DNA of 64,000 nt from Plantimonas leprariae. GTDB lineage: Bacteria; Pseudomonadota; Alphaproteobacteria; Rhizobiales; Rhizobiaceae. The notes under the pieces were generated by a model. It searched no databases. It was not told the origin of the DNA and saw only the letters and a program-made list of their open reading frames with translations. A program made the position numbers and the translations under genes. Below, piece by piece: positions 1 through 64,000 of the stretch. Each line of letters starts with the position of its first letter. Position 1 is the stretch's first letter. The DNA lies in assembly GCF_008802405.1 (NCBI RefSeq), contig NZ_VZDO01000011.1, forward strand, positions 1 to 64,000, read 5' to 3'.

Positions 1-863
1 GCGGCCGCCAGCCGGTTCGCGGTGTCGTCGAAGCTGAGCAGCATCGCCGCACGCCCGTCGCCGAACAGCGCCAGCGTGTCCTGCCAGCGGGTGCCGAGAT
101 AGCCCGGCTGGAACGGCTCCAGCGCGCCGAGCGCCTTCAGCTTCTCGGAGGCCTGGACGAAGGGCGCACCGGCGAACCCGTCGTTCTCGCCGGCCTTGGC
201 GGCCTTGAAGGCGGCCCCGCCGCCCTCGCGAAGCGCGAGGTAGGACCAGTAGAAGTGGATCGGCCACTTGTCGCCGCCGCCGCCCGCGATCGGGGTGATG
301 CCGGCGGCCTTCAACTTCTGCACGGCGCCGGTGAAGTCGTTCCAGGTGTGGATAGCACCGGCGTCGACGCCGGCCTTCTCGAACAGCGTCCTGTTGTAGA
401 AGAAGCCGACCATGCTCATCTTCAGCGGCACGCACAGCGTCTTGCCGTCGATCGTCGCGCCTTCCATGGCGGCGGGCAGGTAGCTCTTCGCCCAGGCCCC
501 GCTATCGGCCTGCATGCGCTCGGTCAGGTCCTGCACCGCGCCGGCCTCAGCCTGCGCCTTCAGGACGCCGCCGGTCCAGCTGTAGAAGAGATCCGGCGCG
601 TCGTCGCTCTGCAGCAGCGTCGGCAGCTTCGCCTTGAACGCTTCGTTCTCCAGAAACTGCAGGTCGATCTTAACCCCCGGATGACTCGCCTGGTACTGGT
701 CCGCGAGCTGTCGCCAGACCGCGACGTAGCGCGGGTTGGTGTCGACATGCATGAGGCGGACGGTGGTGTCCGCCCGTGCGGGCGAACCCGCGAGCAGCAG
801 CGTACCCGCCATGCCGATCATGACCGCCCCACGGCCGAAGCGCTTTCTCAAGGCATGCAGCAT
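1..863 (-). CDS. Sugar ABC transporter substrate-binding protein (family 1), 3' end beyond window
   Basis: Periplasmic binding protein that would deliver a sugar to an ABC importer. The ATG at 861-863 follows a GGGAGG-type ribosome site. The first about 31 residues are a signal peptide (basic start, hydrophobic stretch, ending SPARA). The mature part starts with a TTVRLMHVDTNPRY strand and has the bilobed family-1 pattern, including DAPDLFYSW, a KMSMVGFFYN segment and a WNDF segment. About 287 codons are present and the frame is open at position 1, so the C-terminus and probably the permease genes lie to the left. It is divergent from the ROK regulator at 1050, a common pairing for sugar uptake operons. 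Family assignment is firm; the substrate is unknown. Confidence 0.85.
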   Translation of the reverse strand, partial: MLHALRKRFGRGAVMIGMAGTLLLAGSPARADTTVRLMHVDTNPRYVAVWRQLADQYQASHPGVKIDLQFLENEAFKAKLPTLLQSDDAPDLFYSWTGGVLKAQAEAGAVQDLTERMQADSGAWAKSYLPAAMEGATIDGKTLCVPLKMSMVGFFYNRTLFEKAGVDAGAIHTWNDFTGAVQKLKAAGITPIAGGGGDKWPIHFYWSYLALREGGGAAFKAAKAGENDGFAGAPFVQASEKLKALGALEPFQPGYLGTRWQDTLALFGDGRAAMLLSFDDTANRLAA

Positions 864-1049
864 CGTTTCCTCCCACGCGGCCTATTTTTCTCGCGTACCG
901 GATTTAATAAGGTTCGCTCGATGTCGCTCTGTCAACCCGTTTGGCGCTAAAGATCGGCAATCCCCTTACGACATGCCTGATTTGTCGCCATTGACATCCG
1001 GCGGCCGCTCGATTTATTCCGCAGTCCGAAATTATCTCCGGGGCCGGAC
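864..1049. promoter_or_regulatory. Divergent promoter region between sugar-binding protein and ROK regulator
   Basis: This 186-base spacer separates two divergent genes and is visibly more AT-rich than its surroundings. It carries related AT-rich segments: GGATTTAATAAGG near 900, CGATTTATTCCG near 1010 and GAAATTATCTCC near 1028. These are plausible sites for the ROK protein, but no perfect palindrome is seen, so the operator itself is inferred. Confidence 0.35.
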
Positions 1050-2261
1050 ATGAAGACGGGCGATCCGGAACTGATGCGCGAGATCAATCGGTTCCACATC
1101 CTGGACCTGATCCGCCGTCACGGGCCGATCGCGCGCGTCGAGATCTGCGCCCGAGGCGACCTCTCGTCCACCACGGTCTCGGCCATCACGGGCGCGCTGA
1201 TCGAGGACGGCATCGTCCAGCCCGTACCGGTCGGCGGCATTCACGAGTCGGCGGCGCGCGGCCGGCCGCGCGTCATGTTGCAGCTCAACCCCAGCGCCGC
1301 GCGCGTCGTGGGCCTGCGCGTCGGACCGCATGGCATCGCGGCGGCGGTGACCGACTTCCGCGGCGAGGTCCTGTCCAGCCTGGAAGTGCCGGTACGCGTC
1401 AGGCGCCAGCCTGTGACGGTGGTGGCGGACCTCGCCGAGGACGCGGTGCGGCGCGTCGTGGTGGACGCCGCCCTGACGCTGCGCGACGTCGACAGCATCT
1501 GCGCCACGCTCCCCGGCATCGTCGAGTACGGAACGGGGCTCGTGCGCGCCAGTCCGATATTCGCCGAACGCGACGTCCTGTTCGGTGAGGCGCTCAGCCG
1601 CCGGCTCGACATCCGCACCGTCGTGGAGAGCGACGCCAACGCCATCGCGCTCGCCGAGCACTGGTTCGGCGGCTGCCGGGACCTCGGCGATTTCGCCGTC
1701 CTGTTCCTGGAGCAGTCGATCGGCCTCGGCGTCATGCATGACGGGCGGCTCTTCCGCGGCGCGCATGGCCTCAGCCACGACATCGGCCGCATGGTGCTCG
1801 GCACGGACGCGCGAGGGGCGCTCGTCCGGCTGGTCGACGTCGCCTCCGAAACCGCGGTCCTCACGGCCTTCGAAGCCGACCCCGTGGTGCGCGACGCCGC
1901 CCGCGCCGGCCTCGGCCTCCGCCACGCGGTGGAGCGGCTGGGACAGACCGGCCTCGCGGCGCCGCCGCTCGTGACCGAGGCCGGCCGCGCCATCGGCATC
2001 GCCGTCGCCAACGTCGCGACGCTGTTCGCGCCGCCGCGGATCATCCTGTCCGGCTCGCTGCTCGGGTTCGGTGCGCCGCTCGTCGAGGCCATTTCCGCCG
2101 GCTTCGCGGAAGCGGTGGCGGAACCGCTGGCCGAAGTCACCGAGATCCTGACCGATCCGCCGCGGGGCGCCGCCAGGCTCGGCCAGGGCGCCGCAGCGGT
2201 GGCGCTCTGCGAACTCTACGGCTCGCCTTGGAACACGACCGGCCCCGTCCGCCCCGGCTGA
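1050..2261 (+). CDS. ROK-family transcriptional regulator
   Basis: Repressor-type ROK protein (NagC/Mlc/XylR group) of 403 residues. Residues 8-60 form a winged helix-turn-helix (INRFHILDLIRRHGPIARVE). The rest is the ROK sugar-kinase-like fold, with VVGLRVGPHG standing for the phosphate-binding loop and ESDANAIALAEHWFG holding the usual Asp. The motif normally reading GEIGH is SHDIGRM here, and the Cys-x-Cys-Gly zinc motif that follows it in ROK repressors is missing, replaced by ARGALVRLVDVASE. Kinase activity is therefore unlikely; a sensory role is inferred. It probably controls the divergent sugar-binding-protein gene and perhaps the dehydrogenase 29 bases downstream. Confidence 0.85.
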   Translation: MKTGDPELMREINRFHILDLIRRHGPIARVEICARGDLSSTTVSAITGALIEDGIVQPVPVGGIHESAARGRPRVMLQLNPSAARVVGLRVGPHGIAAAVTDFRGEVLSSLEVPVRVRRQPVTVVADLAEDAVRRVVVDAALTLRDVDSICATLPGIVEYGTGLVRASPIFAERDVLFGEALSRRLDIRTVVESDANAIALAEHWFGGCRDLGDFAVLFLEQSIGLGVMHDGRLFRGAHGLSHDIGRMVLGTDARGALVRLVDVASETAVLTAFEADPVVRDAARAGLGLRHAVERLGQTGLAAPPLVTEAGRAIGIAVANVATLFAPPRIILSGSLLGFGAPLVEAISAGFAEAVAEPLAEVTEILTDPPRGAARLGQGAAAVALCELYGSPWNTTGPVRPG

Positions 2262-2290
2262 CCGCCGCCCCGATCGAGAAGGAACGTCCC

Positions 2291-3385
2291 ATGAAGCCCG
2301 TCGGCATCGGCATCATCGGCTGCGGCAACATCAGCGCCGCCTATCTGAAGGCCGCGAAGAGCTTCCCCGTTCTCGCGATCAGGGCGCTCGGCGATCAGCG
2401 GCGGGAAGCTGCGGAAGCGCGCGGGGCGGAGTTCGGCATTCCGGTGTCTTCCGTCGAGGACATCCTGGCGGACCCGCAGATCGAGATCGTCCTGAACCTC
2501 ACCATCCCGGCGGCGCATGTGGAAGTCGGCCTTCGCGCGGTCGAGGCCGGCAAGCACGTCTATGGCGAGAAGCCGCTCGGCATCGATTTTCGCGATGCGA
2601 CGCGCCTCACGGCGGCAGCCGCGCAGCGCCGCCTGCGCGTCGGTTCCGCGCCGGACACGTTCCTCGGCGGCGGGCACCAGACGGCGCGCGAGTTCCTGGA
2701 TGCCGGACGTCTGGGCCAGCCGGTCGGCGGCACGGCCTTCTTCATGTGTCCGGGCCATGAGCGCTGGCATCCGGATCCCGCTTTCTACTACGAGCGGGGC
2801 GGGGGCCCGATGCTGGACATGGGGCCCTATTACATCACCGATCTCGTGAACCTCCTCGGCCCCGTCGCCCGCGTCGCCGGCCTCTCGCCGGAGCCGCGCG
2901 CGACGCGCACGATCACCAGCCAGCCGCGGAACGGCGAGACGATCGCGGTCGAGGTCGCGACGCATGTCGCCGGCGCGCTGCAGTTCGCGAACGGTGCGGT
3001 GGTCAACATGGCGATGAGCTTCGACGTCGCCGCCCACAAGCACGTGCCGCTGGAAGTCTACGGCACGGAGGGCTCGCTGCTCGTTCCGGATCCCAACCAC
3101 TTCGGCGGCGAGGTCGCGTTTCTGCCGAAAGGCGGCGAATGGACGCCCGTGCCGGTGGAACTTCCCTACGCGGACGGCAACTACCGCTCGCTCGGCCTCG
3201 CCGACATGGCGGCGGCGATCCGCCAGGAGCGGCCGCACCGCGCGAGCGGCGATCTCGCGCTCCATGTTCTCGAAGTGATGGAAGCCTTCGGCCGCTCGAA
3301 CGAGACCGGGCGTTTCATCGAGATCGAAACGCGGCCCGAGCGCCCCGAACCGCTCGGGCGCGACGCGCCGCTCGACCGCTTGTGA
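2291..3385 (+). CDS. Gfo/Idh/MocA-family NAD(P)-dependent oxidoreductase
   Basis: Predicted sugar or inositol-type dehydrogenase of 364 residues. The N-terminal Rossmann fold reads IGIIGCGNISAAYLK (residues 5-19), and the family EKP motif is present as YGEKPLG near residue 97. The C-terminal alpha/beta domain contains a GGGPMLDMGPYY segment typical of the family. I chose the ATG at 2291 because GAGAAGGAA lies just before it; the open frame extends further upstream but without a ribosome site. The next gene starts 23 bases after its stop and encodes a ThuA-like protein. ThuA and Gfo/Idh/MocA proteins often occur together in sugar catabolic operons. The substrate cannot be read from sequence. 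Confidence 0.88.
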   Translation: MKPVGIGIIGCGNISAAYLKAAKSFPVLAIRALGDQRREAAEARGAEFGIPVSSVEDILADPQIEIVLNLTIPAAHVEVGLRAVEAGKHVYGEKPLGIDFRDATRLTAAAAQRRLRVGSAPDTFLGGGHQTAREFLDAGRLGQPVGGTAFFMCPGHERWHPDPAFYYERGGGPMLDMGPYYITDLVNLLGPVARVAGLSPEPRATRTITSQPRNGETIAVEVATHVAGALQFANGAVVNMAMSFDVAAHKHVPLEVYGTEGSLLVPDPNHFGGEVAFLPKGGEWTPVPVELPYADGNYRSLGLADMAAAIRQERPHRASGDLALHVLEVMEAFGRSNETGRFIEIETRPERPEPLGRDAPLDRL

Positions 3386-3408
3386 ACCGAAATCCGAGGA
3401 GGGAAACC

Positions 3409-4050
3409 ATGAAGGAAGCGCTGATCGTCTGGGGCGGCTGGGCCGGGCACGAGCCGGAACAGGGCGCGGCCGTGGTGAAGGCGATGCTGGAGGGGGAGGG
3501 CTTCAAGGTCTTCACCGAAACGACCACCGAAGCCTTCGCCGACCCCTCCATCCGCGACCTGTCGCTGATCGTGCCGATCGTCACCATGGCGAAGATCGAG
3601 AAGGAGGAACTGGCGAACCTGTCGGCGGCGGTCAGGGGCGGCGTCGGGCTCGGCGGCTACCACGGCGGCATGGGCGACAGCTTCCGCGATCAGCCGGAAT
3701 ACCAGTTCATGGTCGGCGGCCAGTGGGTCGCCCATCCCGGCAACATCATCGACTACCGGGTGGACGTGACGCGCCCCGACGACCCGGTGATGCAGGGGAT
3801 CGCGAGCTTCCCCTACCGCTCCGAGCAGTACTACATGCATGTCGACCCGTCGAACGAGGTCCTGGCGACGACGCGCTTTTCCGGCGAGCACGCCGAATGG
3901 ATCGACGGCACGGTGATGCCGGTGGTCTGGAAGCGCCGCCACGGCAAGGGACGCGTCTTCTACTCCTCGCTCGGCCATGTCGCGGCCGAGTTCGAGGTGC
4001 CCGAGATGCGCGAGATCCTCCGGCGCGGCCTCGTCTGGGCCGCGGCATAG
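3409..4050 (+). CDS. ThuA-like domain protein (glutamine-amidotransferase-like fold)
   Basis: A 213-residue ThuA-family protein. The family (trehalose utilisation protein A) has a class I amidotransferase-like fold and is linked to sugar catabolism, but its reaction is not settled. Seen here: ALIVWGGWAGHEP at the N-terminus, a GVGLGGYHGGMGDSF segment at about residues 83-97 that is the family's glycine-rich loop with its His, the FPYRSEQYYMHVDP stretch, and VVWKRRHGKGRVFYSSLGH near the C-terminus. GAGGAGGG precedes the ATG. It follows the dehydrogenase closely and is probably co-transcribed with it. Confidence 0.87.
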   Translation: MKEALIVWGGWAGHEPEQGAAVVKAMLEGEGFKVFTETTTEAFADPSIRDLSLIVPIVTMAKIEKEELANLSAAVRGGVGLGGYHGGMGDSFRDQPEYQFMVGGQWVAHPGNIIDYRVDVTRPDDPVMQGIASFPYRSEQYYMHVDPSNEVLATTRFSGEHAEWIDGTVMPVVWKRRHGKGRVFYSSLGHVAAEFEVPEMREILRRGLVWAAA

Positions 4051-4110
4051 CCGCCGGGCGCATCGCATCGTCCGGCGATCGCGCCATGACCGATGGACAT
4101 TGCATCGTAA

Positions 4111-4128
4111 CCGATCGAAAGTGATCGG
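4111..4128. promoter_or_regulatory. Inverted repeat upstream of Liv-type binding protein
   Basis: CCGATC, six bases, GATCGG: a perfect 6-bp inverted repeat about 95 bases before the binding-protein start. Its position in the 170-base spacer suggests an operator or promoter element. A repeat of this size can arise by chance in GC-rich DNA, and no regulator is assigned. Confidence 0.3.
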
Positions 4129-4221
4129 GCTTACCGGCTTGGGTCGGCATGCATCGGTCGGCAGCGACATCGGAGTGGAGGCTTCGCGCTGGTCGGTCGG
4201 AAAAAGATGGGAGGACGGATT

Positions 4222-5445
4222 TTGCTGATCACCAGACGCGCCTTCGTCGGCGCCTTGTTCGCGGCAACCGCGCTGGCGACCTACGCGCCGGCCTTCGCGC
4301 AGGAAGAGCCGATCAAGATCGGCTTGTCCGGCCCCTATACCGGCGGCTCGTCGGCGATGGGCGTCTCGATGCGCGACGGCGTGCGTCTCGCGGCCGCCGA
4401 GATCAACGCGAACGGCGGCGTGCTCGGGCGCCAGATCCAGCTCGTGGAGCGCGACGACGAGGCGAAGAACGAGGTCGGCGCGCAGGTCGCCCAGGAACTG
4501 ATCGACAAGGAGGAGGTCGTCGCGACGCTCGGCTTCATCAACACCGGTGTCGCGCTCGCCGCCCAGCGCTTCTACCAGGAGGCCGAAATCCCGGTCTTCA
4601 ACAACGTCGCGACGGGCACGGTGATCACCAACCAGTTCGCGGCTCCCGACTACGACGCCAACTACGTCTTCCGCAACTCCGCCTACGACGTGCTGCAGGC
4701 CGGGATGATGGCCGACGAGGCGCTGGCGAGGGGCCACAAGAACATCGCGATCCTCGCGGATTCGACGAACTACGGCCAGCTCGGGCGCGAGGACCTCGAA
4801 AAGTATCTCGATGCGAAAGGCCTCAAGCCGGTCGCAGTGGAGAAGTTCAACATCAAGGACGTCGACATGACGGCACAGCTGCTGAAGGCGCAGCAGGCCA
4901 ATGCCGACGTGATCCTCGCCTACGGCATCGGGCCGGAACTCGCGCAGATCGCCAACGGCATGGCCAAGCTCGGCTGGCGCGTGCCGATGATCACCTCCTG
5001 GCCCGCCTCGATGCAGAGCTTCATCGACATCGCCGGGGCGAACGGCAACGGCGTGATCATGCCGCAGACATTCATCGAGGACGAGACGCTGCCGAAGCGC
5101 AAGGCGTTCCTGGAGAGCTACTACAAGACCTACAACGTCAAGAAGATCCCGACGCCCGTCGCCGGCGCGCAAGGCTACGATTCGATGTACCTGATGGCGG
5201 CCGCGATCACCCAGGCCGGCTCGACGGACGGACCGGCGATCCGCGAGGCGCTGGAGAACCTCAACTCGACCGTGGAAGGCGTGGTGACGACCTACAACAA
5301 GCCCTTCACCGCCACGGATCACAACGCGATCTCGCGCAACATGGTGGTGTTCGGGCGGGTGCAGGACGGCAAGATCGTCTACGACAAGGAAGAGGATGCG
5401 AAGAACGCCGGCGTCGTGCGCGTGAAGGAGGCGAGCGCGAACTGA
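4222..5445 (+). CDS. Branched-chain amino acid (Liv)-type ABC transporter substrate-binding protein
   Basis: Periplasmic binding protein of 407 residues, Peripla_BP_6 type. It begins LITRRAFVGALFAAT and has a signal peptide ending AFAQE; the twin Arg could allow Tat export. Mature-domain hallmarks are IKIGLSGPYTGGSSAMG, the AAAEINANGGVLGRQIQLV strand and AGAQGYDSMYLMAAA near the end. An in-frame ATG at 4207 exists, but the ribosome site GGGAGGA (4209-4215) overlaps it, so the TTG at 4222 is the more likely start. It heads a complete transporter with the permease and ATPase genes that follow. The upstream sugar-type genes make a polyol or sugar-acid substrate as plausible as an amino acid. Confidence 0.88.
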   Translation: MLITRRAFVGALFAATALATYAPAFAQEEPIKIGLSGPYTGGSSAMGVSMRDGVRLAAAEINANGGVLGRQIQLVERDDEAKNEVGAQVAQELIDKEEVVATLGFINTGVALAAQRFYQEAEIPVFNNVATGTVITNQFAAPDYDANYVFRNSAYDVLQAGMMADEALARGHKNIAILADSTNYGQLGREDLEKYLDAKGLKPVAVEKFNIKDVDMTAQLLKAQQANADVILAYGIGPELAQIANGMAKLGWRVPMITSWPASMQSFIDIAGANGNGVIMPQTFIEDETLPKRKAFLESYYKTYNVKKIPTPVAGAQGYDSMYLMAAAITQAGSTDGPAIREALENLNSTVEGVVTTYNKPFTATDHNAISRNMVVFGRVQDGKIVYDKEEDAKNAGVVRVKEASAN

Positions 5446-5527
5446 TCGTACCCCCGCGCGGGGGCGGCCGGATCGGCGCCGGTCCGCTCACGCGCCGGGC
5501 CGGGGCGACGCGAAACATGGGTTCGCC

Positions 5528-6400
5528 ATGACCATTCTTCTGCAGCTCGTCGCCTCGGGCGTCGCGATCGGCATGATCTACGCCGCGATCGCCTTCGGCT
5601 ATCAGCTGACCTTCGCGACCTCGAAGACGCTGAACTTCGGGCAGGGCGAGGCGCTGGCGCTCGGCGCCCTGTTCGGGCTGACGCTGGTGCCGTTCACCGG
5701 CTACTGGCTGATGCTTCCGCTGGTGCTCGTCTTCGGCTTCGCGCTCGGCGCGGTGGTGGAGCGGCTCGCCGTGCGGCCCGCCGTCCGGATCAAGTCCGAG
5801 TACGGCTGGATCATGGCGACGATCGCGCTCGGCATCATCTTCCGGAACCTCGCCGAGAACATCTGGGGCCGGGACGATCTGCGCTTTCCTTCGCCGCTTC
5901 CCGAGACGGCGATCCAGCTCGGCGGCATCCGCGTCCTGCCGATGGAACTCCTCATCGTCGGCGGGGCGCTCCTGATGATGCTGCTGGTGGAGCTCTTCAA
6001 CCGCAAGTCGATCTGGGGAAAGGCGGTGGTCGCCACCTCCAACGACATCGACGCGGCCGGGCTGATGGGGATCGACACCAAACGCGTCATCACCCTGTCC
6101 TATTCGGTCAGCGCTATGACCGCGGCTTTCGCCGGCGTCCTCGTCGCGCCCGTGACGCTGACCGGCGCGACGATGGGCGCGGTGCTGGCGCTGAAGGCCT
6201 TCGCGGTGGCGATCATCGGCGGCCTCGAATCGGGTATCGGCGTCATCGTCGGGGGCCTGATTCTCGGCGTCGCCGAAACGCTGACCGGCTTCTACGTCTC
6301 GACCGGCTACAAGGACGTCCCCGGCCTGATCCTCCTGCTCGTCGTTCTTTCGATCCGCCCGGTCGGCCTGTTCGGCAAGGCCGCGGTCAACAAGGTCTGA
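5528..6400 (+). CDS. LivH-type ABC transporter permease
   Basis: Inner-membrane permease of 290 residues, BPD_transp_2 family, first of the two channel-forming subunits of the Liv-type importer. Eight or so hydrophobic segments are visible. Typical sequence includes TLNFGQGEALALGA near residue 38 and, in the C-terminal half, KAFAVAIIGGLESGIGVIVG. The ATG at 5528 lies 82 bases after the binding-protein stop. The next gene follows 43 bases after the stop, so the set is one operon. Confidence 0.9.
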   Translation: MTILLQLVASGVAIGMIYAAIAFGYQLTFATSKTLNFGQGEALALGALFGLTLVPFTGYWLMLPLVLVFGFALGAVVERLAVRPAVRIKSEYGWIMATIALGIIFRNLAENIWGRDDLRFPSPLPETAIQLGGIRVLPMELLIVGGALLMMLLVELFNRKSIWGKAVVATSNDIDAAGLMGIDTKRVITLSYSVSAMTAAFAGVLVAPVTLTGATMGAVLALKAFAVAIIGGLESGIGVIVGGLILGVAETLTGFYVSTGYKDVPGLILLLVVLSIRPVGLFGKAAVNKV

Positions 6401-6443
6401 GCATGGCCAGGCGAACCATCGAGCCTCACCGGGAGCGGATGCG

Positions 6444-8507
6444 ATGACGCCATCGACCCTCGCCCCGGCGATCGCGCCGGAACGCAGCGGGGAAGCCGCA
6501 GGCGTCGTCCGTCATCTCGGCTCTCTCGGCGCCGCGCTGCTCGTCGTCTTCCTCATCGCGTTTCCGCTGGTGGTGCCGGGCAACTACTACGTCCACCTCG
6601 TCACCGTGATCGCGATCTACGCGATCCTGATCCTCGGCCTCGACATCGTCGTCGGCTACACGGGCCAGGTCAGCCTCGGCCATGCCGGGTTGTTCGGGAT
6701 CGGCGCCTATGCGGCCGCCGTCCTGTTCATGAAGTTCAAGCTCGGCATCTGGTTCGGGCTCGTCGCCGGCATCGGCGTCACGTCCGCCTTCGGCCTCGTC
6801 CTGGCGGTGCCGGCGCTGCGCGTCACGGGTCCCTACCTCGCGATGGTGACGCTCGCCTTCGGCACGATCATCCAGATCTTCATCAACGAGCTGACGCCGC
6901 TCACCAACGGCCCGCTCGGCATCACCCTGCCGCCGCCGCGCGTCCTCGACTTCGCGAGCTTCGGCATCGCGCCGCCCTGGGGCGCGGCCGGACGCCGGCT
7001 CGAATTCTACTACCTCGTCTGCCTCGCGCTCGTTCTCACGATCCTCGTCGTGAACCACGTGGTGCGCTCGCCGTTCGGCCGCGCCTTCGAGGCCCTGCGC
7101 GACAGCCCGATCGCCTGCGACTGCATGGGTGTCAGCGTCTATCGCTACAAGGTCTACGCCTTCGCGATCTCCGCCGGCCTCGCCGGCCTCGCCGGTGCCC
7201 TGTTCGCCTGGTCGGAGCGCTACGTCGCGCCGAACTCCTACGGTTTCGAACTGACCGTGCTGTTCCTGCTCGCCGCGACGATGGGAGGGCGGAAATCGCG
7301 TGCCGGCCCGCTGATCGGCGCGGCGATCATCGTCCTGATGCCGAACATCCTCGCCGACATCGCGCTGGTGCGGATCATGGCCGGCGTCATCGCGCTCGCG
7401 GCGCTCGCGGTCGGCACGCTGGCGTGGCTGCGCCGGCGCGAGAACCGCTATGCCGTTCTCGTGCCGGTCGCGCTCTGCATCCTGTTCTTTCCGGCGACCC
7501 TCGCGATGGATTCCGTCACGGATTTCCGCCTCACGGTCTTCGGGCTGATGATCCTGTTCGTGGTCTATTATCTGCCGGACGGGATCGTCGGATACCTCCG
7601 CGACAAGATCCCGGCGCTTCGGCCGGCGCATACCGGCGCGGGCAGGGCGGTCGGAACGGACGGCGAAGCGCTGCCGACGCGAGGCGTGGATGCGGCGCCG
7701 GCCGACCCGCTGCTCCGGGTCGACGCGGCGCTGATGCAGTTCGGCGGCCTCAAGGCCCTTGCCGGGGTGGACCTCGCGGTTCGTCCGGGAACGATCCACG
7801 GCCTGATCGGTCCGAACGGGTCCGGCAAGAGCACGATGATGAACGTCCTGACCGGCATCTACGTGCCGACCGGCGGCGCCGTGACGCTTGCGGGCTCGAC
7901 CGGGCCCCGGCGCCTCGACGGCCTGACGCCGTCCCGGATCGCGAAGGCCGGCGTCGCCCGGACGTTCCAGAACGTCCAGCTTTTCCGCGAGATGACGGCT
8001 CTGGAGAACGTGCTCGTCGGACTGCACCACACCTTCGCCGGCAACCTCGCGGATACGATCTTCGGCACGCCGCGACGCCGCCGCGAGGAGCGTGCCGCGC
8101 GCCGCCGCGCCGCGGCGATCCTCGACTTCGTCGGGCTGGGAGCCGTCGCGCAGGTGGAGGCGCGCAACCTGCCCTACGGCAGGCAGCGCCTCCTCGAGAT
8201 CGGCCGCGCGCTCGCCCTCGATCCGGTGCTGCTCCTTCTCGACGAGCCGGCCGCCGGCCTGACGTCGCCCGACATCGCCGACCTCAGCGCGATCATCCGC
8301 AAGATCCGCGATGCCGGCATCACGGTCATTCTGATCGAGCATCACATGGATGTGGTGATGGGCCTCTGCGACCGCGTCTCGGTGCTCGACTTCGGCCACA
8401 AGATCGCGGAAGGGCCGGCGCGCGAGGTGCAGCGCGACCCGAAGGTTGTCGAAGCCTATCTCGGCAGTCCGGTTACGGACGACACGGCGCAGGCCGCCCA
8501 TGCTTGA
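6444..8507 (+). CDS. LivM-LivG fusion: ABC permease with C-terminal ATPase
   Basis: One 687-residue polypeptide joins the second permease and the first ATPase of the Liv-type importer. Residues 30-385 are multi-spanning LivM (HYVHLVTVIAIYAILILGLD-like start, GYTGQVSLGHAGLFGIGAYA as the conserved loop). A linker of about 40 residues follows. Residues 425-680 are a LivG-type ATPase with Walker A GPNGSGKSTMM near 455, the ABC signature region PYGRQRLLEIGRAL and Walker B LLLLDEPAAGL followed by the H-loop IEHHMDVVM. The two are usually separate genes; the fusion is known in some alphaproteobacteria. The stop overlaps the next start by eight bases. Confidence 0.92.
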   Translation: MTPSTLAPAIAPERSGEAAGVVRHLGSLGAALLVVFLIAFPLVVPGNYYVHLVTVIAIYAILILGLDIVVGYTGQVSLGHAGLFGIGAYAAAVLFMKFKLGIWFGLVAGIGVTSAFGLVLAVPALRVTGPYLAMVTLAFGTIIQIFINELTPLTNGPLGITLPPPRVLDFASFGIAPPWGAAGRRLEFYYLVCLALVLTILVVNHVVRSPFGRAFEALRDSPIACDCMGVSVYRYKVYAFAISAGLAGLAGALFAWSERYVAPNSYGFELTVLFLLAATMGGRKSRAGPLIGAAIIVLMPNILADIALVRIMAGVIALAALAVGTLAWLRRRENRYAVLVPVALCILFFPATLAMDSVTDFRLTVFGLMILFVVYYLPDGIVGYLRDKIPALRPAHTGAGRAVGTDGEALPTRGVDAAPADPLLRVDAALMQFGGLKALAGVDLAVRPGTIHGLIGPNGSGKSTMMNVLTGIYVPTGGAVTLAGSTGPRRLDGLTPSRIAKAGVARTFQNVQLFREMTALENVLVGLHHTFAGNLADTIFGTPRRRREERAARRRAAAILDFVGLGAVAQVEARNLPYGRQRLLEIGRALALDPVLLLLDEPAAGLTSPDIADLSAIIRKIRDAGITVILIEHHMDVVMGLCDRVSVLDFGHKIAEGPAREVQRDPKVVEAYLGSPVTDDTAQAAHA

Positions 8508-9219
8508 GGTCGCCGACCTTTCGGCCGGCTACGGCCAGATCGAGGTTCTGCACGGCCTGTCGTTCCGCGTTCCCCAGGGCCAGGTCGTGACGCTGATCGG
8601 CTCCAACGGCGCAGGCAAGACCACGACGATGCGCACGCTCTCCGGCATGATCCGCCCGCGCTCCGGCTCGATCCGCCTCAAAGGCCGCGAGATCGCCGGC
8701 CTCGACAGCCATGTGGTGGCGCGTGCGGGCCTCGCGCATTCGCCGGAAGGCCGCCGCGTGTTCCCGTCGCTCAGCGTCGAGGACAACCTGACGCTCGGCG
8801 CCTTCCCGCGCCTGACGGGCTCCCGCGCGAAGGGTGACGTCGCGGCCGACCGCGAGCGCGCCTTCGCACTCTTCCCGCGCCTCAAGGAGCGGCGCGCGCA
8901 GCCCGCGGGAACGCTGTCCGGCGGCGAGCAGCAGATGCTTGCCATGGGGCGGGCTCTGATGCTGCGGCCCGAGGTCCTTCTGCTCGACGAACCGTCCATG
9001 GGGCTCGCTCCGAAGCTCGTCGAGGAGGTCTTCAACATCATCCGCCGACTGAAGGAGGAGAAGGTGACGATGCTGCTCGTCGAGCAGTTCGCCCTGGCGG
9101 CGCTCGGCGTCGCCGACTACGGCTACGTTCTCGAGAACGGCCGGATACGCTTCGAGGGACCGGCCGCCCAGCTGAAGGAGGATCCGGCCGTTCGGTCCGC
9201 CTATCTGGGAAGTCATTGA
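8500..9219 (+). CDS. LivF-type ABC transporter ATP-binding protein
   Basis: Second ATPase of the Liv-type importer, 239 residues. Walker A is GSNGAGKTTTM near residue 35, the signature is LSGGEQQMLAMGRAL, Walker B is LLLDEPSMGLAP and the H-loop is LLVEQF. The ATG at 8500 overlaps the end of the LivM-LivG gene (ATGCTTGA), which implies coupled translation. An upstream in-frame start inside the previous gene is rejected because homology begins at MLEVADLSAGYG. It closes the operon that starts at about 4222. Confidence 0.92.
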   Translation: MLEVADLSAGYGQIEVLHGLSFRVPQGQVVTLIGSNGAGKTTTMRTLSGMIRPRSGSIRLKGREIAGLDSHVVARAGLAHSPEGRRVFPSLSVEDNLTLGAFPRLTGSRAKGDVAADRERAFALFPRLKERRAQPAGTLSGGEQQMLAMGRALMLRPEVLLLDEPSMGLAPKLVEEVFNIIRRLKEEKVTMLLVEQFALAALGVADYGYVLENGRIRFEGPAAQLKEDPAVRSAYLGSH

Positions 9220-9532
9220 GGCACGGCATCGTCACCCGGGGCGAGCGGCTTTGGGTCCCGAACCGGCGGGTCTCGACATGAGCCATTTGAAGCCCGACGT
9301 CGAACTGGCTGCCTTTCCTGGGCGAGCCGGCTTCCGGTCCCGGACGCCGGACGTCCGTCGTGCCACGCCTTTGGAGTTCCGTGGCTGCCTGAAAGACACC
9401 GCCGTCGAAGCGCCTGTCGTCTCGCGCTGTACGAATCGCGCCACGCGTCGGCGCATGCCCTCGGGGCGCCTGTGCCCGAATATTGCTGCAGTCGCGGCGT
9501 TTCTTGAAAGTCCTTGGAGAAGAGGGGTAGCC
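9220..9532. other. Intergenic stretch, no recognisable gene
   Basis: 313 bases between the transporter operon and the PAP2 gene. Open frames run through it but none has a ribosome site or familiar sequence. It presumably holds the terminator of the transporter operon and the promoter of the phosphatase gene; no clear hairpin with a T run was found. Confidence 0.4.
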
Positions 9533-10903
9533 ATGCGCAAGGCGGTTGAATTCGCTCTGGCGGCCGCGTGCCTGCTGGTTCCGCAGTCGGCCGGTGCCCA
9601 GACGGTAACGAACATGCCGGTCCTGAAGGGGCTGGCGCCGGTGACGGTCCTGTCGAAGACCTATGCGGGCCGCGCTGCCCTCGGCGCGAACCTTTCCGTC
9701 ACCGGCGGCATCCAGACGGGCGCGATCCGCCAGCCGACGCTGCTGCCCTTCGCCGAGCAGCAGGGGCAGGCGTTGCGCGACGCCTTCATCACCGACGGCA
9801 ATCTTTCCCAACTCGCCGACGGGCTCGGCACGACGCTCGGCGCGGCCTACCAGGCGCGTGCCCATTACAACGACCGCGAGCGCTTCACCAACGTGTCGCC
9901 GGCCGTCGCCGACCTCATCGCCTACACCAACGCGACGACCGGCGCGGACTCCAACTCCGGCAAATACTTCTTCGCCAACCTCACCACCGACGGCAAGGCG
10001 GCCGTGTCGGAAGAGGCGAAGGCAATCCTCTCCGGCAACGGCGGCGCGCCCGACCCCTTCGGCCGCGCTTACCACAAGCCGGGCGGCGGCCCCGGGGCGG
10101 ATGCCTACGGCGACTCCCGGCCTTTCCAGACCGAACCGAGTGTCCTGCCGATCGTCGGGCCCGACTATTTCGGCGCGCCCGCCGGCAACCTCGTCTACAA
10201 CCAGGGCCCGATTTCGGACCTGACCGACAGTCCGTCCTATCCCAGCGGCCACACGACCTACGGCTATATGGGCTCGATCCTGCTCGCCGTGCTCGTGCCG
10301 GAGCGCTACCCGGAGATGATGGCGCGGGGGGCCGAATACGGCAACGACCGCATCATCATGGGCGCGCACTACGCGATGGACGTGCTCGGCGGGCGGACGC
10401 TCGCGACCTACGACCTCGCGCATCTCCTCGCCAACGATCCGGCTTATCTCGGCCGCACCCTGAAGGGCGCGCCGGCGATCGGGGACTACCGGGCGGTGGT
10501 TCAGGCCGCCCGCGCCGACATCGTCAAGGCCATGGAAACGGGCTGCGGCAATCCGATCGCAACCTGCGCCAGGGAGGATATCGGCCGCTTCGCGGACGCC
10601 GCGGCGAACGAGGCCTTCGCCGCCTCGACGCAGACCTACGGCCTGCCGGTGGTCTACCCGCAGAACGCGAACAGGCTGGAGGATGTCAACGCGATCGCGC
10701 CGGAAGCCGGCAACCTCCTGACCGCCGCTTTTCCAGCCCTGAGTCTGGAGGAGGCGAACCGCATCCTCACCGAGACCGAAGGACCGGGTGGCGGCTTCCT
10801 CGACGACGGCTCGGCCTTCGGCGTCTATTCCCGCCTGAACCTCTACGCCGCAAGCAAGCGGGCCGCGGCTCTCGCCGTGGAAAAGGAGAAACCGAAAGGC
10901 TGA
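9533..10903 (+). CDS. Secreted PAP2-family (class A acid) phosphatase
   Basis: A 456-residue exported phosphatase. The ATG at 9533 follows GGAGAAGAGGGG. Residues 1-23 are a signal peptide ending GAQT. The vanadium-haloperoxidase/PAP2 active site is visible: SRPFQTEP as a candidate first motif, YPSGHTTYGYMG (PSGH, second motif), and NDRIIMGAHYAMDVLGG (Arg, His and Asp of the third motif). This places it with bacterial class A non-specific acid phosphatases, but it is longer than the usual about 250 residues, with an extra C-terminal part of about 150 residues containing a Cys pair (CGNPIATC). It is likely periplasmic, releasing phosphate from organic phosphates. It lies beside a fragment of a Na/Pi cotransporter, which fits a phosphate theme, though the association is only positional. 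Confidence 0.87.
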   Translation: MRKAVEFALAAACLLVPQSAGAQTVTNMPVLKGLAPVTVLSKTYAGRAALGANLSVTGGIQTGAIRQPTLLPFAEQQGQALRDAFITDGNLSQLADGLGTTLGAAYQARAHYNDRERFTNVSPAVADLIAYTNATTGADSNSGKYFFANLTTDGKAAVSEEAKAILSGNGGAPDPFGRAYHKPGGGPGADAYGDSRPFQTEPSVLPIVGPDYFGAPAGNLVYNQGPISDLTDSPSYPSGHTTYGYMGSILLAVLVPERYPEMMARGAEYGNDRIIMGAHYAMDVLGGRTLATYDLAHLLANDPAYLGRTLKGAPAIGDYRAVVQAARADIVKAMETGCGNPIATCAREDIGRFADAAANEAFAASTQTYGLPVVYPQNANRLEDVNAIAPEAGNLLTAAFPALSLEEANRILTETEGPGGGFLDDGSAFGVYSRLNLYAASKRAAALAVEKEKPKG

Positions 10904-10906
10904 CGC

Positions 10907-10927
10907 GGCAGCCATCTTAGCGCTGCC
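10907..10927 (+). terminator. Possible hairpin after the PAP2 gene
   Basis: GGCAGC, nine bases, GCTGCC: a 6-bp stem starting four bases after the stop codon. No T run follows, so intrinsic termination is uncertain. Confidence 0.3.
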
Positions 10928-11084
10928 ACGAAGTAAGCCAGCTCACCAGGATTTCGTGGTTTCTGCAGCAATATCCGTCGCTTTCCCGACCTGCCTAGCC
11001 GCCGCAAGCGCGCTTCATGGGAGACTTCGCGCGAGACTCGACACGGCATCGCCGCGTCGTATGTTCGGTTGAAAGACGTACGAG

Positions 11085-11235
11085 GTGTCGGGAACCGCCG
11101 GGCTGATCGCCCTGCTTCTGTGGGGCATTCACATGGTCACGAGCGGCGTTCAGCGAGCCCGGATGATCGGCGCCCTGCGGATCGGGCTGAAGACGCGTGC
11201 CCGGCCCTTCCTCACGGGCATGGAGGTCACCAGCC
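11085..11235 (+). pseudogene. N-terminal fragment of a Na/Pi cotransporter family protein
   Basis: The frame from the GTG at 11085 reads SGTAGLIALLLWGIHMVTSG, then a degraded basic stretch ending FLTGMEV. This matches the start of Na+/phosphate cotransporters of the NptA/PhoU-like membrane family, where a Leu-rich first helix is followed by VTSGVQRA. After about 50 residues the similarity stops and the frame becomes Arg/Ser-rich noise. None of the later conserved QSSSAT-type motifs are present, so this is a remnant. The IS5-family element begins 250 bases downstream and may have helped disrupt the gene. The match is from memory of the family, without an alignment. Confidence 0.5.
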
Positions 11236-11485
11236 CAGCGCCGCTTCGACGCTTCCCCAGCCGGAATGGACACCAGCGAGGTACCGGATCCAGCCGGCAT
11301 CCCTACGGGGCTGGACATCGTCGGCGGCGACGTCGTGGAGGTCGCGCCGCAGCACGACACCGCCACGAACACCACACAGGTGCTGTTCGTCATTCTCTGG
11401 CCGATGGTGGGCGTGCACTGCGCATGGTTTCCCGGAGGCTCCAGTCCTTGCGAGAATGGAGCCGTCACGGAGGGAGTACCGCCTG
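11236..11485. other. Unassigned DNA between cotransporter fragment and IS element
   Basis: About 250 bases with open frames in several phases but nothing I recognise. It may be a decayed continuation of the cotransporter gene or unrelated inserted DNA. Confidence 0.35.
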
Positions 11486-12343
11486 CTAGGACCAATCCCC
11501 ATTCAGGTTTTCATTGGGGCTGAGCGTTGATTCAAAGCGTTCCGGGTTTGTTGATCCAGGGCGGCTTGTTGGGCGTGAAGCGCTTCGAACTGAACGAGGC
11601 ACAGTGGCAGCGGATCGCGCCTTTGCTGCCGGGCAAGGTGGGCGATCCTGGCCGCAGCACGGCTGACAACCGTTTGTTCGTGAACGGGGTCTTGTGGGTT
11701 CTGCGTTCCGGCGCCTTTTGGCAGCACCTGCCCGAGCGCTACGGCAAATGGAAAAGCGTTCACGCCCGCTTCAGCCGCTGGGCCAGGGCGGGGGTTTGGG
11801 AGAAGGTGTTTGCGGAACTGATCCAAGACCGAGACAACCAGTACCTGATGCTCGACACGACGCTGGTGCGCGTTCATCAGCAGGCGGCGAGCGGAAAAGG
11901 GGGGCCAGGGATCAGGCGCTGGGGCGTTCCCGAGGCGGTTTGACGACCAAGGTCCATATGCTGTGCGACACGTTCGGCCGACCGTTGCGCTTCCTGCTCA
12001 CCGCCGGCCAGCGGCATGACAATCTCGCCGCCAAAGCGCTGCTCGACGGCTTCCGGGCCGAGGCCGTGCGGGCTGATAGGGCATACGACAACAACGACCT
12101 GCGGCAGACCATCGCCGCCATGAACGCCGAAGCGGTCATCCCGTCCACCCGATCCCGCAAAGTCCCGATCCCACACGACGCGGCGATCTATCGGTACCGC
12201 AACCGCATCGAGCGCTGCTTCAACAGGCTCAAGCACTTCCGTCGCTTCGCAACCCACTACGACCGCAAGGCCACCCACTTCGCCGCCTTCGTCCACATCG
12301 CCGCAATCTGCCTCTGGCTGCGGTGAATGTGGATTCGTCCTAG
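11486..12343 (+). mobile_element. IS5-family insertion sequence (IS427-like) with CTAG at both ends
   Basis: The element is bounded by CTAG at 11486-11489 and 12340-12343. Just inside are imperfect inverted repeats: GACCAATCCCCATTC on the left against GACGAATCCACATTC on the reverse complement of the right end (two mismatches in 15). The inner element is 850 bases (11490-12339) and encodes one frameshifted transposase. IS5-family elements of this size insert at YTAR targets and duplicate either the two-base TA or all four bases, so the CTAG copies fit target duplication. Both ends and all catalytic motifs are present, so it may still be mobile. Confidence 0.82.
11575..12326 (+). CDS. IS5-family transposase, expressed by -1 frameshift
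   Basis: DDE transposase in two overlapping frames. The first part, from GTG at 11575 (or a TTG at 11527), reads KRFELNEAQWQRIAPLLPG and ends at the TGA near 11943. It carries the first Asp in LMLDTTLVRVHQ. The second part, in the -1 frame, reads DQALGRSRGGLTTKVHML and holds the second Asp (ADRAYDNNDL) and the Glu (RNRIERCFNRLKHFRR). The A4G6 run at 11895-11904 is the probable slip site: slipping there gives SGKRGARDQALGRSRGG, matching the family consensus. Programmed -1 shifting is known in several IS5 subgroups. A simple disabling mutation is the alternative. Confidence 0.8.
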
Positions 12344-13178
12344 CCAAGCCGGCAGCCGTGGCAATGCGCGGCCAGTGGGCATCAGTTCTGTGTCCTGGCT
12401 TCCGGCCGACTTCAACCACTCATATCGAAGCGCGTCGACGGTTCGGCAGCGTCTCATGAGCCGTCGTGCTGAGCTGGAAACTATTTTCCGCTGATCGATG
12501 CGAGGTGCATGAGCGCTGGGTCCTGACGGAAACCTCGCCGCCTTATTTAGATGAGTGATGGTGTAACTGATCGATGGACGTGCGAAAGTGTAACAAACAC
12601 GACGCGCCGAACCATACCGGCTCACTCGGCAACGCACGTCTCGCGCCGGATTTCTTTCGACTGCGACCGCTCTAGGCTTGAATGACTGCTGAAGGTGGAA
12701 AATTTCCAATCCGCTTTGGAGCGCCAAGCCGACAGAAGGAGACACTCGGTCAGTGCCTGCGGCTGCGCTTCTGCACTCGACGGCGACCGCTACGCGATGC
12801 CATGCCGTCGAACGATACCCGGCGAAGTTCTAACGGTCGTCGGGCTTGACCGGCTAGGTCTGACCGGCATCTTCGCGCCAACTGCAAAGGCCGAAGCGCT
12901 GCGGCGGAGGATGGCGACGTTCGAGTTCACCGGCGGCATCACGCACCTTCGCGACGAGCTGGCACAGCGTATCGTCGACGCCGTCCGGATGAAGATGGGA
13001 CTTCCGGTAAGTGCCCTTTCCGGTCGTACGAGCAGGTGCGCCGATTTCCGGCGAGCGGACATGCGACGGCACGGGAGCGGCTAAAGATCGCTTGACAGGT
13101 ATTGGGGCCTGATCTCCTCATGACGTTTCGGAACATCCGGATACGTTCGCCCCGCCAGAAGGGCGAGCCGGGGGGAGC
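12344..13178. other. Unexplained 835-base stretch before the ribose-type ABC operon
   Basis: No gene is confidently supported. Around 12540-12600 the DNA is more AT-rich and contains two copies of GTGTAAC. On the plus strand at about 12836-13010 one frame reads VVGLDRLGLTGIFAPTAKAE and then RRRMATFEFTGG, which looks more protein-like than its surroundings, but I do not recognise it and it lacks a good start. A TTGACA hexamer at 13092-13097 could be a -35 box for the ABC operon, but no convincing -10 follows at the right distance. Confidence 0.4.
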
Positions 13179-14675
13179 ATGGCGGTTGCGGGTGTCCTCA
13201 GCTTCGAGGGCGTCGAGAAGGCGTTCGGCGGCACGCAGGCGCTGCGCGGCGTCAGCTTCGACGTCGCGCGCGGCGAGATCGTCGCGCTGCTCGGCGAGAA
13301 CGGCGCCGGCAAGTCGACGCTGATCAAGATCCTCGGCGGCATCCACAAACCCGACGCCGGCCGCGTCGCCTTGGACGGCGCACCCTATCACCATGTCGCC
13401 AAGGGCAGCGACCAGCAGGTCGCCTTCATCCATCAGGATCTCGGGCTGATCGAATGGATGACGGTCGCCGAGAACGTCGGACTGGCGCGCGGCTATCCGC
13501 GCTCAGGATTGCTCCGCACCATCGACTGGTCGTCCACCGCCCGCATGGCGCGCGAAGCCCTGTCGCTGGTCGGCTGCGACATCCATCCCGATACCCGCGT
13601 CCAAGCCTTGAGCCGAACGGAGAAATCGCTGGTCGCGATCGCCCGCGCGCTGGTCGTGCGCTGCGACTTCCTCGTGCTCGACGAGCCGACCGCAAGCCTG
13701 CCGGCGGACGAGGTCGAGAAGCTGTTCGTCGCCATGCGCGCTCTGAAGCATCGCGGCGTCGGCATGATCTACGTGTCGCATCGCCTCGACGAGATTTTCC
13801 GCGTCGCCGACCGCGTCGTGGTGCTGCGGGACGGTCGCAAGGTCGCGGAGGACGCCGTCGCGGCGACGACCGCCGACAAGCTGGTCGGCCTCATCGTCGG
13901 CAGAAGTACCTTCGACGCCTTCGAGCGGACGGAGCGGCGCGCTGGCGCCGCGCGCGTCGCGGTGCGGGGCGTGCGGACCGAACGCGCCGGACCGGTCGAG
14001 TTCGAGATCCGTCAGGGCGAACTGCTCGGGCTCGTCGGCTTGCGGGGCGCCGGTCAGGAGGAGATCGGCCGCGCCTTGTTCGGCGCCATACGGCACGACG
14101 GGACCGTGACGCTCGACTGCAAACCCCTCGACCTGTCCTCGCCGCACGCGGCGCTCGGGCAGGGCGTCGGCTTGATGGCGCGCGACCGCGCCGAGGAGTC
14201 GGTCGCGCTCCCGCTCAGCGTACGAGAGAACGCGTTCCTCAACCCTGCGGCTGGCGGGCGAGGTTTGTGGTCGGTGCTGCCGCCCCGGACCGAAGCCGCG
14301 CGCGCCGCCGCGCTCGGCCGCTCGGTTGGATTGCGGCCCAACATGCCCGACCTCGCGGTGGAAGGGCTTTCCGGCGGCAACCAGCAGAAGGTGGTGGTCG
14401 GGCGCTGGCTCGCCACCCGGCGGCGGCTCCTGATCGCCGAGGACCCGACGGCGGGAGTCGACGTGGGCGCCAAGGCCGAGATCTACGGGCTTATCGCGCG
14501 GGCGCTCGACGAGGGGCTCGCAGTGTTGGTGGTCTCGACCGACTTCGAGGAAGTCGCGCACATCTGTCACCGCGCCCTCGTGTTCGGCCGCGGCCGGATC
14601 ACCCACGAGCTCGTCGGGCCGGCCTTGACGCTGGAAGCCCTGATCCTGGCGGCGTCCGCCTCCGAAGCCGCCTGA
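13179..14675 (+). CDS. Sugar ABC transporter ATP-binding protein (RbsA/MglA type)
   Basis: Tandem-ATPase subunit of a ribose/galactose-class importer, 498 residues. First half: Walker A GENGAGKSTLI near residue 40, signature degenerate (LSRTEKSLVAIARAL), Walker B FLVLDEPTASLPA, H-loop YVSHRLDEIF. Second half: degenerate Walker A region GLVGLRGAGQEEIG, signature LSGGNQQKVVVGRWL, Walker B LLIAEDPTAGVDVGAK. This pattern of one canonical and one decayed P-loop is usual for the family. GGGGGAGC precedes the ATG. It is first of three genes; the permease starts 13 bases after its stop. Confidence 0.92.
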   Translation: MAVAGVLSFEGVEKAFGGTQALRGVSFDVARGEIVALLGENGAGKSTLIKILGGIHKPDAGRVALDGAPYHHVAKGSDQQVAFIHQDLGLIEWMTVAENVGLARGYPRSGLLRTIDWSSTARMAREALSLVGCDIHPDTRVQALSRTEKSLVAIARALVVRCDFLVLDEPTASLPADEVEKLFVAMRALKHRGVGMIYVSHRLDEIFRVADRVVVLRDGRKVAEDAVAATTADKLVGLIVGRSTFDAFERTERRAGAARVAVRGVRTERAGPVEFEIRQGELLGLVGLRGAGQEEIGRALFGAIRHDGTVTLDCKPLDLSSPHAALGQGVGLMARDRAEESVALPLSVRENAFLNPAAGGRGLWSVLPPRTEAARAAALGRSVGLRPNMPDLAVEGLSGGNQQKVVVGRWLATRRRLLIAEDPTAGVDVGAKAEIYGLIARALDEGLAVLVVSTDFEEVAHICHRALVFGRGRITHELVGPALTLEALILAASASEAA

Positions 14676-14688
14676 AAGGAGTGCGCCG

Positions 14689-15786
14689 ATGGCAACCAAC
14701 TCGGTGAAGTCGAACGCGCTGGAGCCGACGCAGGCCGAGCTGGCGCATCTCACCTCATCCGCGCGCCTCGCCCGCCTCGTGCCGGTCTACGGTCTCGTCA
14801 TCCTGGCGGTGCTGCTGGCGCTGTTCTTCTCGGCTCTGCTGCCGAACACCTTCCCGACCCTTCTGAACCTGCGCTCGATCGTCGCCGACAAGTCGATCAT
14901 CGCCATCCTGTCGCTGGCCGTGATGATCCCGATGGTCACCGGCAAGATCGACCTCACCGTCGGCTACGGCATCGTGCTCTGGCATATCCTCGCCATCAGC
15001 CTGCAAGTCTGGCTTGGGCTGCCGTGGCCGATCGCGGTGCTCGTCGTCGTCCTGCTCGGAGCCCTGGTCGGCCTCGTCAACGGCCTTCTCGTCGAGGTGG
15101 CTCAGATCGACAGCTTCATCGCCACACTCGGCACCGGCACTGTGCTCTACGCCATCGCCATGTGGCATTCGCAGGGGCGCCAGATCATCGGCGCGCTGCC
15201 GGACGGCTTCTTCGCCTTGAATACCACGCGGCTCGCCGGGATGCCGATCACCGGCTTCTACGTCCTGGCGCTCGCCATCACGCTCTGGTTCGTGCTCGAA
15301 TACCTGCCGGTCGGCCGCTACTTCTATGCCATCGGCGCCAATCCCAAGGCGGCGGCGCTGAACGGCATTCCGGTCAGGCGCTACACGGTCGCCGCCTTCG
15401 TCGCCTCCGGCACCCTGACGGCGGCAGCCGGAGTGATCCTCGCCGCGAAGCTCAGGATCGGTCAGGCGAGCGTCGGCCTCGAATTTCTCCTGCCGGCTCT
15501 GGTCGGGGCGTTCCTCGGCTCGACCACGATCAAGCTCGGGCGGGTCAACGTCTGGGGGACCCTCGTCGGCGTCGTCATTCTCGCCATCGGTATCGCAGGC
15601 ATCCAGCAGCTCGGCGGCTCCTTCTGGGTCGAGCCGATGTTCAACGGCCTGACGCTGCTCATCGCCATCGGCATCGCCGGCTACGCGCAGCGAAAGCGCG
15701 GCGCGTCCGCAGCGCGCCTGCCGCGCCGAGCAGACAGCCGCAGCGCCTCCGCGTTGCGGACAACTGGGGAGGAAGCACAACGATGA
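14689..15786 (+). CDS. Sugar ABC transporter permease (RbsC type)
   Basis: Inner-membrane permease of 365 residues, BPD_transp_2 family. About eight to ten hydrophobic helices begin near residue 25. The family signature is visible in SLAVMIPMVTGKIDLTVGYG, LVNGLLVEVAQIDSFIATLG and AIGANPKAAALNGIPVRRY. GAAAGGAG precedes the ATG. The stop overlaps the next start (ATGA), so translation of the permease and the binding protein is coupled. Confidence 0.92.
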   Translation: MATNSVKSNALEPTQAELAHLTSSARLARLVPVYGLVILAVLLALFFSALLPNTFPTLLNLRSIVADKSIIAILSLAVMIPMVTGKIDLTVGYGIVLWHILAISLQVWLGLPWPIAVLVVVLLGALVGLVNGLLVEVAQIDSFIATLGTGTVLYAIAMWHSQGRQIIGALPDGFFALNTTRLAGMPITGFYVLALAITLWFVLEYLPVGRYFYAIGANPKAAALNGIPVRRYTVAAFVASGTLTAAAGVILAAKLRIGQASVGLEFLLPALVGAFLGSTTIKLGRVNVWGTLVGVVILAIGIAGIQQLGGSFWVEPMFNGLTLLIAIGIAGYAQRKRGASAARLPRRADSRSASALRTTGEEAQR

Positions 15787-16883
15787 AGACGATACTGCTG
15801 GGTGGCGTCGCCGCCTTTGTTCTACTCGCGCCGGCCAGCAGTCTGGCGGACGAGTTCATGGACGCGGCGAAGGCGAAGGTCGAAGCCGCGACGCAGAAGG
15901 CCGGCGCCTGGGACGGACCGACGACGGGACCGAAGGCGGCAACCGGCAAGACGGTCGTCTACGTCGCAGGCGACCTGAAGAACGGCGGCACGGAAGGCGT
16001 ATCGCGCGGCGTCGAGGAAGCCGCGAAGGCGATCGGCTGGACGCTCAGGGTGATCGACGGCCGGGGCGAGATCTCGGGACGCACCGCCGCTCTCAACCAG
16101 GCCATCGCGCTGCAGCCGGACGGCATCATCGTCGGCGGCTTCGACGCGATCGAGCAGAACGCCGCGCTCGCCGGCGTGAAGGAGGCGAACATCCCGTTCG
16201 TCGGCTGGCACGCGACCATCGAGCCCGGCCCGGACGCGCAGACCGGCATGTTCGCCAACGTCAACACCCGCATCGCCGACGTGGCCGAAACGGCGGCCGA
16301 CCTTGCGATCGTCGAATCGGGCGGCAAGGCCGGCGTCGTGATCTTCGGCGACTCGACCTACGCGATGGCGATCGGCAAGGCGCGGATGATGGAGGCGCAG
16401 ATCAAGAAATGCGGCGGCTGCGAGGTGCTGACGCTGGAGGACTCGCCGATGGCGGAAGCCTCGACCCGCATGCCGCAGCTCACCACGGCGCTCCTGCAGC
16501 GCTTCGGCGACAAGTGGACCCATTCGCTGGCCGTCAACGACCTCTACTACGACTTCATGAGCCCCGGCCTCGCCTCGGCCGGCAAATCGGGCAGCGACGC
16601 GCCGCACAACATCTCGGCCGGCGACGGCTCGGAATCGTCGTTCCAGCGCATCCGCTCCAAGCAGTTCCAGATGGCGACGGTGCCCGAACCGTTGCATCAG
16701 CAGGGCTGGCAGCTGATCGACGAGCTTAACCGGGCGTTCGGCAACCAGCCCTGGTCGGGCTATGTATCCGGCATCCACCTCGTCACGGCGAACAACGTCG
16801 CCTTCGACGGCGGTGCCGACAACGTCTTCGATCCCGACAACGGCTACCGCGACGTCTACCGGAAGATCTGGGGCGTCAAGTAA
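15783..16883 (+). CDS. Sugar ABC transporter substrate-binding protein (RbsB type)
   Basis: Periplasmic binding protein of 366 residues with a signal peptide ending SSLADEF. The type I sugar-binding fold is seen in KTVVYVAGDLKNGG, EAAKAIGWTLRVIDGRG, IALQPDGIIVGGFD and NTRIADVAETAADLAI. The start is the ATG that overlaps the permease stop. Gene order ATPase, permease, binding protein differs from the commonest order in which the binding protein comes first. No kinase or dehydrogenase is attached to this operon, so the sugar is not indicated. Confidence 0.88.
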   Translation: MKTILLGGVAAFVLLAPASSLADEFMDAAKAKVEAATQKAGAWDGPTTGPKAATGKTVVYVAGDLKNGGTEGVSRGVEEAAKAIGWTLRVIDGRGEISGRTAALNQAIALQPDGIIVGGFDAIEQNAALAGVKEANIPFVGWHATIEPGPDAQTGMFANVNTRIADVAETAADLAIVESGGKAGVVIFGDSTYAMAIGKARMMEAQIKKCGGCEVLTLEDSPMAEASTRMPQLTTALLQRFGDKWTHSLAVNDLYYDFMSPGLASAGKSGSDAPHNISAGDGSESSFQRIRSKQFQMATVPEPLHQQGWQLIDELNRAFGNQPWSGYVSGIHLVTANNVAFDGGADNVFDPDNGYRDVYRKIWGVK

Positions 16884-17030
16884 CGCCTCGGCCCGGCGTC
16901 CGGCTCCCTCGGCAGCCTCTGAACAGCCGTCGTCCAGTTCGGTAGTCGATGCTGATCGACGGTCTTCATGTCGCCGCAAGGAGTCGTCCCGGCTGCGACC
17001 GTCGCAGAAACCGCTCGATCGGAAGCCTGT

Positions 17031-18548
17031 TCAGCGCTGTTGAAGTCGTTGGACACTGTTGGTCCTGAAGCTCGACAGGACATACGAGAGAAGCGGCCAG
17101 ACCAGGAGGGCGAGGGCGAGCACCATCAAGGTCGCGACAAGCCCGTTCGACCAGAAGATCGACGCCGAACCGCCCGACAGGATCATCGACTGCCGGAAGG
17201 CGTCCTCGGCCTTGTCGCCGAGCACCATGGCGAGGACGAAGGGCGCGATCGGATAGTCGAGGCGCTTGAAGACGTAGCCGACGACGCCGAAGCCGACGGC
17301 CAGCCAGACGTCGAAGGGCGCGCTCGCGACCGTGTAGGCGCCGATGAGGCAGACCACGATGATGATCGGCCCGATGATCGCGAAGGGGATGCGCAGGATC
17401 GAGGCGAAGAGCGGCACCGTCGCGAGCACCAGCACCACCGCGATGATGTTCGACAGGTACATCGAGGCGATGAGACCCCAGACGAAGTCGGGCTGCTCGG
17501 TGAACAGGAGCGGCCCCGGCTGCAGGCCCCAGATCATCAGGCCGCCCATCATCACGGCCGCCGTCGCCGAGCCCGGCACGCCGAGCGCCAGCATCGGCAA
17601 CAGCGCCGAGGTGCCGGCGGAATGGTCGGCGGTTTCGGGCGCGACGACGCCTTCCGGCTCGCCCTTGCCGAAGTTCTGCCGGTAGCGGCCGAAGCGGCGG
17701 CCGAGGCCGTAGCTCATGAAGGAGGCCGCGGTCGGCCCGCCCGGCGTGATGCCCATCCAGACGCCGATCACGGCCGAGCGCAGGAACGTCACCCAGTAGC
17801 GCGGCAGGCGCGCGAGCGAGCGGAACACCTCGCGGATGTCGATCTTCGAGGCGACGCCGCGAAACTTCAGGTCCTCCTGCACGGTGAGGAGCAACTCGCC
17901 GATACCGAAGAGGCCGATCACCGCGACGAGGAAGGACACGCCGCGCAGGAGGTCGTTGAGGCCGAAGGTGAGGCGCAGCGCGCCCGACACGGTGTCCATG
18001 CCGACGGTCGCGAAGGACAGGCCGACGAGCAGCGAGACCGCCGTCTTCATCGGGTCGGCGCCGCCGAGCCCGATGAACGAGGCGAAGGCGAGAAGGTAGA
18101 TCGCAAAGAACTCGGGCGACGAGAAACGCAGCGCGAAGTCGGCGATCCAGCCGGCGAGGAAGGTGATGACGAGGACGCCGACGAGCGCGCCGAGGCCGGC
18201 GGAGAAGAAGGCGGTCGACAACGCCTCGGTGGCTCGGCCCTGCTGCGCCATCGGGTAGCCGTCGAAGGTGGTCGCGACGGATGACGGCTCGCCGGGGATA
18301 TTGAACAAGATCGAGGTCGTCGAGCCGCCGAACAGCGCGCCCCAGTACATCGACGACAAGAGGATGATCGCCGACACCGGGTCCATGGAGAAGGTCAGCG
18401 GCAGCAGCAGCGTCACGCCGTTCGGGGCCCCGAGGCCGGGCAGGACGCCGACCAGGATGCCGAGCAGCACGCCGACGACGATGATGCCGACGTGGTAGAG
18501 CGAAAAGGCGACCGTGAAGCCGTGAAGCAGCAGGGAAAAGTCGGCCAT
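17031..18548 (-). CDS. tctA: Tripartite tricarboxylate transporter permease TctA
   Basis: Large membrane subunit of a TctABC secondary transporter, 505 residues with about 11-12 hydrophobic segments. Family hallmarks: GILVGVLPGLGAPNGVTLLL near residue 30, PGEPSSVATTFDGYPMAQQG, and GITPGGPTAASFMSYGLGRR. The start at 18548 is chosen because homology begins at MADFSLLLHGF. It lies 11 bases downstream of tctB in the operon. TctA with TctB moves carboxylates delivered by the periplasmic TctC protein. Here it ends an operon for sugar-acid type catabolism, so a hydroxylated carboxylate is the likely cargo. Confidence 0.92.
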   Translation of the reverse strand: MADFSLLLHGFTVAFSLYHVGIIVVGVLLGILVGVLPGLGAPNGVTLLLPLTFSMDPVSAIILLSSMYWGALFGGSTTSILFNIPGEPSSVATTFDGYPMAQQGRATEALSTAFFSAGLGALVGVLVITFLAGWIADFALRFSSPEFFAIYLLAFASFIGLGGADPMKTAVSLLVGLSFATVGMDTVSGALRLTFGLNDLLRGVSFLVAVIGLFGIGELLLTVQEDLKFRGVASKIDIREVFRSLARLPRYWVTFLRSAVIGVWMGITPGGPTAASFMSYGLGRRFGRYRQNFGKGEPEGVVAPETADHSAGTSALLPMLALGVPGSATAAVMMGGLMIWGLQPGPLLFTEQPDFVWGLIASMYLSNIIAVVLVLATVPLFASILRIPFAIIGPIIIVVCLIGAYTVASAPFDVWLAVGFGVVGYVFKRLDYPIAPFVLAMVLGDKAEDAFRQSMILSGGSASIFWSNGLVATLMVLALALLVWPLLSYVLSSFRTNSVQRLQQR

Positions 18549-18559
18549 CGCTGCAGCTC

Positions 18560-19099
18560 CTAGTAAAGGCCGACCAGCGGCATCAGGACGCCTTTCTCCA
18601 GCGGCACCTGAAACCAGAACTCGAAGATCAGGTAGAACGCCGCCATCAGGGCGACGGAGATCAGCGCACCCTTCCAGAGCGGCACCCGCCCGAGGATCCA
18701 CATCGAGACGACGAGGAAGAGCACGGCAGCGATGTAGAGGCCGAGCCAGGGAATGAGCGCGGCTGCCGCCGCCGTCGGCACGAATACCGACGCGATGCGC
18801 TTCAGCGCGCCGGCTTCGAAGAAGCGACGGTCGAAATCGGCCTCGGTTTCGGTCGGGCTCGAAGCGTCCGCCGCCGCGAGGGCCGCGGCTCGATGCCGGC
18901 GGCCGGTCAGGCCGTAGCGCACGGCGATCGCAAGGCCGAGCGCGACGATGATCGCGCCGATGCGGAACGGAAAATACCCGGCCGTCGGCCCGGTTTCCGC
19001 CCAGCCGATACCGTTCTCCAGGCTGCCGTAGCACACGACGGCCCCGAAGATGCTCAGCGCGAGGCCGGTCCCGACCTCCATGTGGCGGCGCGTCAGCAT
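18560..19099 (-). CDS. tctB: Tripartite tricarboxylate transporter small membrane subunit TctB
   Basis: A 179-residue protein with four hydrophobic segments: two near the N-terminus (around VGTGLALSIFGAVVCYGS and FRIGAIIVALGLAIAV), a charged loop, then two more. This is the usual TctB topology. The ATG at 19097-19099 follows GGAGGCGGG; an upstream in-frame ATG at 19153 lacks a ribosome site. It is translated just before tctA. Confidence 0.87.
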   Translation of the reverse strand: MLTRRHMEVGTGLALSIFGAVVCYGSLENGIGWAETGPTAGYFPFRIGAIIVALGLAIAVRYGLTGRRHRAAALAAADASSPTETEADFDRRFFEAGALKRIASVFVPTAAAAALIPWLGLYIAAVLFLVVSMWILGRVPLWKGALISVALMAAFYLIFEFWFQVPLEKGVLMPLVGLY

Positions 19100-19131
19100 C
19101 CCGCCTCCGTTCGGTAAGATATCAGGAAACA

Positions 19132-19170
19132 GCCGGACGGAGCGCGGCCGCAAGGCCGCTTCCGTCCGGC
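19132..19170 (-). other. Strong stem-loop between tctC and tctB
   Basis: GCCGGACGGA at 19132-19141 pairs with TCCGTCCGGC at 19161-19170. An inner stem CGCGGCC/GGCCGC-type pairing (one bulge) closes a GCAA tetraloop. It sits in the 84-base gap after the tctC stop and before the tctB ribosome site. There is no proper U run after it on the transcript, so it looks like an mRNA-protecting or attenuating hairpin that would raise binding-protein yield over the membrane subunits. The function is inferred. Confidence 0.6.
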
Positions 19171-19183
19171 GAGCGGCGGCGCG

Positions 19184-20176
19184 TCAGTCGACGAGCCAGC
19201 CGTCCTTCTCGAACTGCGGGCGCAGCTGTTCGGTGTTCTGCTTGATGTACTGCTGCATCTCGTCGCCGGCGACGAAACGGCCGGTCTGGGACGTCGTCTT
19301 CAGGTAGTTCTGGAATTCCGGCGTTTCCGAAACCTTCTTCAGCATCGCGGCGTAGTAGGCGACGGCGTCCGGCTGGACCTTGCCCGGCATGAACACAGTG
19401 CGCGGCTGCTGGTAGGCGGTCTGGATCGGCAGACCCTGCTCCTTGCAGGTCGGAATGTCGTTCCAGCTCATGTCGGCCGTCATCTTGGTCTTGTCGGCGA
19501 GCCGTTCGGTCGACATCACGCAGAGCGGCCGCACCTGGCCTGCACGCCACTGTCCGGTCGTCTCGGCCGGGTTGTCGGTGTTGGCGTCGATGTGCTTGCC
19601 GGCGAGCTGCGTCGCGGCTTCGGCACCGGACTTGAAGGGAACGTAGGTGAACTGCGCCCCGGTCGCGGCCTCGATCTGGCGAACCAGCGTCTGATCGGTG
19701 TCCTTCGATTGCGAACCGCCGAACTTGATCTTGCCCGGCTCGGCCTTCGCGGCCGTCACCATGTCCATGATCGTCTTGTAGGGCGCGTCGGGCTGCACCC
19801 AGACGATGAACTCGTCGAAGGCGAGGACCGCGACGGGCGTCAGCTCCTCGCCCTTGTAGCCGACCTTGGTGACCAGCGGCAGCACCCACTCGTTGTTGGT
19901 GCCGGTGACCAGCTTCTGGGCATCGCCCTGGTAGCCCTTGGCGTAGATGAAGGCCTCGACGCCCGAGCCGCCGCCCTTGTTGACGACGACGACGTTGGTC
20001 GGGTTGAGGTCGTGCTTCTGGATCGCCGCCTGGATCTGGCGAGCGAAGGTGTCGCTGCCGCCGCCGGCATTGCCGGACACGACCAGCTCCACCGGGCGGC
20101 GCGGCGCCCACTCGGCGGAAGCGGGAGCCGCCGCGAGCGCCACGAGCGCCGTGCAGGCTGCGAGTAAGGTCTTCAT
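19184..20176 (-). CDS. tctC: Tripartite tricarboxylate transporter substrate-binding protein TctC
   Basis: Periplasmic solute-binding protein of the Bug/TctC family, 330 residues, with a signal peptide ending PASAEW. Typical features are RPVELVVSGNAGGGSDTFAR, VVVNKGGGSGVEAFIYAKG, the GSQSKDTDQTLVRQIE segment and GWLVD at the end. The ATG at 20176 follows GGGAGGA. A 99-base gap separates it from the kinase gene. Its placement with catabolic genes rather than a two-component sensor suggests regulation by the divergent GntR protein. Confidence 0.9.
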   Translation of the reverse strand: MKTLLAACTALVALAAAPASAEWAPRRPVELVVSGNAGGGSDTFARQIQAAIQKHDLNPTNVVVVNKGGGSGVEAFIYAKGYQGDAQKLVTGTNNEWVLPLVTKVGYKGEELTPVAVLAFDEFIVWVQPDAPYKTIMDMVTAAKAEPGKIKFGGSQSKDTDQTLVRQIEAATGAQFTYVPFKSGAEAATQLAGKHIDANTDNPAETTGQWRAGQVRPLCVMSTERLADKTKMTADMSWNDIPTCKEQGLPIQTAYQQPRTVFMPGKVQPDAVAYYAAMLKKVSETPEFQNYLKTTSQTGRFVAGDEMQQYIKQNTEQLRPQFEKDGWLVD

Positions 20177-20199
20177 ACGATCCTCCCTGGATACGTGAC

Positions 20200-20214
20200 G
20201 GCCGATCGTCGGCC
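20200..20214. promoter_or_regulatory. Inverted repeat between kinase gene and tctC
   Basis: GGCCGA, TCG, TCGGCC: a perfect 6-bp inverted repeat in the gap upstream of tctC. It could be an operator for an internal promoter or a weak terminator for the kinase gene. It is GC-only apart from the inner A/T pair and may be coincidental. Confidence 0.28.
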
Positions 20215-20275
20215 GGATGATTGTTTCGGCGTTCCCGCGGGCCGTCCTTCCCGGCCGCGCCGAACGAACGTCCGG

Positions 20276-21997
20276 TTAATCGGTCCTCTGTCGCTCCAGG
20301 CGATCGGCGACGACGCTCGCGCAGAGCGCGAGAGACACGGCACCCGCGTCGGGATGGCCGATGGACCGGGCCGCCAGCGGACGAGCGCGACCTAGCCTCG
20401 GCGTCATCGGCGCAGTCGCCTCCGCCGCTTGTGTCGCGGCATCGGCAGCCCGGCGCCAGGCGGCGGCCAGCGGCTCGCCGGCTTCGATCCCGCGGGCGAG
20501 CGTTTCCACGAAGGGAACGAGCGCGTCGACCAGCGTCTTGTCGCCCACCTGGGCTCGCCCAAGCCGCATCACCCGATCGCGTGCTTCGCGCGCGCCTGCA
20601 GCGACGTCGGCATCTCCCGGCTCGGCCTCGTCGGACAGTTTGGCGGCCCAACCGCGCAGGAGAAGACCCCAGATCGCACCCGACGTGCCTCCGGCCCGGT
20701 CCGCCCACGCGTCGGCGGCCTCTTCCAGCAGGCTGCGTGCGCCTGCGCCGGCGCCGGCCGCGCGTTCCGCGGCTTCCAGAGCGGCGGTCGCACCGCGGCG
20801 CATGCCCTGGCCGTGGTCGCCGTCGCCGGCCAGCGCGTCGAGCTGGCCGAGTTCATGCTCCTTCTCCCGCAGCATCGCGGCGATCGCGCCGAGATGCGCA
20901 AGGATGCGGGCCGCGCCTTCGCGCGACGCCTCGCTCGCCGCCGGGAAGGCCCTGGCCGCTTCCGCCTCGTCGCGAACGGGCGCGGCGGGGCTCGTCTCGA
21001 TCGTCGCGCCACGGCGCATGGCGGCAGCGTCGCAGGGCGCGAGCCACAGCGGTTCGAGCTCGTCGTCGAGAAAGGTCAGCGTCAGCGAGCAGCCGGCCAT
21101 GTCTAGCGAAGTGACGAGCTCGCCGGCCTCCGGCTCGACCAGCGTCACGCCGGCCTCGGCAAGCTGGTCCGCGACGTGCGTCCAGAGCACGAACAGCTCC
21201 TCGTACTTCGTCGCGCCGAGACCGTTGAGGATCGCCGCGGCGCGCCCGTTCCAGCCGTCCGGGCGCTCGGCGAGCAGCTTGTCGACGAGGAGGGCGGCCA
21301 AGTCCGACGCCGACGCCGCCGGCTCCTCGCTGACGCCCGGCTCGCCGTGGATGCCGAGGCCGACGCCCATCTGGCCCTTCGGAACGGTGAACAGCGGCTC
21401 CTTGGCGCCCGGCAGCGTACAGCCGGCGAAAGCCACGCCGAGCGAGACGGTGCGCTCGTTGGCGCGTTCGGCCAGCCGCAGCACCTCGTCGATATCGGCG
21501 CCGGTCTCGGCGGCGGCGCCGGCGATCTTGAACACCGCGACGTCGCCCGCCACGCCGCGGCGCTTGCGCCGCTCGTCGGGTCCGGCGCTCGCCAAGTCGT
21601 CCACCACCGCCAGGATGCGAGCGTCGATGCCTTCGCCGCGCAGACGCTCGGCCGCCGCGCCGAAGTTGAGGACGTCGCCCGCGTAGTTGCCGAAGCCGAA
21701 CACGACGCCCATGCCACGGTCGGCGAGGCGGCCGATCCGAGCGATGCCTTGCGTCGAGGGCGAGGCGAAGACGTCGCCGCAAACGGCGGCGTCGCCAAGG
21801 CCCGGCCCGACATAGCCGAGAAAGGCCGGGTAGTGCCCGGACCCGCCGCCGATCACCAGCGCGACCTTGGCGGATCGCGTTTCGGCGGCGCGCACCGCGC
21901 CGCCCGCGACGCGCTGCACGTGGCGGGGATGGAGACGGCAGAAGCCGTCGAGGGCGGTGGCCGCGAAACGTTCGGGATCGTCGTGGATGCGGGTCAT
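20276..21997 (-). CDS. Dihydroxyacetone-kinase family protein (fused DhaK-DhaL)
   Basis: ATP-dependent kinase of 573 residues for a small keto-sugar. The DhaK part contains GGGSGHYPAFLGYVG near residue 47 and GLGIHGEPG, whose His is the residue that covalently binds the substrate carbonyl in this family. The DhaL part follows: LAGDGDHGQGM (Mg-ATP binding Asp residues) and GDKTLVDAL. Single-chain enzymes of this type use ATP, not the phosphotransferase system. Members include dihydroxyacetone kinases and the erythrulose kinases of tetritol pathways. The ATG at 21997 overlaps the stop of the preceding isomerase gene (ATGA). Neighbours suggest a C4 keto-sugar substrate; that is inference. Confidence 0.88.
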   Translation of the reverse strand: MTRIHDDPERFAATALDGFCRLHPRHVQRVAGGAVRAAETRSAKVALVIGGGSGHYPAFLGYVGPGLGDAAVCGDVFASPSTQGIARIGRLADRGMGVVFGFGNYAGDVLNFGAAAERLRGEGIDARILAVVDDLASAGPDERRKRRGVAGDVAVFKIAGAAAETGADIDEVLRLAERANERTVSLGVAFAGCTLPGAKEPLFTVPKGQMGVGLGIHGEPGVSEEPAASASDLAALLVDKLLAERPDGWNGRAAAILNGLGATKYEELFVLWTHVADQLAEAGVTLVEPEAGELVTSLDMAGCSLTLTFLDDELEPLWLAPCDAAAMRRGATIETSPAAPVRDEAEAARAFPAASEASREGAARILAHLGAIAAMLREKEHELGQLDALAGDGDHGQGMRRGATAALEAAERAAGAGAGARSLLEEAADAWADRAGGTSGAIWGLLLRGWAAKLSDEAEPGDADVAAGAREARDRVMRLGRAQVGDKTLVDALVPFVETLARGIEAGEPLAAAWRRAADAATQAAEATAPMTPRLGRARPLAARSIGHPDAGAVSLALCASVVADRLERQRTD

Positions 21998-22950
21998 GCC
22001 GTCGCCACCGAAGTCGCTCGAAGGATGCGGCGAAGGTAGTCTCGGTTCGCCGCGCAGACGCTGAGACCGTCGCCGCCGTAATGTTCCAGAAGGAATGCGC
22101 TGCGGAAGCCGGCCTGTAGCGCCATGCGGACGGCGGCGCGGTAGTTGATGACACCGAACTCCATCGGGGCCGGCGAGGACATCACGGTCCCCGTCGTTTC
22201 GTCCTCCAGCCGGTAGTAGTTCTTCGCGTGCCAGTAGCCGGCGAAGGGCGCGAGCTTCGCCATCATCGACTGCCAACCTTCAACCGGGCGATGCAAACGC
22301 ACCAAGTTGCCGAGATCGCAGTTGAGCTTGACGTTCGCGAGATCGACCTCGGTCACGAAGCGAACCGCCGAGTCGGCGGTGCCGAGATAGGTGTCCTCGT
22401 ACATCTCCAGCGCCACCTCGACGCCGTTCTCGCCGGCATGACGGCCGAGCTCGCGGATGCGCTCCACCGCCATTTTCCACACCGCCGGATCGTCCGGGTT
22501 GACGACGCCGGGGGCGGTCCAGAACCAGAGCGCCTTCTTTTGCGCGTCCGACAGCGGGCCGAAGAAGCCGAAGGACACGGCGGACGCCCCGATCTTCGCC
22601 GCCGTGTCGACGAGGCGGTGACCGTAGGCGAGGAATTCATCGCCTTTCTCCGGATCGATCACGCTGCGCCGGGCCGTCGAGATCGCTGGGATCGACAGCC
22701 CGAGCGAGCGGGCGACGTCCATGAACTCGGCGAGGCGCGACGGCTCCAGATCGGCGATCCGAATCCAGGAGTCGGTCGGATCGACGTGGCTGAAGCCGGC
22801 GCCGGCGACTTCGGCGAGCGCTTCGGCCCATTCTTCCGGCCGCTGGTCCTGAACGGTGCGGCCGTCGGGAAGCGCGTTCTGCCGATGGATCATCGCCGAG
22901 GCGATCGGCCAGGTTTCCGGAGCGTAGGGCAGGTTGGTGGTGCTGGACAT
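21994..22950 (-). CDS. Sugar-phosphate isomerase/epimerase-like TIM-barrel protein
   Basis: A 318-residue protein of the xylose-isomerase-like/AP-endonuclease-2 TIM-barrel superfamily. Candidate metal ligands are visible: Glu in VALEMYEDTY, Asp in VKLNCDLGNL, His in YWHAKNYYR, and Glu in FLLEHYGGDG near the C-terminus. The superfamily contains isomerases, epimerases, dehydratases and a 3-oxo-acid decarboxylase of sugar-acid pathways, so the reaction is open. It lies between the pdxA-like gene (ten bases upstream) and the kinase (overlapping), firmly inside the operon. Confidence 0.82.
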   Translation of the reverse strand: MSSTTNLPYAPETWPIASAMIHRQNALPDGRTVQDQRPEEWAEALAEVAGAGFSHVDPTDSWIRIADLEPSRLAEFMDVARSLGLSIPAISTARRSVIDPEKGDEFLAYGHRLVDTAAKIGASAVSFGFFGPLSDAQKKALWFWTAPGVVNPDDPAVWKMAVERIRELGRHAGENGVEVALEMYEDTYLGTADSAVRFVTEVDLANVKLNCDLGNLVRLHRPVEGWQSMMAKLAPFAGYWHAKNYYRLEDETTGTVMSSPAPMEFGVINYRAAVRMALQAGFRSAFLLEHYGGDGLSVCAANRDYLRRILRATSVATA

Positions 22951-22960
22951 CGAGGGAAAC

Positions 22961-24001
22961 CTACTCGGCCGCCTGCGCGAAGCGCCCGCGGCGCTTCGCC
23001 ATCCTGATCGCGAGCCGGAGCGCCTCGCGGGTCGCGCCGACGTCGGCGATGCCCTTGCCAGCGATGTCGTAGGCGGTACCGTGCGCCGGCGTCGTCAAGG
23101 GGAAGGGGAGGCCGCCCATCATGGTGACGCCCTTGTCGAAGCCCATCATCTTCATCGCGATCTGGCCTTGGTCGTGATACATGGTCAGAACCGCGTGCCA
23201 GCCTTCCTTCAAGGCGCGCAGGAACACGGTGTCGGACGGGAACGGTCCCTCGACGGCGTAGCCCTTCGCCTTCGCCTTGGCGACCGCCGGCTCGATGATC
23301 TCGATCTCCTCGCGCCCGAACGAGCCGCCGTCGCCCGCGTGCGGGTTGAGGCCGGCGACGAGAATGCGCGGCGATTCGATGCCGGCTTCGGCGAGGCAGC
23401 GCAGCGTCAGGTCGATCTCGGCGAGGATCGCGTCCTCGGTCAGGTGCGAGGCCACGTCCTTCAAAGGCACGTGCGAGGTGACGCGGGCGTTCCAGATGTT
23501 CGGCAGAACGTTGAATTCGCGCACCTTGCCGCGAAAACCCGTGACATCCGCGACGAAGCGGATCTCGTCGTCGTAGCCCTCGTAGGCGTAGCGCATCGCC
23601 TTCTTGTTGAACGGCGTGAAACAGACCGCGTCCGCTTCGCCGCGATGCGCCATCAGAAGCGCCTCGCGGAAGTTGCGGGTGGCGAAAGCGCCGCCCTCGG
23701 CGGTCGCCTCGCCGCGCCGGACCTCGGCGGGCGCGAGGTTCTTGAGGTCGACGAGGACGTTTCGCCCGGAGGAACGGGCCGCTTCCGGTGTATCGACGCG
23801 GTCGAGGTCGAGCGATACGCCCGCGACCGCAGCACCTTCGTCGAGAATGCGCGCGTCGCCGAAGACGACGATCCGCGCTTCGCGCTTCGCTTCGGGCAGG
23901 TCGAGGAACTTTGCGGTCAGCTCAGGGCTGACGCCGGCCGGATCGCCCATGGCGAGCGCGATCACCGGCGCTGCTTCGGAAGAAGTCGTGATGTTCGACA
24001 C
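22961..24001 (-). CDS. PdxA-family dehydrogenase (4-hydroxythreonine-4-phosphate / phospho-threonate type)
   Basis: NAD-dependent, metal-dependent dehydrogenase of 346 residues. The start is a GTG at 24001 with GGAGG ten bases before it. PdxA hallmarks: ALAMGDPAGVSPEL at the N-terminus and the three metal-binding His in TSHVPLKDV, LNPHAGDGGSFG and TMYHDQGQIA, plus TTPAHGTAYDIAGKG. True PdxA makes pyridoxal phosphate; PdxA2 paralogues oxidise phosphorylated tetronates such as threonate-4-phosphate in catabolic operons. The context (kinase, isomerase, TctABC, GntR) strongly favours the catabolic role. Unlike the described tetronate loci, no DUF1537 kinase is present here. Confidence 0.87.
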   Translation of the reverse strand: MSNITTSSEAAPVIALAMGDPAGVSPELTAKFLDLPEAKREARIVVFGDARILDEGAAVAGVSLDLDRVDTPEAARSSGRNVLVDLKNLAPAEVRRGEATAEGGAFATRNFREALLMAHRGEADAVCFTPFNKKAMRYAYEGYDDEIRFVADVTGFRGKVREFNVLPNIWNARVTSHVPLKDVASHLTEDAILAEIDLTLRCLAEAGIESPRILVAGLNPHAGDGGSFGREEIEIIEPAVAKAKAKGYAVEGPFPSDTVFLRALKEGWHAVLTMYHDQGQIAMKMMGFDKGVTMMGGLPFPLTTPAHGTAYDIAGKGIADVGATREALRLAIRMAKRRGRFAQAAE

Positions 24002-24066
24002 GGTCGATGCCTCCCAAGCGATCCGACGAAGCGAGCACTTAGAGCATCCGACATCCGCCCGCAAGC

Positions 24067-24089
24067 ATTTTGTCTTCTGTATGCAAAAT
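24067..24089. promoter_or_regulatory. Candidate GntR/FCD operator in the divergent promoter region
   Basis: ATTTTG, eleven bases, CAAAAT: a 6-bp inverted repeat at 24067-24089 in an AT-rich island within GC-rich DNA. The inner bases (TCTTCTGTATG) include TGTATGCAA, resembling FCD-type GntR operators. It lies between the divergent pdxA-like and gntR genes. A possible -35/-10 pair for gntR (TTGGCA at 24097, then TAGGTT after 17 bases) lies just downstream. Confidence 0.55.
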
Positions 24090-24160
24090 AATGTATTGGC
24101 AGGTGTCGGCGTTTGGCTTAGGTTGCGGACTGCTAGTGAGGTGAGCGGATCGGCAACCGG

Positions 24161-24844
24161 ATGAACGAACTCTCGCCGATGTCGGCTGCAGCGCTCGGTG
24201 GCGAGCGGATCTCGCGCCGCTCGCTGCACGACATGATCGTCGACCGCCTGCGGGACATGATCATCGAAGGCGAACTGCCGGCCGGCTCCCGCTTGCACGA
24301 GGTGCAACTCGGCGAGCGGCTCGGCATCTCCCGCACGCCGCTGCGCGAGGCGATCAAGTACCTGGCGAGCGAAGGGCTGGTGGAACTGGTGCCGAGCCGC
24401 GGCGCCAGCGTGAAACGCTTCAGCCCTAAGGACGTCGCCGACATGCTGGCGGTGATCGCCCGGCTCGAGGAACTCGCCGGAGAATTGGCCTGCCGCAACG
24501 CCGCGGACGAAGGGATCGCCCGCGTCCGCCGGATGCACGACGAGATGATCCGCTGCTATGGGGACGGCAACCGGCTCGACTACTACAAGCTCAACCAGGC
24601 GATCCACACGGCGATCGTTGAACTCGCCGACAACGAGACGCTCGCCGCGATGCAGGCGCGGCTGCAGATGCGACTGAAGCGCATCCGCTTCATCGGTCAC
24701 GAGGGACCGGAGAACTGGGCAGCCGCCGTGGCCGAGCATGAACAGATGATCGTCGCGCTCGAGGCGCGGGATGGTGCGAAGCTGGCATCTGTGCTCGGCC
24801 GCCACCTCACCAATGCCTGGGTCCGGGTCGAGCGCTTCGTCTGA
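24161..24844 (+). CDS. GntR-family regulator, FadR/FCD subgroup
   Basis: A 227-residue transcription factor. Residues 18-85 form the winged helix (SLHDMIVDRLRDMIIEG, then RLGISRTPLREAIKYLASEG, then VPSRGASVKRF). The C-terminal FCD domain is all-helical with metal-binding candidates in MHDEMIRC, NQAIHTAIV and EHEQMI. It is divergent from the pdxA-like operon and precedes two enzyme genes on its own strand. Proteins of this group usually sense a carboxylate or sugar acid and repress the adjacent operon, which matches the TctABC and PdxA context. Confidence 0.9.
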   Translation: MNELSPMSAAALGGERISRRSLHDMIVDRLRDMIIEGELPAGSRLHEVQLGERLGISRTPLREAIKYLASEGLVELVPSRGASVKRFSPKDVADMLAVIARLEELAGELACRNAADEGIARVRRMHDEMIRCYGDGNRLDYYKLNQAIHTAIVELADNETLAAMQARLQMRLKRIRFIGHEGPENWAAAVAEHEQMIVALEARDGAKLASVLGRHLTNAWVRVERFV

Positions 24845-24922
24845 CGAGGGCGGCGTCGAGACTTCGGCTCGCCTGCGATGCCGTTGGACCCGGATCGCCG
24901 ACGTTCATCGGGGATATGTGGA

Positions 24923-26329
24923 ATGAACACTCACTCCCGCTTCCGCCGGGCGACGCGTCCCGTCGAGGCCGCGCTCGTCGGCGCCGGCGCGTTCGGCCGC
25001 TCGCTGCTTGGGCAGGGTCGTCGCATGACGTTGCTCAACGTCCGCGTCGCGGTGGACGTCACGCCGGAACGCGCGGCCGATGCCTTTCGCGCCGCCGGTT
25101 GGGAAGACGCGGCGGTCGCTCGCTGCGACACGCCGAACCAGGTCGAGGCCGCTTGGCATGCTGGCCAGGCCGTCGCGGCCGGAAGTCTCGCCGACGTTCT
25201 GACGCTGCCGGTCGATGTGGTGGTGGAAGCCAGCGGCCATCCGGAAGCCGGTGCGTCCCATGCGCTCGCCGCCATCGAGGCCGGCAAGCACGTCGCGCTC
25301 GTCACCAAGGAGGCCGACTCCGTCGTCGGTCCCTGGCTCGCGGCCGAAGCCGCCAGCCGAGGTCTCGTCGTCACGCCGGTCGATGGCGACCAGCCGGCCC
25401 TGCTGATCGGGCTGGTGACTTGGGCGGAAACGCTTGGACTGCCGGTGATCGCCGCAGGCAAGTCCAGCGAATACGACTTCGTCTTCGATCGGGCGAGCGA
25501 GACGATGCTGAGCGAGGAGCGCAGTGCTCCGGTGCCGGGCTTCGACCGTTGCTGGGATGCCGCCGGCCGGCCGATCGCGGAGGTTGCGGCGGAACGCGCC
25601 CGTCTCGCGAGCGCGCTGCCGCAGCTCGCCGTGCCGGATCTCTGCGAGATGGGCATCGTCGCGAACGCGACGGGCCTGCTGCCGGACGTGCCCTCGTTTC
25701 ACGCGCCGATCGCACGGATCGAGGAGGTGGCCAGCCTCTTCGTGGAGCAGGTTCGCGGCGGCCTCCTGTCCGGCCGCCGTCGGCTCGACGTGTTCAACTG
25801 CCTGCGCGAGCCGAACGGCCTTTCCTTCGCCGGCGGCGTCTTCGTGGTCGTCGCCTGCGAGGACCGCGAGACGTGGGCCATTCTCGCCGGCAAGGGTCAC
25901 ACCGTATCGGCCGACGGCAGCGCCGCCATGCTCTGGCTGCCGCGCCACCTTCTCGGCCTCGAGGCGCCGATCAGCATTCTGGATGCCGCGGTCAACGGCG
26001 TCTCCGTCGCCGGCAGCCCGAAACCGGTCGTGGATCTCGTCGGCCGCACGTCGAAGCGCCTTGCCGCCGGCACGAAGCTCGAGGCCGTCGGCCACCATCA
26101 TACGATCGACGGCGTCGGCCCGGCGCTGCTGCCGGCCGCGCCGCTTGGGCCGCACCGGCCGATCCCCTACTACCTCATGGCCGGCCGCACGATCCTGCGC
26201 GACGTCGAGGCCGGCGAAACGATCATGGCCGGCGATGTCGCGATCGACGAGGCGGCGCCGCTCCTCGCCATGCGGCGGCGGCAGGACGCGCACTTCTTCG
26301 GCGCGAACGCCGGAACGCTGGATCGGTAG
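24923..26329 (+). CDS. NAD(P)-binding oxidoreductase with C-terminal SAF domain
   Basis: A 468-residue protein of the homoserine-dehydrogenase-like SAF group. The N-terminal Rossmann motif is AALVGAGAFGRSLLGQG, followed by VDVVVEASGHPEAGASHAL and KHVALVTKEADSVVG, the same layout as homoserine dehydrogenase. The end carries a SAF-type segment (MAGRTILRDVEAGETIMAGD), a fold found in altronate dehydratase, sialic acid synthase and FlgA. The substrate is unknown. It starts 78 bases after the GntR gene and is likely regulated by it. In this locus it would oxidise a branched or linear sugar acid before the kinase step; that placement is inference. Confidence 0.8.
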   Translation: MNTHSRFRRATRPVEAALVGAGAFGRSLLGQGRRMTLLNVRVAVDVTPERAADAFRAAGWEDAAVARCDTPNQVEAAWHAGQAVAAGSLADVLTLPVDVVVEASGHPEAGASHALAAIEAGKHVALVTKEADSVVGPWLAAEAASRGLVVTPVDGDQPALLIGLVTWAETLGLPVIAAGKSSEYDFVFDRASETMLSEERSAPVPGFDRCWDAAGRPIAEVAAERARLASALPQLAVPDLCEMGIVANATGLLPDVPSFHAPIARIEEVASLFVEQVRGGLLSGRRRLDVFNCLREPNGLSFAGGVFVVVACEDRETWAILAGKGHTVSADGSAAMLWLPRHLLGLEAPISILDAAVNGVSVAGSPKPVVDLVGRTSKRLAAGTKLEAVGHHHTIDGVGPALLPAAPLGPHRPIPYYLMAGRTILRDVEAGETIMAGDVAIDEAAPLLAMRRRQDAHFFGANAGTLDR

Positions 26330-26458
26330 GAACGAGGGGCGGCGCTCAAGCGCTGTTGTCACAGCCCGAACGGCCTGCTGCCGACCGACGTCGCCCGATG
26401 GCGAACCACGCCGGCAGTGCCCGCTACGCCGGGTGCAACCTCTGGGAGTCCAACTGCG

Positions 26459-27427
26459 ATGATCGAGAAAATCGAGAACGTCAGCGTCATCGGCGCCGGC
26501 TATATGGGTGGTGGCATCGCTCAGTCGCTGGCGGCAGCCGGCATGAAGGTGATGCTGGCCGACGTCTCCCCGGAGGCGACGCGGAGCGCGCTGACCCGTC
26601 TGCTCAGCGAGGCGCGGGACTTCGAGGCGCAAGGCCTGTTCAAGGCCGGGTCGGCCGCCGTCATCGAGGCGAATCTTTCCGCCGCAGACTCGATCGAGGC
26701 TGCGGTCCGCGACGCGGACTTCATCGAGGAGGCCGTGCCGGAAGTGCCGGCGATCAAGCACGAGGTGCTCGGCCGGATCTGCGCCGCGGCGCGGCCCGAC
26801 GCGATCATCGGCACCAACACCTCGACCCTGCCGGTCCACACGCTGGCGCCGGCCGTCACCCATCCGGAGCGTTTCCTGACGGTGCACTTCTCCAACCCGG
26901 CGCCGTTCATCCCGGGCGTCGAGCTGGTCTGCGGCGTCGCGACCGACCGGGCGCTGATACCGGTGGTGAAGGACATGCTGCGGCGCGCCGACCGCAATAG
27001 CGCCGAGGTCGCGGACACGCCGGGCTTCGTCCTGAACCGTCTGCAATATGCGCTGCTGAAAGAGGCCAACTCGATCGTCGAGGAGGGAGTCGCCACCCCC
27101 GCCGACGTCGACGTGATCGTCCGCTCGACCTTCGGCTTCCGCCTGCCGTTCTTCGGCCCGTTCGCCATCGCCGACATGGCGGGGCTCGACGTCTACGCCA
27201 ACTGTTTCAAGACGTTCGAGGACGCTTTCGGCGAGCGCATGGCGACACCCGAACTTCTGAAGGGCTTGGTGGCGGAGGGCAAGTTCGGCGTGAAGAGCGG
27301 CGAGGGTTTCACCGGCAAACACGACCCGGAGAAGCTGGCGAAACTCGTCGCCTACCGGAACAACGCCTATGCGCGCATGGCGCAGCTCCTGCAGGAACTC
27401 GGCCCATCCCCGCTTGCTGAGAGCTGA
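26459..27427 (+). CDS. 3-hydroxyacyl-CoA dehydrogenase family NAD-dependent oxidoreductase
   Basis: A 322-residue beta-hydroxyacid-type dehydrogenase. Rossmann motif VSVIGAGYMGGGIAQ at residues 8-22. Catalytic residues of the family are visible: Ser in TNTSTLPVH, His in VHFSNPAPF and Asn in TPGFVLNRLQ, followed by the EANSIVEEG helix and GVKSGEGF. Besides acyl-CoA enzymes, this family includes L-gulonate 3-dehydrogenase and L-carnitine dehydrogenase. No thiolase or CoA ligase is nearby, so a sugar-acid 3-dehydrogenase role is favoured. The ATG at 26459 is chosen by homology; the gap of 129 bases before it shows no other gene. Confidence 0.85.
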   Translation: MIEKIENVSVIGAGYMGGGIAQSLAAAGMKVMLADVSPEATRSALTRLLSEARDFEAQGLFKAGSAAVIEANLSAADSIEAAVRDADFIEEAVPEVPAIKHEVLGRICAAARPDAIIGTNTSTLPVHTLAPAVTHPERFLTVHFSNPAPFIPGVELVCGVATDRALIPVVKDMLRRADRNSAEVADTPGFVLNRLQYALLKEANSIVEEGVATPADVDVIVRSTFGFRLPFFGPFAIADMAGLDVYANCFKTFEDAFGERMATPELLKGLVAEGKFGVKSGEGFTGKHDPEKLAKLVAYRNNAYARMAQLLQELGPSPLAES

Positions 27428-27469
27428 GAGCCCGGCACCTCGAAAACAGTCGTTTGTCCCGCTTCAGGC

Positions 27470-27615
27470 GACAGTTCCGTCCGCGAGCTGGCGGCGGAGC
27501 ATGTCGAGGCGCTGCGCGGCAAGATCGACCTCCTGTTCGCGCTCGCCGGCGAGCACGCGACGACCCGGCTGGACGACCTGCTTTCCGCCATCAAGGCGAC
27601 CGGGTCGCCCGCGCT
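27470..27615 (+). pseudogene. Possible C-terminal remnant of a MerR-type regulator
   Basis: The frame starting at 27470 reads SVRELAAEHVEALRGKIDLL and then FALAGEHATTRLDDLLSAIK, which resembles the dimerisation helix at the end of MerR-family proteins (AAEHVAALDAKI-like). There is no N-terminal DNA-binding part and no start codon. It runs into the convergent cytochrome gene. The resemblance is weak and from memory. Confidence 0.25.
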
Positions 27616-27623
27616 GCGCCTGT

Positions 27624-28403
27624 CTATCGGCGGGGACCCCAGATCGAGGCGTAGGTGTCCGTCCGCTTGCTCCGGAATGTGCCGTCCAGGAATGCCAAGA
27701 CGACCGCGCCCTCGGCGACCGCTGCGACCGCGAAGAGCCAGGCCGGTGTGCCGACCAGATCGACTCCGAGAACGATCGTCAGCAGCCCCGCCCCGAGCGC
27801 CGCCCAGCCGGCGGGCCGGTGCCATGCTTCGAACCGGCGGCGCCGCGCCGTCATGTCGTAGTGGTCGCCTCGCCAGGTCGCGGGATCGCGGGGATCGGCC
27901 TTTCTGCCGGTCGGTCCGCCCTTCGTGCCGCGCAGCCAGGCCGAGCCCACCTGCGACCAACCGAGCAGCAGCACTGCTAGGCCGACCCGGCCGTGGACCG
28001 TGTCGAAGCGACCGCCGGTCTGGGAGACGACGGCGACGAAGCCGAGCGTCGCAACGACGCTGCCGGCATACTGCAGCCGCCGGTGCCAGACCCACCAGTA
28101 GAGGTTCTCGATCTCGCGCGGGAAATCCTGCCGGGACGTGACCTTGGCGAAGCGCGCGATGAGGCCCCCGGCCGGCAGCAGGATGCCCCAGGCGCTCAGC
28201 ATGCAGGCGGCATGCAGGGCGAGAACCGCCCCGACCGTGCCCGACAGGCCAAACCAGACGGCAAGGGCAGCCGCGACCGCGGCGGCGGGCACGAGCCAGA
28301 TCGACCTCGAGCCCACCGGCCGTTCGAGCGGGGCCGGTGCATTCGGCGCGCGGCCGCCGACGGTTGCCAGATCGCTGAACTGGGCGTCGGTCGTTCGAGC
28401 CAT
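27624..28403 (-). CDS. Cytochrome b561-like membrane protein
   Basis: A 259-residue membrane protein with about five to six hydrophobic helices and the His pattern of the cytochrome b561/ferric-reductase transmembrane fold: His in LALHAACMLSAWGILLPAGG, in FDTVHGRVGLAVLLLGW and in FEAWHRPAGWAALGAG, plus WHRRLQYAG. These would hold two haems for transmembrane electron transfer. In many bacteria and fungi the domain follows a DOMON domain; here the first about 30 residues are short and polar. The start at 28403 has AGAGGG upstream. The gene is convergent with the enzyme gene at 26459. Electron donor and acceptor are unknown. Confidence 0.75.
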   Translation of the reverse strand: MARTTDAQFSDLATVGGRAPNAPAPLERPVGSRSIWLVPAAAVAAALAVWFGLSGTVGAVLALHAACMLSAWGILLPAGGLIARFAKVTSRQDFPREIENLYWWVWHRRLQYAGSVVATLGFVAVVSQTGGRFDTVHGRVGLAVLLLGWSQVGSAWLRGTKGGPTGRKADPRDPATWRGDHYDMTARRRRFEAWHRPAGWAALGAGLLTIVLGVDLVGTPAWLFAVAAVAEGAVVLAFLDGTFRSKRTDTYASIWGPRR

Positions 28404-28695
28404 CGCACCCTCTCGCGACGAGGAAGGCTTCTCCGATCGGCGTCCGGTCGTCAAGCGCCAGCCTGCCGATACCGGGCGGAGGCTGACATCGGGCAGCACG
28501 AAAACCGGCAGCCCTCCTGCCTGTCGGGGTCGAAAGCAGGACGGCAGATTTCCCACGTCTTCCGCCCGGAAGCGGACCGTCCGGCTTCGGCCCGGAGGGG
28601 AGTCAGCCGAACAGCCGGCCGGGATGGATATCGTCGGCTGCTGGAGCGTGAACGCCGGGTGCTGCGGCAGGCGGGTTGATCCTCCAGGCAGGGGT

Positions 28696-29556
28696 TCAGC
28701 GCAGGCGGGGTGGCAGGTCCGGGACGGTGAAGGCACCGGGAATGCCGCCGTTCAGCGGAAACGACCCGGCCGTCACGAACCCGGCATCGTCGCTCGCGAG
28801 ATAGGCGGCCGTTGCGGCCAGTTCCTCCAAGGTCCCGAACCGTCCCATCGGCATGTGCGTGAAGCGGCGCGCGGCCTGGTCCGGACCTATGCGTTCGAAC
28901 GTCGCCCTGATCTCCCGCGTCTCGATCGGGCCGATGGCGAGGGCGTTCACCCGGATGTTGCCGCGGGCGAGGTGCACGCCGAGGTCGCGCGAGAGCTGCT
29001 CCACGCCGGCCTTGGCGGCGTTGAACGCCATCTGGCCCGTGGCGGCGCCCATGCCCGCCAGGAACGAGGCGGTGTTGATGACCGAGCTTGCGGATGCTCC
29101 CTTGCCCATGTGCGGGATCGCGTGCTTGCAGCTAAGCCATGTCGCCGTGAGGATCGAGGCGATCACCCGGTTCCAGGTTTCCAGCGTGGTGTCGAGCGCC
29201 GAGTGATCGTCCGGATCGAGCGGCCCGGCATTGTTATAGAGAACGTCCAGGCGGCCGAACCTTTCGGCCACGCTCGCATAGGCAGCGGCGACGGCATCCT
29301 CGTCGGTCAGGTCGGCGATCAACGGCAGTTCACCGATCGCATGCGGGCGGCGGTCGATGCCGACGACGATGCCGCCTTCATCGGCAAAGCGCCGGGCGAC
29401 CACCTCGCCCATGTCGCCCAGCACACCCGCGACGACGCAGACGCGCCCCTCAAGACGGCGTTCTCGCACGACACCACTCCTGTATCCGCTTTCAGCGCCG
29501 TTGCCGGCACAAGCGCCGGCCGGTGTCGGCTCCATGGTTTCGCCGAGCGATCTCAT
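28696..29556 (-). CDS. SDR-family oxidoreductase with Phe at the catalytic Tyr position
   Basis: A 286-residue short-chain dehydrogenase-like protein. The coenzyme loop is unusual (VVAGVLGDMGEVVARRF), followed by DVLYNNAGPLDPDDHSAL (NAG motif) and NTASFLAGM (Ser). Where the family has Tyr-x3-Lys this protein has AFNAAK: the codon is TTC, so the catalytic Tyr is replaced by Phe. The late IGPIETREI and GSFPLNGGI segments are normal for the classical SDR fold. The start at 29556 overlaps the stop of the upstream monooxygenase gene (ATGA), so the about 30-residue N-terminal extension may be real; a GTG about 28 codons in is the alternative. Activity is doubtful or altered. Confidence 0.82.
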   Translation of the reverse strand: MRSLGETMEPTPAGACAGNGAESGYRSGVVRERRLEGRVCVVAGVLGDMGEVVARRFADEGGIVVGIDRRPHAIGELPLIADLTDEDAVAAAYASVAERFGRLDVLYNNAGPLDPDDHSALDTTLETWNRVIASILTATWLSCKHAIPHMGKGASASSVINTASFLAGMGAATGQMAFNAAKAGVEQLSRDLGVHLARGNIRVNALAIGPIETREIRATFERIGPDQAARRFTHMPMGRFGTLEELAATAAYLASDDAGFVTAGSFPLNGGIPGAFTVPDLPPRLR

Positions 29557-31079
29557 GCCGTGCCGAACCAGCGCGAGATGGCATCGGCAAGTTCGGTCTC
29601 GTCAAGTGCCGTTTCGTCATGGATCCAGGCGACGATGCCGTCGGGACGCACCAGCACGGCGCCGAGGCCCAGCCGATCGCGGGCATCCGTCGCGACATAG
29701 GGGAGCCGGTCGCCCCAGCGCTCCGCGATGGTTCGCAGCGCCGGGCATGCGTCGAAGTCGAGCAGCACGCCCCGGCCGTTCCGGAGCCGCTCGTTCAGCC
29801 GCGTCCCGTCGACCAGCGCGAAGTCCGGCGCGCTGCGACCCACCAGCGGGTGATCGTCGCCGAGCTCGTAGCGGAGCGAGATGCCCCAGACGCGCTCGGC
29901 GAAGTAGGTCGCGCCATCGCGCGTTGCGATGAGATCGCGGATGACGCTTTCGAGCGCCCGCGTGCTCCGGCTTGGCCGCATCAGCGCGACCTGCGCGCGC
30001 GACCAGTCGAGGACCTGCGCCGCGATGGGCTGGCGCTCGCTCGCATAGGTGTCGATGAGGCCGTCCGGCGCATGCCCATGGATCGTGGCCGCGAGCTTCC
30101 AGCCGAGGTTCATCGCATCGCCGAGTCCGAGGTTGAGCCCCTGTCCGCCGAGCGGCGAATGGATGTGCGCGGCGTCGCCCGCCAGCAGCACGCGACCTCG
30201 GGCGTATTCGGTCGCCTGGAAGGCGCGATCGGTCCAGGTCGTGGCGAGGTCGAGCGCCGTCACCGCGACATCGGTCCCGGAAACCTTGCGCAGGACCGTT
30301 TCGACATGGTCGCGCGTGATCGGCGCGGCGCGATGGAAGGCGCCGCGGTCGAAGTCGACCATCCCGATCGTAGCGGGCGGCGTGAAGAGGTACATGCCCG
30401 TCGCCGTGTAGTGCCGACCGGGCTTCAGCGCGTCCGGATCGGCCAGTTCGACCTGGACGGAGTAGCCGGTGAATTCGGGATCGGTGCCGGCGAAGCCGAT
30501 GCCGGCCGCCTTGCGCACCGCGCTGCGCGCGCCGTCGCAGCCGACGAGCCAGCGCCCCCGGAACATCTCTCCGCCGGCGCGAACCGCGACTTGTTCGCCG
30601 GACTGCTCGAAGCCGTCCACCCCACAGCCGCGCCGGATTTCGACGCCGAGGGCGTCGGCGCGAGCTGTCAGGACGGCTTCGATGCTCGCCATGTCGGTGG
30701 CGAGGTTGCCGACTTCGCCGGGCAGGCGATACGGCCAGCGGCTGCGGTCGATCTGATCGTGGAAGAACTGGATGCCGGCGAAGTGGCCGCCCGGCCGGCG
30801 CTGCTGCTTCGTCCAATGCGCCGTTCCAGGCGTGTCGCGGCCTGCGGCATGAGCTTTGACGGCGTCGAGCAGGCCGCGGCGGTCGAAGCTCTCGATCGTC
30901 GGCACCGTCAGGCCGCGCACGCCGAACGGCGGCTGCTTCAGCGGCGAATGCGGGTCGTGCGCCGCTTCGAGCACCAGCACCGAGCAGCCGGCCCGCCGCA
31001 GCTCGCCGGCAAGAAACAGGCCGACCGGGCCAGCGCCGGCGATGACGACGTCATGGAGGTGGATGGGGGTGCGATGCAT
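29553..31079 (-). CDS. FAD-dependent monooxygenase (aromatic hydroxylase type)
   Basis: Class A flavoprotein monooxygenase of 508 residues, PheA/TfdB-like. FAD motifs: DVVIAGAGPVGLFLAGELRR at residues 10-29, the WLVGCDGARSAVRKAAG segment (DG motif) and VLLAGDAAHIHSPLGGQGLN (GD motif). After about residue 390 comes a thioredoxin-like C-terminal domain (LRNGRGVLLDFDACPALRT), as in phenol hydroxylase. It is translated just before the SDR gene and the two form a coupled pair. Such pairs usually belong to aromatic or polyketide-like compound breakdown. No ring-cleavage gene is nearby, so the substrate is unknown. Confidence 0.88.
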   Translation of the reverse strand: MHRTPIHLHDVVIAGAGPVGLFLAGELRRAGCSVLVLEAAHDPHSPLKQPPFGVRGLTVPTIESFDRRGLLDAVKAHAAGRDTPGTAHWTKQQRRPGGHFAGIQFFHDQIDRSRWPYRLPGEVGNLATDMASIEAVLTARADALGVEIRRGCGVDGFEQSGEQVAVRAGGEMFRGRWLVGCDGARSAVRKAAGIGFAGTDPEFTGYSVQVELADPDALKPGRHYTATGMYLFTPPATIGMVDFDRGAFHRAAPITRDHVETVLRKVSGTDVAVTALDLATTWTDRAFQATEYARGRVLLAGDAAHIHSPLGGQGLNLGLGDAMNLGWKLAATIHGHAPDGLIDTYASERQPIAAQVLDWSRAQVALMRPSRSTRALESVIRDLIATRDGATYFAERVWGISLRYELGDDHPLVGRSAPDFALVDGTRLNERLRNGRGVLLDFDACPALRTIAERWGDRLPYVATDARDRLGLGAVLVRPDGIVAWIHDETALDETELADAISRWFGTA

Positions 31080-31474
31080 GGTCGAGGCTCTCCAAGTCGA
31101 TGTTCGACCGGAGCGTTTCCCGAACCCGAGACCCGCACGGACGAACGGTTGGATGCGCGAGACGCATCCGTCGTTCGTCGTGGGGATCTCCGGCGCGAGG
31201 CCAAAGACCAGAGCTTCCGTTACCGGAAGGACTTGGGCTTACCAAACCAAGTCTGCCTTTTCCGACATGTGAGCTATAGCGCCGCAGCGATGACCTCGCA
31301 ACGGCTACCCACGCGCCGCCCGGGCCGACAGCGGTGCGTAGGCGCGCGCTACGAACCCAACGGGGTAGTCAAAGGTCGCCATTGAACGTTCATGGTGATG
31401 CAGACGCCTGCAAAGGCGGCAAGGTGGCTTGGACGATAGCCGGGAGCCCGGTTTCGCCGAACCCCGTCGCTTGA
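31080..31474. other. Intergenic region upstream of the monooxygenase operon
   Basis: 395 bases between the monooxygenase start and the hmp stop. No gene is supported. It holds the inverted repeat at 31231-31252 and should contain the promoter of the monooxygenase-SDR pair and the end of the hmp operon. Confidence 0.4.
31231..31252. promoter_or_regulatory. Inverted repeat, possible operator of the monooxygenase-SDR pair
   Basis: ACTTGG, ten bases, CCAAGT: a perfect 6-bp inverted repeat about 150 bases before the monooxygenase start, in a locally AT-richer segment. The layout suits a TetR- or MarR-type site, but no regulator gene is adjacent. Confidence 0.35.
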
Positions 31475-32689
31475 TCAAGCGGCGACGAGTTCGTCCGCCG
31501 GACCGAAGAACTCATAGTGAATGCAGTTCGAGGGCACGCCGGCCAGCGTCAGCTCTCGCACGTAGAAGTGGAGGAATGGCCTCGGACCGCACAGAAAGAC
31601 GTCCGCTTCCGCGAGGGGTGTGTGCCGGGTGAGCCAGTCGACGGAAACGAAGCCCTCGCCTTCGTGGCTCGTGCCGAGCACGTCCGTCTCGGCCGGCTCG
31701 CTGTAGAAGGTCGCGACCCGTAGGTTGCCGGCGCGGCCCGCAAGCGCGCGCATGTGCGACGCCATCGCATGGGTCTCGCCGTTCAGCGTGCCGTGGACGA
31801 AATAGGCTGGGATTTCGTCGAGGTCGTGGGCGATCCTTTCAGCCATGCTGACCATCGGCGTCAGCCCGACGCCGCCGGAAAGCAGGATCACGGGACGGGT
31901 CGGTGCGTCCGGAAGATGGAAGTCGCCAGACGGCGGCGTGGTTTCGAGGACGTCGCCGATCTGTACCTGATCGTGCAGGAAGCGGGAGCCGCCCTGTCCG
32001 CTCTCCTCACGCTTGACCGAGATGCGGTAGTGCCCGCCGTTCGGCCCGCAGGAGATCGAATAGTTGCGCTTCAGCTCGGGCCTGCCCGAGGGCTTCAGCC
32101 GGAAGGTCAGGTATTGCCCGGCCTTGTGGCGCAGCACCGGCCGGCCGTCCTCCGGCCGCAACACGAAGGAGGTGATGTGGCTGCTCTCGCGGATCCTCTC
32201 GGCGACGACGAAGCGGCGCCAGCCCGTCCAGCCGCCCTGCGCGGTCATGATCTCGTCCCGCAGAACGAGTTCGCGCGCCTTCAACACGTCGGCCAGGAAC
32301 CAGAAGGCCTCGCCCCAAGCGGCGAGCAGTTCGTCGGTCGCCGCATCGCCGAGGATCTCCTTGATAGCGCCGAGCAAGGCCGTGGCGACATAGGGGTAGT
32401 GTTCGGGAAGGATGTGGTAGCCGACATGCTTGTAGGCGATCCGCTCGACTACCGGCGCGAGCGCGCCGAGATTGTCGATGTTGCTCGCATAGCCGAGGAT
32501 CGCCGCCGCCAGCGCATGCACCTGCGCGCCGTTGCCGCCCTGGTTCGCGTGATTGAACAGGGCGCGGATGTGATCGTCCTGGAACAGGCGCGCATACATG
32601 GCGGTGGTGATCGCCGTGCCGTGCTCGGCGAGCGCCGGTATGGACGCCTTGACGAGCGCTATCGCGGCCGGACTGAGCGGCTGAGGCAT
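31475..32689 (-). CDS. hmp: NO-inducible flavohaemoglobin (nitric oxide dioxygenase)
   Basis: A 404-residue flavohaemoglobin that converts NO and O2 to nitrate. Residues 1-140 are the globin: Tyr of the B helix in AMYARLF (residue 32), proximal His 88 in AYKHVGYHILPEHY. Residues 155-265 are the FAD domain with KRNYSISCGP and GGSRFLHDQV. Residues 270-400 are the NAD domain with LLSGGVGLTPMVSM and VFLCGPRPFLHFY. Full family length. It is last in an operon with a truncated haemoglobin and a DoxX-like/DUF305 protein, under divergent NsrR-type control. Confidence 0.94.
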   Translation of the reverse strand: MPQPLSPAAIALVKASIPALAEHGTAITTAMYARLFQDDHIRALFNHANQGGNGAQVHALAAAILGYASNIDNLGALAPVVERIAYKHVGYHILPEHYPYVATALLGAIKEILGDAATDELLAAWGEAFWFLADVLKARELVLRDEIMTAQGGWTGWRRFVVAERIRESSHITSFVLRPEDGRPVLRHKAGQYLTFRLKPSGRPELKRNYSISCGPNGGHYRISVKREESGQGGSRFLHDQVQIGDVLETTPPSGDFHLPDAPTRPVILLSGGVGLTPMVSMAERIAHDLDEIPAYFVHGTLNGETHAMASHMRALAGRAGNLRVATFYSEPAETDVLGTSHEGEGFVSVDWLTRHTPLAEADVFLCGPRPFLHFYVRELTLAGVPSNCIHYEFFGPADELVAA

Positions 32690-32711
32690 ATCTCTTCTCC
32701 TGAGCGGTTGA

Positions 32712-33179
32712 TTACGCGGCCGGGGACGGCCGGAACTCGATGGCGAGTTGCAGGCTCTCCGCGATGCGCGCGGCCTTGCCCTGGATGATCGTGGCCGTGT
32801 CCGCCGGCAGCATCTCGCCGCTCGTCAGCGTCCAGAGTGCCAGCCACCGTTCGAAACGCTCCGGCGTCATGGCGCCGGCGTGAAGGAGGTGGAGCGCGAC
32901 CGGATTGCCCTTGTAGCGCCCGCTCGTCAGCATGACCGACGACCAGAAGTCCGTCAGGCGGGCGAGATGGTCGTCCCAATCGGACACGGCGGCGCCGAAC
33001 ACCGGCGCCAGCAACGGGTCGGCGCGAACACGTTCGTAGAAGCGGTCCACCAAACGCAGCAACGCGATCTCGTCCAACTGAGGTCGATGATCCGCCTGCA
33101 CCGCTTGGCCGCTTGCGACAGTCGTGTCGAAGTAAGCCGGCGGCCCTTGGGGCGAGACCGTTTCGAGCGGGAGCGTCAT
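32712..33179 (-). CDS. Group III truncated haemoglobin
   Basis: A 155-residue 2/2 haemoglobin of group III (Ctb/TrHbP type). Seen: LRLVDRFYERVRADPLLAPVF (B helix with Tyr), DWDDHLARLTDFWSSVML, and the group III signature GNPVALHLLH, whose His 97 is the likely haem ligand, followed by FERWLALW. Members help against NO and nitrosative stress. It lies 22 bases upstream of hmp and 28 bases downstream of the DoxX-like/DUF305 gene, so the three form one operon. Confidence 0.87.
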   Translation of the reverse strand: MTLPLETVSPQGPPAYFDTTVASGQAVQADHRPQLDEIALLRLVDRFYERVRADPLLAPVFGAAVSDWDDHLARLTDFWSSVMLTSGRYKGNPVALHLLHAGAMTPERFERWLALWTLTSGEMLPADTATIIQGKAARIAESLQLAIEFRPSPAA

Positions 33180-33207
33180 CGTCGTCCTTCCGTACGTCGG
33201 GTTGGCG

Positions 33208-34866
33208 TTATTTCGCGTCGCCGGCAGAGGACGGCGGTTCGATGCCGTTGCGGCGGAGCCAGTCGCGCATCGCGTCGATCTCGCCCTGCTGCTCGGCGAT
33301 AAGGTGCTCGGCGAAGGCGCGGTTGGCCGGATCGCGGCCGTAGCGGAGTTGCACCCGCGCCATGTCGATCGCGCCCTGATGGTGCGGGATCATGCCGAGC
33401 ACGAAGGCGATGTCGGGATCGGGGTGTCGCATGCCCGCCATCATCGGACCGTGCATGGCGGCCATCGTGGTTTCGAAGGCCGCGGCCGCCTCGCCGGTCG
33501 TCGGCTGCTCCGACAGTGCGGCGGCGGGCATGGCCATGCCCTGATGCAGTTCGCCGGCGGCCAGGCTTTCCGCCGCCTTCGGCCCGTGCGGATGCTCGGG
33601 CGAGTAGGTATGGGTCGCCATCTCCATCGGCCGTGCGCCGGCCTGCCCGTCGATGCCGTAGAAGGCGATGTGCAGCCCCCAATAGCCGGTGGTGAAGAGA
33701 ACCAATGCCGTCGCCAGCCCCGCCGGCACGCCGGCAAGCGAGCGCTTGATGGCAGGAAGGAAATGCAGCTGGCGCGTATGGTCGGCGGCGATCGCGACGA
33801 TGATCGCCATGATCAGCGCGTGGCCGACGAGGTCGGTGCGTCCGAAAGGATAAACGGCCGCGTTGAAGATGACGAACAGCGCCACCGCCGAAAGGCGCCG
33901 CACCAGCGGCGTCCAGAGGAGGCCGAAGCCCATGGTGAACTCGGCGACGCCCGCCATCGGGATGAAGACGTCGCGCGGCATGCCGAAGGTGAGGAAGGGC
34001 TTCTCCACGACGAGCGGATAGAACCAGTCGGGATAGGCGAACTTCTCGAGGCTCGACCACATCAGCGCGATCGACACACCGACGCGCAGCACTTCGAAGC
34101 GATACTTGCGCCGTTCGAAATCCTCCGAGGCGGCGAGCACGAGATAGCCGGCGACGCCGAGGCCGAGCGCCAGATAGTCGAGAAGGTGGAAGAAGTCGTA
34201 GTCCCGAAGCGCCAGGAGCCACAGGAAGACGATGCCGGCCGCCGACACCGGCATCGTGCGGCGGGAGAAGATGCCGAGCGCGATCACGAACTGCACCCAC
34301 GAGACCCATTCCGCCGGGGTTTTCAGGTCGGGTGTCAGATAGACGCCGCCGACCGCGAAGATCGCAACGAAGAAGCCGCCGACCACCACTCGGACGAAAT
34401 CGTCGAGCCGCCGCCATAAGGGATCGGTGAGACGATCCATCGCTGCAAGGACGCCCTCGCCGATGATCGACTTCTCCACGAGGCGCGTCGCGACGAAGAA
34501 GGCGAGGACGAGCAGGATGGCGGTCCAGAACCAGGCGTCGGCCAGCGTGCGCGAGATCGGCGCCGGCGGCGCGCCGACGATGTAGGGCGCGAACCACTTG
34601 ACGTGAGCTTCCGCCGGGATCGGCAGGAGAGCCCCCAGAGCGGCGGCGATCAGCATCAGGCCGAAGTGCTGAGCCGGCCCGCGGAACACGGCTGGCCTGC
34701 GACGCATGGAAGTGGAGCGACGACGGGTTCCCGTGACCGAGCCGTCCGTGCCAGCGATCCTTGCCGCGGGCCGCGCCACGCCGTCGGCGACGACGACATG
34801 ATTGAGGTTCGGATCGGGTGCGTCCGGCATCGGGACGGCAACGGGATCGGCGGAGGCGGCAAACAT
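33208..34866 (-). CDS. DoxX-like membrane protein fused to a C-terminal DUF305 domain
   Basis: About 552 residues. After a polar start comes a signal-like helix ending PIPAEAHVKWFAPYIVG, then eight to ten hydrophobic helices (for example WFWTAILLVLAFFVATRLVE and SIALMWSSLEKFAYPDWFYP), resembling DoxX/DoxD-type membrane proteins. The last about 110 residues are DUF305, a Met/His-rich helical domain: MHGPMMAGMRHPDPD, GMIPHHQGAIDMAR, AEQQGEIDAMRDWL, a pattern linked to copper binding. The fusion is unusual. The start is uncertain: ATG 34866 gives the longest form, and ATG 34707 would put the signal helix nearer the N-terminus. As first gene of the NO operon it sits directly beside the NsrR-like palindromes. 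Confidence 0.78.
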   Translation of the reverse strand: MFAASADPVAVPMPDAPDPNLNHVVVADGVARPAARIAGTDGSVTGTRRRSTSMRRRPAVFRGPAQHFGLMLIAAALGALLPIPAEAHVKWFAPYIVGAPPAPISRTLADAWFWTAILLVLAFFVATRLVEKSIIGEGVLAAMDRLTDPLWRRLDDFVRVVVGGFFVAIFAVGGVYLTPDLKTPAEWVSWVQFVIALGIFSRRTMPVSAAGIVFLWLLALRDYDFFHLLDYLALGLGVAGYLVLAASEDFERRKYRFEVLRVGVSIALMWSSLEKFAYPDWFYPLVVEKPFLTFGMPRDVFIPMAGVAEFTMGFGLLWTPLVRRLSAVALFVIFNAAVYPFGRTDLVGHALIMAIIVAIAADHTRQLHFLPAIKRSLAGVPAGLATALVLFTTGYWGLHIAFYGIDGQAGARPMEMATHTYSPEHPHGPKAAESLAAGELHQGMAMPAAALSEQPTTGEAAAAFETTMAAMHGPMMAGMRHPDPDIAFVLGMIPHHQGAIDMARVQLRYGRDPANRAFAEHLIAEQQGEIDAMRDWLRRNGIEPPSSAGDAK

Positions 34867-34880
34867 CGTGGGGCACCAGA

Positions 34881-34905
34881 AAACATGCATTCCATATGCA
34901 TGTTT
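34881..34905. promoter_or_regulatory. NsrR-type operator palindrome 1
   Basis: AAACATGCAT, five bases, ATGCATGTTT: a perfect 10-bp inverted repeat. NsrR sites are typically ATGCAT-rich inverted repeats of this kind. It lies just upstream of the DoxX-like/DUF305 gene and would block that operon's promoter. Confidence 0.8.
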
Positions 34906-34916
34906 TGACGCTGATA

Positions 34917-34936
34917 GCATGTTGCGGAAAACATGC
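34917..34936. promoter_or_regulatory. NsrR-type operator palindrome 2
   Basis: GCATGTT, six bases, AACATGC: a perfect 7-bp inverted repeat sharing the ACATGC core with the site at 34881. It is 45 bases before the nsrR-like start, with a TATATC sequence between, which suggests autoregulation. Confidence 0.68.
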
Positions 34937-34980
34937 AAGAAGAATATATCTTTTGGCGTGCTGAAGGATCGTGACCGCTC

Positions 34981-35451
34981 GTGCGCCTGACCCTCTATTC
35001 CGACTATTCGATCCGCGTGCTGGTGTTCCTCACCGCTCGGCCGGAGCGCCTGTCGTCGATCGCCGAGATTTCCAAAGCCTACGGCATCTCGCAGAACCAC
35101 CTGACGAAGGTCGTGCATCAGCTCGGCAGGGCCGGGCTGGTGACGACGGTGCGCGGCCGGTCCGGCGGCATCCGGCTCGGGCGGCCGGCCGGCGAAATCA
35201 CGGTTGGGGAAGTGGTCCGGCTGACGGAGGACGGCTTCGACCTCGTCGACTGCTCGACTTGCGTCATCGCCAAAGCCTGCGGCATCCGCAGCGTGCTGGC
35301 GGAAGCGACGCGCGCTTTTCTCGCCGTCCTCGACCGCTACACGTTCGGCGACCTGCCGACGGGCGAACTCGATATTCTCGACGTTCTCGCCGCCTTCCCG
35401 GACATGCGCTCGCCCGTCGCGGGCGACGGCTGCAAGCCGCTGCCGAACTGA
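34981..35451 (+). CDS. nsrR: Rrf2-family iron-sulfur regulator, NsrR type
   Basis: A 156-residue Rrf2 protein starting with GTG at 34981. Residues 1-75 form the winged helix (MRLTLYSDYSIRVLVFL, YGISQNHLTKVVHQLGRAG, VRGRSGGIRLGRP). Three Cys at 91, 94 and 100 (CSTCVIAKAC) would hold an iron-sulfur cluster that senses NO; their spacing differs from the usual NsrR pattern of more widely spaced Cys. It is divergent from the hmp operon, with two ACATGC palindromes between, so NO-relieved repression of hmp, the truncated haemoglobin and the fusion protein is likely. Confidence 0.87.
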   Translation: MRLTLYSDYSIRVLVFLTARPERLSSIAEISKAYGISQNHLTKVVHQLGRAGLVTTVRGRSGGIRLGRPAGEITVGEVVRLTEDGFDLVDCSTCVIAKACGIRSVLAEATRAFLAVLDRYTFGDLPTGELDILDVLAAFPDMRSPVAGDGCKPLPN

Positions 35452-35664
35452 CACGCCGTTTCGGAGTGTTCGGCCCTCCGCGCCTTCATCTCGATCGCAT
35501 GGATCGCGGCTGTGGACGGCAGCTTCGCGGTCATCCGCGCTGACGCATCCGCCGTGTCATGAGGCGAGAGCGAAAAGTTTCCGAGCATCCATCGGTTCGA
35601 AACCGCCCAGTTCCCGCTCTCATCTCCGAAGGCGCACAAAATCCGAAAGGCGCCCATTGCGTAT

Positions 35665-35679
35665 CATAGGAGTCCTATG
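35665..35679. promoter_or_regulatory. Perfect palindrome just upstream of the marR-like gene
   Basis: CATAGGA, G, TCCTATG: a perfect 7-bp inverted repeat ending 12 bases before the ATG at 35692. MarR proteins often bind such repeats in their own promoter, so this is probably the autoregulatory operator. It is locally AT-rich. Confidence 0.65.
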
Positions 35680-35691
35680 TAAATAGGCTGC

Positions 35692-36363
35692 ATGGAAACG
35701 CCGAAGAGCCCCACCTCCGTCAGCCATCGCGTCCGCGAAGCGCTTTCTCGGGTGGCGATGGCGATGCGGAGCGACGATTGGAACCGGGCGAGGGCCACCG
35801 GCCTCAACCCGACGCAACTCGCGATCCTCGAACTTCTCGAAGGGCGTCGATCCGGTATCGGCGTGAAGGAGATCGCGGCGCAGCTCGGGGTCTCGCAGCC
35901 GACCGTGACCGACTCCGTCAACGCGCTCGAGCGCAAGGGCCTGCTTGCCAAGCGCGACGCCGGTGGCGACCGGCGCGCCGTCAACGTCGCCATCGTGGCG
36001 GACGGGCTGGCGGCGCTGGAAGCGGGTACTGCTTCGGGAAACATCGCCGAACGGGCCGTGGACGCCCTCGACGCCGGCGAGCAGCAGGATCTCCTCCTCA
36101 TCCTGATCAGAATGATCCGGCAGCTTCAGGAGATCGGGGCGATCCCGATCCAGCGGATGTGCGCGACCTGCCGGTACTTCGCGCCCTTTGCCCATTCCGA
36201 TGCGGCCCGGCCGCATCACTGCAATCTCGTCGACGCAGCTTTCGGCCAGCGGGATCTCCGCATCGACTGCCGCGAACACGAGACCGCCGATCCCACATCC
36301 CGGGCAGCCACCTGGGACGCTTTCGACAAGGGATCGGCTCCACCCCTCCAGACATCGACATAA
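35692..36363 (+). CDS. MarR-family regulator with C-terminal Cys/His cluster
   Basis: A 223-residue regulator. Residues 12-145 are the MarR winged-helix domain (GLNPTQLAILELLEG, VKEIAAQLGVSQPTVTDSVN as recognition helix, KRDAGGDRRAVNV as wing). Beyond it is an extra about 70 residues with Cys 157, 160, 177 and 193 and His 175, 176 and 196 (MCATCRYFAPFAH, RPHHCNLVDAAF, IDCREHE). This looks like a zinc or iron-sulfur site and suggests redox or metal sensing. Typical MarR proteins are about 150 residues. The five genes downstream include two thiol-redox-like proteins, which fits. Confidence 0.85.
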   Translation: METPKSPTSVSHRVREALSRVAMAMRSDDWNRARATGLNPTQLAILELLEGRRSGIGVKEIAAQLGVSQPTVTDSVNALERKGLLAKRDAGGDRRAVNVAIVADGLAALEAGTASGNIAERAVDALDAGEQQDLLLILIRMIRQLQEIGAIPIQRMCATCRYFAPFAHSDAARPHHCNLVDAAFGQRDLRIDCREHETADPTSRAATWDAFDKGSAPPLQTST

Positions 36364-36376
36364 TAGGAGACATCCC

Positions 36377-37096
36377 ATGTTCGGAAAACTCGCAGCCGGC
36401 GCGCTTTTCGCCGGAACGGCATCGCTTTGCTTTGCGGCGACGGCCTCGGCCGATGCCGTGAAGGCCAAGCCGGACAAGGCCGTCCACGCCTCGTTCGACA
36501 TCGTCGAGACGACGATCACGACCAAGGGCGACACCGCCGTCTTCTCGACCCGCGTCCGGGGCGACGCCGGCAAGGAGAAGCCCAAGGCGACCGGCAAGTT
36601 CGAAGGCTCCGGCGTCTACGCCTATGTCTGGCCGACCTCGCTCGACAGCGGTGAGATCGGCTTCGACAAGGGCCAAGGCATCGTCGCGCTGGCCGTCACC
36701 TTCCATCCCGACTTCGACGACGCGGCCAAGGGCGCAAAGAACCGCGACCGCTGGCACCCGCACTGGGTGGTGCTGGCCAAGGACGAGGTCTGCGGCGCCG
36801 GCTTGAAGGTTGTCGACATCCCGAAGGGCACGAAACCCAAAGTGCCCGAGACCTGGCCGGGCGTGCCGCTCCTGATCGACAGCCCGACCTACCCGACGGC
36901 GCTGAAGGGCGACGCCGTCGACGTCACCATTCCCCTGTCGCTGATCGGCGGCCTGAAGAACGCGTCCTTCGACGGCGTGACGGCGGGCCTGAAAGTCAAC
37001 GGCAATCTCCATGCGCCGCTGCTCTGCGTCGCGGATGTCTTCAAGGTCGCTTCCGGAAACTTGAGCCTGCCCGGCAAGGTCGCACCCGCGAAGTGA
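36377..37096 (+). CDS. Exported protein of unknown function
   Basis: A 239-residue protein with a signal peptide ending ATASADAVK, so periplasmic or secreted. The ATG at 36377 has TAGGAGA before it and lies 13 bases after the marR-like stop. The mature part is beta-rich by appearance (ASFDIVETTITTKGDTAVFS, GVYAYVWPTSLDSGEIGF, HPHWVVLAKDEVCGAGL) with two Cys (positions about 143 and 219) that could form a disulphide. I do not recognise the family. Position implies control by the upstream MarR protein. Confidence 0.78.
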   Translation: MFGKLAAGALFAGTASLCFAATASADAVKAKPDKAVHASFDIVETTITTKGDTAVFSTRVRGDAGKEKPKATGKFEGSGVYAYVWPTSLDSGEIGFDKGQGIVALAVTFHPDFDDAAKGAKNRDRWHPHWVVLAKDEVCGAGLKVVDIPKGTKPKVPETWPGVPLLIDSPTYPTALKGDAVDVTIPLSLIGGLKNASFDGVTAGLKVNGNLHAPLLCVADVFKVASGNLSLPGKVAPAK

Positions 37097-37176
37097 CCAC
37101 ATGAAGCGCGGGTCCGCCGACAGCCATCGGCGAACCCGCATGTCCCAACCCCTCCAGACAAAAAGAGAGACAGAAC

Positions 37177-37725
37177 ATGACCAGGATTAATCTCGTCGAC
37201 CCCACCCACGCAACCGGCCGGACGGCCGAGCAGCTTGGCGAAATCAAGTCGGCCTTCGGCGTCGTGCCGAATATGTTCAAGGCGGTGGCGAACTCGCCGG
37301 CGGCGCTCAGTTCCATGTGGGGCGCGTTCGGCGCGCTGGGTGGCGGCCGCCTGCCGCCCAAGCTCGGCGAGCAGATCGCGGTCGCGATCGCCGACCGCAA
37401 CGACTGCCATTACTGCCTTGCCGCGCATACCGCGCTCGGCCGGAAGGCCGGTGCGACTGCGCAAGAGATGGCGGAAGCGCAGGCCGGCCGTTCCGCCGAT
37501 CCGCGCACCGCGGCCGCTCTCGCCTTCGCAACTGCCGTCGTCGACAAGCGCGCCGGCATCGAGGCTGCGGACGTCGAGGCGCTCCGGCAGGCAGGCTTCG
37601 ACGACGGCGAGATCGTGGAGATCGTCGCGCACGTCGCCCTCAACCTCTTCACCAATTACGTCAACGTGGCGCTCGACGTGCCACTCGACTTCCAGAAGGT
37701 GAAGCTGACCCGCGCCGCCGCGTAA
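37177..37725 (+). CDS. Carboxymuconolactone-decarboxylase/AhpD-like protein
   Basis: A 182-residue AhpD-like protein. The redox motif is DCHYCLAAHT: Cys 77, Cys 80 and His 84, the catalytic pattern of alkylhydroperoxidase AhpD rather than of true carboxymuconolactone decarboxylase. Other family stretches are EIKSAFGVVPNMFKAVANSP and EIVEIVAHVALNLFTNYVN. AAAAAGAGAG precedes the ATG. Likely role: peroxide or thiol stress defence together with the thioredoxin-like gene downstream. Confidence 0.88.
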   Translation: MTRINLVDPTHATGRTAEQLGEIKSAFGVVPNMFKAVANSPAALSSMWGAFGALGGGRLPPKLGEQIAVAIADRNDCHYCLAAHTALGRKAGATAQEMAEAQAGRSADPRTAAALAFATAVVDKRAGIEAADVEALRQAGFDDGEIVEIVAHVALNLFTNYVNVALDVPLDFQKVKLTRAAA

Positions 37726-37788
37726 GCGGACAAGAGACGGTGGATCGCGTCCGGCGCGGTCCGCCTCCCAAATCCGAGGAGACAGGCC

Positions 37789-38358
37789 ATGCCGAACGCA
37801 TCCGCGACGCTCTCGCCCGAACTGGCGGCGAGCCAATGGTTCAACACGCCAGCACCCCTGACGCTTCGTGCGCTCCGGGGTAGGCCGGTCCTGCTGCACA
37901 CCTTTCAGCTCCTCTGCCCCGGCTGCGTCGCCGAGGCGATCCCGCAGGTCCAGCGCATCGAGCGGGTCTTCGCCGGGACCGACCTCCAGATCATCGGCCT
38001 GCACACGGTGTTCGAGCACCACGCGGCAATGACGCCGGCGACGCTCGAAGCGTTTCTCCATGAGTACCGCATCACGCACCCCGTCGCCGTGGATCAGCCG
38101 TCGGAGCACTCGCCCGTGCCGGTCACCATGCAGCGATACGGCTTTCGCGGAACGCCTTCTGCGGTGCTGATCGGCCGAAACGGCGCGATCCTCCATCAGG
38201 CCTTCGGCGTCGAGGATCCGATCGCGGTCGGCGCACGGATCGCGATGGCGCTGTCCGCCGCGATCCCGGCCGCCGTCGAAGACGATCCCGCCGGTGATGC
38301 GAACGGCTGCGCGGGCGACCGCTGCGAAGTGCCGGCACCGTCCTCAGCGGCTGCGTGA
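37789..38358 (+). CDS. Thioredoxin-fold (redoxin/TlpA-like) protein
   Basis: A 189-residue cytosolic thioredoxin-like protein. The active-site motif is LLCPGCVAEAI with Cys 43 and Cys 46; the cis-Pro region is YGFRGTPSAVLIGRNG. There is no signal peptide. A C-terminal tail with two more Cys (GCAGDRCEVP) may resolve disulphides. GAGGAGA lies before the ATG. It is 63 bases after the AhpD-like gene, which it may reduce, as AhpD-type proteins need a disulphide reductant. Confidence 0.82.
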   Translation: MPNASATLSPELAASQWFNTPAPLTLRALRGRPVLLHTFQLLCPGCVAEAIPQVQRIERVFAGTDLQIIGLHTVFEHHAAMTPATLEAFLHEYRITHPVAVDQPSEHSPVPVTMQRYGFRGTPSAVLIGRNGAILHQAFGVEDPIAVGARIAMALSAAIPAAVEDDPAGDANGCAGDRCEVPAPSSAAA

Positions 38359-39074
38359 TCCCGATGACGAAAAGCGCCCTCGTGCTGCGGCACGTTCACT
38401 TCGAGGACCTTAGTTCCTTCGTGTGCCCATTGCAGGACGCGGGCTACGGCATCCGCACCAGTGACGTCGCGGACCCAGACTTCTGCGCCGGCGACCCGCT
38501 TGCTCCCGATCTCCTGATCGTCCTCGGCGGACCGGTCGGCGTCTATGAGGACGAAGCCTATCCCTTCATCGCCGCCGAGCGGGCGTTCATCCACGCTCGG
38601 CTCCGGGCTGACCGGCCGACGCTCGGAGTCTGCCTCGGCGCACAACTCATCGCCTCGGCGCTCGGCGCGGCGGTGTTCCCGACGGGCACGAAAGAGATCG
38701 GATTCTCTCCGCTTCGACTGACGGCAACCGGTGCGCGGGGGCCGCTTCGTCACCTCGCGGGCGTGCCGGTCCTGCATTGGCATGGCGACACCTACGATCT
38801 GCCGGACGGCGCCGAGAACCTGGCATCCACGACACTCGTCGAGAACCAGGCCTTCGCGATCGGGCGCAACGTCCTTGGCCTGCAATTCCATGCTGAGGCC
38901 AGCACGGATCGCGCCTTTGAGAACTGGCTCGTCGGACATGCCGCCGAGCTGGGCAGGGCGAAGATCGATCCGGCGGCGCTTCGGCGGGAGGGCCTGCTGC
39001 ATGGTCGACCCCTTCGCTCGGCATCGCGGGCAATGCTGGCGGAGTGGCTGAGCGGGCTCGGGTCGGAACGATGA
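38355..39074 (+). CDS. Class I glutamine amidotransferase-like protein
   Basis: A 239-residue GATase1 protein. Nucleophile Cys 93 in TLGVCLGAQLIASALG; His and Glu of the triad in LGLQFHAEAS; oxyanion region VLGGPVGVYEDE. It resembles the stand-alone GMP-synthase-like amidotransferases. The start is GTG 38355 (overlapping the previous stop) or ATG 38364. It is coupled to its neighbours at both ends. No partner synthase domain is adjacent, so the acceptor is unknown. Confidence 0.85.
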   Translation: MIPMTKSALVLRHVHFEDLSSFVCPLQDAGYGIRTSDVADPDFCAGDPLAPDLLIVLGGPVGVYEDEAYPFIAAERAFIHARLRADRPTLGVCLGAQLIASALGAAVFPTGTKEIGFSPLRLTATGARGPLRHLAGVPVLHWHGDTYDLPDGAENLASTTLVENQAFAIGRNVLGLQFHAEASTDRAFENWLVGHAAELGRAKIDPAALRREGLLHGRPLRSASRAMLAEWLSGLGSER

Positions 39075-39793
39075 GCGGCGTCGCGCTCCGGGAGCTGATG
39101 ACGGGCCCTGTCCGGCCGCTCGGGGCGAAGGGCGTGCCGAGCGGCATCGCGAAGACGGCGGTGTCAGCCCCGACCGAGTTGACAGCCATGGGTTTCGTCG
39201 GCGACGCGCAGGGCGATACCGTGCGGCACGGTGGCACGGAAAAGGCCGTGCATCACTATCCGTTCGAGCACTATGCGTCCTGGGCGCGCGATCTCGGTCC
39301 CCGCGACCTTCTCGACCGGCCCGGCGCCTTCGGTGAGAACCTTTCGACGTTCGGCTTGAGCGAAGAGGACGTCGCGGTCGGCGACGTCTTCGAGATCGGC
39401 ACCGCGCTTCTGGAGGTCGCCCAAGGTCGGCAACCCTGCTGGAAGCTGAACGAGCGCTTCGGGTTCAAGGCGATGGCGAGGCTGGTCCAGTCCTCGGGTC
39501 GGACGGGTTGGTATTACCGGGTGCTGCGGCCGGGCATCGTCGGTCCCGGCGATGCGTTGCGACTCCTGCATCGTGCCGACCCTCAGTGGACGATCGCCCG
39601 CATCCGTCGGCTCTTCTACGTCGACACGCTGAACCGCAACGAACTCGAGCACCTTTCCAGATTGGACAAGCTCGCGAAGAATTGGCGCGACCACGCCCTT
39701 CGCAGGCTTCGGACGAGCACCGTCGAGGACTGGACGGCTCGTCTCGACGGCGTCGATGCAACGAAAGAACGCCACGGCAATGATCATGTCTGA
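39071..39793 (+). CDS. MOSC-domain protein (YiiM-like)
   Basis: A 240-residue MOSC protein. Key stretch: VRHGGTEKAVHHYPFEHY, then GAFGENLSTFGLSEEDVAVGD, then QGRQPCWKLNERFG with conserved Cys 123. The YiiM/YuaD branch takes part in molybdenum-cofactor-dependent reduction of N-hydroxylated compounds. The ATG overlaps the previous stop (ATGA). A C-terminal tail of about 60 basic residues follows the MOSC core, as in YiiM. Confidence 0.88.
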   Translation: MSGVALRELMTGPVRPLGAKGVPSGIAKTAVSAPTELTAMGFVGDAQGDTVRHGGTEKAVHHYPFEHYASWARDLGPRDLLDRPGAFGENLSTFGLSEEDVAVGDVFEIGTALLEVAQGRQPCWKLNERFGFKAMARLVQSSGRTGWYYRVLRPGIVGPGDALRLLHRADPQWTIARIRRLFYVDTLNRNELEHLSRLDKLAKNWRDHALRRLRTSTVEDWTARLDGVDATKERHGNDHV

Positions 39794-40260
39794 GGCAGGA
39801 CAACAGACTGCCATCTCGCGGCGGAACCGGAACTTCGTGCGATATCATGAATTGCCGCCTGAAGCGCCCTGGTCTTCTTTGATATCAAGTGGGTAGAAAT
39901 TATAGGCTGGATTAATAGCTGTCTGGTTCCACCAAGCAACCTGAGTTGCGACTGCTACGTTTCAACAACGGTCCGACTTATATTTGAATTTCAGCCGATA
40001 TTTCCGTCCGATATGCTCCGAAGCGGTCCGGCTGGTCTCAGGCTGCGGATGCTCGGAAGGAGACGTTCGTTATCAACCGGTCGGAACGATCGCTTCGCGT
40101 TTCAGCGTTCAGTCATCACCCGGCGGATCGTTCGGGAAGAGGCCGGCGCACATCGTTTTTGCGACTGCCATCAGGCTCGACGGTATCCAGTCATGCACAT
40201 GATGGACGCTGCCGAAGGCGGCGAAGACCTATTCCGCCTCAACGCCGCCCCCGCTGAGCT
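39794..40260. other. Intergenic region with low-GC patch
   Basis: 467 bases between the convergent MOSC and LysR genes. The part at 39840-40000 is clearly AT-richer than the rest of the window. No frame gives recognisable protein and no tRNA-like fold was seen. It may be a remnant of acquired DNA. Confidence 0.4.
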
Positions 40261-41193
40261 TCAGATGTCGCCAAGCCCAAGGTCGCGGTCCCAGTGGGGC
40301 TCGGGACCGAACGTTGCAGCCAGATGGTCGACCAACGCCCGGACCTTGGCCAGCGGACGGCGACCTCCGGGATAGACCGCGAACACGCCATCCAGTTCAA
40401 AGGGCGGCTGATCCAACGGCAGAGGAACGAGCTTCCCGGCCCTGATGTCATCCCCGATGATGAATGTGGGCTGGTAGATGATGCCTCGACCGGCCCGGGC
40501 CGCCTGCAACAAGACATCACCGTTGTTGGCGTAGAACGTTCCCGCGACCGGAGCGGCGATCGAACCATCCGCGGCGAACAGCCAGCGGTTCGGCCCGATC
40601 CAGCTGGAGAAGGTGTATCCCAGGCAGTTGTGCTCGGACAGCGCTTCGATGGTGCGCGGAACGCCATGCGCGGCGAGGTAGGCGGGGGCGGCGGCGACCA
40701 TCAGGCGGCAGGGCGCCAGCCGACGCGCGATCAGCGTCTCGTCGCGTATGCGCCCGATCCGCACGGCCGCGTCCCACCCCTTGTCGACGAGATCCACGAC
40801 GCGGTCGTTCAGCCCCAGGTCGATCGACAGGTCCGGATGATGGGTGGCCAGCTCGGCCAGCACGGGCGCCAGCACGCGCACGCTGAACGAGACCGGGGCG
40901 TTCAGGCGCAGCGTCCCGCTGACTTCGACGCGCTCCGCTGCGGCAGCCGCATCGGCCGCCTCCAGCTCGGCCAGGATCGGCTCCACCGTCTCCAGATAGC
41001 GTCGGCCCGCCTCCGTCAGCGTCGTCCGATGCGTCGTCCGGTGCAGCAGCTTGACGCCGAGCCGGGTCTCCAAGGCCACCACATGCTTCGTCACCATCGA
41101 TTGCGACATGCCGAGCGCACGCGAGGCGGCCGAGAGCCCGCCGGAGGCGGCGACGCGGGCGAACACGTGCAGGCTGTCGATCCGATCGGGCAT
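40261..41193 (-). CDS. LysR-family transcriptional regulator
   Basis: A 310-residue LysR protein. Residues 4-62 are the winged helix (SLHVFARVAASGGLSAASRA, VTKHVVALETRLGVKLLHRT). The effector-binding domain spans residues 90-300 (VSGTLRLNAPVSFSVRVLAP onward). It belongs to the large CrgA/DmlR-like group. It is divergent from the isochorismatase-family gene, which it probably regulates. The co-inducer is unknown. Confidence 0.9.
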   Translation of the reverse strand: MPDRIDSLHVFARVAASGGLSAASRALGMSQSMVTKHVVALETRLGVKLLHRTTHRTTLTEAGRRYLETVEPILAELEAADAAAAAERVEVSGTLRLNAPVSFSVRVLAPVLAELATHHPDLSIDLGLNDRVVDLVDKGWDAAVRIGRIRDETLIARRLAPCRLMVAAAPAYLAAHGVPRTIEALSEHNCLGYTFSSWIGPNRWLFAADGSIAAPVAGTFYANNGDVLLQAARAGRGIIYQPTFIIGDDIRAGKLVPLPLDQPPFELDGVFAVYPGGRRPLAKVRALVDHLAATFGPEPHWDRDLGLGDI

Positions 41194-41402
41194 TGGCTCA
41201 CGCTAACGGTGTGAGCTGTGATGCTCAACTCCCGGATTCCCGATGACGTCGCGCGAGCATATCAATGGGTATCGGTGCAGCATTGCCCGGCGCCTCGTAG
41301 CGAGGATGTGCCGATCCGTACAGTACGCGCGTACGACCTCGCGGCCCGTAAGCACGGCCGCCCGCAGATCCCCGAAACCAGCTTTTCGGAGAGGAAATGG
41401 AG
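41194..41402. promoter_or_regulatory. LysR/isochorismatase divergent control region
   Basis: 209 bases between divergent genes, the expected place for LysR binding sites. ATATC AATG GGTAT near 41260 is an imperfect dyad, but no clear T-N11-A box can be singled out. Confidence 0.3.
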
Positions 41403-42170
41403 ATGACCATGGCAGAACGCCCAGCAGACATCGTGAGCTCAATCGAGGATCGCGTGCTTCCCAACCGCGTCTCGGCCGCGGACGCTCGTGCGGCCGGTCG
41501 TTTCGCGCACGACAAGCCGACGCCGCAGAACAGCATCGTGCTCTTGATCGACCACCAGATCGGCCTGATGGCGGGCATGCGCGACACGACCTCGCTCGCA
41601 GAGCTCAAGAACAACGTCGTCGGGTTGGCGCAGTTCGCGAAGGCGCTCGGGATCCCGGTGCTTCTCAGCACGTCGAACGCGCAATGGCAGAACGGCGATA
41701 CGTTGCCCGAAATCAAGGCGCTGTTCCCCGACCAGCCGATCTACCGGCGAACCGGGATCATCAACGCCTACGAGGATCCGTCCTTCCGCAGGGCGTTCGA
41801 GGACCTCGTCGAGCGAACCGGGCGGCGCCACGTCATCATCGCGGCCTGCACGATCGGGACCTGCTGCGCCTATCCGACCCTCTCGATGCTGAACGACGGC
41901 TACCGGGTGTTTCCGGTCGTCGACGCGTGCGGCGGCTGGAGCCGCTACGAGATCGAGGCGGCGATGGCGCGCATGGCGGGCGCGGGCGCCGAACTGGTGA
42001 CGACGTTCGCGCTCGGCTGCGAGCTCCAGGCCGACTGGAAGCTGCCCTCCGCGAACGCGATGCTCGCACCCTTCAAGGAGAACCTCCCGGAATACGGCCT
42101 CACCATCGAGAGCTTCTGGAACAACGTCGGCGGGCACGTCGTCGCCGATCCGTTCGGAATGGTGAAGTAG
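41403..42170 (+). CDS. Isochorismatase-family hydrolase (YcaC-like)
   Basis: A 255-residue cysteine hydrolase. The catalytic Asp is in LLIDHQIGLMAGM, and the nucleophile Cys is in AACTIGTCCAYPTLSML; the INAYEDPSF stretch is typical of the YcaC branch. Of three clustered ATGs, the one at 41403 best fits the GGAGAGGAA ribosome site; ATG 41397 overlaps that site. About 35 extra residues precede the catalytic domain. YcaC-like enzymes have no settled substrate. Confidence 0.87.
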   Translation: MTMAERPADIVSSIEDRVLPNRVSAADARAAGRFAHDKPTPQNSIVLLIDHQIGLMAGMRDTTSLAELKNNVVGLAQFAKALGIPVLLSTSNAQWQNGDTLPEIKALFPDQPIYRRTGIINAYEDPSFRRAFEDLVERTGRRHVIIAACTIGTCCAYPTLSMLNDGYRVFPVVDACGGWSRYEIEAAMARMAGAGAELVTTFALGCELQADWKLPSANAMLAPFKENLPEYGLTIESFWNNVGGHVVADPFGMVK

Positions 42171-42463
42171 GGGGGCGCAACCGCAGCGGGGAGGCGGTCC
42201 TTCCGCTCCTGACGAACGGGCGTCGGAGCGCTCGCGCCTCCTCGCCGGTCCGGGCCGGACTCAAGGCCTCGTGCGATCGCGGTCCACTCGCGGTCGTCCG
42301 CGTCGTTCCGGGCGGCTCGAGGACGCTCCGTCGACGCCGTGCGCTTTCCTGTTGTCTTGGAGGTTCCGATGCAAAAGTGCGTCCCCGCGCGTGCGTCCGG
42401 ACTGACGATCGGGGCGATCCACGCCCTGTTCGACGTTCGCACCCCGGCACCGCCGGCGGCCTG
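42171..42463. other. Intergenic region before the amidohydrolase remnant
   Basis: About 290 bases with no recognisable gene. A short frame from the ATG at 42369, with GGAGG before it (QKCVPARASGLTIGAIHA), ends after about 31 codons and is unassigned; it may be part of the broken gene downstream. Confidence 0.35.
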
Positions 42464-42913
42464 AGCTTCAACGTGGAGCTGCGCTGGGACGGGATGCGCC
42501 GGCTGGCCGACGAGATGGACATGCTGAAGCGGCAGGTCGCCGCGACCCCGCCGCCGCGATGGGTGCGCGTCGTCGGCGGCTTCACCGAGCACCAGTCCTC
42601 CGACCTCACCGTCGTCGGCGGCGAAGTCGTCTGGAGTGCCGGCGACTTCGCAGACCTCGACGAGACCGACGTGCCGCCCGCCATGCCGGACTGGTCGCCG
42701 GTGCGCACGTTCGGAGGCTATGCCGCCTGGGGCGACGACGCAGCGGCGGCGCGCAACAACCCGCTGAGGCGCGCCGCGATCGGTTCCTGCGGCTGCGCGA
42801 ACGCCTGCACCGTTCACGGCCACGATCATGCGACGGCCTGGTCGTCCAAGCTCCCGATCCAGGATCTCAGGAGCTTCTGGGGCGTCCTCGGCTGCGCCTG
42901 CTGGGCGGTGTAA
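42464..42913 (+). pseudogene. Amidohydrolase remnant with internal deletion, C-terminus intact
   Basis: The frame reads FNVELRWDGMRRLADEMDML and RWVRVVGGFTEHQ, a stretch from the middle of YtcJ-like amidohydrolases. It then jumps directly to DLTVVGGEVVWSAGDFADLD, DWSPVRTFGGY and the end GCGCANACTVHGHDH...FWGVLGCACWAV, which are the extreme C-terminus of the same family. The metal-binding HxH start and the central barrel are missing. The joint near 42594 is in frame. So the gene has lost its 5' half and an internal block. It has no credible start and sits alone between the isochorismatase and 2Fe-2S genes. Confidence 0.6.
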
Positions 42914-43055
42914 GGTTGACGGCAACACCCAGGGGCAGATCGAGAGGACGTGCGCAACTGGATCGCCTTCGATACGATGCGGACGCTGAACGTCTCCGGC
43001 ATGGTTCGCCGGCTTTCGAACCACCGCCGCGGCAACTGGTAGAAAGGCGCAACCC

Positions 43056-44222
43056 ATGTCGCTCGCAGCCGAGGCTACGGGCCCGAAAGGTTTCGATCTG
43101 CGGTTCCGGCAGGTCCGGCTCCTGTCCGGGCTCGTGCTGTTCGCCTTCGTCGCGAGCCATCTCCTGAACCTCGCGCTCGGTCTCGTCTCTTTCGAGGCGC
43201 TCGACCGCTGGCGGCCGATCCTGATCGCACCCTTCGCCAACCCGGTCGGCGAGGTGCTGTTGGTGCTGAGCGTTCTCGTTCACGTCGCGGCAGGCCTCGC
43301 GACCACCGCTCGCCGCCGCTCCTTCGCGCTGACCCGGCTCGACCTCCTGCAACTCGCGCTCGGCCTCGCGACGCCGCCGCTCGTCATGGCGCACGTCCTG
43401 ACCATGCGAATGACGGGCGCGATCGTCGCGGGGTTCGAGGCGAGCTACGCGACGATCCTCGCGATCTACTGGAGCGCCGCACCGCTGCTCGCCATCCAGC
43501 AGCTTCTCGCGGTCGCCGCCGTATGGCTCCATGCCGTGATCGGCTTCTACGCCGTCCTGGTGCTCCGGCCCGTCTGGCCGCGGATCCGCAACCTCGTCCT
43601 GCCCTTGCTGTTCGGCCTGCCGGTCATGGCGCTGCTCGGCTTCGCCCGCGGCGGCACGGAGGTAGTGGCGCAGCTGGCCGCCGATCCCGCCGCTCGAGCC
43701 CGTCTTCAGGCAGCGACGAGCGCGGTCGCCACGGCGGCTCCAACGATCTTCGCCTGGCAGGACCGGCTGCTCTTCGCTTACGCCGTCGCGGTCCTCCTCG
43801 CCCTCGCGGCGTGGTTCGGCCGAGCCACCCTCCGCCGCCGGTCCGAAGTTCGCGTGCGCTACGACGGCGGGATCGAGGCGACGGGCCGGGCAGGCCTCAG
43901 CGTTCTCGAGATCAGCCGGCTCGCCGGCGTCGACCACGCGCATGTCTGCGAGGGGCGCGGGCGCTGCGGGACGTGCCGGATCGCCGTCCACGCCGGCGGG
44001 GACCGCCTCTCCGCTCCGGGAGCGGCCGAGACGCGAACGCTGCGGTCACTCGGTGCGATCCCGAACGTGCGCCTCGCCTGCCAGGCACGGGTGCTGTCGG
44101 GCGCGGTCGTCGTGGAGCGTCTCGTGCCAGCCTATGCCGACGCGAGCGCGGCGCGCCACCCGGAGGATTGGATCGAGGACCGGCCGGAGGTGACGGGCGT
44201 CCCGGCGGGAGCGGCGGCATGA
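43056..44222 (+). CDS. Membrane protein with C-terminal 2Fe-2S ferredoxin domain
   Basis: A 388-residue protein. Residues 20-260 carry six or so hydrophobic helices with several His (VASHLLNLALG, VHVAAGLATTARR, MAHVLTMRMTG, WLHAVIGFYAVLV), a succinate-dehydrogenase-like haem anchor pattern. The end is a plant-type ferredoxin: Cys 298, 304, 307 and 342 (CEGRGRCGTC...LACQ). In rhizobia this module is often followed by an adenylate cyclase domain in the same chain; here it stops after the ferredoxin and is coupled (ATGA) to an MscS channel gene instead. The role is unknown; membrane redox sensing or electron transfer is inferred. Confidence 0.82.
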   Translation: MSLAAEATGPKGFDLRFRQVRLLSGLVLFAFVASHLLNLALGLVSFEALDRWRPILIAPFANPVGEVLLVLSVLVHVAAGLATTARRRSFALTRLDLLQLALGLATPPLVMAHVLTMRMTGAIVAGFEASYATILAIYWSAAPLLAIQQLLAVAAVWLHAVIGFYAVLVLRPVWPRIRNLVLPLLFGLPVMALLGFARGGTEVVAQLAADPAARARLQAATSAVATAAPTIFAWQDRLLFAYAVAVLLALAAWFGRATLRRRSEVRVRYDGGIEATGRAGLSVLEISRLAGVDHAHVCEGRGRCGTCRIAVHAGGDRLSAPGAAETRTLRSLGAIPNVRLACQARVLSGAVVVERLVPAYADASAARHPEDWIEDRPEVTGVPAGAAA

Positions 44223-46123
44223 AGAGCCTTGCCGACATGCCGACGGCGACGATGAGCGCGCTCGACGCCGTCTCCAGTCGCGCTGCCACGCTCGCGAATG
44301 CCGTGGCTGGCGCCGCGCCGCAGTTCCGCACGGTCGAAACCGACCTCGTCCATACCCTCGCCAGCGGCAGCGGGGTACGTGCCGTCACCTATCTTCTCGT
44401 CATTCTGAGCGTCGGCGTCGCGCTGGAAGCCTACCACCGGGTCTACGCGGCGACCGGCCTGCGCATCCTTGCTGCGACGACCCCGTCCTCGCCGCGCCAA
44501 GCCCTCCTGTTCGCGCTTCGCAAGGCGCTGCTGAAAGGGTTCGGGGTCGCGCTCTTCGCGCTTGGCGCCATCGGCACAAGCGCCGCTTTCGCGTGGCCGC
44601 CGGGCGTCCACGCGGTCGTGGTGAGCGCGACGCTTGGCGTCGTCGCGGTGCGCTTGGCCGCGCTCGCCGCCGACGCCCTGTTCGCGCCGAACCGCGCGAG
44701 TCTCCGTCTCGTGCCGCTCGCGGACGGCGCGGCGCGGCTCGCGGTATTCGCGGGCGTCCTTCTGGCAGTCTTCCTTACGTCGGCTTGGCTCGTGCCGCCG
44801 CTTCTGGCGGGACCGGAAGCGGCGCCGCTGGCCGCCGAAGCCGTGCGGCTCGTCGCGGGTAGCCTCGCGGCCGTGCTTTCGATCATCGTTGCGACGGCGC
44901 TTCCGGCCCCGACCGATCATCGCCGCCGGGCACCGCAGCATCGAGGCCGGCTGCCGCAGTTTCCCCGCGCCGTGCTGGCCGTTGCCCTGATCGTCGCGAC
45001 CTACGCGCTGTGGCTGTTCGGCGGCGGTGGCGCCGCGCTCGTCCTCGCCGCGCTCGGCGGGCTCGTGTTCCTGCAAGGCGCTATGCGCCGGATCGTCTTC
45101 CACTTCTGGCGCGACGTAATGCCGACCGACGTCTCGGACTCCGCCGACGAGCCGCCGCCGCTCGCCCCGCTGCTCGTGCTGCCGGCCGCGCGCCTCGTTG
45201 CGATCCTGATCGCCCTCGTTCTATGCGCGCTCGCTACCGACATGTCGCTCGCCGGCATGGCGAAGGCCGAGGATCCGCTCGCGCGGTTCGCGGTGCGCCT
45301 CCTCGGCGTCGCCGCGCTGGTTCTCGTCGCCGACGTCGCCTGGATCGCGGTGCGCTCGGCGATTGATCACCAGCTCGCTCGGATCGGAGCTGCAACCGAA
45401 GCCGGCACGCTGCTTGGGTCGCAGTCGCGCCTGCTGACCCTCCTGCCACTGCTGCGCACCACCGCGATGGTGCTGATTCTCGTGCTCCTCGCGCTGTCGT
45501 CGCTCTGGACGCTCGGGATCGAGATCACGCCGCTCCTCGCCGGCGCCGGCATCGTCGGCCTCGCCTTCGGCTTCGGGGCGCAGTCCTTGGTGAAGGACGT
45601 GATCTCCGGCCTGTTCTTCCTGGCCGAGGACGTGTTCCGCATCGGCGAGTACATCGAGAGCGGCTCCTCGACGAAGGGCACGGTGGAGCGGATCACGCTG
45701 CGCACCGTGGCGCTGCGCCACCACAATGGCCCGCTCCACTTCGTGCCCTACGGCAGCCTCAGCACGGTCCGGAACATGTCGCGCGACTGGGTGGTGGAAA
45801 AGTTCGACTTGCCTCTGCCGATCGAGACCGACTCCGAGAAGGTCCGCAAGCTGCTGAAGCGGGTCGGCGAGGAGATGCTGGAGGACGAGGAGGTCGGGCC
45901 GAAGATCATCGAGCCGCTGAAAGGCAAGCTGCAGCGCATCGAGCCGGGTCTCAAGGTGTTCCGCTGCAAGTTCCGCACCGCCCCCGGCAACCAGTTCGAC
46001 GTGCGTGCCCTGGCGTTCCGGAAGATCGAAACCGCGCTCCGCGACGCCGACATCGCCTACGCCGATACAACCGCCAGGCGCCCCGTCGCGCTACCGGCCA
46101 CGGCAGCCGCGAACGCGCCTTGA
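44219..46123 (+). CDS. Mechanosensitive ion channel (MscS family)
   Basis: A 634-residue channel. About ten hydrophobic segments occupy residues 50-455. The pore helix and beta domain are recognisable by AGAGIVGLAFGFGAQSLVKD and VISGLFFLAEDVFRIGEYIE, followed by TVALRHHNGPLHFVPYGSL and the C-terminal vestibule domain. This is the large MscS type with extra N-terminal helices. The start at 44219 overlaps the stop of the ferredoxin gene. It may act in osmotic protection; the tight link to a redox protein is unusual. Confidence 0.9.
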   Translation: MKSLADMPTATMSALDAVSSRAATLANAVAGAAPQFRTVETDLVHTLASGSGVRAVTYLLVILSVGVALEAYHRVYAATGLRILAATTPSSPRQALLFALRKALLKGFGVALFALGAIGTSAAFAWPPGVHAVVVSATLGVVAVRLAALAADALFAPNRASLRLVPLADGAARLAVFAGVLLAVFLTSAWLVPPLLAGPEAAPLAAEAVRLVAGSLAAVLSIIVATALPAPTDHRRRAPQHRGRLPQFPRAVLAVALIVATYALWLFGGGGAALVLAALGGLVFLQGAMRRIVFHFWRDVMPTDVSDSADEPPPLAPLLVLPAARLVAILIALVLCALATDMSLAGMAKAEDPLARFAVRLLGVAALVLVADVAWIAVRSAIDHQLARIGAATEAGTLLGSQSRLLTLLPLLRTTAMVLILVLLALSSLWTLGIEITPLLAGAGIVGLAFGFGAQSLVKDVISGLFFLAEDVFRIGEYIESGSSTKGTVERITLRTVALRHHNGPLHFVPYGSLSTVRNMSRDWVVEKFDLPLPIETDSEKVRKLLKRVGEEMLEDEEVGPKIIEPLKGKLQRIEPGLKVFRCKFRTAPGNQFDVRALAFRKIETALRDADIAYADTTARRPVALPATAAANAP

Positions 46124-46230
46124 ATGGCCTTCGAAGCGTTCGGCTTCGATCGCGCAGGCTGGCCGCTGGTTGACGTCGTGCCGATCGTCGGGAACACATC
46201 GTTCCTCTCGTTCCCGGCGGCCTGCAGGAT

Positions 46231-47814
46231 ATGCATTCGGTCGAAGTCTTCGAACTGATCATCGCGATGTTCCTGGCGGTGCTGGCGCTGCACTACGCGG
46301 CGCAGCGCCTTTCGCTGCCGCCGGCGGTGGCGCTGCTGGTAGGCGGCGGGGCGCTGGCCTTCGTGCCCGGCCTGCCGACGGTCGAGCTCGACCCGGAACT
46401 GGTGCTGGTGATCTTCCTGCCGCCGCTCCTGATGGACGGCGCCTGGTTCACCGCGCTCAGCCCCTTCCGGCGGCATCTGGCCGGCATCGCCTCGCTGGCG
46501 GTCGGTGCGGTCCTGTTCACCGCAGCCGTGGTCGCTGTCGCGGCGAAACTCGTCGTGCCGGAACTGCCCTGGGCGGCCTGCGTCGCGCTCGGCGCCATCG
46601 TCTCGCCGCCGGACGCCGTTTCGGCACGGGCCGTTCTGCAACGGGTGAAGCTGCCGCGCCGGCTCGGCACGCTGCTCGAAGGCGAAAGCCTCGTCAACGA
46701 CGCGACCGGGCTGGTGCTGTTCCGCTTCGCCGTCGCCGCCACGCTGACCGGGACCTTCAGCCTGGGCGCGGCCGTCGGCAGTTTCGCGGTGCTGGTCGGC
46801 GGCGGACTCCTCGTCGGCGGTGCGATCGGCGCGGTCTGGGTACTGCTCCTGCGTCGGCTCGGCGACGACCACCTGATGATCGCGGCCTCCGTGCTGGTCT
46901 GCTGGGCGAGCTATCTTCTCGGCGAGGCGTTGCACGTGTCCGGCGTCATCGCCACCGTGACGGCGGGCCTCGTCTGCGGCTGGTACCAGCACGTCATCTT
47001 CACCGCGAGCGTGCGGCTGCGGGGCGTCGCGTTCTGGCAGGTGCTGATCTTCCTCTTCGAGGCGGCGGTGTTCATCCTGATCGGGCTGTCCTTGCGCGGG
47101 GTCCTCGACCGCGTCGGCGGCATTGGCGTCGTCGTCGCGGACATGGCGCTGCCGGTCGTGACGGTGATCCTCGCGATGACGTTGGCGCGCTTCGCCTGGG
47201 TGTTCGGCTCGGACGCACTTCTGAAGCTCGTCAGCCGCATGGGTTGGCGCCGGGCCGAGCCGTTGGGTGCGCCGGCCGCGACGGTGATGAGCTGGGCGGG
47301 CATGCGCGGCGTCGTCACGCTCGCGGTCGCGCTGAGCCTGCCGGACGCGATGCCGGGGCGCGACCTGATGCTGGTGACGGCGTTCGCGGCAATCCTCGCG
47401 ACCGTGCTCGTCCAGGGCACGACGCTCGGCCTCGTGATCCGCCGGGCCGGTCTTACGGAGGACGAGCGCGCCAGACCGCCGCTCGACCTCTTCGCGGCCG
47501 AAGCCGCGATGCTGCGCGCCCAGTTCGGGGCGGTCGAGAAGCACGCCTACGCGCCCGACGGCACGCTCCTGCATCCGCGTCTGCTCGACACCTACCGGCG
47601 ACGCGCGACGATCTCGAACGAGTTCAGCGGCAGCGACGAGGAGCGCAACGAAAGCATCGCCGCCCACTTCGGCATGATCCTCGCCGCCGTCGCGGCGGGG
47701 CGAGCCGAACTCGTCCGCCTCCATCGTGCCAACCAGATCGACGACGAGACGCTGCACGACCTCGAACGCGACCTAGACCTCGAGGAACTCGGCGCCATCG
47801 CCGCCAAAGGCTGA
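46231..47814 (+). CDS. Na+/H+ antiporter, CPA1 family
   Basis: A 527-residue cation/proton antiporter with 12-13 hydrophobic segments. CPA1 hallmarks: VLVIFLPPLLMDGAWFT, AIVSPPDAVSARAVL, and LLEGESLVNDATGLVLFRFA, whose Asn-Asp pair is the ion site. The cytosolic tail of about 100 residues is charged. It lies 107 bases after the MscS gene; both fit ionic or osmotic stress, though co-transcription is not shown. Confidence 0.9.
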   Translation: MHSVEVFELIIAMFLAVLALHYAAQRLSLPPAVALLVGGGALAFVPGLPTVELDPELVLVIFLPPLLMDGAWFTALSPFRRHLAGIASLAVGAVLFTAAVVAVAAKLVVPELPWAACVALGAIVSPPDAVSARAVLQRVKLPRRLGTLLEGESLVNDATGLVLFRFAVAATLTGTFSLGAAVGSFAVLVGGGLLVGGAIGAVWVLLLRRLGDDHLMIAASVLVCWASYLLGEALHVSGVIATVTAGLVCGWYQHVIFTASVRLRGVAFWQVLIFLFEAAVFILIGLSLRGVLDRVGGIGVVVADMALPVVTVILAMTLARFAWVFGSDALLKLVSRMGWRRAEPLGAPAATVMSWAGMRGVVTLAVALSLPDAMPGRDLMLVTAFAAILATVLVQGTTLGLVIRRAGLTEDERARPPLDLFAAEAAMLRAQFGAVEKHAYAPDGTLLHPRLLDTYRRRATISNEFSGSDEERNESIAAHFGMILAAVAAGRAELVRLHRANQIDDETLHDLERDLDLEELGAIAAKG

Positions 47815-47826
47815 CGGCGCTCTGCG

Positions 47827-48666
47827 TCAGCCGAAGCTGGTGGATCGCGACAGGGTTTCCCAGTCCGCCATCTCGGCTCGCATCGCGTCAAGCTTCTGCG
47901 CGACGAGCGCCAAAGCGTCGTCCCCGAGGAACAAGCGCATCGGCGGATCATCCGAGCGCACCAGCTCGAGCAGAGCCTGCGCAGCCTTTGTCGGATCGCC
48001 CGGCTGATTACCGCTCTTCGCCTGCCGCGCGGCGCGGATCGGGTCCATCACCGCGTCGTAGTCGGAGATGGAACGCGGCGTGCGGTCCATCGAGCGGCCG
48101 GCCCAGTCGGTGCGGAACTGCCCCGGCGCCAGCGCGGTGACGTGGATGCCGAAGCCGGCGACTTCCTTGCCCAGCGCCTCCGAGATGCCCTCCAACGCGA
48201 ACTTCGAGCCGCAATAGAAGCTGATGCCGGGCATGGTGATGAAGCCGCCCATCGAGGTGACGTTGACGATCCGCCCGTGCCGGCGCTCGCGCATGCCCGG
48301 CAGCACGGCTTTCATCATCGCCACCGCGCCGAAGACGTTGGCGTCGAACTGCCGGCGCAGGTCGTCGATCGAGGACTCCTCCAGCACGCCCTCGTGGCCG
48401 TACCCGGCGTTGTTGACGAGGACGTCGATCGGGCCGACGCGCCGCTCGACATCCGTCACACTCGAAGGCACCGCGGCGAAGTCGGTGACGTCGAGGAGAA
48501 GCGCATGGGCGCGGCCGGGAGCCAGCGCTTCGAAAGCGGTCGCGGCATTCTCCGTCCGCACGGTGCCGATCACCGGATGGCCCTCGGCGAGCGCGGCGGT
48601 CGCGAAGGCGCGGCCAAGTCCGGAACTGACGCCGGTGATGAGAAATGTCTGCGACGACGTGGTCAT
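47827..48666 (-). CDS. SDR-family oxidoreductase
   Basis: A 279-residue classical short-chain dehydrogenase. Coenzyme loop FLITGVSSGLGRAFATAA, NAG motif VLVNNAGYGHEG, catalytic Ser in NVTSMGGF and Tyr-x3-Lys in ISFYCGSKFALEG, so the active site is complete. It is divergent from a TetR gene with a perfect palindrome between and is very likely that repressor's target. The substrate is unknown. Confidence 0.9.
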   Translation of the reverse strand: MTTSSQTFLITGVSSGLGRAFATAALAEGHPVIGTVRTENAATAFEALAPGRAHALLLDVTDFAAVPSSVTDVERRVGPIDVLVNNAGYGHEGVLEESSIDDLRRQFDANVFGAVAMMKAVLPGMRERRHGRIVNVTSMGGFITMPGISFYCGSKFALEGISEALGKEVAGFGIHVTALAPGQFRTDWAGRSMDRTPRSISDYDAVMDPIRAARQAKSGNQPGDPTKAAQALLELVRSDDPPMRLFLGDDALALVAQKLDAMRAEMADWETLSRSTSFG

Positions 48667-48714
48667 GGGTTGCTTCCGTGATTTCGAACGCGCAGCCTGC
48701 GCGGCTGGCGTTGT

Positions 48715-48730
48715 TTATATCATGATATAA
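48715..48730. promoter_or_regulatory. TetR operator palindrome
   Basis: TTATATCATGATATAA: a perfect 16-bp palindrome in the 103-base gap between the SDR and TetR genes, starkly AT-rich in GC-rich DNA. Likely binding site of the adjacent TetR protein, controlling both genes. Confidence 0.82.
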
Positions 48731-48769
48731 TCAGCCGGATGCAAGAGAGGCGAGGGGACGAAGTTCGCG

Positions 48770-49390
48770 ATGCCGGGAGCCGATCGAAAGTCGCCGAGGG
48801 AAAGCGTCGCCCGCTCCAAGGTACTGGATGCCGCCGAGCGGCTGCTCCGGGCCGATCCGGGTGCGACGTTCTCGATGCGCGATCTCGCCGCGGAAGCGGG
48901 GGTCAGCTTCGCGACGCCGTTCAACCAATTCGGCAGCAAGACGGCGATAGCGCAGGCGCTCTCGAGCCGTCGCATCGCCGCGATGGGCGAGCGGCTGCGA
49001 ACTGCGGCGCCTGGTGGCGATGCGGTCGAGCGCACGCTCGCGGCGGTGCGGTTGGCGGTCGGGGTCCTCTTGGAGGAGCCAGAGGTCAACCGGGCGATGA
49101 TGGGGGCGCTCGGAACCTGGAGCGGTTCGCCGGGCGCGGTGGCAGCCCAGTCCAGCGCGCTATGGTCGGTGGCCTTGGCCGAGTTCGACGGGATCGACGC
49201 GGGCCTCGTGGCAGCCGCGAGGGCGCGGCTGCCGAGGCAGCTTGCCATCATGTTCCGCGGCTGTCTGTCGTTCTGGGTCGCCGGCGAGATCGCCGATGCC
49301 GAATTGCCTGTCACCGCAGAGCAGGCCGCCGCGGCTACACTGGCCGCCTTCGTCGATCCGGAGCGTCGCAAGAAGCTGCTGATCGGTTGA
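48770..49390 (+). CDS. TetR-family transcriptional regulator
   Basis: A 206-residue TetR protein. Residues 12-60 carry the helix-turn-helix (RSKVLDAAERLLRADPGATF, MRDLAAEAGVSFATPFNQFG, SKTAIAQALSSRR). The remaining helical domain would bind a ligand. An upstream in-frame start is not needed; the ATG at 48770 lies 39 bases from the palindrome. It probably represses itself and the divergent SDR. Confidence 0.88.
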   Translation: MPGADRKSPRESVARSKVLDAAERLLRADPGATFSMRDLAAEAGVSFATPFNQFGSKTAIAQALSSRRIAAMGERLRTAAPGGDAVERTLAAVRLAVGVLLEEPEVNRAMMGALGTWSGSPGAVAAQSSALWSVALAEFDGIDAGLVAAARARLPRQLAIMFRGCLSFWVAGEIADAELPVTAEQAAAATLAAFVDPERRKKLLIG

Positions 49391-49451
49391 GACGGTTCTG
49401 CGAAAAGTCAGCCGTCCACGGGCAGCAGGATGTTGAAGGCTACAGGTCGCG

Positions 49452-50123
49452 TCAGGTTCGCAGGAAGCGTCGGCCCGCGAAGTAGCCGCAGGTGGCGACG
49501 ATGCCGGTCGCGAGCGTGTACCAGGTGGCCACGAACAGCGGACTGTCGTCGGGGCAGTGGGTGGCGTAGAGGGCGGCTGCGATCGCGGCGGAGGCGACGC
49601 CCGCCGCGGCGCCGGCAAGGCCCGGACGCGTCGGCATGCCCTGCCGCAGCGCGGCGATGAAGCAGACGAGCGGTCCGATCGCGATCAAGGGGATGAACAG
49701 AAGGCAGTAGCGAGCGTTCGTTCCAACGAGGCGGGTCGCCCATTCTGCCGGCGGCAACATCGCCAGCTCGATGCCGACGCCGACAGCCAGCACGGCGCCG
49801 ACGCCGCCGAGCAGCCACGGCCAGATCCCGAGCGGCGCCGCCGGGCGGCCGATGCGATCGAGCAGCCCGATCGTGGCGACGGCCAGCGGCACCGTCACGA
49901 TGAACTTGAACAGGACGCGAGTGGTTCGCACGACAGTCTCAAGGTCGGGGCGCGGATGCAGCATGGCGAGATAGAACGCCGCGGCGGCGATCACGCCGAA
50001 CGCCGCCGCCTTGAGTATGGTGCCGCCGAAGCGCGTCCGCACGCCGGCGTCCTTTGCCAGGATTTCGATGAGGCGGTCCGTTCCCATCGCCGGTCTGGGT
50101 GAACCGTCATTCTCGGCGTTCAT
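49452..50123 (-). CDS. nrsF: NrsF-type anti-sigma factor (DUF1109)
   Basis: A 223-residue membrane protein with six hydrophobic helices after a short cytosolic N-terminus (TDRLIEILAKDAGVRTRFGG). This is the NrsF/DUF1109 layout: an integral-membrane anti-sigma factor that holds an ECF sigma factor until stress. Two Cys occur in the C-terminal half (THCPDD, VATCGYF), which NrsF proteins can use for sensing. Its start overlaps the sigma gene's stop (ATGA). Confidence 0.87.
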   Translation of the reverse strand: MNAENDGSPRPAMGTDRLIEILAKDAGVRTRFGGTILKAAAFGVIAAAAFYLAMLHPRPDLETVVRTTRVLFKFIVTVPLAVATIGLLDRIGRPAAPLGIWPWLLGGVGAVLAVGVGIELAMLPPAEWATRLVGTNARYCLLFIPLIAIGPLVCFIAALRQGMPTRPGLAGAAAGVASAAIAAALYATHCPDDSPLFVATWYTLATGIVATCGYFAGRRFLRT

Positions 50124-50680
50124 GTCGTGCCTCCGCGGTAGATCGCGGCCAAACTTCTGAGTGCCCTATGCAGCGCGACGCGCACCGCGCCTTCCGTCAT
50201 CGAGAGCCGCGCGGCAGTATCGCGAACGCTGGAGCCGTCGAGCGAGATGGCGCGAACGATGTCGCGCTGCACCGGCTTCAGGTGTTCCATCATCCGACCG
50301 ATGTCCTGTTCGTCCGTCGAGACGCTCTGCCGCTCGTCCGCGACGAGGTCGACGATATCCTCGATCGGCACGCTCGCCTGGTGACCACGACGGCGGAGGG
50401 CGTCGATCAGCTTGTTGCGCACGATCACCGAGATCCACGGCCCTATCGGCCGACGCACGTCCCAGGTCCCGCGCTTCAGATGAATGGCGAGGAGCGCTTC
50501 CTGCACGATGTCCTCGACGTCCTGATTGCCGAGCCCGAAGGCGGCGAGCCGCCGGCGCGCCAGACGCTCGAACTCTACCGGCGCCGCTTCGCCACGCCCC
50601 GTGATGGGATCAATCAGGACAACACGCTGCGCTACCGTGCCAGCCTCACCGACTGCCGGGCTTGCGAGTTGAAGCCGCAA
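50120..50680 (-). CDS. ECF sigma factor, N-terminus replaced by IS-derived sequence
   Basis: The open frame encodes 186 residues. From about residue 35 it is a clear ECF sigma factor: region 2 in LARRRLAAFGLGNQDVEDIV and PWISVIVRNKLIDALRRRG, region 4 in DGSSVRDTAARLSMTEGAVR. The first about 30 residues (MRLQLASPAVGEAGTVAQRV onward) overlap the antisense of a transposase fragment at 50603-50965 and do not look like a sigma N-terminus. The first about 20-25 native residues and the native promoter are therefore gone. Some product could still come from the remaining start, but normal function is doubtful. The NrsF gene after it looks intact. Confidence 0.75.
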   Translation of the reverse strand: MRLQLASPAVGEAGTVAQRVVLIDPITGRGEAAPVEFERLARRRLAAFGLGNQDVEDIVQEALLAIHLKRGTWDVRRPIGPWISVIVRNKLIDALRRRGHQASVPIEDIVDLVADERQSVSTDEQDIGRMMEHLKPVQRDIVRAISLDGSSVRDTAARLSMTEGAVRVALHRALRSLAAIYRGGTT

Positions 50681-50965
50681 TGCTGTCCGAACGCCCCGGT
50701 CCGCAAGGTGACGCGGTCCGTCTTCGAGGGAGCCCGCGACATGGCGCGGGCGATCGCCAAGACCGATGCCTACACAGCGTCACGACGCCAACGAAAGAAG
50801 GTCGAGATGCTGTTTGCTCATCTCAAACGCATCCTGAAGCTCGACCGCTTGCACTTAAGAGGACCGAACGGCGCCCGCGACGAGTTCCATCTGGCCGCCA
50901 CCGCGCAGAACCTGAGGAAGATGGCCAAGCTCTACGTCGCCAAGCAGCCAATCCCGGGGACCTGA
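50603..50965 (+). pseudogene. IS1182-family transposase, C-terminal fragment
   Basis: The plus frame reads NTLRYRASLTDCRACELKPQ, CCPNAPVRKVTRSVFEGARD, KKVEMLFAHLKRILKLDRLH and GARDEFHLAATAQNLRKMAK, which is the C-terminal about 120 residues of IS1182-family transposases, including the Cys-rich stretch and the catalytic Glu region (VEMLFAHLKR). It begins abruptly at about 50603 against the sigma factor gene. The GGCCTTTTTCAACA sequence at 51048-51061 resembles the terminal repeat of such elements. Confidence 0.78.
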
Positions 50966-51149
50966 CGGGCGATAGGCCCTCCGCCAACCCCGCCGCGTCC
51001 TGAAGCGATGACCGGTGCCGCCTCGGCGCCGCACAGGATACGGCCTTTTTCAACACTATTGGTGGAAAAGAGACAGTCCGCTTACGAGAAGAGGACATAG
51101 GACTGATCGCTTCCACCGATTTCCAGTCGCTTCCAAGAGAAGCAGTCTT
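50966..51149. other. IS end sequences, non-coding
   Basis: Between the IS1182 C-terminus and the IS256 remnant. It contains the presumed IS1182 end near 51060 and DNA that does not match the normal C-terminus of either transposase. Confidence 0.4.
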
Positions 51150-52276
51150 CAAACGGCGGCGAGTTGCGGGACTTCGCGTTTCAACAAGCAGGATCGTGCC
51201 GACGAGGCGGGTGATGGCCGCCTCGTCGGGGAAGATGCCGACCACCTCGGTGCGACGCTTGATCTCGCCGTTAAGGCGTTTCAGCGGGTTCGTCGAGTGC
51301 AGCTTGACCCGGTGGGCGGCTGGGAAGCCCATGTAGGCCGGCACGTCCGGCTCGGCCTCGTCCATCAGGGCAGCAAGCTTTGGGACCTTGGACCAGAGTT
51401 GATCGGCCACCCGCCGCCACTGCTGACGCGCGACCTCGGCATCGTCCTGGGCAAACGCGGTGGCGATGAAGGCGGAGACGACGCTCCGCCCGCTGCGTCC
51501 GGCATGGGCGAGGACGTTGCGCATGAAGTGGACGCGGCAGCGCTGCCAATTGGCGTTCACCGCCTTGACCATTGAGGCCTTGATGCCCTCGTGCGCGTCC
51601 GAGACGACGAGCTTGACCCCGCGCAGGCCGCGGCGCGCGAGCTTCCGGAGGAAGGCCGTCCAGAACGTCTCGGCCTCAAACGGACCCATGTCCAGGCCCA
51701 GCCCCTCGCGCCGGCCGTCGCTGTCGACGCCCACCGCCACCATCACGGCGACAGAGACGATGCGCCCGTCCTGGCGGACCTCACGTAGGTCGCGTCGATC
51801 CAGAGGTAGGGCCACTCGCCTTCGATGGGGCGGTCGAGGAATACACCGACGCGTTCATCGATCTCCTGGCACAGGCGTGAGACTTGGCTCTTCGAGACGC
51901 CCGTGCCGCCCATGGCTTGGACGAGGTCGTCGACCGAGCGGGTTGAGATGCGCTGGATGTAGACTTCTTGGATCGGGGCGGTGAGCGCCTTCCCGGCCAT
52001 CCGACGCGGCTCGAGGAAGCCGGGGAAGTAGCTGCCCTTGCGCAGCTTGGGGATGCACAACTCCACCCTGCCGGCCCGGGTCTGCCATTCTCGGTCACGG
52101 TAGCCGTTGCGCTGGACCAGCCACTTAGCGCTCTTCTCGCCGTGGGCTGCGCCGGTCAGGCCGCCGACCTCCAACTCCATCAGCCGCTCGGCGGCAAAGC
52201 CGATCATCTCACGCGGCAGATCAGCGTCGGCGCTCTTCTCCATGAGCTCGCGCAGGTTCATCATTGTGTGGGCCAT
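51150..52276 (-). pseudogene. IS256-family (mutator-type) transposase, frameshifted and 3'-truncated
   Basis: From the ATG at 52276: [65 protein letters not shown]. Here the frame breaks at about 51785: one base is lost compared with the family reading ATYVKVRQDGR, and the rest continues in another frame ([67 protein letters not shown]). After LVG the sequence diverges from the usual EQNDEWA ending. The first and second Asp and the Glu motif are recognisable, but the gene is broken. Confidence 0.82.
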
Positions 52277-52449
52277 CGGGGGCACTCGAGCTCGCGGCCG
52301 GCGCTCGCAACCCGGCCCAGCCCCGCAACCGCCGATGACCACCTCTCAGCTACATTGCGCCAAGGAACACGACCCAACGGAGCCATGCGGTTTCCAGATT
52401 ATCATTCGGCGTAACGTATCTACCTATGGCGGCTCGAAGTAGACAGCCG

Positions 52450-52912
52450 CTCAAGCCAGAGCCCGAAATCGTCGTGACCGCGCTCGATTATCTCTTTGGC
52501 AGCGCCCCCCTCGGCCTGTCGAACCGCGGTGGTGACCTCGACGTCAACGATGATCGCGTTCTCCACGTCCACCGGATCGTTGGTGCAGTCGGCGAAGACG
52601 GCAGGGCCGCCTGATCCACTGGCGAGACGAACTTCGGCTCCTCCGGCGTCGCCGCGCCGAAGGCGGCATCGTTAAGCGTGGTGAGACATTCTCGCACCAC
52701 TCAGCGTGCCACACGGGATGGAGATCCTCAGCTGGCTTCACGCCCCGCTGGCGCTGGGCATCAGCAACGATCAGGCTGCGTCCATCGCCGAGCCCTCTCC
52801 GTCAACCGAGCTTCCCGCCATGCGGCGGCGCATCACCATTGCGAAGAGTGCATGCAAAAGGTCGGCGTCGCGAAAGCGCCTGTGGCGGCGTTTGGAGAAG
52901 GTCGAGGGCTCG
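52450..52912 (-). pseudogene. IS1182-family transposase, central fragment with several frameshifts
   Basis: Pieces in successive frames on the minus strand read STFSKRRHRRFRDADLLHAL, then LIVADAQRQRGVKPAEDLHP, then LTTLNDAAFGAATPEEPKFV, then GPAVFADCTNDPVDVENAII and RQAEGGAAKEIIERGHDDFG. In order, these match the middle third of IS1182-family transposases (FSKNRHGRF, DASLIVADA, AAFGAATPVTPKFVSP, VDVEATTAIRQAEVGA). The match ends at about 52450. Its missing C-terminus is the type of sequence found at 50603-50965 on the other strand. Confidence 0.65.
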
Positions 52913-52953
52913 GGCATGTCGCCTTGCAGGCGGCGAGCGGCGCTCGGCCGGCC

Positions 52954-55368
52954 TTACCAGCCTGGCGGCACCGCGTGGGGCTGGGGGACGGTTGGGCGGC
53001 GCGGGGACCGGTCGCCCGGCGGCCAAGCGAGACCGGCGAAGCCGGGGGCGCCGCGCCCGAGAAGCGGGCTGTAGAACGGATCGTTCGCGAGAACCGTCGT
53101 CCAGCGCGCGAAAAGAACGCGCGCTTCGCGCTCGCGCGCGACTCGGTGCGCCGGCGTTTCGGCACTCGTCGCGTCGCTGCCCGCAGCAAAGGCGACGACC
53201 GCGTCGGGCGTGACGACGACGCGCCGGCCGAGCGCCTGCAACTTCAGGGAGTAGTCGACCGCGCCGAGATGGTCCGGAAAGAGCAAGGGATCGAAGCCGC
53301 CAAGCGCCAGGAAATCGGCGCGGCGCGTGAGAAGGCAGCCCGGCCCGACCGCCGCCGCCTGCCGAGCCACGAGGAGCGCGTCGCCAAAGCCGGGGTCGCC
53401 GTGCTGCCGGTCGGCGAAGGCCGGAACGGGCGCACCCGTGGGGCCGAGCACCAGACCCGCTTCGGCGACCAGCCCGCAGGAGCCGAGCACGAGCGGCGCG
53501 ACGGCGCCGACGCCGTCTTCCGCGAAGCGCCCGAGCAACTCGTCCAGCCAGTCCGGCGCGGCCGGCCGCAGCCGCGCGTCGAGAAGGCAGACGAGCTCCG
53601 CCTCCACGCCCTCCACCGCCGCGCCGAGGCGCCGCGCTTGGCCCGTACCGGGCGGCGAGCGGCAGAGCGCGACGCCCGCGAGGTCGAGATCGCGCTGGAG
53701 GCGCTCGCCGGGATCGACCGACATGGCGACCACGATCCGCGGCGCCTGCCGCCCGCGTCCGGCGTCCAGCGCTTCGAGAACCGGCGCGACGCGCGCGGCG
53801 TCGGCGCCGGCATCGATCACCAGCGCTAGCGGGCGCGGCGGGGCGGATCGTGCGACGCGCACGGCCGGCAGCGTCGCGGCCGCTCGCTCCGTCACCTCGG
53901 CGGCGCAGCCGCGCGCGGCGAGATGCGCCCGGACCGAGCGGCGGAGATCGCCCGCCTCGCTCCCCACGAAGGGCGGCAGCACCGCGCCGAAGCCCGGCAC
54001 GTGGAGATGCGCGCCCGCCCCGACGCCGCCGGCTTCCACCGGGTGGAGAAAGAGACGGGCGAGGTCGTCCGCGCCGCTTGTCGCCGCCGCAATCGCCGCC
54101 GCGCGCCGCATCATGAAGCAATGGGTGCCGATGCCCTGTTCCAGTGTCCGCTCGTAGTCGAAGGCAGGCAAGGCGAGCGGCGCGAGCGTGCCGTCGGCGC
54201 TCCGCAGGAGCACGTCGCCGTAGGCGATTTCGGCCGCCCGGTCGTCGGCGAGCGCGGCGGCGAGGCGCTCCAGCCCGCCCGCGCGGATCTCGGTGCCGGC
54301 CGCCGCGAAGAGCACGATGTCTGCCGTCGCCTCGTTGGCGAGGAAGGCCAGAAGGTCGCTCGGCGCGAAGCGCTGCCGGGCGTCGCCCGGTGCCGGCAGC
54401 ATCGTGCCGACCCAATCCCCGGCGGCATCGAGCCCGGCTCCGCCGAGTGTCCGCTCGCCCCCGTCCGCGCCGACCGCGACGACGGCGAGCAGGTTGGCGT
54501 GCGCCCGGCTCGAAAGCGCCGGCGCAAACCGCTTCTCCCATGCCGCGAAACGCCCGAAGGGAACGCTCGCCGGGAAGCGCTCGTCGAAGAGCCGGCCGAT
54601 TTCGGCCTCCGCTTCCGTTGCGGCCCGATCGAGAAGATGGGCGCGCAGCCCTTGCGGAAAGGCGACGAGGCGGACGGGGCTGTTCGGCAGCGGCTTGCCG
54701 TCGCAAAGCACCTCGATCGCATGGGCGCGCCCGTCGGCGAACTCCGCAGGCAGGTGCAAGTCGAAGCCGGGCTCGGCGACACGCAGGTTCCCGCGCGCCA
54801 CCGAGCGCCAGCGATCGGCCCGCGCGGTCGCGACGCAAGCCCCGTCCGCCCAGGCTTCCACGAGCGCCGGGAAGGGCGCGGCGTCGCGGCGCAGCCAGCC
54901 GCGCAGCGCGAGGTCGCCCGTCCATTCGACGCCGCCCTCCGAAAGCGGCGAGGCGGCCGAAACCGCGCCGGCCTTGAGGTCCACGGCCTCGCCGACAGGC
55001 GCGCCGCCGTTCGCGATCCAGACGGCGGCGATGCGGACGTGCGGCAGCAGCGCCGGGTCGATGTGGAAGCAGAAGCCGTGGCAGCCGTCGCCGGCGGCGG
55101 GTCCGAGACCCGGCTGGAACAGTTCGGCGCGGGCGATGGCCTGCGGTTCGCCGTCGAGAACGAGTTCCACCACGAAGCGGCGCGCCGGGTCGGCGGCGTC
55201 GAAGACGTGGCCTTCCAGGACGCCCGCGCCCGTCAGCCGGAGGGTGGAGACGACGCCTTCGGGGGCGCCGGGCGGCGCCGGCGACTCGCCGTCACCCCGG
55301 CGCCGGCGCCTCGATGCGACGAGCGAACTCAGCGGCGATCGCGTGGGCGGCGGCGGGGTCGACGGCAT
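52954..55368 (-). CDS. Large GT2-type glycosyltransferase
   Basis: An 804-residue protein. The N-terminal about 220 residues (LTGAGVLEGHVFDAADPARR, GWLRRDAAPFPALVEAWADG) form repeated beta-type modules seen in surface-polysaccharide proteins. The middle has a GT-A-like part (DIVLFAAAGTEIRAGGLERL, YGDVLLRSADGTLAP). The last about 300 residues contain a second GT2-like part (VALVIDAGADAARVAPVLEA-like start, LVCLLDARLRPAAPDWLDEL, GGFDPLLFPDHLGAVDYSLK). Its start overlaps the preceding glycosyltransferase gene by 77 bases. The stop lies next to IS remnants. Likely builds a surface glycan; the sugar is unknown. Confidence 0.78.
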   Translation of the reverse strand: MPSTPPPPTRSPLSSLVASRRRRRGDGESPAPPGAPEGVVSTLRLTGAGVLEGHVFDAADPARRFVVELVLDGEPQAIARAELFQPGLGPAAGDGCHGFCFHIDPALLPHVRIAAVWIANGGAPVGEAVDLKAGAVSAASPLSEGGVEWTGDLALRGWLRRDAAPFPALVEAWADGACVATARADRWRSVARGNLRVAEPGFDLHLPAEFADGRAHAIEVLCDGKPLPNSPVRLVAFPQGLRAHLLDRAATEAEAEIGRLFDERFPASVPFGRFAAWEKRFAPALSSRAHANLLAVVAVGADGGERTLGGAGLDAAGDWVGTMLPAPGDARQRFAPSDLLAFLANEATADIVLFAAAGTEIRAGGLERLAAALADDRAAEIAYGDVLLRSADGTLAPLALPAFDYERTLEQGIGTHCFMMRRAAAIAAATSGADDLARLFLHPVEAGGVGAGAHLHVPGFGAVLPPFVGSEAGDLRRSVRAHLAARGCAAEVTERAAATLPAVRVARSAPPRPLALVIDAGADAARVAPVLEALDAGRGRQAPRIVVAMSVDPGERLQRDLDLAGVALCRSPPGTGQARRLGAAVEGVEAELVCLLDARLRPAAPDWLDELLGRFAEDGVGAVAPLVLGSCGLVAEAGLVLGPTGAPVPAFADRQHGDPGFGDALLVARQAAAVGPGCLLTRRADFLALGGFDPLLFPDHLGAVDYSLKLQALGRRVVVTPDAVVAFAAGSDATSAETPAHRVAREREARVLFARWTTVLANDPFYSPLLGRGAPGFAGLAWPPGDRSPRRPTVPQPHAVPPGW

Positions 55369-57322
55369 GAGCGGGGATGTCCGGAAAGGGGGCGCCCACC
55401 CTTTCGGGACAGGCGAAGGTGAGGACGGGAAGGCTGGGATCGGGCGCGGGAAGCGGGGGAACGAGAAGCGCGCGAACGCCGTAGCGAAGGGCGACGCTGC
55501 GATGCTCGCCCTCCGCGAGCGGCCCGGTGACGAAGACGTTGCCGCGCCCCATGAGCGCGAGATCGTCCGCCGCGCGGCCTATCACCACGATCCGCGCCGC
55601 GGGCGCTACCAGCCGGAGCGCCGCCGACAGGCGGGCGAGGAAGGCGTCGAGGGCGGGCGCCGGATCGGGCACAAGGACGCCGAGCGTCGGCGGCCGCGCG
55701 CGCGATCCGGGTGGCGGGTCGGCGAGGGGCGCGGGCGCCTCCGGCGGTGGCTCGGGCGGAAAGGCGTCGCCGGCCGCCGCGATCAGCGCGGCGCGCGCGC
55801 TTGCCAGCGGGTCGGCTTCGGCATAGGCCGCGCATTCCGCCTCGATGCCGGGAAAGCGCTGGCGGAGAATCGCGAGATTGCGCACGGCGAGCCCGCGCTT
55901 CGCCGCGCCGAAGGACTCCGAACCGCGGTGCACGACGTAGACGGACGTCGCGCAGACGTTGCGAAAGCCTGCGCGGCGGGCGCCGAGGCAAAACTCCATG
56001 TCCTCGAAATAACCGCGCCCGTAGACGAGCGGCAGGCCGCCCACCGCCGCCATGCAGTCGTGACGCACGAAAAGGCAGAAGCCGGTGCCGGTCGGCAGGT
56101 CCACCACCGTGCCGCCGCCGATTCGCGCGGCGGCTGCGTCGATGCGCACCGCGGCCTCGGGCGTGGGCGCCGGGCTCGCGGCGGCGTGGCGCGGCAGGCT
56201 CGCATATTCGCCGTTGTTGGAGAACGGCGTCGCCGTGCCGATCGCGGGCGCCGAGTAGACGGCGGCGGCGAGCCGCGCGACCGCCCCGGCCGGCAGCACC
56301 GCGTCGGCGTTGAGGAGGAGGATGTCGCGGCCGCGCTCGCCTTCGAGCCCGCGCCCGACCGCGCCCGCGAAGCCGAGATTGGTGCCGTTCCGCCGAAGCG
56401 CGATCCGCCCGTTCGCCGCATGCGCGTCGAGAAGCCCCGCGACCGCCGGTTCGGGCGAGGCGTCGTCCACGGCGACGATGCGAAGGTCCGCGTGGCGCTC
56501 GGCCTCGGCGAAAAGCGCGGCGAAGCAGTCCCGCGTCGCCTCGAAGCCGCGATAGACCGGCACGACGACGGTGACAGACGCGCGCGGGGGAACGCGCTCC
56601 GGCGCCCGGCGGCGCGCGGCGGTGGCGGGGAGGCGGGAGCGGCGCGGCCAGATCCGGCCGTCCGCCAGAACCGCGCCGTCCTCGGCAAGGAGGCGATAGC
56701 TTTCGGGGACGATCTCGAGCCGCGCGTCGAGGCGGCAGGCGTCGAAGCCGTCCGGCGCGAAGGCGAGCGCCGGATCGTGGCGAAGGGGGAAGCGCTCGGT
56801 GCCGTCCGCAGCCCCGATCTCCAGCGCGACGGGCAGTCCCGCCGGCCAGGCGGCGAAACCCGACAGGCGGCCGTCGAGGACGTCGAGCCCTGCCAGCGCC
56901 CGCGGTGCGCCGTCCTCGTTGGCTACGGCGACGAACTGCTTCAGGACGGCTTGGAGAAGGCTCGGGGCCACCGGCCTGCCGCCGTTCGCGATGTCGCCCG
57001 CGAGGCGCCGGAGCGTCGGGGCGTCGGCGCCGAGCCGCAGGCGCGTCATCGCCACCATCGGGTCGAGGGGGTCGGCGCTTTCCGCCCGCGCCAAGTCGCG
57101 CTCGGCCTCGGCCGGAAAGCCGCAGAGCGCGCTCGCCAGCGCCCGGATCGCCAAGTCCACCGCGCGCGGGGGCCGCGCGATCCGGCAACGGCGGTCGATG
57201 AACTCGAACGCCTCGGCCGGCCGGCCGCCGCGCAGCGCCCGCGTCGCGGCGAGTACCAGCGCGTCGGCGTGGCGGTCGGCGTCGCCGAGCGCGAGCGTGC
57301 GCCATGCTGCCACGAGATCCAT
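55292..57322 (-). CDS. GT2-family glycosyltransferase
   Basis: A 676-residue protein with the start at ATG 57322 (MDLVAAWRTLALGDADRHAD). Residues 1-240 are a helical, TPR-like N-terminal part. Residues 248-530 are a GT-A domain: VTVVVPVYRGFEATRDCFAA, VDDASPEP, ILLLNADAVLPAGAV (metal-binding region), GTATPFSNNGEYASLP, GYFEDMEFCLGARRAGF (base region). A C-terminal about 140-residue part follows. It precedes and overlaps the 804-residue glycosyltransferase gene, so both act together, probably on a surface polysaccharide or glycoprotein. Confidence 0.85.
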   Translation of the reverse strand: MDLVAAWRTLALGDADRHADALVLAATRALRGGRPAEAFEFIDRRCRIARPPRAVDLAIRALASALCGFPAEAERDLARAESADPLDPMVAMTRLRLGADAPTLRRLAGDIANGGRPVAPSLLQAVLKQFVAVANEDGAPRALAGLDVLDGRLSGFAAWPAGLPVALEIGAADGTERFPLRHDPALAFAPDGFDACRLDARLEIVPESYRLLAEDGAVLADGRIWPRRSRLPATAARRRAPERVPPRASVTVVVPVYRGFEATRDCFAALFAEAERHADLRIVAVDDASPEPAVAGLLDAHAANGRIALRRNGTNLGFAGAVGRGLEGERGRDILLLNADAVLPAGAVARLAAAVYSAPAIGTATPFSNNGEYASLPRHAAASPAPTPEAAVRIDAAAARIGGGTVVDLPTGTGFCLFVRHDCMAAVGGLPLVYGRGYFEDMEFCLGARRAGFRNVCATSVYVVHRGSESFGAAKRGLAVRNLAILRQRFPGIEAECAAYAEADPLASARAALIAAAGDAFPPEPPPEAPAPLADPPPGSRARPPTLGVLVPDPAPALDAFLARLSAALRLVAPAARIVVIGRAADDLALMGRGNVFVTGPLAEGEHRSVALRYGVRALLVPPLPAPDPSLPVLTFACPERVGAPFPDIPAHAVDPAAAHAIAAEFARRIEAPAPG

Positions 57323-57504
57323 CGGGGTTGGGAATGCCTTCGCTCGCCGTTCGCGCCGCGCGGAAGAATGCCGGCGCTGGCTTTCGGGAGGCTGACCTCG
57401 TTCACGCTTTGCTTGCGATGATTCAACAACTTGCTTGGCGCGGCGTGGTCCAGACGGCATCCTTCGCCGGGCCGGGCGATGCCGGCGGAAGTTCAGGCGC
57501 GGCG

Positions 57505-58905
57505 ATGAGCGAGAGCCACGAGCAGGACGATGCGCCGGGCGGCGGCGCCGGTGACAGCCGCGAGCGGTCCGGCGGCACGGATGCCGGCACCGTCGGCGCC
57601 ATCATGTCGAACAGCATGGCCGCCACGACCACGGCAGCCGCCGCGACGCAGGGGCCGGGCGCTGGCCCTGGCGGGCGCGGCGAGGCGAGCGGCAGCGAGG
57701 CGCGCGCCGGCGCGAACGACGCGGCGGATCAGGGAAGGAGCACCGGCGAGGCCGGCAGCGGCGCCGGCGGCGGTGGCGGCGGGCAGGCGGCGTCCGCTGC
57801 GGCGAGCGGCGGCGCGGCGCGCGGCGCCAGCGCGGGCCCGGGCGCCGGCGGCGCCGGGGCGGGCGGAATCAACACGCCGGGGCCATCGCGCGAGGCAGGG
57901 CGCGGCGAAGGGCGATCCGACGCGCGCGGCGACGCGACAGCGGCCGGCGGACGCGATGGCGGCGGCGGTGAAGCCGGATCGGGCGGCGGGTCGTCCGCCA
58001 CCGCCTCGGGCGGCGAAGGCGGCAGCGCGGGCAGCGGCACGGCCGGCACGGGCGAGAACGGCGGCTCCGGCGGAAACGAGGGCGGCGGCGGCACGAGCGA
58101 TGGCGGCGGGGGCGGAGCATCGTCCGCCAGCAGCGCCGCGACGGATGCCGCGAATGCCGCGACGGGCTCCACCGGTTCGGGCTCTTCCGACTCGGGCTCG
58201 CCGCATATCGGCGAGACCGGCGGCTCGGGCGCACCGTCCGGTGCCGGCACCACCACGGCGACGACCCCGGCCACCGGCACGGGGGTAAGCATGCCGGCCG
58301 ACGTCGCGTCGCCGGTCTGCTTCCGGCCGGGAACCCTGATCGCGACGCCCGGCGGCGCGTGTCCGGTCGAGGCGCTGCGGCCCGGTGACCTCGTTCTGAC
58401 CGTGGGAGGCGCGGCCGAGCCGGTGCGCTGGATCGGAAGGCAGACGGTCGACGCGCGCTCCGGCGATCCGCTGCGCGTCCTGCCGATCCGCATCCGCGCC
58501 GGGGCGATCGGCCCCGCCCTGCCGGCGCGCGATCTCTTCCTGTCGTCGGACCATGCGGTCGCGATCGGCGGCGTCCTCGTCCACGCGGGAGCGCTGGTGG
58601 ACGGCGTCGCGGTGACGCGCGAAAGCGACGGACCGGAGCGGCTGCTCTATCTCCACGTGGAGCTCTCCCGCCATTCCCTGATCCTCGCCGAAGGGCTCGC
58701 GGCGGAAACGTTCGTCGACAACCCGGAACGGCTCGCCTTCGATAACTGGGCCGAGCGCGAAGCGCTGCTTGGGGCTGCGGAGCCGGTTGCCGAGATGGAC
58801 CTGCCGCGCGCGAAATCCGCCCGCCAGGTGCCGCGGGCGGTCCGCCGGATGCTGGCCGAACGGGCGACGGCGCTTCCTCAGGCGGCGCTCACCCTCGCGG
58901 CCTGA
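57505..58905 (+). CDS. Gly-rich protein with C-terminal Hint domain
   Basis: From the ATG at 57505 the protein has 466 residues. Residues 1-270 are low-complexity, mostly Gly, Ala, Ser and Thr (for example GGSGGNEGGGGTSDGGGGGA). A Hint (Hedgehog/intein) domain starts at Cys 272: VCFRPGTLIATPGGACPVEA, LRPGDLVLTVGGAAEPVRWI, LFLSSDHAVAIGGVLVHAGA (His of the HxH-type site), then the closing strands. The initiator Cys suggests self-cleavage, but these bacterial Hint proteins are poorly studied. An alternative start is ATG 57418. It is flanked by glycosyltransferases and overlaps the end of the TPR-glycosyltransferase gene by 28 bases on the other strand. Confidence 0.75.
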   Translation: MSESHEQDDAPGGGAGDSRERSGGTDAGTVGAIMSNSMAATTTAAAATQGPGAGPGGRGEASGSEARAGANDAADQGRSTGEAGSGAGGGGGGQAASAAASGGAARGASAGPGAGGAGAGGINTPGPSREAGRGEGRSDARGDATAAGGRDGGGGEAGSGGGSSATASGGEGGSAGSGTAGTGENGGSGGNEGGGGTSDGGGGGASSASSAATDAANAATGSTGSGSSDSGSPHIGETGGSGAPSGAGTTTATTPATGTGVSMPADVASPVCFRPGTLIATPGGACPVEALRPGDLVLTVGGAAEPVRWIGRQTVDARSGDPLRVLPIRIRAGAIGPALPARDLFLSSDHAVAIGGVLVHAGALVDGVAVTRESDGPERLLYLHVELSRHSLILAEGLAAETFVDNPERLAFDNWAEREALLGAAEPVAEMDLPRAKSARQVPRAVRRMLAERATALPQAALTLAA

Positions 58906-61900
58906 GCGCTGCGCGCGCGGCCGAAGGCGGTACGGCTCCAGTGCCGCTCCGTCGCCTTGTAGCCGGCGAGGCAGTGGATCGCGACATGGGCGCCGAGCGC
59001 CGGGCGGTCGAGAACGAGAAGCTCCGGCGCCCCGCCTTCGCCGAGCACCTGCGCCGCAGCGCGCGTCAGCAATCCCGGACCGGTCGCGAGCCAAAGGATG
59101 TCGGAATCGCCCCGGTTCACCGCCTCGACGCCGAGCCGGAGGGCGCGCCCGATCACCGGATGGCGCGCCGTCGCCGCGATGAGGTTGTTGCCGAGCGAGC
59201 CGAGGTCCTCCTGATAAACGACCATCGAATGGCCGGCGACCAGCAGCGGTTCGAGGCTCGCGAGGCAGCGGTCGTCCATATCGGCATAGATGCCGCCCGC
59301 CTCGAAGAGGAGCGCGAGGCGGAAGAGGTCGGCCTTCATCGCCGGCTCTCTCGCGCGTTCGAACGCCCGGAGCGCCTCGGTGGAAACGCCCGCGAGAACA
59401 GCGCGCGCTTCGGCTTCGTTCCAGAGGCGATAGCGGTGACGGGGATGCAGATCTCGCCAGGAGGCCGCATAGAGGGCGAGGTCGGCAGGCGGCACCGGGT
59501 CGTTCCAGTATTGGTGGATCACCTGCGGAATCGCGGTCATGCGCGCCGGATCGGGCGGTGGCGGGGGCGAGCTGCGGCGCTCGACGAAATAGCGGATCGC
59601 GGCGGCGGTGGAATCCGGAAAGGCGGCGACCACCGCCGCCAGCGCGGCGAGGCGGCGCTCGGCGGGCAGCACGCGCGCTTGGCGCACCGCAGCGACGGCC
59701 TCCCGATCGAGGCGGAACTCGTCGTAGATTTGCCCGTAATGGCTTTGCGAAGCGTTGGCGGATTTGCCCTTGGCGCGGCTCGCCACGGCTTCGAGCGCGG
59801 CGAGCGCCGCGAGATGCCGGCCGGCGCGGTCGAGATCGAGGTCGACCAGCGCGGCGTGGATCACGCGGTTGCGCAGCCAGCCGTCGCCCGGCAAGGCGGC
59901 GAGCGCCGCTTCGCCGAGTCGGATCGCCGCCTCCATGTCGAAGCGCGCGGCATGAACGAGCGAGCGGAGGAACAGGAGTCGCGCGCCCTCCTGTGCGATG
60001 GTTCCGGCGAGCGGCGCCTCGGCGTCCGCGAAGCGCCCCTCGTCGAGGGCGAGCAGCACGGCCTCCTGCCGCAGCCCAGCATGGTGGGGATAAAGGCGGC
60101 GGGCCTCTCCAACCCGATCGCGCGCCGCGTTCCGCTCGCCGGTCTGGCGGAGGAGCGCGATCCGCGCTTCCGCGATCTCGGGCCGCCCGCCGAACCGCGC
60201 CTCGCAGGCGTCGAGGTCGGCGAGGGTGCCGGCGATGTCGCCGAGCGTCGCGCGGATGCGCGCGAGGCCGAGCGGCGGCCATAACCGGCCGGGATCGAGC
60301 GCGATGGCGCGGCCGAGATGTGCGCGGGCGGCATCGTAGTCGTCGCGGGACAAGGCGCGGCGGGCGAGAATGTCGAGCACGGCCGGATGATCCGGGTCGC
60401 GGCGGCGCGCCGCGTCGAGGGCGCGCGCCGCGGCCTCGTCCGCGCCGGCGCGCGCGAAATCCTCCGCGGCTTCGACCAGCGCCTCGACGCGGGCCGGAAA
60501 GCGCTCGGCTGCGTCGAGAAAGGCGGCGGCAGCGGCGTCCCAGCGGCCCTCGGCGCGAAGCACGAGGGCGGCGGCGAGCGCCGCCTCGCCAGCGCGGGGG
60601 GAGTCGGCCGGAACGCGGCCGAGCGCGGCGCGGGCCGCTGCGAAGTCGCCGTTCTCGCGGTGGAGGGCGGCAAGCTCGATCGTCGCGTGGTGCTCGTGCG
60701 GATCGGCTCCGGCGGCGGCTTCGAGAAGCGCGAACGCTCCGGCTGTGTCGTCCCGCGCCCGCGCCGTCGCCGCTCGGCCGACGAGCGCCCAATAAAAGTG
60801 GGGGCTGGCATCGAGCGTGGCGTCATACCAGCGCTCTGCCGCAGCCAAGTCGCCCCGCTCGCGGGCATGGTCGCCGAGCATCAGGAGCGCCCGCGGATGA
60901 CGAGGATCGAGGTCGCGTGCTGCTTCGAGAAGCGCCAGCGCCGCCGCGTGGCCCGCGCGCCGCTTCACGATGGGGTAGAGTTCGAGCTGCGCCGAAACGG
61001 CGGTCGTGGGCGGCCCGAGGAGGCCGCGAAGGAGGGGCTCGGCCTCGACCCAGCGCCCGGCGCGCTTTAGGGCCGCCGCCCATTCGAGCCGAAGGGCCGC
61101 GTCCGCCGGCCGCGCCCGCACCGCGCCGGCGAGATGCGCCGCCGCCATCATCGCGTCGCCCCGGGCCGCAGCGATGCGCGCGAGGCCGCGATAGGCCGCG
61201 ACGAGGCTTGGATCGGACACGAGGAGCCGGGCGTAGAGGGTCTCGGCCTCCGGCGCCCGGTCGAGGCGAAGAAGCAGCTCCGCCCGCTCGCAGGCGCCGG
61301 GCACGAAGCCCGGATGGGCGGCGAGAAGCGCAGTTGTAGCGGTCTCCGCCTCGGCAAGGCGGTCGAGCACCCGGAGCGCCACGGCGACGTCGAGCGCGAA
61401 CCAAGGATCGGCCGGCAGAAGCCGCGCGGCCGCCGCGAAGAGCGCGAGCGCGGCGTCCCCCTCGCCCCGGCTTCGCGCGCTTTCGCCGAGCGCCCGGAGG
61501 GCATGGGGGAGGGGGGTGCCGGCAGCAACGGCGCCGAACGCCGCGTCGGCCTCCGCCTCCCGCCCGAGTGCGCGGAGTTCCATGCCGATGTCGTGCCGGT
61601 GCCAGAGGTCGCGCGGATCGGCGCGGGCGGCGGCGCGGAAGGCGTCGAGCGCGCCGGCCCGGTCGCCCCGGGCGCGCAGGGCGAGGGCGAGGGCGCGATG
61701 GAGCGGTGCGAAACCGGGAACCGCGTCGAGCCCGAGCCGCGCCTCGATCTCGGCCTCGGCGAGGCGACCTAGCGCGATGAGTTCGCCCGCCGCGTCGCAG
61801 CGGCAGCCAAGCTCGGCGGGGCGCAGCGCGAGAGCCGCGCGGAAATGCCCGAGCGCATCCTCCCGCCGCCCCGCCGCCCTGGCTTCGATTCCCGCCTGCC

Positions 61901-61919
61901 GCTCCGCCTCGAAACTCAT
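58878..61919 (-). CDS. TPR-repeat protein with C-terminal DXD glycosyltransferase
   Basis: A 1013-residue protein. Residues 1-660 are many TPR-like helical hairpins (pattern ALxxDPxxxxAxxxLGxxxxxxGxxxxA, such as AALRADPRDLW, GLLVSDPSLVAAYRGLARI). Residues about 790-1000 are a sugar-transferase domain of the Gly_transf_sug type: IPQVIHQYWNDPVPPADL, then AMKADLFRLALLFEAGGIYA and the DXD motif in DMDDRC, then SLGNNLIAATARHPVI. The combination suggests glycosylation of a protein partner docked on the TPR array, or polymer assembly. ATG at 61919. Confidence 0.85.
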   Translation of the reverse strand: MSFEAERQAGIEARAAGRREDALGHFRAALALRPAELGCRCDAAGELIALGRLAEAEIEARLGLDAVPGFAPLHRALALALRARGDRAGALDAFRAAARADPRDLWHRHDIGMELRALGREAEADAAFGAVAAGTPLPHALRALGESARSRGEGDAALALFAAAARLLPADPWFALDVAVALRVLDRLAEAETATTALLAAHPGFVPGACERAELLLRLDRAPEAETLYARLLVSDPSLVAAYRGLARIAAARGDAMMAAAHLAGAVRARPADAALRLEWAAALKRAGRWVEAEPLLRGLLGPPTTAVSAQLELYPIVKRRAGHAAALALLEAARDLDPRHPRALLMLGDHARERGDLAAAERWYDATLDASPHFYWALVGRAATARARDDTAGAFALLEAAAGADPHEHHATIELAALHRENGDFAAARAALGRVPADSPRAGEAALAAALVLRAEGRWDAAAAAFLDAAERFPARVEALVEAAEDFARAGADEAAARALDAARRRDPDHPAVLDILARRALSRDDYDAARAHLGRAIALDPGRLWPPLGLARIRATLGDIAGTLADLDACEARFGGRPEIAEARIALLRQTGERNAARDRVGEARRLYPHHAGLRQEAVLLALDEGRFADAEAPLAGTIAQEGARLLFLRSLVHAARFDMEAAIRLGEAALAALPGDGWLRNRVIHAALVDLDLDRAGRHLAALAALEAVASRAKGKSANASQSHYGQIYDEFRLDREAVAAVRQARVLPAERRLAALAAVVAAFPDSTAAAIRYFVERRSSPPPPPDPARMTAIPQVIHQYWNDPVPPADLALYAASWRDLHPRHRYRLWNEAEARAVLAGVSTEALRAFERAREPAMKADLFRLALLFEAGGIYADMDDRCLASLEPLLVAGHSMVVYQEDLGSLGNNLIAATARHPVIGRALRLGVEAVNRGDSDILWLATGPGLLTRAAAQVLGEGGAPELLVLDRPALGAHVAIHCLAGYKATERHWSRTAFGRARSAQAARVSAA

Positions 61920-61990
61920 CGCGTGTCGCCGAACCCCGCCGGATGGGGCAAGCCGCGCGGGCTTCCCGCCTCATCCTCGCCGGACATGCT

Positions 61991-63133
61991 TCAGATATTG
62001 TAAACCGTGTCGTGGAACTGCGTGTGGTCGAGCGTGGCGGGGTGCGCGCCGTAGCCGTCGCCGAAGGTGACGATCGCGGAGGGTTCCGGCGCGAAATGGC
62101 CGGTGGGGTAGCCCTGGTCGTGGAAGGCGCCGTCATAGTCGCCGCCCGTCGCGCCGCCCGCATCGGCGGTGTCGGCGCCGGCGTGATGGGCCATGGCGTA
62201 GATGTCCGAGCCGTCGCCGCCGGCGACGCTTTCCATGGTCATCCAGTTCGAGAAGTGATCGCTCGCGGTCCCCTCGGCGGCGGTCGCGTGCCAGCCGGTG
62301 CCGTCGGCAAAGCCGTGGTCGGCCGTGCCGGCTTGGCTCCAGTTCGCCGTGCCGGAAGCGTCGTGCTGGGCGAGCGTGTCGTTGCCTGCACCGCCGATGA
62401 TCGTCGAATGGCTGCCGAAGACGTCGGTCGCGCCGGCGTGGGGGGTGGCGGCCGAGCCGTCGAGCGTGTCGTGGCTCGGATGGGCGGCGGGCGTATCGGC
62501 GCCGGTGTGAAGGGCCGCCGCGTCGGTTGCGCCGGGATCGGCGGCGTGCGCGCCGGCGAGCGTGTCGGTGCCGGGATGGCCGAAGGCGTCCGCGCCGCTC
62601 GCCGCTCCTGCCGCCTGACCGCCTTCGGCATGCGTCGCGCCTGCGCCCGGAGCGAAGGGCGACGCCTCGCTGCCCCACAGGGTATCCATGCCGTTGCCGC
62701 CGGCCAGCGTGTCGGCCGCGGCGCTCGGCGGAGTGGTGGCGCCGGTGCTCGCATGGGCCACCGCGCCCGCGTCGTTTGCAAGGGTGGACGCGGGAGTGGC
62801 GGCGTGCGCGGATGCGTCGTCGGACGAGCCGGCGGCCGCGCTGTCGGTGCCGGCCGGCGCGGCGTCGCCGAGGCCGGAAATGTGGAACGCGTCGCCGCCG
62901 TCATGCGCGGCGAGGCTCGCGCCGTTGTCGTGGGCGGGCGCATCGGCGGCGGGGTGCGTGTCGGCGGCCAGGGCTGCGGCCGGCGCGGCGTCGTGCCCGT
63001 CCGTTCCCTGCGCAGCGGCGCCGTGACCGTCGCCGAGCCCGAGATCGGCAAGAACGCGCTGGATATGGTCGGCGTCCTCGGCCGAAAGCGTCGAATGGCT
63101 GGAAGCCTCGGAGCTCGAATAGATCTCAGCCAC
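61991..63133 (-). CDS. Acidic RTX-like low-complexity protein, probably secreted
   Basis: A 380-residue protein very rich in Ala, Gly, Asp, His, Thr and Ser. It has one Arg (IQRVLADLG near residue 27), no Lys and no Cys. Calcium-binding RTX-like nonapeptide pieces are present: ADTLAGGNGMDTLWG near residue 150, GHPGTDTLAG, and STIIGGAGNDTLAQHD near residue 245. There is no N-terminal signal peptide. The C-terminus is TQFHDTVYNI, with hydrophobic end residues, as in many type I secretion substrates. No secretion ATPase is in view. It may be the surface or extracellular partner of the neighbouring glycosyltransferases. Confidence 0.7.
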   Translation of the reverse strand: MAEIYSSSEASSHSTLSAEDADHIQRVLADLGLGDGHGAAAQGTDGHDAAPAAALAADTHPAADAPAHDNGASLAAHDGGDAFHISGLGDAAPAGTDSAAAGSSDDASAHAATPASTLANDAGAVAHASTGATTPPSAAADTLAGGNGMDTLWGSEASPFAPGAGATHAEGGQAAGAASGADAFGHPGTDTLAGAHAADPGATDAAALHTGADTPAAHPSHDTLDGSAATPHAGATDVFGSHSTIIGGAGNDTLAQHDASGTANWSQAGTADHGFADGTGWHATAAEGTASDHFSNWMTMESVAGGDGSDIYAMAHHAGADTADAGGATGGDYDGAFHDQGYPTGHFAPEPSAIVTFGDGYGAHPATLDHTQFHDTVYNI

Positions 63134-63190
63134 GGCGCGCCCTCACGGCGGCCGCCGCCTCCCGATCCGGGTCCGGGACGGGCCCTGCGG

Positions 63191-64000
63191 TCATGCGGCC
63201 CTTGCGTCGGGCTGGGTGCGCCGGAAGACGCGCAGGCGGTTCAGCGCCGGGGCGGCGTCGTTCTGGCCCTGGGGCGCGCCGGCTTCGCCCGCTTCGGCTG
63301 CCGCCGCGATGTCGAGGCGCAGGCCCACCAGCGGGTCGAGCGGCGAAGCGCCGACGAGCTCGATCTCGCGGCCGTTCCGCGCGATCGGCGAGGCGCCGAG
63401 GAACAGGGCCTCGCCGCGAAGTTCCAGATGGTCGGGGGCGTCGCCCCGCAGGCGGATGCGCAGGCCGATGAGCGGCATGCCCTTGCCGCGCGAGCCCGCA
63501 TAGGCGCCCGCCGGAACCCAGGCCGACCAGCCGCCCGTGCGGCCCGCCGTCGCGACCTGGTATTCGAGCGCGAGGGCACCGCCGATCGGACGGATCTCCA
63601 GACCCTCGATGCGCCCCGGCGCCTGCGGTCCGCCGATCCAGCTTCCGCGCCCGCCCGACACGTCGCCGCGGAGCGAAAGATGGGCGCGAACGAGGAACTC
63701 CCCGGCGCCGTCCGGCAGAGGGGAGCGCTCGGGGCCGCCCTTCGCCATCGCCGGGCGCGGCGCCTCGACGCGCGTGAGCGCCAGTTCCGCGTCGAGACTG
63801 CCGCCGGGAACGCTCGGACGCACCACGAGATGCAGCGTGCCCGGCTGTTCGGCCAGCACCACGAGGCCCTGGCCGGGTTCTGCGAGGACGCCGAACTCGG
63901 TGCCGGGGGCCGAAAGGATAGAGATGCCGGCGCTGGCATGAACGACGTCGACCACCGGAGCGGCGGCGAGCGCCAGCGCGAAGCTCGGATCGAAGCGATA
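63191..64000 (-). CDS. Unknown protein, 5' end beyond the window
   Basis: An open frame of at least 270 codons continues past position 64000 (YRFDPSFALALAAAPVVDVV at the edge), so the gene is cut by the window. A GTG at 63955 is internal. Seen: beta-rich segments (GISILSAPGTEFGVLAEPGQ, EFLVRAHLSLRGDVSGG, ALALEYQVATAGRTGG) and the end RLRVFRRTQPDARAA. I do not recognise a family. It is in the same orientation as the RTX-like gene 57 bases downstream, so probably the same operon. Confidence 0.6.
   Translation of the reverse strand, partial: YRFDPSFALALAAAPVVDVVHASAGISILSAPGTEFGVLAEPGQGLVVLAEQPGTLHLVVRPSVPGGSLDAELALTRVEAPRPAMAKGGPERSPLPDGAGEFLVRAHLSLRGDVSGGRGSWIGGPQAPGRIEGLEIRPIGGALALEYQVATAGRTGGWSAWVPAGAYAGSRGKGMPLIGLRIRLRGDAPDHLELRGEALFLGASPIARNGREIELVGASPLDPLVGLRLDIAAAAEAGEAGAPQGQNDAAPALNRLRVFRRTQPDARAA

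Follow-up and report, generated by a model that had tools for sequence, protein, structure and literature searches.

The nine-gene locus at positions 17,031 to 27,427 of the window (the whole 64,000-nucleotide stretch of Plantimonas leprariae DNA that was analysed) is best read as a catabolic route leading from a C5 sugar acid via erythrulose into the pentose phosphate pathway, a reading to which we give a probability of about 0.6. The family of the TctABC transporter suggests that it would import the sugar acid. A PdxA-family dehydrogenase, apparently remodelled for an unphosphorylated substrate, would then oxidise the 3-hydroxyl of the C5 acid with NAD+, and, if PdxA chemistry applies to such an acid, the 3-oxo acid would lose CO2 to give erythrulose. 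A TIM-barrel enzyme may act at this stage, and genomic linkage points to a DhaK-DhaL fusion kinase (DhaKL) as the enzyme that would phosphorylate erythrulose. Finally, LerI, an ery-type paralogue of triose-phosphate isomerase (TPI), and DerI would yield D-erythrose 4-phosphate. LerI and DerI are encoded elsewhere in the same genome, and beside PdxA and DhaKL in other genomes.

Gene content and the conserved unit

All nine genes are single open frames, each with a Pfam match above cut-off:

17031..18548, minus strand: tctA, large permease of a tripartite tricarboxylate transporter (Pfam TctA, 482.9 bits)
18560..19099, minus strand: tctB, small permease (Pfam TctB, 69.4 bits)
19184..20176, minus strand: tctC, periplasmic acid-binding protein (Pfam TctC, 93.8 bits)
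20276..21997, minus strand: DhaK-DhaL fusion kinase, putative erythrulose kinase, LerK-like (Pfam Dak1 and Dak2)
21994..22950, minus strand: xylose-isomerase-type TIM barrel (Pfam AP_endonuc_2)
22961..24001, minus strand: PdxA-family dehydrogenase (PF04166, 292.5 bits against a cut-off of 27)
24161..24844, plus strand: GntR/FCD regulator (Pfam GntR and FCD)
24923..26329, plus strand: SAF/DRL-type NAD(P) oxidoreductase (PF21135, 79.1 bits; NAD_binding_3, 28.3 bits)
26459..27427, plus strand: 3HCDH-family dehydrogenase (Pfam 3HCDH_N and 3HCDH)

Frames, coordinates and Pfam matches agree with the first-pass annotation, which described a minus-strand operon of pdxA, TIM barrel, DhaKL and tctCBA divergent from gntR, the SAF gene and the 3HCDH-like gene. 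The GTG start of pdxA was picked from a ribosome-site-like stretch upstream, gntR is divergent from the pdxA operon, and the TIM-barrel gene shares a 4-base overlap with dhaKL. With TctA, TctB and TctC all present by Pfam, the transporter set is complete, in keeping with the import of a carboxylate proposed at first pass, and TctC is related in sequence to solved Tct/Bug binders (best E 5e-27). Promoter-like sites number 0 against 0.5 in shuffles, and terminator-like sites number 3, below the 5.5 in shuffles. A search for a shared operator, which looked for palindromes between divergent genes in 72 intergenic regions, found no motif that is present in the window; the palindrome TTGCATGCAA occurs in 22 of these regions, its eight printed examples adjoin SAF genes, and other motifs are rarer. 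A scan of viral contigs found no relative.

The neighbourhood survey was anchored on the SAF protein and covered 80 loci, the best 80 of 518 relatives. Within this sample a PdxA gene lies at most 9 kb from the SAF gene in 45 loci, which makes it the commonest enzyme of the set apart from the anchor. PdxA is also present in 11 of the 12 loci having DhaKL, the sole exception (L038) ending at a contig edge. Because of these two counts, the association exceeds a chance neighbourhood. GntR (at least 53% identity) is found at most 700 bp from PdxA in 30 of the best 80. The conserved unit consists of GntR, PdxA, TctCBA, the TIM barrel and DhaKL, and the SAF protein is optional: the unit is present without SAF on pSymB of Sinorhizobium meliloti 1021 and likewise in Shinella. 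No homologue of the 3HCDH-like protein (E 1e-8, at least half the query length) was found in any of 90 SAF loci, and the gene is therefore regarded as a neighbour, probably a local addition, and not as a pathway member. Thus, the SAF-anchored search proposed at first pass bears out the association of PdxA with DhaKL and removes the 3HCDH-like gene, so that the six-enzyme set is rejected as one unit.

In the available text of PMC11747546, PMC12540250, PMC12462448, PMC10733421, PMC3599248, PMC12780249 and PMC3847144, and in other literature likewise seen in part, no substrate is assigned to the operon. A search of a literature made up largely of open-access papers returned no paper with both erythrulose and hydroxythreonine, and of the papers it returned with two of tetronate, dihydroxyacetone kinase and PdxA, none concerns such a pathway by title and start of abstract.

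The kinase, its isomerases and the TIM barrel

DhaKL is a fused Dak1-Dak2 protein and is best read as an erythrulose kinase resembling LerK. The accessible text of PMC10733421 gives the chemistry of LerK, LerI, DerI and EryC and reports an E. coli laboratory strain that lacks transketolase and requires erythrose 4-phosphate, and this paper, together with that of PMC3599248, describes the rhizobial eryR-tpiB-rpiB module and the LerK-LerI-DerI pathway for tetritols and L-erythrulose. A Dak-type kinase, a TPI paralogue and an RpiB-type DerI are shared with that pathway and are linked in L023, L042, L162, L163 and L164. The difference lies in the source of erythrulose, which is a polyol dehydrogenase in the tetritol pathway and here would be an imported acid, via PdxA.

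The association was examined in 50 genomes taken from the 80 (L013-L061 and L089, the latter picked for having DhaKL), with clade membership of DhaKL set at 61% identity or more. The DerI model is passed in 19 of 20 genomes with the DhaKL clade, the 20th scoring 238 bits against the cut-off of 240, and in 0 of 30 without it. The Fisher value for this co-occurrence, 6.6e-13, ignores kinship and is confounded by shared ancestry. Among the 30 genomes, 8 have weaker RpiB-type matches and 8 have remoter DhaK relatives (34-45% identity). Furthermore, at least two TPI matches are found in all 12 genomes with DhaKL beside SAF and in 3 of 12 without (24 genomes). PdxA, DhaKL, a LerI-like TPI and DerI are clustered in four loci. 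In L162 and L163, which belong to a series (L162-L169) selected for its matches and illustrating occurrence, not frequency, GntR is flanked by TctABC-PdxA on one side and DerI-TPI-DhaKL on the other. PdxA adjoins DerI-TPI-DhaKL in L023, the whole set is flanked by a deoR-like gene, TPI and RpiB in L042, and L164 has the gene run DhaKL-TIM-TPI-DerI. LerI and DerI are absent from the fetched stretch in 16 of 18 DhaKL loci and from the 64-kb window. As no PdxA lies in the fetched stretch around the DhaKL-clade copies of L164-L167, the clade is not specific to the proposed pathway.

In the window's own genome, a single gene matches RpiB, scoring 255 bits with the DerI model against a cut-off of 240, and the only TPI match groups with ery-type TPIs in a tree of 31 sequences; it also passes the NCBIfam model of ordinary triose-phosphate isomerase (317.8 against 293 bits). 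The idea that LerI is missing since the genome has one TPI was rejected on this grouping. DerI adjoins another TIM-barrel gene, which may mark a tetritol locus, and DerI could serve that putative locus alone and not the window pathway. The DerI co-occurrence and the PdxA-DhaKL-TPI-DerI clusters favour the proposals made at first pass that one carbon is lost to give a C4 keto-sugar and that a DhaK-type erythrulose kinase replaces a DUF1537 kinase.

A dihydroxyacetone route was preferred at first and is the main rival, with perhaps one chance in five. Here, the acid would be a tetronate, either threonate or erythronate and perhaps the L form of the latter, which PdxA would oxidatively decarboxylate in its unphosphorylated state to dihydroxyacetone, and DhaKL would make DHAP, bypassing OtnK and OtnC and reaching glycolysis without an extra isomerase. 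OtnK, OtnC, OtnI or LtnD-like genes often occur in SAF loci, with OtnK of L006, L007 and L009 annotated as 3-oxo-tetronate kinase, and NCBIfam assigns the kinase to the "dihydroxyacetone kinase family protein" (733 against 492 bits). This route was demoted because DerI and ery-type TPI go with the DhaKL clade over the 50 genomes and because the clusters of L162 and L163 join PdxA to DerI, TPI and DhaKL with no OtnK; it also leaves the TIM barrel without a clear role.

On the route via erythrulose, the TIM barrel would most likely convert D- to L-erythrulose as a 3-epimerase or assist decarboxylation. Its top structure match is 5tnv (E 3e-94), and the others are weak (E 0.0004-0.006) and mostly ketose 3-epimerases. 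E182, D212, H241 and E289 are retained across 19 homologues, save one incomplete row. The family appears rare or patchy, since a search of 240 genomes drawn from the class (E 1e-30) gave the window's own copy only; L023, L162 and L163 have no TIM barrel.

The SAF/DRL oxidoreductase

The Pfam matches of the SAF protein are DRL_cat (PF21135) and NAD_binding_3, the SAF model not being among them, and it matches the Brucella DRL structures 3upl and 3upy (E 2e-37). According to the available text of PMC3847144, Lys191 and Lys193 of DXR-II (DRL) hold fosmidomycin. Lys191 aligns with K180 of the SAF protein, and Lys193 with Ser182, which is invariant across 10 aligned SAF sequences; the comparison covers these two lysines, Thr229 of DRL falling outside the aligned stretches. 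Thus, the protein shares NAD and DRL catalytic domains with the DXR-II/DLO oxidoreductases and differs from DXR-II in Ser182 and in its linkage to catabolic operons. The SAF tree omits L012, in which SAF is frameshifted, and L042, L053, L086 and L089, which have stops in the HSP-based translation.

The SAF protein, a relative of DXR-II, is a frequent but dispensable partner, as the module-holding stretches of S. meliloti, Shinella, Propionivibrio soli and an Accumulibacter MAG are without it. The first-pass view that the SAF and 3HCDH-like enzymes oxidise the acid loses ground on both counts. The SAF protein would instead be an accessory dehydrogenase giving a 3-oxo acid to the main or a parallel branch. 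OtnK occurs in 26 of the best 80 of 518 SAF loci, and therefore C4 acids are suggested for the SAF branch. It is doubtful, alongside the acid-to-erythrulose route, that the SAF protein is a second, unrelated oxidoisomerase, turning a branched C5 sugar acid into a rearranged 3-oxo acid via the DXR-II fold; such an enzyme would have converged on the activity of apionate oxidoisomerase, and either OtnK/OtnC or the TIM barrel and DhaKL would drain what it makes.

The PdxA clade and the nature of the acid

In E. coli PdxA, we take H136, T137, N283 and R292 to be phosphate or substrate residues and H166, H211 and H266 to be metal ligands. The window PdxA has E (Glu146), I, T (Thr293) and L (Leu302) at the first four positions. 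All 60 scored locus PdxAs (56 + 4) show E, I/T/S/N, T and L/I/V there, so that H136, N283 and R292 are replaced in 60 of 60 and T137 in 55 of 60. H166, H211, H266, D267 and K274 are retained in the scored locus PdxAs, and HHH is seen in every signature printed. L036, with a called frame of 718 aa, was left out of these counts; its K/N/R residues are KTL, like those of other locus PdxAs. HT..NR is kept in each of the seven PdxAs of the phosphate type that were scored, among them two encoded in the window's own genome. The locus PdxAs form a monophyletic clade (support 0.98), and the window PdxA passes none of seven NCBIfam PdxA models at equivalog cut-offs (TIGR00557, 264.3 bits against 290.35; PRK03371, 200.3 against 583).

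The PdxAs of L113 and L114, beside ring-hydroxylating dioxygenase genes, likewise retain the metal ligands, and their substrates should carry no phosphate. These enzymes of the terephthalate/phthalate diol dehydrogenase type share the PdxA fold and the loss of phosphate residues with the locus clade but have YP..AF where the latter has E[ITSN]..T[LIV]. The window locus itself has no aromatic genes. The window PdxA seems to need no phosphate on its substrate. Since the phosphate-holding residues are gone and the metal ligands kept, it should act before any kinase; its likely role is that of a decarboxylating dehydrogenase that uses NAD and takes a C5 sugar acid without a phosphate. This gives a role to a protein that was left without one at first pass, despite its presence in 45 of 80 loci.

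The D-threonate pathway, reportedly described by Zhang et al. in 2016 with the DUF1537 kinase DtnK and PdxA2, also uses a PdxA-family enzyme in sugar-acid catabolism, with oxidation at C3 and decarboxylation. In that route the DUF1537 kinase acts ahead of PdxA2, whereas the window PdxA lacks the phosphate residues and its kinase would be DhaKL, in the reverse order. A D-threonate pathway with the kinase swapped, in which DhaKL phosphorylates the acid and PdxA acts second, is highly improbable. PdxA2 is a known partner of tetronate kinases and K274 is retained, but four pocket residues are changed, including the loss of the charged arginine and of the asparagine, and the PdxAs beside aromatic dioxygenases have lost the same four. 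Moreover, 20 of the best 80 of 518 SAF loci have a PdxA of the clade and no DhaKL, TIM barrel or OtnK within 9 kb. The absence of a DUF1537 kinase noted at first pass holds for the window's contig and not for the genome, which has such kinases on contigs C7, C10 and C17; C17 carries a separate pair of PdxA and DUF1537, its PdxA keeping HT..NR.

The D-apiose and D-apionate pathways, reportedly described by Carter et al. in 2018, resemble the proposed route in using a C5 sugar acid, losing CO2 and having L-erythrulose and a kinase in one branch. They differ in that the ApnL/OiaX/OiaK-type genes are here on another contig, C10, which encodes ApnL (816 bits, cut-off 750), OiaX (750-751 bits, cut-off 700), an OiaK-like kinase (437 bits, under the 700 cut-off), a sugar ABC transporter and a protein of the PGDH_C family, presumably that of ApnO. 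NCBIfam models of the ApnL/OiaX/OiaK type (E 1e-3) match none of the nine window proteins, for the 3HCDH protein among the matches listed. Apionate, the guess made at first pass, is therefore an unlikely substrate, and the route was rejected. In one version, the SAF or 3HCDH-like protein would serve as apionate oxidoisomerase, and L-erythrulose, formed from 3-oxo-isoapionate through decarboxylation by the TIM barrel, would be phosphorylated by DhaKL. This version agrees with the downstream half, the erythrulose kinase, and with a skeletal rearrangement known in the SAF superfamily (DXR-II, in the available text of PMC3847144), but is highly improbable, given the genes on C10, a dispensable SAF protein and a PdxA with nothing to do.

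The proposed acid-to-erythrulose route singles out a PdxA subfamily that is labelled 4-hydroxythreonine-4-phosphate dehydrogenase in the annotated loci examined, yet should use unphosphorylated sugar acids, and ties it to the erythrulose kinase branch. As the operon is also found on pSymB in S. meliloti, a model symbiont, the idea is directly testable there.

Gene layout and partners of the SAF oxidoreductase

All nine genes named in the first-pass annotation read as uninterrupted frames, each with Pfam matches above cut-off. The plus-strand group is divergent from pdxA.

Genes of the locus, supported by open frames and Pfam matches
17031-18548, minus strand, tctA
18560-19099, minus strand, tctB
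19184-20176, minus strand, tctC
20276-21997, minus strand, dhaKL (DhaK-DhaL fusion kinase)
21994-22950, minus strand, TIM barrel gene, overlapping dhaKL by four bases
22961-24001, minus strand, pdxA
24161-24844, plus strand, gntR
24923-26329, plus strand, SAF protein
26459-27427, plus strand, 3HCDH-type dehydrogenase

Frames at 13179-16883, convergent with tctA, resemble a sugar ABC transporter when read from sequence and are taken as unrelated to the locus. An SDR gene and a putative FAD-type monooxygenase-like gene, the latter likewise a sequence reading, lie at 28696-31079. Nothing linking the frames of either stretch to the locus was found.

The SAF protein is a DRL-type oxidoreductase. 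Whereas DXR-II has Lys193, serine occupies this position in all ten aligned SAF sequences, including that of the window. According to PMC3847144, none of four tested proteins from the related DLO families rescued a DXR mutant. A second SAF/DRL paralogue (31% identity) is encoded elsewhere in the genome (C38:49206-50438; stretches L002 and L110), near a D-Ala-D-Ala carboxypeptidase-family gene and an SRAP gene. A plasmid of Rhizobium ruizarguesonis carries a SAF gene with frame breaks (L012:12001-13380).

SAF relatives were gathered from ten plasmid neighbourhoods and from bacterial genomes (best 80 of 518 relatives), and 16 reference proteins were mapped on these 90 loci. Of the 80 genome loci, 45 have PdxA no more than 9 kb from SAF, 26 have the 3-oxo-tetronate kinase OtnK, and 12 have DhaKL, 11 of them also with PdxA; 25 have none of PdxA, TIM, DhaKL, and OtnK at this distance. 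The 3HCDH-like dehydrogenase, at first counted as a member of the set, has a counterpart in none of the 90 SAF loci and is dropped from it. On the SAF tree (86 proteins), the minimum numbers of state changes are 14 for PdxA, 6 for DhaKL, and 15 for OtnK, compared with higher means of 29, 11, and 25, respectively, in shuffles. Thus, the partners of SAF track the tree in part, yet have been swapped repeatedly. In 32 of 80 loci, SAF has a GntR of a second class (<53% identity to the window GntR) no more than 700 bp away, and GntR of the window's class stands beside PdxA in 30 of 80, which indicates that SAF and PdxA are often separate units that adjoin in the window. The pairing with OtnK and an aldolase suggests that SAF delivers a 3-oxo acid.

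Amidohydrolase-2 genes recur near SAF in 13 loci (e.g., L028:190-2487) and MFS transporter genes in eight, an association compatible with a lactone or an acid as substrate. In stretches L025 and L033, an NAD-epimerase-type gene comes after SAF and a PdxA (45-46% identity), and genes of the aldehyde dehydrogenase and CoA-transferase families lie upstream.

The core module in other genomes

Among plasmid relatives of the TIM barrel, 84 of 94 records derive from Sinorhizobium and Ensifer. In S. meliloti 1021 (pSymB) and Shinella, the order is GntR / PdxA-TctC-TctB-TctA-TIM-DhaKL, and no SAF gene was found within these module-bearing stretches. In two Aureimonas genomes, GntR / PdxA together with TIM, DhaKL, and Tct lies apart from the SAF locus. 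Paracoccus sp. TOH carries a single run, TIM-DhaKL-PdxA-TctCBA-SAF-OtnK-aldolase. In Propionivibrio soli (L162) and an Accumulibacter MAG (L163), GntR is flanked by TctA-TctB-TctC-PdxA on one side and DerI-TPI-DhaKL on the other, with neither TIM nor SAF in these stretches. In both, tctA is followed by a distant relative of LtnD (28-33%, of the hydroxyacid dehydrogenase type; L162:1364-2023, L163:730-1407), as it is in L066, L068, and L069; this may be a further pathway enzyme.

The PdxA pocket

Residues were read from alignments to solved structures and from further alignments, in E. coli numbering. The window PdxA retains the three metal histidines, Asp267, and Lys274, and carries E, I, T, and L at the positions of H136, T137, N283, and R292 of phosphate-using relatives. 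H136, N283, and R292 are replaced in all 60 scored PdxAs of SAF, TIM, or DhaKL loci (56 rows in one alignment, four in a later one), and T137 in 55. HT..NR is kept in all seven phosphate-type controls, namely E. coli PdxA (1ps7), 6e85 (named D-threonate 4-phosphate dehydrogenase), 2hi1 and 4jqp (named PdxA-type), a Pantoea enzyme annotated as D-threonate 4-phosphate dehydrogenase, and both other PdxAs of the window's genome. The lost arginine and gained glutamate would point to a neutral, hydroxylated substrate end.

Two PdxAs adjoining ring-hydroxylating dioxygenase genes, both outside the window clade, have YP..AF; their substrates should carry no phosphate. A PdxA adjoining a tartrate dehydrogenase gene (L115:7998-9026) shows a pocket change of the same kind, EH..TF, and is monophyletic with the window clade (support 0.98). 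Some members of the non-phosphate clade may therefore act on dicarboxylic hydroxy acids.

A probable erythrulose route and its candidate substrate

PMC10733421 describes LerK, LerI, DerI, and the epimerase EryC. RpiB and TPI genes lie inside two of 18 DhaKL loci: L023 reads DerI-TPI-DhaKL, and L042 has them after a deoR-like gene, the same arrangement as the rhizobial eryR-tpiB-rpiB module (PMC3599248). Across 24 genomes, at least two TPI matches occur in 12/12 with DhaKL beside SAF versus 3/12 without.

Among 50 genomes, 19 pass the NCBIfam model of DerI (D-erythrulose-4-phosphate isomerase), and 20 encode a DhaKL with at least 61% identity to that of the window, the next matches reaching at most 46%. 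The 20 are the 19 DerI-positive genomes plus one at 238 bits (cut-off 240). The other 30 have neither DerI over cut-off nor DhaKL at ≥61% identity; weaker RpiB-type matches occur in eight of these and more distant DhaK relatives in eight (Fisher 6.6e-13 for co-occurrence, a figure that ignores shared ancestry). Record titles place Mangrovicella, Aureimonas, Rhizobium-type, Phyllobacterium, Mesorhizobium, Propionivibrio, and Accumulibacter genomes among the 20. All 20 have an ery-type TPI, five of which match at only 39-40% and were assigned through the adjoining DerI. Eight such places were compared, L162 and L163 among them; L164 has DhaKL-TIM-TPI-DerI without PdxA within its 13 kb, and in L165-L167 the kinase is apart from PdxA and TPI. 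Since this clade also occurs away from PdxA, DhaKL seems to have been recruited to the locus as an erythrulose kinase rather than to be private to it.

The window's own genome holds the isomerases needed for an erythrulose route. Its sole RpiB match scores 255 bits against the DerI cut-off of 240; the gene, on C32, adjoins another TIM-barrel gene in what may be a tetritol locus. The genome has a completeness rating of 100%, and its sole TPI match (C22:164075-164809, L149) groups with TPIs of the erythritol type rather than with housekeeping ones, although it also exceeds the ordinary triose-phosphate isomerase cut-off (317.8 versus 293).

In the most likely scheme, PdxA would turn a C5 acid into erythrulose, the TIM barrel may epimerise it, DhaKL would phosphorylate it, and LerI and DerI would then yield erythrose 4-phosphate. 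The genes present, the pocket residues, and the co-occurrence are observed; each of these reactions, the sequence of steps, and the acid itself are inferred. The TIM barrel conserves four putative metal ligands, and its solved sequence relatives besides 5tnv are weak matches only, mostly ketose 3-epimerases. If erythrulose is the kinase substrate and PdxA both oxidises and decarboxylates its own, the imported acid would contain five carbons, with a secondary hydroxyl on C3; candidates are a pentonate and an isoapionate-like branched acid.

Apionate, proposed at first, is an unlikely substrate. The apionate-type genes sit on C10, where ApnL and OiaX exceed their cut-offs and an OiaK-like kinase falls below its own, together with a Gfo/Idh-type dehydrogenase, a PGDH_C-family protein, and a sugar ABC transporter; on C17, a PdxA adjoins a DUF1537-type kinase. 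The acid handled by the window locus is therefore most probably a different one. The pathway is real and conserved, and built from known families; no earlier assignment of it was found in the literature searched.
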